From a virus: 29,678 bases of DNA. The stretch covers positions 1-29,678 of the IMG/VR virus record IMGVR_UViG_3300021957_000203. The stretch is one strand, 5' to 3'. The translations under genes and the position numbers were made by a program. Of this stretch, positions 1-29,678 are shown piece after piece. Under the pieces are notes generated by a model. The model ran no database searches, was not told where the DNA came from, and saw nothing but the letters and a program-made list of their open reading frames with translations. Position 1 is the first letter of the stretch. Each line of letters begins with the position of its first letter.

Positions 1-502
1 CATCGGCTAATTGATCTCCTGTTATTTGGTCATCATCTATATGTCTAGTAAGAATACTATTAGAAGCTATCTTAGTACTATCGACTGCGTTGGCTGCTAT
101 TTTTGCTGTTGTTATGTCTCCTGTACCAACAGTACTTAAAGCTGCTATTGAACTCACTAATGTTTTCTTTAAATTGTTTGAGTCACTGGTGTCGCCAAGT
201 AGGACAAAGTCCCCTGCTACCGCAGTAACTTCTGTCTGTGAAGATATCATTGCTTTATTTAAGTGATTGGTCGTAATTATGCCATCAGCTATTTTATCAG
301 ATTCTACACAGTCGTCTGCAAGTTGTGTTACAGTTATTGAATTTTGTGCTATATGCACGGCAGTTACAGCATTATCTGCTATTAATGTTCCAGACACAGC
401 GTTCGTCGCAATATGCACAGCAGTGATTGCGTTGTCAGCGATAAGTGTGCCTTGTATGGCATTAACGGAAACCATGTTCCCTGTAATTGTTGTTAATGCC
501 AT
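1..502 (-). CDS. Repeat-rich tail fibre protein, C-terminus beyond window edge (partial)
   Basis: The ATG at 502-500 opens a frame with no stop down to base 1, giving 167 residues of a longer protein. The start lies one base after the TAA of the upstream gene (506-504). It begins MALTTITGNMVSVNAIQGT and goes into short repeats of the type IADNAITAVHIATNAVSGT, with isoleucine or valine every few residues. This periodicity suggests a beta-helical or trimeric fibre shaft. After about residue 85 a non-repeat stretch (VTAVAGDFVLLGDTSDSNN) is followed by the repeat block ASNSILTRHIDDDQITGDQ. That block is nearly identical to several in the 1392-residue fibre at 3763-7941, so the two are paralogues. 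The likely role is a tail fibre for host binding. Function is inferred from repeat type and position; the distal receptor-binding end is not visible. Confidence 0.85.
   Translation of the reverse strand, partial: MALTTITGNMVSVNAIQGTLIADNAITAVHIATNAVSGTLIADNAVTAVHIAQNSITVTQLADDCVESDKIADGIITTNHLNKAMISSQTEVTAVAGDFVLLGDTSDSNNLKKTLVSSIAALSTVGTGDITTAKIAANAVDSTKIASNSILTRHIDDDQITGDQLAD
33..61. repeat. 29-base direct repeat shared with the 1392-residue fibre gene
   Basis: These 29 bases recur exactly at 7007-7035. After one mismatch the match resumes for a further 16 bases. The repeat encodes the conserved NSILTRHIDD block in both fibre genes and gives DNA homology between paralogues about 7 kb apart. 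Confidence 0.85.
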
Positions 503-503
503 A

Positions 504-1106
504 TTATACTGTTGGTAATTCGCCTAGAGGTCTCACTGGTGGAGTCGCATCATTATAAACATAAAGTGCTGCTAAAGCATCTACATCTGCTGCACCATCT
601 ATTTGTACTTGCATTGCGTTTGCTTTTGTTCTTACAGCCGCTCTCTTTGTAGTAATCGAACTTGGTACTGCTGTACCACCGTCTGCTGCTCTAATAATCA
701 TCCAGTCTGTATCTTGTAGTCTACCTGCTGCTCCTTGATTAATCACTTCTTTATGTGTTGTTTTTAATCCTCTTGCTGCAACTTCACCTTCTGTACCAAG
801 ACCGTCTGTTTCGTCTTGTGCAGTATATAAAGTATCTGCAATAGCTTTTGCTGTAGCTGTGCCGTAAGTTGCGGTTGCAACTCCAGTTTCAGTATTATAT
901 GCATAAGTCATATCTGTATTTATGTAATACTCTTGATTTTTAAAATTAGTATTATCGACAGTTACAGGTACTATACCAATTACGGCAAGTTCTGCGTTAG
1001 TCCACATACTAAATATATTTCTAGGATATTTTACATCCCCTATGTTTAAGGCTTTTGGCCTTATTAGTATCTCTACTATTGTGTTGCTTTCTAATCTAGC
1101 CCACAT
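504..1106 (-). CDS. Tail fibre assembly / DUF4376-like protein
   Basis: This encodes 200 residues. Residues 131-165 carry the stretch LQDTDWMIIRAADGG followed by VPSSITTKRAAVRTKA. This resembles the DWxxIR...P..I...R..vR signature of DUF4376 and phage tail fibre assembly-type proteins, which are often encoded beside fibres and act as fibre chaperones or fibre tips. The N-terminal half (MWARLESNTIVEILIRPKAL) also fits proteins that begin with a short 'va.i.dg.V..ii' strand segment. A good ribosome binding site (AGGAGA, 7 bases upstream) sets the start. The gene sits between a DUF7483-like protein and the partial repeat fibre. The family link is made by eye from the motif; whether it is a chaperone or a virion component cannot be decided here. 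Confidence 0.65.
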   Translation of the reverse strand: MWARLESNTIVEILIRPKALNIGDVKYPRNIFSMWTNAELAVIGIVPVTVDNTNFKNQEYYINTDMTYAYNTETGVATATYGTATAKAIADTLYTAQDETDGLGTEGEVAARGLKTTHKEVINQGAAGRLQDTDWMIIRAADGGTAVPSSITTKRAAVRTKANAMQVQIDGAADVDALAALYVYNDATPPVRPLGELPTV

Positions 1107-1119
1107 TTTATTTCTCCTA

Positions 1120-2247
1120 TTATCTTGCCGTTGTCGGCGTTCCTGTTGATGTTACGAATGGGTTTTCTGCAAATGCCATATAAGTAAAATTATGATCTGA
1201 AAAATTTAAATTGTTATCATCTCTTATCTTAAATCCATTACTTAAAAAATCTATATTTTTTGTTGAACTTGTTCCTCGAGGATCAGTTGTATTAGCTGTA
1301 AAATAATCATCCATCGGGTTTGTTGGACTATTTCTAGTGTCCATAATATCCCAACTACTACCAGATTCTCTTGATTTAAACATTATCCATCGTGGTTTAA
1401 AACCTGTATAAACAAATGGTCCGTCATCATTACCGTTTCCTTGATATGTTCCGAACTTACTAAATCCTTGTATTGATGTCCAAGCATAACACATATAATG
1501 ACCATCATTAGCATTTGTGTTGACTGAGGTACCACCTACAAAAATATTAGTAGCATTTGGTACTGTACCGTTCATAAAAGCTCCGTCAGCATCATCTCCA
1601 TCTGTACTATTAAAAGCTAATTTTTTATCGACTCCCATACGGTGATTCCAAACACACCAAAACTGTGCTGTGTATATTCTTTTAAAAATTATCATTTCAG
1701 GTGCTTTTCCTAATCCATGTGCTATTTCACAACTAGCATTAGCTCCTGTCCCCTTATAGTATATAATACTGAATCCCGCTTTTGTACTTGTCTGTCTTTT
1801 ACCTCCGGGATTATTACCACTTTCACTAAATGCTGTTGTGGTTCCACCATTACATTTCCACTGCCAAGCGTTATGAACTGTATTATTAGTATTGAAAGAA
1901 TCATCATTAGTACCACCAGCTGCTGTAGTAAATCCGTCTGTTAGATGTCCTGATATGTAACCATAAGTAGCTGATGGTTGACTAGCTGCTCCAGTAGTAC
2001 TTGTAGATAAATGACCACCGAAAGGTCCACTTTCCCAAGCATAACCTAATCCTTTCGGAGCATTAAATCCTAAAGTTGAGTTTGTTAATGCATGGTTAGT
2101 ACCATTTTGATTAGCTTTTGACCAAATAAAGTCAGGTTTTAAATCACTATTACCATCATTGGTGATATTTCTTGGAGCTGTTGTATTACCTGTATATTGC
2201 ATCGCTTGAAAATATTCACTTGAATCATCTATTGTTGTATAAGCCAT
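1120..2247 (-). CDS. DUF7483-like virion adhesion protein
   Basis: This encodes 375 residues beginning MAYTTIDDSSEYFQAMQYTGN. It has two halves that look related. Residues around 157-190 contain GFSIIYYKGTG...IAHGLGKAPEMIIFKR, and a later segment contains GFKPRWIMFKSRESGSSWDIMDT. The protein closes with NFTYMAFAENPF. The motifs 'GF.P..im.K', 'W.i.D..R' and 'YMAFAE' are typical of the DUF7483 family found in tail-fibre regions of marine phages. The start overlaps the upstream stop by one base (TAATG at 2247), so translation is probably coupled to the LamG/SPRY gene. The likely role is cell-surface or glycan binding at the tail. This is inferred from family context, not from a catalytic motif. 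Confidence 0.7.
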   Translation of the reverse strand: MAYTTIDDSSEYFQAMQYTGNTTAPRNITNDGNSDLKPDFIWSKANQNGTNHALTNSTLGFNAPKGLGYAWESGPFGGHLSTSTTGAASQPSATYGYISGHLTDGFTTAAGGTNDDSFNTNNTVHNAWQWKCNGGTTTAFSESGNNPGGKRQTSTKAGFSIIYYKGTGANASCEIAHGLGKAPEMIIFKRIYTAQFWCVWNHRMGVDKKLAFNSTDGDDADGAFMNGTVPNATNIFVGGTSVNTNANDGHYMCYAWTSIQGFSKFGTYQGNGNDDGPFVYTGFKPRWIMFKSRESGSSWDIMDTRNSPTNPMDDYFTANTTDPRGTSSTKNIDFLSNGFKIRDDNNLNFSDHNFTYMAFAENPFVTSTGTPTTAR

Positions 2248-3761
2248 TATCCGTACTCCGCTAAGTTTTTAGTGCATAAAGCGTAGTAGCCTGATGGCGG
2301 AGCATATTCGAATGTTCCGTACCCATTCGCATCTGTAGCTGCACTTGAGATTGTTATAGTTGTGAAACCACCAAAGTTTACATTTATTACAGTTGGTGCT
2401 GTATGATAATAACCACCTACAGCTGGAAAAACAGTCCCAGTTCTTGTTGTCGTTGTATCAGTAAATGCATATCCACCAGTACCATTTGCTCCACTTCCGG
2501 GATTACCACTATTAACATAGGTATTATCTTTAGCAAAATAAACAAAACCATTATCAGCATCTATGGCTACTCCCACAATATTACTAATAGTGTAATTAGC
2601 GTTAACATTTGATGTAGAACCTGTACCTAACCAAATATTACCATAACTACTTGAAGTATCGCTACCAAGATAACCTATTGAGTTTGTACCGTTTTCACCA
2701 GGAAAACCATTTGTATCAGAATGATCTTGTGCCCAATCTACTAGGTCACTCTCATCTCCCCAACCTATTGATGTAATATGTGTATTACTAGTTCCTGGTT
2801 GAGCTTCAAAATACCATTTTCCTGAAGTAAGTCCTATGCTAGCTAACCCTGCAGCCCAATAACCTGCTCTTCCAGTTGTCCATCTTGTAGCACCTTCTTT
2901 AAAAGTTGGGTTATGACTTGATGTACCTGAGTACTTATGTAATGGATTAAGTGTAGCAAAATTATTAGTAGGCGTGTCCGTAGCTTGGTCGGCTGCTGTG
3001 ATGTTGTTTGAAGTTAAGTTATTTCCATTGCCACTAGAGTCAAGTCCCATATTTGAACTATCCTCAAATTTTAAATGAAATCCATTTGTTCCGTATGCTC
3101 CTGTATAGGCTTTAGGTTTCCAAATACCACTATCTTCATCATACTCACCAAAATCACTTGCAGTTTTTCCAGACTGTCCGTCTAAAAAATGAACATCAGC
3201 TATGTAACCCGACCAAGGATAACCACCATCACCCTGAGCACCTACAACTATTTGTGAGTTGGCAACATTCATAGCAGTATCATCATTTTGTGCTGGGTAT
3301 TGGTCATAGTCTAAATCAGCAGGTAATAATAATGTTCCATTAATATAAATTTTAGTTCTATTCGTATCAGTGCTTTGTGTTGTATCTTGCATGACTACAA
3401 TGTGATACCAAGCAGATGTATCTCTTAATCTTTGAAGACTTGTTAGCCTTTTATTGCCACTACCAGCTCTTGAATCAACCCATAATTGGTCTGCACTATA
3501 GAAAAATCCAATTCTTGTAGGCCATCCACTATATCCACCACTTCCATCTGAGGTCATTGAACTAAAAAATTGCCAATACTGATTAGTACCATCAAGTTCA
3601 CTTCTTTTAATCCACATACTGGCACACCAAACTTTTGCGTTACCTGCGGAACTTACAACTCTTTTAAGATATTCTGTATTAGCTTTTTCTACTTTTAAAG
3701 AGTTTTCAATATCATATCCAGTAGGTACACTTCCTCTATTTGCTGCTTCAGTTAAAAACAT
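2247..3761 (-). CDS. LamG-like plus SPRY-like lectin domain tail protein
   Basis: This encodes 504 residues with two probable beta-sandwich domains. Residues about 45-200 look like a laminin-G/concanavalin-like lectin domain: VWCASMWIKRSEL, then AWYHIVVMQDTTQ, KIYINGTLL and GYIADVHFLDG. Residues about 314-500 look like a SPRY domain: GKWYFEA, TSIGWGD, YGNIWLG, IVGVAIDADNGFVYFAKDN, VFPAVGG, VINVNFG, and finally APPSGYYALCTKNL, a classic phage SPRY ending. Both folds commonly bind glycans or proteins, so this is a strong candidate for a host-recognition protein. The start codon is one base after the upstream TAA and has no clear ribosome binding site, suggesting coupled translation. The domain calls rest on recognised motifs; the ligand is unknown. 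Confidence 0.75.
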   Translation of the reverse strand: MFLTEAANRGSVPTGYDIENSLKVEKANTEYLKRVVSSAGNAKVWCASMWIKRSELDGTNQYWQFFSSMTSDGSGGYSGWPTRIGFFYSADQLWVDSRAGSGNKRLTSLQRLRDTSAWYHIVVMQDTTQSTDTNRTKIYINGTLLLPADLDYDQYPAQNDDTAMNVANSQIVVGAQGDGGYPWSGYIADVHFLDGQSGKTASDFGEYDEDSGIWKPKAYTGAYGTNGFHLKFEDSSNMGLDSSGNGNNLTSNNITAADQATDTPTNNFATLNPLHKYSGTSSHNPTFKEGATRWTTGRAGYWAAGLASIGLTSGKWYFEAQPGTSNTHITSIGWGDESDLVDWAQDHSDTNGFPGENGTNSIGYLGSDTSSSYGNIWLGTGSTSNVNANYTISNIVGVAIDADNGFVYFAKDNTYVNSGNPGSGANGTGGYAFTDTTTTRTGTVFPAVGGYYHTAPTVINVNFGGFTTITISSAATDANGYGTFEYAPPSGYYALCTKNLAEYG

Positions 3762-3762
3762 T

Positions 3763-6700
3763 TTATGTTTGTGCCATGTTTTGGACGCGTCCGATCTCTT
3801 GCCAGACTGATCCGTTATATCTAAATGTGAAAATATCTGTTTTGTTTGCTGTTGCAGTTACAGTTGGTGCTGTACTTGCCGCAAATTCAAAGACTGTATT
3901 CCACGCTATTGTTCTTGCTGTTCCGCCTTGTGCGATTTCTACTTGTATGATTGCTCCTTCAACTGCATTACTTGGTGCAGAGAATGTTGTATTTTCTGTT
4001 GTAACATGATAAGCATTAGCTGCTGCTGTTGCATCCCATGCTACTGCGGCTGAACTTGAAGTTAATGCTACTTGAGTTATTCTCGCTGAAGTTGCTCCTG
4101 TTATAGCACCTGAGAATGTAGCTGCTGAAAAAGTAGTAGGTACAATATTTGCAGTACCATCAAAGGATACACCACCTATAGTTCTTGCGGTTGCTAATGC
4201 TGTGGCTGTTCCTGCTAAACCTGAGGTTGCTTGGTTACCAGCTGAATTTACACCTGGTAAGTCAATGTTAGCTGAACCGTCAAAGCTAACTCCACCAATA
4301 GTTCTTGCTGTAGTTAATGTAGCTGCTGAACCTGTTGTATTTTGATTAAGTGTTCCAACTGTAAAGTCTAATGTTCCGTCTGAATCATCATATGCTACTG
4401 TAATGCCACTTTCAGTATTACTTGAAACCATTGCTCCAATAACATCTTGTACTTCTTCTGTTGTAAGTTGTTCAATTAAGTCTGATGCCAGACCTTTCTT
4501 TAGTGTGTTATCTGTAGCATCAAAGAACATCAAGTGGTCGGCCGCAGCTATTGTTACTTGGCTTAACCCAGAGATTGCTCCTGCCGCTAGTCCTGCCGCA
4601 TTGTTTATTGTTGTTTGAGTATGTGTCATCACCTCAATACCTGCACCATTTGGTGGAGCTGCTGAGAATGTTAGTGTTGTTCCTGATACGGCATATGTAT
4701 TTTTAAACTGGTATACACCGTCTACATATACTTGTGTATTATTTTCGTGTGTTGGGTTGAGACTAAGTGTAAAAGTTACATCTGATCCGTCTCCAGTAAA
4801 GTTATCGACATTGAGTCCATCGCCTTGTACTGCGGCTGATACAGAATGTACAGTAAGTACCCTGTCTGCTACTGGAGCGTCTGCCATTGTTAATGTAGAG
4901 CCGCTTACGCTGTAAGCATTATGGGCTTGGTATACACCATCTATAAATACCATTACAAACTTTTCGTCAGAAACAGCTTGTGACATGGTAAATGCAACTC
5001 GGCTACCATCCGTAGCAGGAGTCGTTGTTCCATCGAATATATCGGTTAAGAAGCCATTCGACCCTCCGCCTCCAACTTCTCCCCAGCTATCAGTATAGCC
5101 TTCGAATTTTCCTTCAGTCGTATTATATCGGAACATACCTGCAGCTGGTGATCCAGGTCTTTGTCCAGTTGTTCCGTCAGGCATTCTGAGTGCCCCAGTA
5201 CCACTAAGTACTATATCGTCTGCAATTTGATCTCCAGTTATTTGATTGTCGTCAATATGTCTAGTAAGAATACTATTTGAAGCAATTTTACTTCCATCGA
5301 CTGCGTTGTCTGCAATGTTGCTAGTAGCAATAGTATTTGCCGCAATGTCTGCTGATACAATACTTCCATTTACAATACTTGCAGAAACTACTGAGTTTGC
5401 AGCAAGTTGATCTGCTCCAATTGAATCATTTGGTACAACTGGTATCTGACTAAATGTTACAACACCATTAGAGGCTATTGCGATTGCATCTTCATCTGAT
5501 GTGTGTCCTATTTGTGAGCCATTAATTTTTATATCATCAACAGTAAGAGATGTTAAAGTACCTAAACTTGTTACGTTTGGCTGAGCCGCATCTACAACAA
5601 AGTCAAGTGTTCCATCACTGTCTTGATAAGTTACTGTTATATTTGTTTCTGTGTTGGAAGTCGTCATAGCTCCAACAATATCTTGAATTTCTTCTTCTGT
5701 CTTACCACTAGAACCATATGAGAAGGTGCCGTCTCCATCGGAGAGTATTGCTTGTCCTGATGTTCCGTTTCCAGCTATACTTAATTTAGCTGCTGTGATA
5801 GCATTATCAGCTATTTTGGCTGTAGTAATATTTGCGTCAGCTACTTTAGCAGTAGTAATATTAGCGTTCACAATGTTTGCAGTAACTACTGCATCGTCTG
5901 CAAGTTTGGCTGCTGTAACTGCGTCTGCACCTAATTGATCTGTTGTTACTTGCCCATCATCAATGTGTCGAGTAAGTATAGAATTCTGTGCTATTTTTGT
6001 TCCATCAATAGCGTTGTCTGCTACATTGCCAGTTGCAATAGTATTTGCGGCTATTTGTGTAGTAGTAATAGTTCCTGCAGCTATTTGGTCTGCTGTTACT
6101 TGGTTGTCATCAATGTGTTGTGTTAGAATTGCATTATTTGCAATGTCAGCAGCTACAATAGTTCCATTGACTATCTTAGCTGAAGTAACAGAGTTATCTG
6201 CTATTGCAGAAGCTGTACCTGTTAAGTTACCTGTTACGTTACCCTCTACATTTGCTACAATAGTTCCTGTTGTTATAGAAAGGTTTCCTGTAGAAGCTCC
6301 TGTAAATGTTCCTGTTCCAACTATAAATTTGTCTGCGCTTTCGTCCCAACCAATAAATGCATTTGCAGAATCGCCTCTTTCTAAAACGATACCCATATCA
6401 TTTGCGGGTGTTCCAGTTGTTCCTGTTCCTAATTCGATTAATCTATCTTCGATTGTTGTGTTTGTTGAAGAGTTGGTTACAGTAGAACCTGTAACTGTTA
6501 GGTTTCCGCCCACAACAAGATTCCCAGATGTTGTTAATCCTGTTAAAGTACCTACACTAGTAATGGCAGTCTGTGCTGCTCCTGTTACTGTAGCTGCTGT
6601 ACCTGTTGTGTCTTGGTTAAGTGTGCCTATAACTAAGTCTATAGTTCCGTCTGCATCTTGATATGTAGCTGTGATTCCAGTTTCAGTATTACCAGAGAAC

Positions 6701-7941
6701 ATAGCTCCTGCTATATCTTGTATTGATTCTGTAGTTTGTAATTGACTTGTTAAAGCTATAGTACCTGCTGTAGCTGGTAAAGTTACTGTCGGATTACCGC
6801 TAAAGCTACCATGTGCAGGTGCTTGGAGTCTTAAATAATGAGCATTATTTGTTTCACAATATAAGTCTATATAAGACTGTGCACCACCATTTTTAATTTT
6901 AATTGCACCTTGTGATATTGATACACCATTTGTAGAGCCGCCACCGACTCCGACTGAAGTTACTACATCAATAGCATCTGCTAATTGATCACCAGTTACT
7001 TGGTCGTCATCTATATGTCTAGTAAGAATACTATTTGAAGCTATCTTAGTACCGTCTATTGCGTTGTCTGCTACATTACCCGTAGCGATTGTATTAGCCG
7101 CTATCTGTGTTGTTGTAATGGTCGCTGCAGCTATTTGATCTGCTGTGACTTGGTTATCGTCTATGTGTTGTGTAAGGACTGCATTATTTGCTAGTGTAGT
7201 AGTTATTGATACTCCTGCTGAGCCATCAAAGTTCACTGTACCTGTTACTGCTCCAGCAACTGCTATTGCTCTTGGAGTTGTTAAAGTTGCGGCTGAGCCT
7301 GTTGTGTCTTGATTTAAAGTACCAATTACTAGATCGATCGTGCCATCGCCGTCTTCGTAAGTTGCGGTTATACCTGTTTCAGTATTACTAGTAAACATCG
7401 CCCCTGCAATGTCTTGTATTTCTTCTGTAGTTTTACCTCCAGCACCATATGAGAAAGATCCATCTCCGTCAGAAAGCACTGCTTGTCCTGATGTTCCATT
7501 ACCTGCTATATTTAATTTAGCGGCTGTTATAGCATTATCAGCTATCTTTGCGGTTGTTACATTGGCATCTACTATATTAGCTGTAACGACAGCATCATCA
7601 GCGAGTTTAGCAGCTGTAACTGCGTCTGCTCCGAGTTGATCTGTTGTTACTTGAAGATCATCAATATGTCGGGTAAGTATTGAGTTCTGCGCTATTTTAG
7701 TTCCGTCTACGGCGTTATCTGCTATGTTTCCTGTTGCTACTGTGTTTGCTGCTAATTCTCTGCTAGATATTACATTTTCAGCAATCTTTACTGCTGTTAC
7801 TGCGTTATCTGCTATTTGTAATGTTGTTACAGCATTAGTTGCTATCTCAGAACTGCCTACAGCATTTTCCGAGATGAGTGAAGAAGTTATAGCATTATTT
7901 GCTGGAAATGTATCTACGGGTCTCTTACCTATATATGCCAT
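3763..7941 (-). CDS. Long modular repeat tail fibre (1392 residues)
   Basis: The N-terminus MAYIGKRPVDTFPANNAIT is followed by blocks of short repeats (IADNAVTAVKIAENVISS type) at roughly residues 15-170, 265-340, 600-750 and 860-940. These probably form a trimeric beta-structured shaft. Between them lie four copies of a module with the core IQDIAGAM..SNTETGITATY.D.DGTIDL (coded near 7325-7430, 6619-6730, 5600-5700 and 4361-4461). There is also a segment with AFIGWDESADKFIVGTG, a GTTGQRPGSPAAGMFRYNT stretch, and two tandem units containing DGVYQ...Y.VSG.TLT (about residues 980-1107). The C-terminus (TTENTTFSAPSNAVEGAII...FRYNGSVWQEIG) resembles common fibre endings. It starts at TAATG overlapping the upstream stop; GGAG lies inside the end of the preceding gene. 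The role as a fibre is well supported; the receptor is unknown. Confidence 0.85.
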   Translation of the reverse strand: MAYIGKRPVDTFPANNAITSSLISENAVGSSEIATNAVTTLQIADNAVTAVKIAENVISSRELAANTVATGNIADNAVDGTKIAQNSILTRHIDDLQVTTDQLGADAVTAAKLADDAVVTANIVDANVTTAKIADNAITAAKLNIAGNGTSGQAVLSDGDGSFSYGAGGKTTEEIQDIAGAMFTSNTETGITATYEDGDGTIDLVIGTLNQDTTGSAATLTTPRAIAVAGAVTGTVNFDGSAGVSITTTLANNAVLTQHIDDNQVTADQIAAATITTTQIAANTIATGNVADNAIDGTKIASNSILTRHIDDDQVTGDQLADAIDVVTSVGVGGGSTNGVSISQGAIKIKNGGAQSYIDLYCETNNAHYLRLQAPAHGSFSGNPTVTLPATAGTIALTSQLQTTESIQDIAGAMFSGNTETGITATYQDADGTIDLVIGTLNQDTTGTAATVTGAAQTAITSVGTLTGLTTSGNLVVGGNLTVTGSTVTNSSTNTTIEDRLIELGTGTTGTPANDMGIVLERGDSANAFIGWDESADKFIVGTGTFTGASTGNLSITTGTIVANVEGNVTGNLTGTASAIADNSVTSAKIVNGTIVAADIANNAILTQHIDDNQVTADQIAAGTITTTQIAANTIATGNVADNAIDGTKIAQNSILTRHIDDGQVTTDQLGADAVTAAKLADDAVVTANIVNANITTAKVADANITTAKIADNAITAAKLSIAGNGTSGQAILSDGDGTFSYGSSGKTEEEIQDIVGAMTTSNTETNITVTYQDSDGTLDFVVDAAQPNVTSLGTLTSLTVDDIKINGSQIGHTSDEDAIAIASNGVVTFSQIPVVPNDSIGADQLAANSVVSASIVNGSIVSADIAANTIATSNIADNAVDGSKIASNSILTRHIDDNQITGDQIADDIVLSGTGALRMPDGTTGQRPGSPAAGMFRYNTTEGKFEGYTDSWGEVGGGGSNGFLTDIFDGTTTPATDGSRVAFTMSQAVSDEKFVMVFIDGVYQAHNAYSVSGSTLTMADAPVADRVLTVHSVSAAVQGDGLNVDNFTGDGSDVTFTLSLNPTHENNTQVYVDGVYQFKNTYAVSGTTLTFSAAPPNGAGIEVMTHTQTTINNAAGLAAGAISGLSQVTIAAADHLMFFDATDNTLKKGLASDLIEQLTTEEVQDVIGAMVSSNTESGITVAYDDSDGTLDFTVGTLNQNTTGSAATLTTARTIGGVSFDGSANIDLPGVNSAGNQATSGLAGTATALATARTIGGVSFDGTANIVPTTFSAATFSGAITGATSARITQVALTSSSAAVAWDATAAANAYHVTTENTTFSAPSNAVEGAIIQVEIAQGGTARTIAWNTVFEFAASTAPTVTATANKTDIFTFRYNGSVWQEIGRVQNMAQT
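4361..7430 (-). repeat. Four dispersed copies of the IQDI-GAM/NTETGIT fibre module
   Basis: Within the 1392-residue fibre gene, four segments of about 100 bases encode the same module: near 7325-7430, 6619-6730, 5600-5700 and 4361-4461. All read as (E/S)IQD(I/V)(A/V/I)GAM, then NTE(T/S)(G/N)IT, then a Y.D.DGT(I/L)D core. They alternate with shaft repeats. The pattern suggests growth of the gene by internal duplication of a shaft-plus-module unit. Confidence 0.75.
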
Positions 7942-8276
7942 TATGATTGCTCCATGACTGATACGATTGTATCTATTGAACTGGCTGTGTCAGATTCTAC
8001 TTTTATTATATCGCCTGTTTCGAGTACTAGTTTTTGGTCACCACCCACTGCTACGAGTGCGCCTCCTTCAAAAATTTCTGCATTTTTTACAACGAAAAAA
8101 TGTGCGGTTGCTGAGCTATCAAATACTCGAATACTAACTTTTACAGGGCTAGTACTTGTTACATTTGCACAAGTAAGTCCGATTACAGTAGTAGTTGTTG
8201 AGCTTGGAACGGTATAAACTGAAACTTCAGATGCACCTGTAGCTGCTGCGGCAGCGTTTTTGAATGTATTTGCCAT
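7941..8276 (-). CDS. Small virion structural protein, paralogue of the 107-residue protein at 10483-10806
   Basis: This encodes 111 residues, probably all beta. It shares a clear pattern with the 107-residue protein at 10483-10806: E...Y..P, T..V..LT..N, F.VKN, a G-rich turn, then D.I.V.S...SSID.IVSV.E. The two are therefore diverged copies of one family of small phage structural proteins with no known biochemical role. A short ribosome binding site (AGGA) sits 7 bases before the ATG and overlaps the end of the 62-residue gene. The stop overlaps the start of the long fibre by one base. A fibre-attachment, decoration or capping role is possible but not shown. Confidence 0.6.
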   Translation of the reverse strand: MANTFKNAAAAATGASEVSVYTVPSSTTTTVIGLTCANVTSTSPVKVSIRVFDSSATAHFFVVKNAEIFEGGALVAVGGDQKLVLETGDIIKVESDTASSIDTIVSVMEQS

Positions 8277-8280
8277 ATTA

Positions 8281-8469
8281 TTATCCTAGTGCTATTGCGA
8301 GTGCGATAACATCATCTTCTACAGCTTGAGCAACTATTGCGTTATCTGTTTTCCGAAGATATATCTTTCCGTCTACTGCGCTTATTGCAAGTTCGCCAAC
8401 ATCTATATCACTAGTTGTTGGTGCTGTTGTATTATTTATATTTCTTTTTAATTTAATTTGTTGAGTCAT
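8281..8469 (-). CDS. 62-residue stand-alone Mtd-N-like fibre N-terminal module
   Basis: The protein runs MTQQIKLKRNINNTTAPTTSDIDVGELAISAVDGKIYLRKTD. This matches the typical pattern of phage fibre N-termini related to the N-terminal domain of the major tropism determinant (Mtd): IK.kR......P....l..GEL......dgklyl. In larger proteins this module anchors the fibre to the tail. Here it ends about 20 residues after the conserved part. The neighbouring 395-residue protein at 8469-9656 starts with the same module (IIKIKRTTGATAPSALNAGELAFS), so this gene may be a trimmed duplicate. Start and upstream stop share one base (TAATG). I am fairly sure it is a real gene because of tight packing and the motif; its function alone is unclear. 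Confidence 0.7.
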   Translation of the reverse strand: MTQQIKLKRNINNTTAPTTSDIDVGELAISAVDGKIYLRKTDNAIVAQAVEDDVIALAIALG

Positions 8470-9656
8470 TAGCTATATGTCCCACCGTCTATGTTTTGGT
8501 ATGCCAAAGCTGAACCGTTTGATACTAAAATCTGTCCTGAAGAACCGACTGAAGATAACCCTGTACCACCTTTAGCTGTTGCTATTGCTGTTGCGTTCCA
8601 TATACCTGTTGTAATTGTTCCTGTTGTTGCTAAGTTCGGTATAGAAGTTATATTACTTTGACCCGCCCCCATTACAGTAGTTGCTTGTGTAGCTAGTCCT
8701 GATAGATTAGCTGCAATCGTTCCTACTGATCCACTAAATACATTGTTTGTATCTGTTGCATCTGGTATGAAAGTAAAGTTTCCTGAGCTATCATCGAATC
8801 CAAAGAAACCATTCTTTGCTCCACCATCGCTCCATTTGAATTTTATACCTCTGTCTAAATTATCGTCGCTTGCACTTGATCCAATTTCAAAAATTGGGTC
8901 TGCGATAGCAACTGTTGTTGAATCGACTGTTGTTGTGGTACCAGAAACTGTTAAGTTACCTGTGACTGTTAAATTATCGCCTACGGTTACTTCAGAAGTC
9001 GTGTGACCAACTGTTACAGGAACTCCTGAAACATTTGCTCCAATTTTAATTCCACCTGTAGTATCAGTAGTATCAATTGTAACATCATCAGTTGCATCAA
9101 TATCAAAAGTGGTGGTATTCATGTCGACTGCACCAGTTACTGTGAGTCCTGCAATAGTACCGACGCTTGTTATGTTTGGTTGTGCGGCAGTTGATAAAGT
9201 ACCTTTTACTTGACCGCTTGATCCGTAAATTACTGCTTTGTTGTTTACAACTGTATTTGCGACTGATCCGTCAAGTAAGTTTAATTCTGCAAAGGTTGAT
9301 GTAATACCATCTAGTGCTGAATTTATTTCTGTTGCTGTTGCTGTAACTAATGTATCACTTCCTGAAGTACCTAAGTATAATGCTGAAGTTCGTAGTTCTG
9401 AAGTAGACTTGTTTGCGTCTACAATTAGTGCTGAACTTGCTGTAGTAGTACCATGAGCATGATCCATTAAGTTGCTAAAGTAATTACCGCCAATTACTGT
9501 TACAGCATTTGAATTTGCGGGATCACCAATAAATAACCTTTGACCGAGATTGCTTTGTGTACCTGTTCCCCCAGAGAAAGCTAATTCACCTGCATTCAAG
9601 GCACTAGGCGCGGTAGCTCCTGTCGTTCTTTTAATTTTGATTATATTTACTGCCAT
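8469..9656 (-). CDS. Tail fibre with Mtd-like N-terminal module (395 residues)
   Basis: Residues about 4-45 carry the Mtd-N-like attachment pattern (IKIKRTTGATAPSALNAGELAF..G......LFIGDP). A middle part contains low-complexity beta repeats (TATEINSALDGITSTFAELNLLDGSV, a pattern common in phage fibres). It is followed by GNLTVTGNLTVSGTTTTVDST and then GIKFKWSDGGAKNGFFGFDDSSGNFTFIPD. That last block is related to the AFIGWDESADKFIVGTG segment of the 1392-residue fibre. The C-terminus contains ATAKGGTGLSSVGSSGQILVSNGSALAY, the usual 'GGTG' fibre motif. Its ribosome binding site and stop context (CTAGGATAACAAC before the ATG) closely resembles that of the gene starting at 8276. It is probably a tail-side fibre or attachment protein. 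Confidence 0.75.
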   Translation of the reverse strand: MAVNIIKIKRTTGATAPSALNAGELAFSGGTGTQSNLGQRLFIGDPANSNAVTVIGGNYFSNLMDHAHGTTTASSALIVDANKSTSELRTSALYLGTSGSDTLVTATATEINSALDGITSTFAELNLLDGSVANTVVNNKAVIYGSSGQVKGTLSTAAQPNITSVGTIAGLTVTGAVDMNTTTFDIDATDDVTIDTTDTTGGIKIGANVSGVPVTVGHTTSEVTVGDNLTVTGNLTVSGTTTTVDSTTVAIADPIFEIGSSASDDNLDRGIKFKWSDGGAKNGFFGFDDSSGNFTFIPDATDTNNVFSGSVGTIAANLSGLATQATTVMGAGQSNITSIPNLATTGTITTGIWNATAIATAKGGTGLSSVGSSGQILVSNGSALAYQNIDGGTYS

Positions 9657-9665
9657 GTTGTTATC

Positions 9666-10067
9666 CTAGAATGAGCCTCCGTCTAATGTGAAGCTCGTGG
9701 GAGAAGATCCCCCTGCTGAGGCAATTGTGTGCCATTCGAATCCACCTGGTACTTGTCTATATACAAATAATTCATCTGATGAAGTATTGTACCATAAATC
9801 ACCTTCGGCTAAATTATCCCCAGATGGTGTGGATGCTTGCCTAAAAAATTGGTCTGCTAAATCTGCTAATGCTTCTTGAACATTTCCGCCAGGAAGTGTT
9901 CCTGTTTGCGTATATGTTACTTCTCCTGCTTGGTTTGCAGGAAATGTTAAATCGGTTGTTGTGGTTACAGTTATAGGATTATCACTTTGATTTAGTGTAA
10001 CAGTATTATTTGTTTCATTTACTGTTACATAAGTAGGTGTTTCTGTGACTGTGACTGTTATTGCCAT
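9666..10067 (-). CDS. Virion structural / fibre-associated protein (133 residues)
   Basis: The N-terminal 40 residues are a threonine- and valine-rich beta stretch (MAITVTVTETPTYVTVNETN). The middle (GNVQEALADLADQFFRQAS) looks helical. Then comes GDLWYNTSSDELFVYRQVPGGFEWH, a variant of the 'GDLWyNt..g.lyvy.dG.W' motif found in many phage fibre and tail-tip proteins. The C-terminus ends FTLDGGSF, which probably echoes the YNIDGGTYS-type ends of nearby fibres (compare IDGGTYS at the end of the 395-residue protein). The start overlaps the upstream stop by one base. It most likely works with the following fibres; no enzymatic motif is seen. Confidence 0.6.
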   Translation of the reverse strand: MAITVTVTETPTYVTVNETNNTVTLNQSDNPITVTTTTDLTFPANQAGEVTYTQTGTLPGGNVQEALADLADQFFRQASTPSGDNLAEGDLWYNTSSDELFVYRQVPGGFEWHTIASAGGSSPTSFTLDGGSF

Positions 10068-10402
10068 TATCGTGTAACTTCTGGAGATACAGTAACATTT
10101 CCTTGTAGTATTCTAGTTACTGAGCCTGCACCTGAAGTGATCTCAATGTCATATACATATATTCCTTCTTCTATATTTGAAGTTGTAGAATTAGTCATCG
10201 TAAGAGTTATTTCCCCTCCAGAAGCGTTGGAAAGGGTACATGATATTGTGCCCACTACAGAACTAGAGTCGTGAGTTGAGCGAATCTGAGATGCAACTGA
10301 GTACCCAGTCAAATTCATTGCTGAGTTGTTTTCCTGCAAAGTCAGTACACGATTGAAAGTTGTGCCTTGCTCTATCGTGAAATTGTATGTTCCTGCCGCC
10401 AT
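10067..10402 (-). CDS. BppU-N-like/structural beta protein, first gene of the fibre module
   Basis: This encodes 111 residues with the pattern YNFTIEQGTTFNRVLTLQ, then MNLTGYSVASQIR, GEITLTMTNSTTSNIEEGIYVYDIEI, and an end VTRILQGNVTVSPEVTR. This layout is widespread among small phage proteins annotated as structural or as resembling the N-terminal domain of baseplate upper protein (BppU). It is the first gene after a consensus promoter and has the best ribosome binding site seen here (GGAGG, 10 bases from ATG), so it may be made at high level. The likely role is a small tail-tip or fibre-adaptor protein; this is inferred from the family pattern. Confidence 0.65.
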   Translation of the reverse strand: MAAGTYNFTIEQGTTFNRVLTLQENNSAMNLTGYSVASQIRSTHDSSSVVGTISCTLSNASGGEITLTMTNSTTSNIEEGIYVYDIEITSGAGSVTRILQGNVTVSPEVTR

Positions 10403-10412
10403 AATTGTTTTA

Positions 10413-10417
10413 CCTCC
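10413..10417 (-). promoter_or_regulatory. Strong Shine-Dalgarno (GGAGG)
   Basis: GGAGG lies 10 bases before the ATG at 10402, inside the short leader that the promoter at 10428-10457 would produce. Most nearby genes rely on weaker sites or stop/start overlap, so this site marks a new translation start. Confidence 0.8.
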
Positions 10418-10427
10418 AATATTGTTA

Positions 10428-10457
10428 ATTATACCAAAAATTTACCTATGATGTCAA
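10428..10457 (-). promoter_or_regulatory. Consensus sigma70-type promoter with extended -10
   Basis: Read on the minus strand, the -35 box is TTGACA (10457-10452), the spacer is 18 bases, and the -10 box is TATAAT (10433-10428), preceded by TGG, an extended -10 element. All twelve box positions match the bacterial consensus. The start of transcription would be near 10421, giving a leader of about 20 bases with the ribosome binding site in it. It lies in the only gap of note between genes in the fibre region (10403-10482) and points into the fibre module. Confidence 0.85.
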
Positions 10458-10482
10458 GGATAATTTTTCCAATGTGAATTCA

Positions 10483-10806
10483 TCAGACATCACTTTCCTC
10501 ATACGTTACGATAGCATCTATTGAAGAATCTGTTGTACTTAGAACTGTTATGTAGTCGTTTGCGCTCATTGATAGAGTTCCACTACTACTTATAGCAATG
10601 TGTCTTTGTCCTTTATCTAATACTCCATTTTTTATAAAGTATACAGTATTATTATCTGTGGCATTATAATATCCGATATGAAATGTAAGTAAACTTTCTG
10701 TAATATTAGATACTGTTACCATTGATACAATTGCTGTCTTGTCTGTTGGACATTGATAAATTTTTGTTTCTGTCAAGCCAATGCCTGAATGTGTTTTTGT
10801 TGTCAT
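10483..10806 (-). CDS. Small virion structural protein (107 residues)
   Basis: This is a beta-rich protein related to the 111-residue protein at 7941-8276. Shared features are the E-K/V-Y-P start (TETKIYQCPTDKTAIVSMVTVSNIT), the FIKNG turn, and the end DYITVLSTTDSSIDAIVTYEE. A ribosome binding site (AGGAGC) lies just upstream and overlaps the end of the 190-residue gene. It is the last gene before the promoter gap, so it closes the tip-accessory block. The family is common in phage tail regions but has no assigned activity. I infer a structural role. Confidence 0.6.
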   Translation of the reverse strand: MTTKTHSGIGLTETKIYQCPTDKTAIVSMVTVSNITESLLTFHIGYYNATDNNTVYFIKNGVLDKGQRHIAISSSGTLSMSANDYITVLSTTDSSIDAIVTYEESDV

Positions 10807-10807
10807 G

Positions 10808-11380
10808 TTATGCTCCTTGTAAGTCGAAAATTAAATAGGCATAGCCAACTGCTACGCCGCCTTGTGTAAACCTAGAGGTTTCTGAACCGCTAGACACGAA
10901 TTTTTTTACTTGTCCTACCATATTATTTGTTATTGTTAATGTTGAATCTGTAACCGAGTAGGATACTCCTCCTTTTGTCTGTTTAATATGTCCATTTGTT
11001 CCAAAACTTGTAGCAGCCTCTGATGTCCAATCAAGAGTTGAAGTATACATTTTTGTTGCAACTCCCCCAGATATATCACTCTGTAAACACCACTGTACTA
11101 TCACAAAAGGAATAAATCCTAAATTATGAGTAATAACAGCAACTGAATCAGAAGCCCCTATAGTACTGCCACTGGTTAATGCACTATTACCTGGTATGCC
11201 CAATAGTCCTTGTCCGTAGTTTTTTAAATTTAAAGATCCTACTCCTACTTCGGAATCAAACTGTAAGTTATCACGATCTGTTAAAACATTGCTTCCATTT
11301 ATTACATCTGTGCCTGATTTAGATACATATAGTCCATAATCTTCACCGCTTGGTTTTCCTATTAATAATCTTTTTGCCAT
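10808..11380 (-). CDS. Tail-tip accessory protein with KR-LLIGK N-terminal module (190 residues)
   Basis: Residues 1-45 (MAKRLLIGKPSGEDYGLYVSK.GTDV..........LQFDS) repeat the N-terminal motif of the 163- and 909-residue neighbours. The rest is different. It contains VAVITHNLGFIPFVIVQW, a 'tHnLGy.PfV.v' motif common in phage fibre tips, and a beta-rich end (GGVAVGYAYLIFDLQGA). The start overlaps the previous stop by one base (TAATG at 11380). The conserved N-terminus probably attaches the protein to the tail tip, with the C-terminus facing out. This is inferred from the shared-module layout. Confidence 0.6.
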   Translation of the reverse strand: MAKRLLIGKPSGEDYGLYVSKSGTDVINGSNVLTDRDNLQFDSEVGVGSLNLKNYGQGLLGIPGNSALTSGSTIGASDSVAVITHNLGFIPFVIVQWCLQSDISGGVATKMYTSTLDWTSEAATSFGTNGHIKQTKGGVSYSVTDSTLTITNNMVGQVKKFVSSGSETSRFTQGGVAVGYAYLIFDLQGA

Positions 11381-11871
11381 TATACTGGTCCTCTTATTAC
11401 TGCGTATTTTATACTTTGTGATGCAGGCGCAAGTTTAGCTGTTGTTCCTATACCATAAAGTGTGGCTAAAGGATAAGCCGTTCTAAAACTTGGATAATAG
11501 TAAGGCACTCTGAATGTAAGTTTTTTATCAGGATCATTTCCTGTCGCGGATAATGCCCAATTACTATTGCTATTGGTAGAATCCCCTTTTATTACTTTTA
11601 CAAATACATTTCCATATACAATTACGATTGGATTTGGTATAGAAATATCAGAAAAAGTTCTAGTTACATTGTTATTTGTTAAAGTTGATCCATTAAACCC
11701 ATCCCTAGTAACTGTAATTGTTTCTTCAAAAATTAATTGACCGTAGCCTTTCTGTCTACTATCAAATATTAATTGATCAGCGTTTGCAGTTGTAACATCT
11801 ACGCCTGCTCTTGATACGAGTAGACCATAATCACTACTATCTATCTTTCCTAATAATACTCGTTTGCTCAT
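11380..11871 (-). CDS. Tail-tip accessory protein with KRVLLGK N-terminal module (163 residues)
   Basis: I place the start at 11871 (MSKRVLLGKIDSSDYGLLVSR). The frame is open 17 codons further upstream, but those residues do not match the paralogues and would overlap the Hint gene by 55 bases. With this start the overlap is the ATGA type (11871-11868). Residues 1-40 match the 190- and 909-residue paralogues (KRVLLGK, DYGL.VSR.GVDVTT, LIFDS). The C-terminal part (ISIPNPIVIVYGNVFVKVIKG...YYYPSFRTAYPLATLYG) is unrelated to either and not recognised. It is probably a tip or fibre accessory protein. Confidence 0.65.
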   Translation of the reverse strand: MSKRVLLGKIDSSDYGLLVSRAGVDVTTANADQLIFDSRQKGYGQLIFEETITVTRDGFNGSTLTNNNVTRTFSDISIPNPIVIVYGNVFVKVIKGDSTNSNSNWALSATGNDPDKKLTFRVPYYYPSFRTAYPLATLYGIGTTAKLAPASQSIKYAVIRGPV

Positions 11872-12266
11872 TTTACTAAATATCCTCCTGCGTAGAAGTT
11901 TGAATCTGAAGTTAATATACATCCTTCTAGTACTGTGTCCAGGTGATTTAATAAACTAATTCTTTCTAACATACTATGATCAGTAAGTAGATGGTCTCCT
12001 ACTAATAAGTTTTCTGCTGTTTTCCAGCTCCAGCTTTCGTTTCTATACACATAAAGTTCCACATCTTCTTCTACATATAGTTTATTGTTTATATTATATT
12101 GTTGACTACAAGTACCTGTAGTTACTATTGCTGTTACTTCTCCTTCAATCCAGTTATGAGGATCGAATTCTTGTGCTTGTAGTTTATCCTCTACAGAGAA
12201 ATGCTGTATGGCTTTTCTTAATTTATTTGGAGTAGAAACATAAGTTCCATTTTTAATAATTTTCAT
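11868..12266 (-). CDS. Stand-alone Hint (intein/Hedgehog-like) domain, catalytic residues apparently lost
   Basis: This encodes 132 residues that align by eye along their whole length with a Hint fold. NGTYVSTPNKLRKAI...VEDKLQA (6-31) matches the start block '.gT.v.T..G...i..l.vGD.v'. GEVTAIVTTG (42-51) and INNKLYVEEDVELYVYR (59-75) match the block containing T..H. WSWKTAENLLVGDHLL (79-94) matches 'W..a.eL.vGD.l'. SNFYAGGYLVK (122-132) matches 'hNFyangilvHN'. In active Hint domains one expects Cys/Ser at the first position, T..H in block B, and a final His-Asn. Here the protein starts with Met, has E-E-D-V instead of T-x-x-H, and ends Val-Lys-stop. I infer a non-splicing structural or accessory domain. 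The gene is packed between two KR-LLGK paralogues. Confidence 0.7.
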   Translation of the reverse strand: MKIIKNGTYVSTPNKLRKAIQHFSVEDKLQAQEFDPHNWIEGEVTAIVTTGTCSQQYNINNKLYVEEDVELYVYRNESWSWKTAENLLVGDHLLTDHSMLERISLLNHLDTVLEGCILTSDSNFYAGGYLVK

Positions 12267-12267
12267 A

Positions 12268-14997
12268 TTACTCTATTCCTCCACCGCCAAAGTTACCTGT
12301 TATAACCGTAAAAGTGTCTGATACTCCTCCAACTGTAATTGTTGCAGACTGTGATTGGAAGTTACCTGTTCCTGAACGTACAAATACTGTTATTATATCT
12401 CCTACAGTTACTGTTTGGCTTCCTGTTCCAAAAGAACCACTATTTACTTTAAAACCAGAAATAGCACTACTACTGATAGTTGCTGTAGCAGAGGTATTCA
12501 TGCCTGCCAAAGTTATTGAGTCTTGATGTACCGTAGTAGTTTGAGAATTTGTAACGTCAGTGAAACTAAATGCATCTGGTGTAGAGTCGGAAGCTGCTTC
12601 TGTAGTAACGGTAAAAGTATCTGATACTCCTCCAACTGTAATTGTTGCACTTCGTGCAGTACTGTTACTTGAAGACGACGTTATTTTTACATGAATTTGT
12701 GTTCCATTTGATACTGATTTAGCTGATTGATTATAAGTTCCATTTATTCCTGTAACACTAAAACTTCCATTTGCATCTCCGCTATAAGTTGCATTTGTTG
12801 CTGTGTTTATTCCTGTGATTTGATCATTCGCAAATGTGTCTGTATTTAATGCTCTATCGGCTACATCACTAAAAGTGAATTGATCGGGTGTTGTATCAAC
12901 AGCTATTCCTGCTTGAGTATAAGTAAAGGTCATAGTGTGAGTATGCCCAAACTGTGTAGTAGTAGTATAAGTCACTGTTGCATTTTGTGCACTCGTACTT
13001 GAGTTCGCACTAGTAGTTAAATTAAAACCACCAGAAGATGAATTTGTTATAGAGCTTGATAACCAGCCTCCTGAGTTATTACTAATACTTGTGCTTACTG
13101 TTCCCCAAGAAGAAGAATAAGTATTAAAATTTCCCCCTGCTCTTTGAAGAGGAACACTATAAGTTGCATTTTTTGAAGAGGAGTTTTCACTAAAATTTGC
13201 TATTGCTGATAATGTTACAACAGGTGGAACAAGTTTTGTTGCTGTTAAAACAGAACTGTTTGCTTCTCCGACATTTCTTGCATAATATGTTACTGCACTT
13301 CCACTTCGATTTTGTGAAAAACTGTGTCCATTTGATTGCCAATTACTACCATCATTTGAAACTTGCGGAGTTCCTGTTCCTCCACTTGCTGTTGCTGTTA
13401 CTGTTTGTGCTGTTCCACTTGTATTTGTTGTTTGTGTAAGTGTTAGTGCTGTTGGAGGAGAAGCGGTTACTTGAGATCTTGTTGTTACAGTATAACTACC
13501 CGTTTTATCTCCAACTGTTAAAGTTGTACTTACGGATGTATTAAAACTTCCACTTGATGTTAGTCTTACATTTATAGACTGATTATTTGTAATAGTTCCA
13601 GAAGTTACATAAGAACCGCCTGCAATACTAAAACTTCCATTTCCACTAATACTTACTGCTGTGGCTACATCTATTCCAGTGATTGTTTTAGTATTTGAAG
13701 TATTTACTGTACTTAACTCAGATCCAGTTGCTGTATTAAAGTTACCAAAGGCATCTGGAGAATTATCTGAAGGAGTAGGTGCTGGTGTATTTATTGTAAA
13801 AGTTCCTTGCACCCCTCCAATAGTTACTGTTACTACAGTAGAATTTCCTGCTGAAGCTGCTGTTCCTGTTGCTGTAACAGTTCCATTATTTACAACAGTG
13901 GTTACATTAACTGTTCCACCACTAACACTTACTGATGCACTATCTCCATCCGCTAACCCAGCTATTGCTGATGAGGCTTGAGAAAAACTTTGTCCTGCTG
14001 TTGCGCTATTTTTAGTAGTAAAAGTAAAAGCATTTGGTGTCGTATCGACTGCTGCTGCGTCATATTGAGTACCACTTGAAGTTACCCCGCCTTGTTTTGC
14101 AAAATAGTATCGTGTAGAGTTTCTTGGTTGTGTAAAATCTGTTGAGGATTGAAAAGATGTAGGAGCAGAATTTGAAGTATTTACTCCATATGTTATTGTT
14201 CCAGAGTTATTACTACCATTTGAAGCAGATATTCGAACTGTATCATTATTTGCATCTCTTGCTATTCTACTTACACTACTAATTGTAGGAGCAGAAGGCG
14301 ATGCTCCTGAGCCCCCTCCTCCTGAAGTATTTGGTGTTGGTTGAGTAGTAGTATTAAAAAGAGCATCTGTTTCCATTTTTCCATATTGACATGGAATTCG
14401 TAGCATAAGTATATCTACAGATACCAAAGCATTTGATGCAATTCCTCTGTCTACTATCCAAGGATACCCTGCCTCAAAAGCAGGAGTAGAACCATCTGAA
14501 AATGCACTTGAATATTTTGATGCTTCAATCTGTTTTGCTTCTATTGCATTTATATTTGCTCCTGAACCTGTAGTTGTTAATTCCCATAATCCTCCGCCAG
14601 ATGTAGTAGGTAACCCGCTTATATGACTTGATTCTATCTCATAAAGAACAGAGCCTGAAGGATTATGACTTTCGTCAAAACCACTTGTTGGATTAGCAAT
14701 TCCATTTTCTACAATTTGATATGCGGGAATGTAATAGTTATTGTCTGAGCCAAGAGTAGAGGGTAAATTTTGTGTAGCTCCTGATACTACAGTAGATATA
14801 GTAGTATCGGTTACTATAACGCCTGATCGAAAAGATTTTTCTGAAGTAGTAGGGCTAGATCCTGTAACTGTAGTTGTAGCACCAGAATTAAATAATAAGT
14901 CTTTTGCAGAAGTTGTTGTAGTTACGTCTACGCCAGGCTTAGATATATACAACCCATATTCTGAGCCTTTTTTACCAAGTAATACTCTTTTTGCCAT
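12268..14997 (-). CDS. Modular Ig-like/BACON-like adhesin with KRVLLGK N-terminal module (909 residues)
   Basis: Residues 1-45 (MAKRVLLGKKGSEYGLYISKPGVDVTT...LLFNS) match the 163- and 190-residue paralogues. Residues about 58-215 form a unique domain (YYIPAYQIVENGIANPTSG, IPCQYGKMETD). After a glycine-rich linker there are repeated beta-sandwich units of about 90-100 residues. They start D(S/T)(T/S)PDAF near residues 316, 409, 699 and 802, and two of them end TVGGVSDTFTV. Between them, about 590-700, is a BACON-like stretch (GGWLSSSI, FNLTTSANSSTSAQNATVTYT, FTYTQAG). Such domains often bind carbohydrates. It starts at TAATG overlapping the hub gene stop. The likely role is an elongated tail-tip adhesin; Ig-like and BACON assignments are by pattern. 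Confidence 0.7.
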   Translation of the reverse strand: MAKRVLLGKKGSEYGLYISKPGVDVTTTTSAKDLLFNSGATTTVTGSSPTTSEKSFRSGVIVTDTTISTVVSGATQNLPSTLGSDNNYYIPAYQIVENGIANPTSGFDESHNPSGSVLYEIESSHISGLPTTSGGGLWELTTTGSGANINAIEAKQIEASKYSSAFSDGSTPAFEAGYPWIVDRGIASNALVSVDILMLRIPCQYGKMETDALFNTTTQPTPNTSGGGGSGASPSAPTISSVSRIARDANNDTVRISASNGSNNSGTITYGVNTSNSAPTSFQSSTDFTQPRNSTRYYFAKQGGVTSSGTQYDAAAVDTTPNAFTFTTKNSATAGQSFSQASSAIAGLADGDSASVSVSGGTVNVTTVVNNGTVTATGTAASAGNSTVVTVTIGGVQGTFTINTPAPTPSDNSPDAFGNFNTATGSELSTVNTSNTKTITGIDVATAVSISGNGSFSIAGGSYVTSGTITNNQSINVRLTSSGSFNTSVSTTLTVGDKTGSYTVTTRSQVTASPPTALTLTQTTNTSGTAQTVTATASGGTGTPQVSNDGSNWQSNGHSFSQNRSGSAVTYYARNVGEANSSVLTATKLVPPVVTLSAIANFSENSSSKNATYSVPLQRAGGNFNTYSSSWGTVSTSISNNSGGWLSSSITNSSSGGFNLTTSANSSTSAQNATVTYTTTTQFGHTHTMTFTYTQAGIAVDTTPDQFTFSDVADRALNTDTFANDQITGINTATNATYSGDANGSFSVTGINGTYNQSAKSVSNGTQIHVKITSSSSNSTARSATITVGGVSDTFTVTTEAASDSTPDAFSFTDVTNSQTTTVHQDSITLAGMNTSATATISSSAISGFKVNSGSFGTGSQTVTVGDIITVFVRSGTGNFQSQSATITVGGVSDTFTVITGNFGGGGIE
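12317..12346. repeat. 30-base direct repeat, copy 1 (partner at 12620-12649)
   Basis: These 30 bases are identical to 12620-12649, 303 bases away. They encode the end of the last two Ig-like units (ITVGGVSDTF). The spacing is 101 codons, one full unit, so the last two units arose by duplication or exchange recent enough to leave DNA identity. Confidence 0.9.
12620..12649. repeat. 30-base direct repeat, copy 2
   Basis: Exact copy of 12317-12346; see that entry. The identity extends a further 8 bases on the low-coordinate side after one mismatch. Confidence 0.9.
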
Positions 14998-17900
14998 TAT
15001 GAATCATCCGCAATTATTATTTGACCGCCGTTTGCCGCAGAGATTTCTACATAGTTTGTGCTTTGTGCTGAAGTATGTCCTAGGAATAGACTACCAGCAG
15101 CAAGACGAGTTACCGCACTAAATTGTGCACTTAATCTTGTATCCTCATTTTGAACATTTCCAAGTCCTACGTCATCAGCATCTGTTCCTGATCGTATATC
15201 GGCAACACTTGTTGTTGCCCCGTCTGCTAAACTTGAAGTAAGTGTTAAACCTGCAGCATTTAGTATAGTTACTAGTCCAGCAGCATTTGTAGCTCCTGTA
15301 CCGCCTTGATCTACAGGTAAAGCTCCTGCAAGACTTGTTATTGCTAAAGATCCTGAACCGCTTAGCTTAATTCTGTCTGCAGTAATTGATCCTGTATCTA
15401 TATTTCCACCATCAATAGTAGTAATATTAGTTCCGTCTGACTGTTTAAAAGTTCCACCTGTAAAAGTTACTACTCCGTCAAAGTTTATACTTTTTACAAC
15501 ATTACTATATGCTACTGATATTGTGCTTGAACCTGCTGAGGACTCTGTTCCATAGTATCGAACAGTCCAAAAAACACTATCGCCTGTTACATCTTGAGTA
15601 TTTGAAGAGTTCAACCAAATATCATTTGGTTGGTTTGTTGCTGTACTTATGCCTGTTCCAGTAACTATTCCAGTACCAATTGTATAAGTATTACCGCTTG
15701 GAGCACTTGGTGCAGTACTAGCACTTGCTCCAGTTTTTTCGTAAAATAAGTATCCTTGAATTGTTCTTAGACCAGCTGCTCCTGCAGAACCAGAACCTGA
15801 AGTAATAATTCCAATCGGAACTTGTCTTGTAAAAGTTTCTCCAGTATCAGTAATAGTTACTTTTAGTAGTTTTGGAGAAGTACTTGAGCTTGCTGAACTT
15901 GCATCTACAGTAGCGCTTGAAGCAGTCAAACTTGTTGCTCCAGTAGTAAATGTTACATCTGATTGTGAACTACCGTCTGCCTCTACAAGAGAGAATGTTG
16001 GAGTTCCTGATAAATTTTGTAGTGTTGCTGTAACTGTAACATCTTGGTTTGAACCTGCGGGGTCTAAATCTCCATCAGAATCAAATCTAAAGTTTATAGA
16101 TGCATGACTGACTTGTATATCTGGAGAAATGATTTTTGAAGTACCTGTAACTCCTCCTGTTGCACTTGTAGGGTGATATGCTGAAGTTAATACTTTTCTA
16201 CTTTTTAATTGATTTGTTAATCTTCGTACTCTTACCCAGTAAAATTTAGTTCCAGCACCTGCAGTTGTATATGTAAAAGTTGTTACATTACCAAGTTCAA
16301 CATGTAGTAAAGTTGCATTTGCTCTATTATTATCGTTTGATACCCAGATTTCTACATCATCACTTTCATCAACAAAGTCTGTTGGATTTGTCCAATTAAG
16401 AATTACACTTCCTGGTTTAGTTGTGGTTGCTGAAAGATTTGTTGGTGCACCTGGTGCAGCTAAAGGCTGAGCTTGTGTCGATGCTTCTTGTCTTAGCTCA
16501 TTTGCTCTAGCAGCAGTAATGATATACATATCATCTGAGTATTCGGTTGCTTTTATAGCAACAGAACAATCTGCATTAAAGTTTAAATTATTAATTCGGA
16601 ATAGCTTACTAGAAAATCCAAAAGGCGCGTATGAGAGTGCAATAACTTGACCAGCTTTTAGCAATAATCCTTTTGGTCCTATCTTAAAACTAATCTCTCT
16701 ACTAAATCTTGTACTAATTAATTCTTTTTCTGTGCCTATTCTTGCATTATAATAGTTTGTAATACCTGTATAATTAAAGTTTCCTGTTTTTATTACTTTT
16801 CTATCTGCTTCTAAGAAATTTTTATTGAAGAAAGACACACTTCGTGATGACCAGTTATTTGCTGGATCTGTAATGCTTGCTTTGATTGTATTTTTCGCAT
16901 TACGTACTGAATTATCCGTTAATGAAATGCTACCAATAATATCTGTATTATCTATGTATTCTGGATTAACATTCCAGTCATAAGTCTCAGAATTAAATGT
17001 TGTACTTGTAGTAGGTGCTGTTGCTTGTGTTTCTATATCAAGAACATATTTTCCTGCCTCATAAGAAAGTAATCCATTCATATGAGATAAGAATACATTC
17101 ATATTTTCAAAAATTGACTTTGAAGTATCTATAATAAAGTTTGTTTGATGTCGAGTTACAAAACATTGCTTGTGATGTTCCCAACCATAATATCTCCAGT
17201 ATTTCACAAAGTCTGAGTCATATAATGAATATGTAGGATTAATTGATTTATTGCCTACAGCATCAATAACTACAGCACTTGGACCTGATCCTGATTCTTT
17301 AGTTAAGCTAAAAGTTCCTGTACTTATATACGTAGCTCCTGAAACTGTTCCAGAAGTATGTGTGGGTTTTGCTGTAATATACCCTGCCCCAGATTTTTGA
17401 TAAAGATTATCTTCTGTTACTATATACTCATCGTCTGCATATGCTATATGATTTCCATATAAACGAACAAACTTACCTGATAAATTATCAAAAGTTACTG
17501 TATTTGTTCCTACAGTTTTTACTCGTCCTGAGCCTAAATGATTACTACTTGCATCTGCTATTTTGTAGTAGTCTCCTACTGTTATGCCTGCTGTTCTTGT
17601 TCCTAGTGTTAGAGTTCCTCTTACTTCGCATAATTTTGCAGAGGAAATAAAAGAGGCTAAATCTATATCTTCATTTATATCAAGATTTTTTCCATAACGA
17701 ACATCTTTCATGTAATCAAGTAGTTGTAATGCTGTATTTGTTACTGCTCTCTTATCTCCTTGTGCGCCTGATATATCAAATTTTACTTTGCCTGCATCAT
17801 AGTCAGCTTCTTTTAGTGTAGTAAAAGGTTTTTCTATTTCTATTCTTTTTTCATTTGCTGTGTAGCTTGTAATTCTTTGTTCTTCCCCAGTATGTCTTAA

Positions 17901-20597
17901 AGTAATTGTTGCTCCTGTAAAGTCTGCATTACTATCAAATCCGTCAAAAGGTTGTCCTGATCCCCCCATACTAAAGTTTCTACTTTTGTATATATCTATA
18001 TTTAGTACATTTGGAACACTGCTTATAGCAACACCACCGTTGTTTGCTGCAACATATTTTACATTTTTTAGTGTAAGAACGTCTCCACTCCATGTACCTA
18101 CAGCTTGACTGTCCTTATAATGTGATAATTTAGTGCAGTCATTTGTGAAAAAACTATACAATGCTTTTCCTGGCTCGTTTGCTAGTTCATTTGTATACCC
18201 TGCTTTTAGTAAATCTGAAGCTTTGGTAGGGGGTGTTGCTGAGCTATCAACGACAGTATCAAAAGTAAATTGTACTTCGTTGCTCGCATTTACTCCGACG
18301 GCTGAAGGGGATTGTGCATACACTGCGAAAGATTTATTTGTAATATTTTTATGATTAAATGTTCTCATGTGCCAATATTGAGCGGCACCTGTTTTCTTGA
18401 GTCTTAAATAAGTTTTTGTTGGAAGACCATTTACTGCATCTAAATCTGGAGTTTGGTCTAAAAGAAGTCGTTGATGACTTGTTCCGTCATTGTTTGATAA
18501 TAAGTACTTATGTAATATTCTAAAACTTGTGTCCGAAGGAAATCCCTCTACATTTGTAGTAGACCAAGAACTTCCGTCTGTACTTCTTTCAACAGTAACA
18601 GTATCTCCTTCTTTAAAGTTTGTGTGTGCATCACTTGCACCTAGTACTGCATCAGGAACATAGGAGTTATCAAAGTTAAAACACTCTAGTACTCTGCCTC
18701 GAACTACATATTCTAGCTCTGGGATTTCAGTTGAGTCTGCAGATATTACAAATGCATTTACCATATAAGCAGTATCTAGTAATCTATGGTCGGGACTCCA
18801 ATAAGGAAAGTCTCCTGTATAGTAATCTTTTTGTCTTTTAAACCCAGTACCTTCTGCTTGAGTTACTAGCATATTATTAGCTAGCTGAGAATTTGATCCT
18901 TTATTAAAGGTAAAAGACATATTATGTGGGTGCGATATACTTCCATGCTGTTGATGTTGCAAACCTGCTGCATCTGCTGCTTGGGCAGTTATACTTGGTA
19001 CGTCTGTCTGAGACACATTTGCAAAGAAAAAACCACCTTGTCTTTGCAGTTGTCTCATTAAAGCTTTTAATTCTTCAGGAGGAGATCCGTCCTCTACTGC
19101 TTCTAAAATCATTTGAGCTGCAGGAGAGTTCGCGACAAAACTTGTTAGTGAGCTTGCTTGTGTTGTATCTGCAACGCCTCCGAGAGTATCTCCTCTGTCT
19201 GCTCTACCATAACACTGTAATTGACTATTGTCTTTATCACTGCCATTAGTAGAATCCCGTACGCCTGCGTCTGCTGCATCAGTACAGATTAAAGGAATAC
19301 CGTCAATATATAAATTATAAAGACTATGAATTTCTCCTTCACAGATTGCGTCTGCAACATATATTATTTTTGAATCATTGTTATCTGTATCTGCAAATAT
19401 TGGCACACCAGGAATTCTTTGAACTCCATATACAACAGGTAGGTATTTTCCTTGTAACCCAATACTCAAATCTACTTCATTATCTATTGCTACTTGTATT
19501 TCTGTCGAAGTTTGTTTTCTATCCCCAAATAAACCTGCCACTCCTCCTCTTTTTTTACTGCCAATTACTGTTTTTGTTTCGTAAGTTTTGTAGTTTGCAA
19601 TTGCACTCAGTGTTGTTTCTGAATGTATAAATCCTAAGTCAGTTGCATACTCAGGTTTTATTGTCATTTCATCGTCTGGTATTCCGAATCCGTCTAAAGC
19701 TCTATGAGTATCATCTGTTGTTAGTCGACCACCGACTTGAGACCAATCTCCCCAATGACTTGTAAGATTCCATTTTACATTACTTGCCGTTGCAGTCTCA
19801 GAAATAGAACAACCAGCTATTATTCCTTTAAATACAAGTATACTAGAGTTTCCTAGTAAGTCGCCAGTTTCTGGATTTATGAAAATTTTGTGAATAAACA
19901 CTTCTCGATTGACAAATGCAGGGCTTGCAAGACTTAAAGTTGCTTTATCATTTAAAACTCCTTTAAGTTCGTCTGATTCTAAAGATATGGTTACGCTTAC
20001 TCCAGTATCAGTAGGGTAAGTTGTTGTGTCATCTGTGTCATCTCCAGTAGTAGCAAACGTCATTTTACGATTATCAGTTGCAAACCCAGTAATAATATAA
20101 GTTACAGAAGTAACTCCAGTAGAAAATGTACCACTATTTTTTGTTATCTTTACTTTGTCTCCTTCACGAAAACCAAAGTCTGCTAAGTCGGTAGCATCTG
20201 CGTCATCGTGAAAAGTAGTTGCTACTGTAAATGCGGCACTGCCGAAGTCTCCCACTATAGATAGGGAAGTTCCAAGATGATCTCCTGAAAGTGTAAGAGC
20301 CATATTTGTTGCTCTTGGTGAAGTTGTTTCCGAGTAAGAACCAATAGATTTTACTCTATTTGCTCTATAAATTTGAGAACCATTAGCCTGATCGTTATGA
20401 TCAGTACTAGTATCATTAAAACTTATATCACGACTTGCGTCTGTAAAATATGCATAACGATTCGCATTAGTACGAAATTTATCTGTATCTGGGTCTTTTG
20501 GAAAAGGTCTTTCAAACTTTATAAGGTGAGCATACTCAAATTCAGAGTTGCTAACAAGTAGTTCTTCAATAGCTGTCGGGACTGTTCTTTTTGTCAT
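14997..20597 (-). CDS. Tail tip/hub protein, J-like with apparent L-like N-terminus (1866 residues)
   Basis: The N-terminal 300 residues (AIEELLVSNSEFEYAHLIKF, VFKGIIAGCSISE, NVKWNLTSHWGDWSQVGGR) resemble lambda gpL/DUF2163-type minor tail proteins. From about residue 386, LPVVYGVQRIPGVPIFAD, then ICEGEIHSLYNLYIDG, matches the lambda J/hub family. Residues about 1140-1370 (FIIDTSKSIFENMNVFLSHMNG, RFSREISFKIGPKGLLLKAGQVIAL) match the conserved hub core. A fibronectin type III-like domain follows at about 1381-1465 (PGAPTNLSATTTKPGSVILNW). The end is fibre-like (GGNIDTGSITADRIKL, PVDQGGTGATNAAG). It would close the tail tube and carry fibres or bind the host. The start and stop both overlap neighbours by one base. 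Hub identity is well supported; domain borders are rough. Confidence 0.8.
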   Translation of the reverse strand: MTKRTVPTAIEELLVSNSEFEYAHLIKFERPFPKDPDTDKFRTNANRYAYFTDASRDISFNDTSTDHNDQANGSQIYRANRVKSIGSYSETTSPRATNMALTLSGDHLGTSLSIVGDFGSAAFTVATTFHDDADATDLADFGFREGDKVKITKNSGTFSTGVTSVTYIITGFATDNRKMTFATTGDDTDDTTTYPTDTGVSVTISLESDELKGVLNDKATLSLASPAFVNREVFIHKIFINPETGDLLGNSSILVFKGIIAGCSISETATASNVKWNLTSHWGDWSQVGGRLTTDDTHRALDGFGIPDDEMTIKPEYATDLGFIHSETTLSAIANYKTYETKTVIGSKKRGGVAGLFGDRKQTSTEIQVAIDNEVDLSIGLQGKYLPVVYGVQRIPGVPIFADTDNNDSKIIYVADAICEGEIHSLYNLYIDGIPLICTDAADAGVRDSTNGSDKDNSQLQCYGRADRGDTLGGVADTTQASSLTSFVANSPAAQMILEAVEDGSPPEELKALMRQLQRQGGFFFANVSQTDVPSITAQAADAAGLQHQQHGSISHPHNMSFTFNKGSNSQLANNMLVTQAEGTGFKRQKDYYTGDFPYWSPDHRLLDTAYMVNAFVISADSTEIPELEYVVRGRVLECFNFDNSYVPDAVLGASDAHTNFKEGDTVTVERSTDGSSWSTTNVEGFPSDTSFRILHKYLLSNNDGTSHQRLLLDQTPDLDAVNGLPTKTYLRLKKTGAAQYWHMRTFNHKNITNKSFAVYAQSPSAVGVNASNEVQFTFDTVVDSSATPPTKASDLLKAGYTNELANEPGKALYSFFTNDCTKLSHYKDSQAVGTWSGDVLTLKNVKYVAANNGGVAISSVPNVLNIDIYKSRNFSMGGSGQPFDGFDSNADFTGATITLRHTGEEQRITSYTANEKRIEIEKPFTTLKEADYDAGKVKFDISGAQGDKRAVTNTALQLLDYMKDVRYGKNLDINEDIDLASFISSAKLCEVRGTLTLGTRTAGITVGDYYKIADASSNHLGSGRVKTVGTNTVTFDNLSGKFVRLYGNHIAYADDEYIVTEDNLYQKSGAGYITAKPTHTSGTVSGATYISTGTFSLTKESGSGPSAVVIDAVGNKSINPTYSLYDSDFVKYWRYYGWEHHKQCFVTRHQTNFIIDTSKSIFENMNVFLSHMNGLLSYEAGKYVLDIETQATAPTTSTTFNSETYDWNVNPEYIDNTDIIGSISLTDNSVRNAKNTIKASITDPANNWSSRSVSFFNKNFLEADRKVIKTGNFNYTGITNYYNARIGTEKELISTRFSREISFKIGPKGLLLKAGQVIALSYAPFGFSSKLFRINNLNFNADCSVAIKATEYSDDMYIITAARANELRQEASTQAQPLAAPGAPTNLSATTTKPGSVILNWTNPTDFVDESDDVEIWVSNDNNRANATLLHVELGNVTTFTYTTAGAGTKFYWVRVRRLTNQLKSRKVLTSAYHPTSATGGVTGTSKIISPDIQVSHASINFRFDSDGDLDPAGSNQDVTVTATLQNLSGTPTFSLVEADGSSQSDVTFTTGATSLTASSATVDASSASSSTSPKLLKVTITDTGETFTRQVPIGIITSGSGSAGAAGLRTIQGYLFYEKTGASASTAPSAPSGNTYTIGTGIVTGTGISTATNQPNDIWLNSSNTQDVTGDSVFWTVRYYGTESSAGSSTISVAYSNVVKSINFDGVVTFTGGTFKQSDGTNITTIDGGNIDTGSITADRIKLSGSGSLAITSLAGALPVDQGGTGATNAAGLVTILNAAGLTLTSSLADGATTSVADIRSGTDADDVGLGNVQNEDTRLSAQFSAVTRLAAGSLFLGHTSAQSTNYVEISAANGGQIIIADDS

Positions 20598-21313
20598 TAG
20601 ACTTGAGCCTCCTCTAAATTAAGGCTAAAAGTATACAAATTATTTGTTCCGAGTGAATACTCTTGTACATCTGATTTTTGTACTACACGAAAAAGTGGGC
20701 TTGCATAAGTAAGTGTTGAGTTGTCTGTTACATCTTTTTCTACAGGGGGTACAACATATAATCTTCTTTCATCAGAAGTATTTAATGCAGTATCACTGGA
20801 TAATTTATTCGTTGAGTCTGCCACTCTTACCACTTTATAAATTTTATTATGATTTGAATTTCCAGAATCTAAGAAAGTGAACATATCCCCAGGACGTAAT
20901 CCACCAGTGAGGCCATCCATTCCATCTACTAAAAAATTCGAATCACCACTAGTTATACTTCCTTGAACTGTAAGGGATCCACTTGTTGTAGTTCTGGTAG
21001 TAATGTGTTGTGGTAAAGCAACAAAAAATGGTTTAAGTCGTCCTCTTTTTTCAAGTAGAAAGTTGTAAATTGGTTCAAACTCATCGCGAGTCATAGGGTT
21101 ATATGTAATACCTATACTCCAGTAATGACCTACAATCGATCTTGTAGTTACACGACCACTGTTTGTTCTTGAAAATGCTACAGGTTGATTTGCAGTAAAT
21201 TTAACCGAAGCAAAGCCTGGGCCCTCTGTATAGCTTGTTGCGTGTCCATCCCCTGCTTCATTAATTCCCCAGTTTGGGTCAGGTAGTCGATTTGTAAATG
21301 CATTAAAAGCCAT
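20597..21313 (-). CDS. Distal tail / minor tail protein (238 residues)
   Basis: It lies between the tape measure gene and the hub gene, where distal tail or lambda M/L-type proteins are found. Residues about 70-105 (YWSIGITYNPMTRDEFEPIYNFLLEKRGRLKPFFVALPQ) resemble the 'W......l...e...l..Fl...rGr..pF.f..p' motif of small minor tail proteins. The middle (GDSNFLVDGMDGLTGGLRPGDMFTFLDSGNSNHNKIYKVVRV) resembles a small beta-barrel insertion. The C-terminus (PLFRVVQKSDVQEYSLGTNNLYTFSLNLEEAQ) fits the returning strand of such proteins. It probably joins the tube to the hub. Family placement is from context plus motif, so moderate confidence. Confidence 0.65.
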   Translation of the reverse strand: MAFNAFTNRLPDPNWGINEAGDGHATSYTEGPGFASVKFTANQPVAFSRTNSGRVTTRSIVGHYWSIGITYNPMTRDEFEPIYNFLLEKRGRLKPFFVALPQHITTRTTTSGSLTVQGSITSGDSNFLVDGMDGLTGGLRPGDMFTFLDSGNSNHNKIYKVVRVADSTNKLSSDTALNTSDERRLYVVPPVEKDVTDNSTLTYASPLFRVVQKSDVQEYSLGTNNLYTFSLNLEEAQV

Positions 21314-24300
21314 TATATACCGCTCCCATTATAAACTGGAGTATCTACTGTTTCTAAGAAAGCTTCTCCGTTGTCATTTGCTGCATCTCTAATCATTTGT
21401 ATTATATTTCCTTGTTGTTCGTTGAGCATATTTTGTACGCTTGCTCCGTCTACTGCGCTAATATTAAAGTTAATGTTTTGTCCTTGTCCACCAAGAGCAT
21501 AGTTTGGTGTTACATCGATTGGTGCTGAGGGAGTTATTACTTCTGGTCCTCTTTCTCCGACAACGATTCCATCTCCACCATTTGCATACCCTTTTCTTCC
21601 CATTGCTCCACCAGGTGTAAAGTTATTTGCATTAGATCCTACTCCTCTATCTCCTCGTAAGTATGATAGTTCTCCACCTGTTGCTTTTGAACCAACATCT
21701 ACATTATTACTTCTTCCGCCAATCTTTAGGGCTGTATTTGGTGCTGCAACATCTCCTCCGCCTCCCCCGTCAAATTGAGTTTTCCTAATTATAGCTAATT
21801 GAGCTGCACCCATTGCGGCTACAAGCATGGCCATTGGTGTAGCGAAGAATCCTACTCCACTTGCTGCCATTGTTTGCATAACTGCAGCAGCTGTAGAAGC
21901 AATAACTTGTGCCATTTGTATTTTCTTTTGTTGTTCAAAAGATTTTCTTTGTAGTTGTAGTTTTTTACCTTCTAATGCTTTTATTCTTGCTATGGATTCT
22001 GCGGATTTTCCGTCAATTCGTTTTTCAGCTTCAATTTGACTATCAATAGCGGCGATTCGTCTATTTGAATCTGCTTGCATAAGTTGTCCAAAAGAAGATA
22101 AAACTGCTCCAGTTGTTTCTGCTATAGCGGCATATTTTAATAATCCTGCTGATTGCTCGCTTAGTCCTTCTACTATCTTTTTCTTCCCATCTTCTCCCAT
22201 TATTGTTTGATCACCTGTTGCTTCATCTATTTTTGCAAAAGCTTGACTAATTGTTGGACCAATTTCTACAAGTGATGCAGAGAAGTTTGATAGAGCTCCT
22301 ACGACTGCTCCATCTTCGCCAAAAGTATCTACCATTGTCTGCCCAAAATCTCTTAGAGTGCTTCCTGCAGCAATTAACTGTTGATCTAATGTTGCTATTG
22401 CTCCTGAAGACTGTAAGAACGCAGCCATTATTCCTTTTGATAAGTTTTTACTTACTAAATCTCCTCCGAAAGTTTTTGCAAAAGCTTTTTCTAAGGCTGG
22501 AACTGCAGTTTTTGATGCGTTATCTATTTCCTTATTTAATTGTGTTGATAGTCCATCTAGTACAATGTCTGCATCATCTATTATGCTATTTGCTTGTGAT
22601 AAAGACATTTGGCCCATTTCAACCATAGCTTTTAATTGAGCAGCAAGTAAAGCATTTTGTACTTTAGCAGAAGCAAGCTCTATTCTTGCTTTTTCTTTTG
22701 CAAATTTTACTTTGTCTTGTTCTCCTTGTAATTCTGCTATTAGTGTTGCAATAGGATCTGCTTTACTTTGTCCTCTTGAAATTGCTTCTCTTTCAAGTCT
22801 TACAGCTGTTAGTTTTTGTTCAAAACCTACTTGTCTTTCTGCTAATTTTAAGGCAGTTTTATCGATTGCGATTTGAGCATTAGATATATTAGCTACTTGT
22901 TGCGCTGCATTCATTTTTTGTTGGAACAATATATTTTCTTGTTCTTGTATTTGTAAATCGATTTTTGATACTTCTAAGGCTTTTTCTTTGTCGCCTACCA
23001 TTTGCATTCTTTTTAGTTTTAATGCTCCTACTAGTCCTAATTCTTCTTCTTGTTCTGTTGTTATTTTTAATTGGTTTGCAAGAATTCTATTTCCTGTATT
23101 AAAAGCATTTTTTCGTAATTGTAATTGATCATCTAATACTTTATTTTGTAATGTGCCTGCTTGTGCGCTTTGTCCAAGTACATTTTTTGATATTTTTTGT
23201 ATATTTTTTATTTGTTCTAGTTTAGCTTTTCGTAAAATTTCTAGTTTGTTTATTTCTATTAAGACTTCTCTTGTATCTTCAAAAGCTCTTAATCCTTCGT
23301 CGGATAAAGGCTTTTTAGTAGTTTTAAATGCTGTTTCTGCTGTGCTAACGCCAGTATCTAGTTGTTCTTCCAGTTGACCTACAGCACCAATGCCTGTAAA
23401 CCCTGCGTCTTTTGCGGCTTTTCTTTTACCCATAAATCCCATATTCTGGAATTTTTCTTGTTCTGCTTTTGCAGTATCTAGTTGAGATTTGGCAACATTA
23501 AAATTTGTTTGAAGTTCAAGGAAAGTGCCCCCAAGTAAAGCACCAATACTAGAACCTGTTGCTGAAAAAGCCGCTGCCAAAGTATTGGCAGTATCTGTTC
23601 CTGAGCGTTTTGTTTCTTCTTCAATTGCTTCTATATTTTGAGCAAAAGTATTAAAAGTATTTATTATATCAGTAGTACTAGTTTTTGGTAAAAATTTCTG
23701 AATGAACTGAGAGCCTATTTTTTCGGCATCCATTAATGTCTGATTAAAGCTTGCAATGGCTGCATTTAATTTCCCAAATCTTTCTTGTAGTCTTTCTACA
23801 ACCTTTGATGCTTCTTCTAAAGCTAGTACTCCGTCGCCTTTGGATAGCGCGTCATTAAAAGAACCCATAGTATCTTTAGCTGCATTTACGTACTCAGGAA
23901 TATCACTTGTCAGTATTTCTTCTAATGCTTTTATTTCTACAGAGTCTTGAATCCTAACAGCGGTTCTTAAAGCTGTTCTAGAAGTCTCTGCTACTCGTGG
24001 TAGTCTTGTTCCTACTATTTTTTCGATTGCTTTTACTTCCTGCTCTAGTATATTTGCTGGACTTTCTTTTCCACCTAATGCATTTTTGTCAATACGAGCG
24101 AAGAAAGTCCCTGTTCCAGCTAGACTTCCAACACCTGACTCTCCTAACTCATTTCTTTTTTCTATAGACTCTTGTAGTTTGTCGTTTATCTCTGTAATTT
24201 GGTTTGAAAGAATAGCTGAGGTTCTTAATTGTAAAGATCCTGCATTTCCACTTGCGTTTAGTGCTTTATTATATTCTTTTGCTTTGTCAGGTAATCCCTC

Positions 24301-25989
24301 AAGAATTTTATCTAACTCTTTAAAAGATTTATTATATGCTTTTCTTTCTTTTGTATTATAAAATCTATCAAAAGCAATTGCTAGAGCTCCAATAATTACT
24401 AGAGTTGCTCCAATAAGAGGTAGGAATTTTACAAATGAGGCTGTAAGTAGTCCTACATTTTTTGTAAGTCCTGCAAACTTTAATTTTAGTTTTTCATTTT
24501 GTCGTGTTAGAAAGCCCATATTTTTAATTGCTTCAAGAGTTCGTTTCTTTTTCTTGTCAAAAGCTTTAGCATTTAAAGCCATTGCAGCACTTAGTCCTAC
24601 TTCTCCACTGGTGAATTTTGCTATTGACTGTGCTTGTCTACCTGCAAAAACAGCATCCGTTCTAGCAATTTTTGCGGCTATTTGTTTGCCCCCTTGTCCT
24701 TCTCGTAGTGCTAGTAATTTTCTTTCGTTCGCTAACTGTCTTTGAATTTGTTTTATTTCTGCTTCTTTTTGTGCAAATCTTGCTGTACCTTTTTCAAAAT
24801 TTCTGTCTAGGCTAGCTAGTCTTCGTTTTTCTTGTAATTCTAATTTTTTAATGCTCATTGTGAGCTTATCTGTTGCTGATCCTTCAGCGTTCTTAGCGTT
24901 TACATAACCTTTTGAACCAAGTTTAAATTCTTTAGTTTTCTTTTTAAGACTTTTTATTTCGTTATTAGATTCCTTAACTAAAGCTTTTGAATCTGCGGCA
25001 GATTTTGTAGCTCTTTCTGCTGCTTTTTGACTCATAGTTCCAAGTGCAGGTACTATTTGAGTTGCAATCGTACTACCAAATATTAGCATTGTTCCAAATA
25101 ATGCAGTTGTACTATTTGCTAATAGTCCAATTACTGAATTTAGCATAAGCGTTTCATTAAAGAAATTAAAAATTTCTTTTGTTAAGTCTCCAAATGTTGC
25201 TCCAAGTTTTTGGTAAGCTGTTGGATCTGCAGCTTCTGCTATATCTCCAAATTTTGCTGTACCTTGTTCAAGAATTTCATTCATAAAAGCTTGTCGTCTT
25301 TCCATTTGTGTTAAAGAACTTGCTGACTTACCTAATTGTGCTGCATATTTTTCTACAGCATCATCAAGACGAACCATAATACCTAATTCATCTAAAATTT
25401 CAGGTTCTAGTTTAATTGCACCTCTTGTTAACCTATCGAATGCATCAGGTAAGTTTCTTCCTAATGTTAAGGCTGCTCCTTTTGCGACTTTTGCTAGTCC
25501 TTCTAATTCTACTTCGCCGAATCCTCCAGAAATACCCAATGCAGCTGCACTAGATGCTTCTTCTAAAGTTAGTGCCATTCCTGTGGCTTCTCTTAAGTTA
25601 TCGGCAAGAATACTAAGAGTTCTACCAGATTGATTTCCTACAATCTCGAGACCTTCTCTTAGTTTTTGAAATTCTGCTGCTCGTGACAGAGCATTAAATG
25701 CAGCGGATGCTGCGAAGACGTTGGCGGCTAATGTTGCGTAAGCACCTACAAGAGATGTACCTCCACTTCCGCCAATGGTTTGTGATAGTTTGGAAAAGTT
25801 CTTTGTTTGGTTAGCAGTCTGTATGACTCCTTGTTTTTGGCGACCATACTGTTTATCTTGGGTTTTACCAAGATTCTTCGTCTTTTTATCAGTATTATCA
25901 ATAGATTTCGCAAGTTTTCCTTGTTCCTGCTGTACTACTTTAAATCCTTTTGAAGTTACTACAACCTCAAATGCTACTTTGTTCGCCAT
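21313..25989 (-). CDS. Tape measure protein (1558 residues)
   Basis: This is the longest gene after the chaperones, as expected. It has long coiled-coil-like stretches rich in K, E, Q and A. The hydrophobic segments lie at about residues 286-315 (LLANSTTALFGTMLIFGSTIA), 521-538 (FLPLIGATLVIIGALAIAF) and 1360-1401 (ASTAAAVMQTMAASGVGFF and on). The C-terminal region is glycine-rich and includes GGDGIVVGERGPEVITP (about 1470-1487), a hallmark of phage tape measure proteins. The protein sets tail length and is ejected into the cell at infection. At about 1.5 angstrom per residue it predicts a tail near 230 nm. It starts at TAATG overlapping the second chaperone ORF. No lysozyme or peptidase motif was recognised in it. 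Confidence 0.9.
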   Translation of the reverse strand: MANKVAFEVVVTSKGFKVVQQEQGKLAKSIDNTDKKTKNLGKTQDKQYGRQKQGVIQTANQTKNFSKLSQTIGGSGGTSLVGAYATLAANVFAASAAFNALSRAAEFQKLREGLEIVGNQSGRTLSILADNLREATGMALTLEEASSAAALGISGGFGEVELEGLAKVAKGAALTLGRNLPDAFDRLTRGAIKLEPEILDELGIMVRLDDAVEKYAAQLGKSASSLTQMERRQAFMNEILEQGTAKFGDIAEAADPTAYQKLGATFGDLTKEIFNFFNETLMLNSVIGLLANSTTALFGTMLIFGSTIATQIVPALGTMSQKAAERATKSAADSKALVKESNNEIKSLKKKTKEFKLGSKGYVNAKNAEGSATDKLTMSIKKLELQEKRRLASLDRNFEKGTARFAQKEAEIKQIQRQLANERKLLALREGQGGKQIAAKIARTDAVFAGRQAQSIAKFTSGEVGLSAAMALNAKAFDKKKKRTLEAIKNMGFLTRQNEKLKLKFAGLTKNVGLLTASFVKFLPLIGATLVIIGALAIAFDRFYNTKERKAYNKSFKELDKILEGLPDKAKEYNKALNASGNAGSLQLRTSAILSNQITEINDKLQESIEKRNELGESGVGSLAGTGTFFARIDKNALGGKESPANILEQEVKAIEKIVGTRLPRVAETSRTALRTAVRIQDSVEIKALEEILTSDIPEYVNAAKDTMGSFNDALSKGDGVLALEEASKVVERLQERFGKLNAAIASFNQTLMDAEKIGSQFIQKFLPKTSTTDIINTFNTFAQNIEAIEEETKRSGTDTANTLAAAFSATGSSIGALLGGTFLELQTNFNVAKSQLDTAKAEQEKFQNMGFMGKRKAAKDAGFTGIGAVGQLEEQLDTGVSTAETAFKTTKKPLSDEGLRAFEDTREVLIEINKLEILRKAKLEQIKNIQKISKNVLGQSAQAGTLQNKVLDDQLQLRKNAFNTGNRILANQLKITTEQEEELGLVGALKLKRMQMVGDKEKALEVSKIDLQIQEQENILFQQKMNAAQQVANISNAQIAIDKTALKLAERQVGFEQKLTAVRLEREAISRGQSKADPIATLIAELQGEQDKVKFAKEKARIELASAKVQNALLAAQLKAMVEMGQMSLSQANSIIDDADIVLDGLSTQLNKEIDNASKTAVPALEKAFAKTFGGDLVSKNLSKGIMAAFLQSSGAIATLDQQLIAAGSTLRDFGQTMVDTFGEDGAVVGALSNFSASLVEIGPTISQAFAKIDEATGDQTIMGEDGKKKIVEGLSEQSAGLLKYAAIAETTGAVLSSFGQLMQADSNRRIAAIDSQIEAEKRIDGKSAESIARIKALEGKKLQLQRKSFEQQKKIQMAQVIASTAAAVMQTMAASGVGFFATPMAMLVAAMGAAQLAIIRKTQFDGGGGGDVAAPNTALKIGGRSNNVDVGSKATGGELSYLRGDRGVGSNANNFTPGGAMGRKGYANGGDGIVVGERGPEVITPSAPIDVTPNYALGGQGQNINFNISAVDGASVQNMLNEQQGNIIQMIRDAANDNGEAFLETVDTPVYNGSGI

Positions 25990-26312
25990 TAACGTCTCTT
26001 AATCTTATCTCTCTCAGCTTTTAATCTTTTTTGAGAAGCTTCGATTGCTCTACTGTCTAACCACAGTATTGTTTCTAATACATACTCTTCATTGTGTTCT
26101 TCTATTCCATATCTGTGTAGTAAGAATTTAAAATTAGTATAATCTTTTCCTACATACCCAACATCTGGAAATATTCTATCTCCTAAACTGTGAAATATAT
26201 TGACAGTATTTAGAGTTAATTCAGGAAAATCATTCCAGTCTTCTGGACATTTTTCCCAGTCGGGATCTTCCCCCATTTGCTCCATCATTTCCAAGTATTG
26301 ATCCTTGGTCAT
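25989..26312 (-). CDS. Second tail assembly chaperone ORF (T-like), probably frameshift-expressed
   Basis: From ATG at 26312 it encodes 107 residues, acidic then basic (MTKDQYLEMMEQMGEDPDWEKCPEDWNDFPEL ... ASQKRLKAERDKIKRR). It sits between the first chaperone ORF and the tape measure gene, the usual place of the lambda T part of G-T. The frame is open upstream of this ATG to a TAG at 26388-26390, so it overlaps the first ORF's end by 56 coding bases. No ribosome binding site is well placed before the ATG: AGGA directly abuts it. Expression as a fusion with the upstream ORF, by +1 or -2 frameshift, is therefore plausible. The stop overlaps the tape measure start by one base. Identity is by position and size. 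Confidence 0.7.
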   Translation of the reverse strand: MTKDQYLEMMEQMGEDPDWEKCPEDWNDFPELTLNTVNIFHSLGDRIFPDVGYVGKDYTNFKFLLHRYGIEEHNEEYVLETILWLDSRAIEASQKRLKAERDKIKRR

Positions 26313-26328
26313 TCCTACATCTTTGTTG

Positions 26329-26772
26329 TCAAGAAATACTTGGAGTCTCTTTTGTAACTTTTCCTTGTTCTTCGTTGCGAAAATTTTCTAAGTCAAAGAC
26401 TACCTCATTGAGCCAGTTATCGAATTCTGAAGAATTTTCAACTAATTGCTGAGCATTTTCTTCTGAGAATTCCATTTCAGCTTCAGCGTCTTGCCCTTTA
26501 AGATCTACAAGTAGTAAGTCTTGTAAATAACCTAATTGCAGTCCTTTCCAATTTTTAACTGTTGATCTTGTAAATTCAATAATAAATTTTTCATCATTTA
26601 ATTCATCTTCAAATTGACGAGTTTTACGATTAAATTTATTAATTGTACATTTTTTACGAAGGTTTGTTAATTCTTTTCTTGATAGATTTGCAAGTTCTAC
26701 TTCAAATCCGAGTAATCCTGGGAATTCTACCCAAGTAGTTTTACTATCTACTAGTAATGATTTTAAATCCAT
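26329..26772 (-). CDS. Tail assembly chaperone (G-like)
   Basis: This encodes 147 residues (MDLKSLLVDSKTTWVEFPGLLGFEVELANLSRKELTNLRKKCT...). The pattern 'W...pg..gfev.l..lsr.el..l...c......f......D..k......v.nW.Gl' is typical of phage tail assembly chaperones that bind the tape measure protein and guide tube building. The C-terminus is acidic (DNWLNEVVFDLENFRNEEQGK). It has a ribosome binding site (AGGAG, 10 bases before ATG). The next ORF is in the frame reached by +1 or -2 slippage. It is preceded by the tube proteins and followed by the tape measure, the standard order. Confidence 0.8.
   Translation of the reverse strand: MDLKSLLVDSKTTWVEFPGLLGFEVELANLSRKELTNLRKKCTINKFNRKTRQFEDELNDEKFIIEFTRSTVKNWKGLQLGYLQDLLLVDLKGQDAEAEMEFSEENAQQLVENSSEFDNWLNEVVFDLENFRNEEQGKVTKETPSIS
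26332..26387 (-). other. Candidate translational frameshift window between chaperone ORFs
   Basis: The two chaperone frames are both open here: the second frame opens after TAG at 26388-26390 and the first stops at TGA 26331-26329. Moving from the first to the second frame needs +1 (or -2), not the -1 of lambda. Candidate +1 sites are TTT followed by CGC (TTT at 26382-26380, re-pairing on TTC) and two AAA-G steps (AAA at 26361-26359 and 26352-26350). No lambda-like XXXYYYZ heptamer leads to the right frame. Confidence 0.45.
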
Positions 26773-26785
26773 GGTGTTATATCTC

Positions 26786-27694
26786 CTAATATGTTATAAC
26801 GGTTGATAAATTTGCAGGATTGCCTATCAAACGATAGTCAAAAGTCTGCGTAAATACTTCGCCTTGAGCCATTCTTTTAGTAAACATGCAATTTGCTAAG
26901 TTTGCGTCTAAGAATGTACTGCCATTGACGATTGTTTTAATACGAACACTAGTGTCTGTATTAAAACTTTGCACAGTACTAGAGTTATCGCTAGTAATAT
27001 ATTGTACTATATTACCCGAGACAACTCTTCTTCCAAGAGTAAACTCAGAAGGGTACATTGCGTTTGAAGCATTTGTAACTGAAAGACTATTATGTAATGT
27101 TTCATAAGGTGTCCATTGTATTTCATTTTGAACACTTAATGTAGCAGATATGATGCTTGAAACATCTGATCCACTTACTTCAACATCTATAATGTTTGTG
27201 ATGGGAGTTCTTGTCGAACTAGCACTAACCAAAGAACTTGGTAGTGAATAAGAAGCATTTCCTACTCTCTCTAACTTACTTGCCTGTCCTGAAACATTCA
27301 AAGTTAGTGGTGAGTTTTTAGCTAAGTTGAAATCGCCATTTGTAATGACACATTCATTTAACTTAAAAGTGCTTTCCCCTGTTACAATATAAAGGTCAAA
27401 AGAGTTAACTCTTGTTTGTCCTTCTGTAGCATCATAATCAGTTAAAAGTGCTTTTACTATTGTTTCATCTTTCTCTGTTGTTAAATATACTGAGAAGCTG
27501 AAACTAGCAGGGTTTGCTTTTGTTATACTTGTTCCCTGAAACATCTTTGTCTGATCGTGCAAAGTCTTTACTTCATATGCATCTTCCGCAAATGTTTGTG
27601 AGAACGACACGTTGGGAGCCGTTACCAATAAGTAACGGCTTCCTCCATGTACGAGGTGTACTTTACTTTCTCGTAGAAAGTTGTACGTTGTCAT
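26786..27694 (-). CDS. Second tail tube-like protein (302 residues)
   Basis: It follows the major tail protein and precedes the chaperones. It begins MTTYNFLRESKVHLVHGGSRYLL, then VSFSQTFAEDAYEVKTLHDQTKMFQGTSITKANPASFSFSVYLTTEKDE. This resembles the 'sqtf......v..l......f.gs......p.sfs..l' layout of tube-type proteins. A later block (LKLNECVITNG-like, seen as FKLNECVITNGDFNLAKNSPLTLNVSGQASKL) matches the recurring tube motif 'f.l....v....f.i.....it.sgq.s.l'. The first half and second half (LANCMFTKRMAQGEVFTQTFDYRLIG) look like two related barrels. It may form part of the tube, the tube end or a tube-capping ring. Not recognised precisely. Confidence 0.6.
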   Translation of the reverse strand: MTTYNFLRESKVHLVHGGSRYLLVTAPNVSFSQTFAEDAYEVKTLHDQTKMFQGTSITKANPASFSFSVYLTTEKDETIVKALLTDYDATEGQTRVNSFDLYIVTGESTFKLNECVITNGDFNLAKNSPLTLNVSGQASKLERVGNASYSLPSSLVSASSTRTPITNIIDVEVSGSDVSSIISATLSVQNEIQWTPYETLHNSLSVTNASNAMYPSEFTLGRRVVSGNIVQYITSDNSSTVQSFNTDTSVRIKTIVNGSTFLDANLANCMFTKRMAQGEVFTQTFDYRLIGNPANLSTVITY

Positions 27695-27696
27695 TG

Positions 27697-29277
27697 TTAT
27701 ACAGTATTGTCTGTTGTGTACTGAGTATCTGAGTGAGTTGTTAAACCCTTATAAACTACAGTCATTTCATCACCTGTTAATAGGTCACTTCCATGAGCTG
27801 AGAATTCTACTGAAGTAGAAATCAGATCGCCAGTTTCGATTGTTGGTACTGTCATATGTGCTTTTGGAATACTAAACTCAACAACTGGTACAGCACTTGA
27901 AGCGCCCCCCATGAATAAGCTCATATCAAATACGTTACTAACTAAGTCGGTTGCACCAGCTAAGTCTGTAAGTAATTGGTTAGAACCATTTGATTTTGTA
28001 TCCAAGTAACATGTTAAGTTACCAGTAATCTGTCTAGATCCTGTAAAAGATCCAATCGGTTTGTCAATAATACCTAGTGTTTCAGGTGTTACATATGTTA
28101 CGTTATTAGCGATAGTAATAGAACCACCAGTAATGTTAATATCATATGTTCTTGCATCTAAACCACCAGAAACTGCACCACCACCTTGAGCGGCTGCAGC
28201 AAGTGTTAATGTTGACAGTTTGTTTCTTAAGTAATCAGCGTCGTCTGGTCCAGTACAATCAGCATAGTTATAACCTTCTACATAAGTAGCAGTTGTAACT
28301 GAAGTGTCTGATCCTGCTGGTTTTGCATGAAGAACTTTTGAAGGATCTTCAATTGCTGTTGAAACTTGGTCAATTGTTGTTGCGTTTCCAGACCATGTTA
28401 ATTGAGCAATACCATCAATTGAGAAGTCAATCTCGCATTGATTTACTTGAGCTTGATTCAAACGATAAGTTGTATTTTCTAGAGCAAAGAATATTGAAAG
28501 TTTCAATAATTCATGATGATCTGATCCTGCGAAATCTATAATTCCTGATGAGCTAGTTAAAGTAACTGCTGGATTAGAGTCACCACTTAAAGCACCATCA
28601 CAGATATCTTTACCTGCTATAGAAGACCAAAGAATATTTTCTACCATATCCATGTCGCCTGTTTCTCTCCAACTAGCTGTACCATGCTTGAAAGGTCGTA
28701 CGTATGTACCGAAAGACCATTCTGCAGGTGGTAAAGAGTCATTGAATCGTTTTGACCCACGGTTAGGGAAGGCACCAGCTTCGTTAATTGTAACGTCTGT
28801 GCTTTCACTTCCTTGTGAGAAACTATAACCATCTAAAACACCAATTCTAAAGGTGTTGATTTTTTTAGCGGCTGCATTGCCATCATGAGTACCATTACCC
28901 TTAAATAGTCCTGTTGCTACTCTTGAGTTATCAGTAGTAGTAGTGCTTGTAACACCATTAATAGTTAATACAAGCCCATCTGCACCACTTCCAGTAGAAG
29001 CTGTTGAAGTAACAGTGTTATTATCTGCGTATCCTGCTCCTCGAAAATTATTCGGGATATAAACTTCAGTAACTGCACCACTATTAACTGCGGCGACAAT
29101 ACACTTAAATCCTGTTCCAGATCCATTTGTTGTTGCAAAGGTTAATACATCACCTACAGCATGACCAGAATTTGTTCCTGCTATTACATCAACAGTTTTA
29201 ACTGACCCACCACTTGCGTGTACTCCATTTACAGAGCTGACAAATACTTTCGTATTTCTCGATAAATTTAAAGCCAT
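27697..29277 (-). CDS. Major tail tube protein with extra N-terminal domain (526 residues)
   Basis: After the tube start (MALNLSRNTKVFVSSVNG) residues about 27-110 form an extra glycine-rich beta domain: SGHAVGDVLTFATTNGSGTGFKC, then AVTEVYIPNNFRGAGYADNNTVT. It resembles short 'GsGtGf...v..G.vt.v.i...G.GY..gd.l' domains seen in marine phage virion proteins. The tube fold resumes near residue 140 (FRIGVLDGYSFSQGSESTDVTINEAG) and includes PAEWSFGTYVRPF, YRLNQAQVNQCEIDFSIDGIAQLTWSG and VSVEFSAHGSDL-type strands near the end (STSVEFSAHGSDLLTGDEM). Ribosome binding site GGAGA lies about 9 bases before ATG. Its place between terminator and chaperones fits the major tail protein. No sheath gene adjoins, so the tail is probably non-contractile. 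Confidence 0.75.
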   Translation of the reverse strand: MALNLSRNTKVFVSSVNGVHASGGSVKTVDVIAGTNSGHAVGDVLTFATTNGSGTGFKCIVAAVNSGAVTEVYIPNNFRGAGYADNNTVTSTASTGSGADGLVLTINGVTSTTTTDNSRVATGLFKGNGTHDGNAAAKKINTFRIGVLDGYSFSQGSESTDVTINEAGAFPNRGSKRFNDSLPPAEWSFGTYVRPFKHGTASWRETGDMDMVENILWSSIAGKDICDGALSGDSNPAVTLTSSSGIIDFAGSDHHELLKLSIFFALENTTYRLNQAQVNQCEIDFSIDGIAQLTWSGNATTIDQVSTAIEDPSKVLHAKPAGSDTSVTTATYVEGYNYADCTGPDDADYLRNKLSTLTLAAAAQGGGAVSGGLDARTYDINITGGSITIANNVTYVTPETLGIIDKPIGSFTGSRQITGNLTCYLDTKSNGSNQLLTDLAGATDLVSNVFDMSLFMGGASSAVPVVEFSIPKAHMTVPTIETGDLISTSVEFSAHGSDLLTGDEMTVVYKGLTTHSDTQYTTDNTV

Positions 29278-29310
29278 TTTGCTTTCTCCGTTTTATAATG
29301 GAAAGGGTGC

Positions 29311-29329
29311 GGCTACATATTTATGTGCC
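29311..29329 (-). other. Possible small hairpin upstream of the major tail gene
   Basis: In the 63-base gap 29278-29340, the transcript could pair GGC-ACA with TGT-A-GCC, leaving one bulged A and an AT-rich loop. It is too weak and has no T-run for a convincing terminator. It might be a leader structure or chance. I saw no consensus promoter in this gap. Confidence 0.25.
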
Positions 29330-29340
29330 TTACCTGTTTC

Positions 29341-29678
29341 CTAATATCGTACTCTGACTGTCATTTCTCCAATTCCTAAAGGAGCGATAACTCCCTCATC
29401 AGTACTTATACTTCCTATTGTTAAAGAAGTTGTACTTAGACTTGGATCGACTGTGTCGTCATACATTAAACTATCATTATCATCTATAATACTTTCAATA
29501 TCTTCTAGTAATAATGCTAGTGTTTCTTGAGTATCATTTTCATCACTAATATATACTCTTATTGTTAAATCCAACAATCTCCATTTAAATGCTCCAGGTT
29601 GATATTCTCTGAATTCATCCCCTGCTACTACGCAGAGTTTTGGATATTGTTCTATTTCATCTAAAAATTTTAAGTGTC
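29341..29678 (-). CDS. Tail terminator / tail completion-like protein, N-terminus beyond window edge (partial)
   Basis: The frame is open to the right edge. A TTG at 29577 could serve as a start, but the codons above it read coherently as HLKFLDEIEQYPKLCVVAGDE and then FREYQPGAFKWRLLDLTIRVYI. The real start is therefore outside the window. About 112 residues are visible. The pattern 'l..ie.yP.l.v..g.e..ey.pg....r.l.l.Irvyv...e......l..ll.die..i' fits small tail terminator/completion proteins that cap the tube and meet the head. It lies directly before the major tail protein, as expected. The end is acidic then beta (APLGIGEMTVRVRY). Confidence 0.7.
   Translation of the reverse strand, partial: HLKFLDEIEQYPKLCVVAGDEFREYQPGAFKWRLLDLTIRVYISDENDTQETLALLLEDIESIIDDNDSLMYDDTVDPSLSTTSLTIGSISTDEGVIAPLGIGEMTVRVRY

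Follow-up and report, generated by a model that had tools for sequence, protein, structure and literature searches.

A free-standing Hint-fold protein lacking catalytic residues in the T5-like tail module of a marine phage

Introduction

The window analyzed here, a 29,678-nucleotide stretch of marine phage DNA taken as a whole, encodes a 132-amino-acid protein that consists of a complete Hint domain alone, located between two fibre-like genes of a tail module and devoid of the residues by which such domains splice or cleave. Hint domains are known as enzymes with a single round of action, on the very chain they belong to. This one probably serves the tail in its structure or assembly instead of working as an intein: the fold seems to have been reused for another purpose, most likely binding, in a family that is under selection, has lost its active site, is free-standing, and is inherited with one type of fibre. 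Some of this was already on record. The annotators of phage NCTB noted both stand-alone and fused “intein domain” proteins, and an 82% identical protein is present without annotation in UniProt. No paper describing such Hint proteins in tails was found in the open-access literature, and what is new is the combination, in one Hint family, of selection, absence of an active site, and a tie to a single type of fibre.

Identification of the Hint fold

The gene occupies positions 12266-11868 of the window on the minus strand, from ATG to TGA (stop included). Searches of Pfam, PHROGs, and the PDB with this single sequence returned nothing significant; the first lead was a tblastn match (E = 1) to an NCTB protein annotated “contains intein domain.” An initial annotation, made from the sequence alone, had proposed a Hint match from end to end, to be checked by profile comparison and structure prediction, and both bear it out. 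In hhalign, a three-sequence alignment (the window protein plus two relatives, 82% identical) was compared with six Hint domains from phage fibre clusters, and matched them end to end over 125 columns (probability 95.9, E 5.5e-9, score 55.2). Controls stayed far below this, with at most 20.6 among 200 column-shuffles, 13.3 for the reversed alignment, and no more than 19.4 for ten other proteins from the window. A Hint HMM built without the window family matched six of six family members at E-values of about 1e-11 to 1e-13, with 300 shuffled sequences at 0.08 or worse; a PT-HINT HMM run over the relatives' contigs was too insensitive to detect the window-type family.

An AlphaFold2 model from a 25-sequence alignment has a mean pLDDT of 95.4 and a pTM of 0.87, with the qualification that this alignment included Hint domains picked by motif; the profile tests are independent of it. 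It supersedes a model from three sequences only (pLDDT 34). When the newer model was compared with the PDB, the first 31 matches (E<=0.001) were all BIL, intein, or Hedgehog structures, with no unrelated fold, and among the 50 matches listed Z-scores to Hint, intein, BIL, and Hedgehog chains were 13.7-19.6, spanning residues 1-132. BIL and intein structures head the list of solved matches (Z 19.6, TM 0.87), with the BIL2 domain of Tetrahymena closest (rmsd 1.6 over 129 residues at Z 19.6); a Clostridium BIL, the DnaB, gp41-1, and RecA inteins, and Hedgehog are also near. Profiles and predicted structure together show the window protein to be a complete member of the Hint (Hedgehog/intein) superfamily, with no additional domain.

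Loss of the active site

The absence of splicing residues, also remarked upon in the initial annotation, is confirmed by alignment and by structure. In the alignment, the Cys1 position is occupied by I3, the block-B T-x-x-H by E66 and V69, and the penultimate His by K132; the terminal Asn is missing, its position falling past the stop codon. In the other five family members the Cys1 position is I/I/I/L/L, the Thr E/E/E/N/N, and the His V/V/L/L/L, with Lys at the penultimate-His position in all. Structural alignment agrees: residue 3 is superposed on the residue with which inteins and the Hedgehog domain begin, and residue 132 on the penultimate position, 142, of BIL2 (whose terminal residue is N143). 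With only two residues before the Cys1 position and none after that of the penultimate His, there are no flanking exteins. With these boundaries the protein resembles an intein-type domain whose excision has been written into the gene.

The residues required of class 1 and 2 inteins (Cys/Ser1 in class 1, T-x-x-H, penultimate His, and terminal Asn) are lost in all six members. Class 3 inteins depend on a catalytic block-F Cys; as read by eye from the alignment, the corresponding residue is T119 here and T/T/T/V/E/E across the family. BILs are cleavage-competent without a +1 nucleophile, but need Cys1 and a terminal His-Asn, which are absent, leaving a resemblance in fold only. A split-intein half would be an incomplete domain, and this one is complete. 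The protein might nevertheless be a processing enzyme still, whether as one half of a pair that is split or acts in trans, or as an intein with non-standard residues, given that inteins tolerate many active-site changes (PMC7664689). With no C-terminal Asn or flanking sequence, no Cys1 or Ser1, and no second Hint detected in the window by Pfam search, this is the least credible of the readings considered, and the initial suggestion of half a processing pair, for which neither an incomplete domain nor a remaining catalytic residue is found, is not upheld. C116 is offset from the class 3 block-F position and is not conserved, being absent from two members (loci L093 and L096). Judged from its residues, the window Hint has lost catalysis and can neither splice nor cleave.

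Conservation and selection

Five distinct relatives, from 82 down to 21% identical, are without the same catalytic residues. Complete loss of these is what would be expected if the gene were a functionless, decaying leftover of an autoprocessing fibre. That interpretation is very improbable and already contradicted: dN/dS is 0.12, 0.18, 0.14, and 0.31 in four close pairs of the family, the reading frame is intact in six distinct lineages to 21% identity, and the predicted fold is complete and of high confidence. With such low dN/dS in close pairs the family is not decaying, and these values show a gene kept under purifying selection. A conserved C-terminal GG..LVK-stop is confounded by its overlap with the ribosome site and start codon of the next gene, which may account for part of its conservation. 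The L093 member, used as query in one scan of genomes of bacteria and archaea, had no relative there.

The surrounding T5-like tail module

The gene order is that of a T5-like tail tip, with homologues of the major tail protein, pb9, and pb3 in sequence: major tail protein, tube protein, tail assembly chaperones, tape measure, pb9-like protein, pb3-like hub, fibre A, Hint, proteins B, C, and D, and a protein resembling L-shaped-fibre assembly proteins. The initial description of a free-standing, non-splicing Hint within a tail-tip cluster is thus accurate for this 132-amino-acid ORF. The principal genes, in the same order, are:

21313-25989, minus strand: tape-measure protein (phrog_3779)
20597-21313, minus strand: distal tail protein, pb9-like (PF21425, 4e-8)
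14997-20597, minus strand: T5 pb3-like baseplate hub / central fibre J protein, 1866 aa
12268-14997, minus strand: fibre A, 909 aa (phrog_4924 short tail fiber, 5e-9)
11868-12266, minus strand: stand-alone, catalytically dead Hint protein, 132 aa (profile, model, and alignment evidence)
11380-11871, minus strand: protein B, 163 aa, same N-terminal module
10808-11380, minus strand: protein C, 190 aa, same N-terminal module
10483-10806, minus strand: protein D, 107 aa (distant match to phrog_1276)
10067-10402, minus strand: L-shaped-tail-fibre-assembly / collar-like protein, the first gene past the A-to-D cassette (phrog_3304, 3e-18)

The N-terminal module that A and B had been said to share (MAKRVLLGK...YGLYVSKPGVDV) is indeed common to both, and to C as well; a tblastn search of phage records with protein C gave no match. 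In fibre A the module is followed by a Gly-rich linker and Ig-like/TTPDxF repeats, and the C-terminal end is GGGGIE. The stop codon of A is 1 nt ahead of the Hint start. Protein B truly starts at 11871 (MSKRVLLGK), not at 11922 as in the ORF list (a 180-aa ORF, 11922-11380), and its ATG overlaps the Hint TGA as ATGA, so that the two genes share four bases only. Every Hint gene in the family has its own GGAGG- or AGGAG-type ribosome site and the same ATGA overlap with B, and the two are presumably coupled in translation.

Two other possible features of the A-Hint junction were considered and set aside. A programmed frameshift fusing A to the Hint was rejected: in the loci L001 and L002 the two genes stand in a different frame relation from that in the window, and a separate ribosome site serves every Hint gene. 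The terminal Gly run of A might be taken for a remnant of a Gly-Cys1 junction, but was not relied on, since its GGAGGA codons double as the Hint ribosome site and the run is absent in L092 and L093. Farthest away in the tail cluster, positions 1120-2247 and 2247-3761 encode virion proteins with DUF7483 (4e-74) and SPRY (9e-7) domains.

Pairing with the long fibre and cassette exchange

A scan for long-A N-terminal modules yielded the relatives L092, L093 (identical to L094), and L096 (identical to L097 and L098), each with a long fibre A, a Hint gene of 128-138 codons, and then B, C, and D; D comes after C in those Hint-bearing relatives where the stretch is visible. All six distinct long-A loci with a visible downstream end (the window, L001, L002, L092, L093, and L096) carry the Hint gene, a co-occurrence that, given the kinship of the long-A cassettes, may stem from only a small number of independent events. 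It is also present in L110, a near-copy of L092; L006 and L018, whose contigs end inside A, were left out of the count. None of 14 short-A loci (A of about 140-300 aa) has it, the three N-module genes abutting with gaps of 4 nt or less. A fused A-Hint was not seen within the T5-like group.

The pairing does not simply reflect whole-genome descent, because two loci without the Hint gene are close to the window elsewhere (L019, with a 58% identical hub protein, and L107, with 67-97% identical downstream genes), while L093, with a hub only 37% identical, keeps the entire A-Hint-B-C-D arrangement. These comparisons show that A-Hint-B-C-D moves as a cassette in mosaic genomes. The proposal that the Hint protein works with its neighbours is thereby sustained in part, at the genetic level: in conserved order, apparent translational coupling, and inheritance as a cassette. 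L107 displays a clear mosaic boundary against window positions 7941-10402, with downstream tail genes up to 97% identical and a wholly different, Hint-free A-B-C cassette. An extra 184-aa gene, nucleotidyltransferase-like by eye, lies between fibre A and the Hint gene in two loci (L092:9264-9818 and L110:1738-2292), and a 62-aa gene adjoins the Hint gene in L093.

These insertions demonstrate that accessory genes do enter at this point, and the Hint gene could conceivably be another, a host-interaction or accessory gene (moron) that sits between A and B by chance. All long-A cassettes have it and no short-A one does, however, and its overlap with the B start codon would be unusual in a newly inserted gene; this origin is considered improbable. 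A more serious competitor, though still a minority view, is that the protein is an assembly chaperone only, aiding the folding or attachment of A (or of A with B) and absent from the finished virion, in the manner of Tfa-type proteins. Its small size, the position of its gene directly after the fibre, and the strict pairing with long fibres all accord with this, and chaperone domains are commonly located at the C-termini of phage fibres. The same observations would fit a virion component equally well, and Hint folds are not a known chaperone class.

Hint domains at fibre ends in other phages

Viral contigs were scanned with the motif W.W..[AV]..hydrophobic..[VI]GD.L, which returned 57 loci, mostly true Hints. 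Many of these are C-terminal on fibre-like proteins, often behind a Gly run, with Cys1, T-x-x-H, and His-Asn intact. The collagen fibres of NCTB, Erwinia phages, and Afa-NA1 have such a C-terminal Hint with all of these residues; they are the fused, Cys1- and His-Asn-bearing homologues whose existence the initial annotation had proposed looking for, and its idea of kinship with autoprocessing fibres is supported by the occurrence of the same kind of domain there. One fibre-terminal Hint (L045:6556-7050, minus strand) has kept Cys1 and T-x-x-H but carries Lys-Asn where others have His-Asn; the window family shows this His-to-Lys change too.

In NCTB and the IMG/VR contigs L064 and L090, all from jumbo phages, a fused, intact fibre-Hint is followed in the next gene by a separate 153-aa dead Hint, from which Cys1 and the block-B His are gone; two small fibres with a common N-terminal module come next. 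The gene order of the window thus recurs although these phages are unrelated to it. Among the loci sampled, all complete Hints encoded on their own are dead, and nearly all of those at fibre ends are intact. L031 and domain 1 of the L033 type depart from this pattern in being dead yet fused within larger proteins, and loss of catalysis is therefore not bound to fission alone. In a tree the window-type and jumbo-type stand-alone Hints fall on one side, with support of only 59/53, a topology compatible with one or two origins that does not single out a fused ancestor.

The L033 type is a protein of about 900 aa with four tandem Hint domains, found in marine T4-like contigs (L033:2828-4618, L035, L039, L057, L060, L063, and L082). 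Domain 1 is catalytically dead. Matches to the Pfam AXH module (ataxin-1/HBP1), at 6e-18 and 1e-17, come from domain 2 and, for L035, from domain 4. The Hint profile also matches ataxin-1 AXH structures at 1e-4, which suggests that AXH is a derivative of the Hint fold.

Proposed role and origin

The explanation we favour, with somewhat better than even confidence, is that the window Hint is a pre-excised, non-catalytic binding partner of fibre A, derived from a fibre-fused ancestor. Its gene is read after that of the long fibre A and before that of the small, fibre-like B, and appears to be kept only where A has a long distal extension. It may bind A either as a tip or adaptor piece that stays on the fibre, or as a dedicated assembly factor. 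It probably descends from a Hint domain that formed the end of a fibre protein, an arrangement found in other phages now; once the domain had a gene of its own, autocleavage would have been unneeded and the catalytic residues could be lost. The match between the gene ends and Hint cleavage positions is consistent with such a fission history, though no proof of it. A more specific version, in which gene fission at the autocleavage sites replaced autoprocessing and the dead Hint serves in virions as a non-covalent fibre tip module, a pure binding fold, is advanced tentatively and could well be wrong.

The comparison points to a large and little-described set of intact Hints at phage fibre ends, where autocleavage is directly testable. 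Fused and active domains on the one hand, and separate and dead ones on the other, also provide a natural contrast with which to ask what cleavage is for.

Comparison with known systems

A close equivalent is NCTB BN7874_135, an “intein domain protein” (SBV38304.1), with its counterparts in L064 and L090. Like the window protein, these are stand-alone Hints (about 150 aa) encoded between a long fibre and two small N-module fibres, and Cys1 and the block-B His are lost; in having its own gene and these losses, the window Hint resembles them. They differ in keeping the C-terminal His-Asn, in lying beside an intact fused Hint, in their collagen-type fibres, and in belonging to jumbo phages, and are 18-23% identical to it. 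The fibre-C-terminal Hints of NCTB, the Erwinia SNUABM phages, Afa-NA1, and many IMG/VR contigs share the domain and the association with fibres, but are fused and catalytically intact.

Among solved structures the BILs are nearest (Tetrahymena BUBL1 BIL2, 6y75 and 6tmm; Clostridium thermocellum, 2lwy), with Z-scores of 17.9-19.6 over 127-129 residues. BILs are embedded in precursors and have a catalytic Cys1 and His-Asn, whereas the window protein has neither these residues nor the flanks. T5-like phage records searched with the window Hint yielded no Hint protein of its type; the tail module itself is T5-like, by comparison with the pb9, pb3, and L-shaped-fibre assembly proteins of the T5 tail tip. 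UniProt A0A218MLH4, an uncharacterized protein from an uncultured virus, is at 82% identity and equal length a direct, unannotated orthologue.
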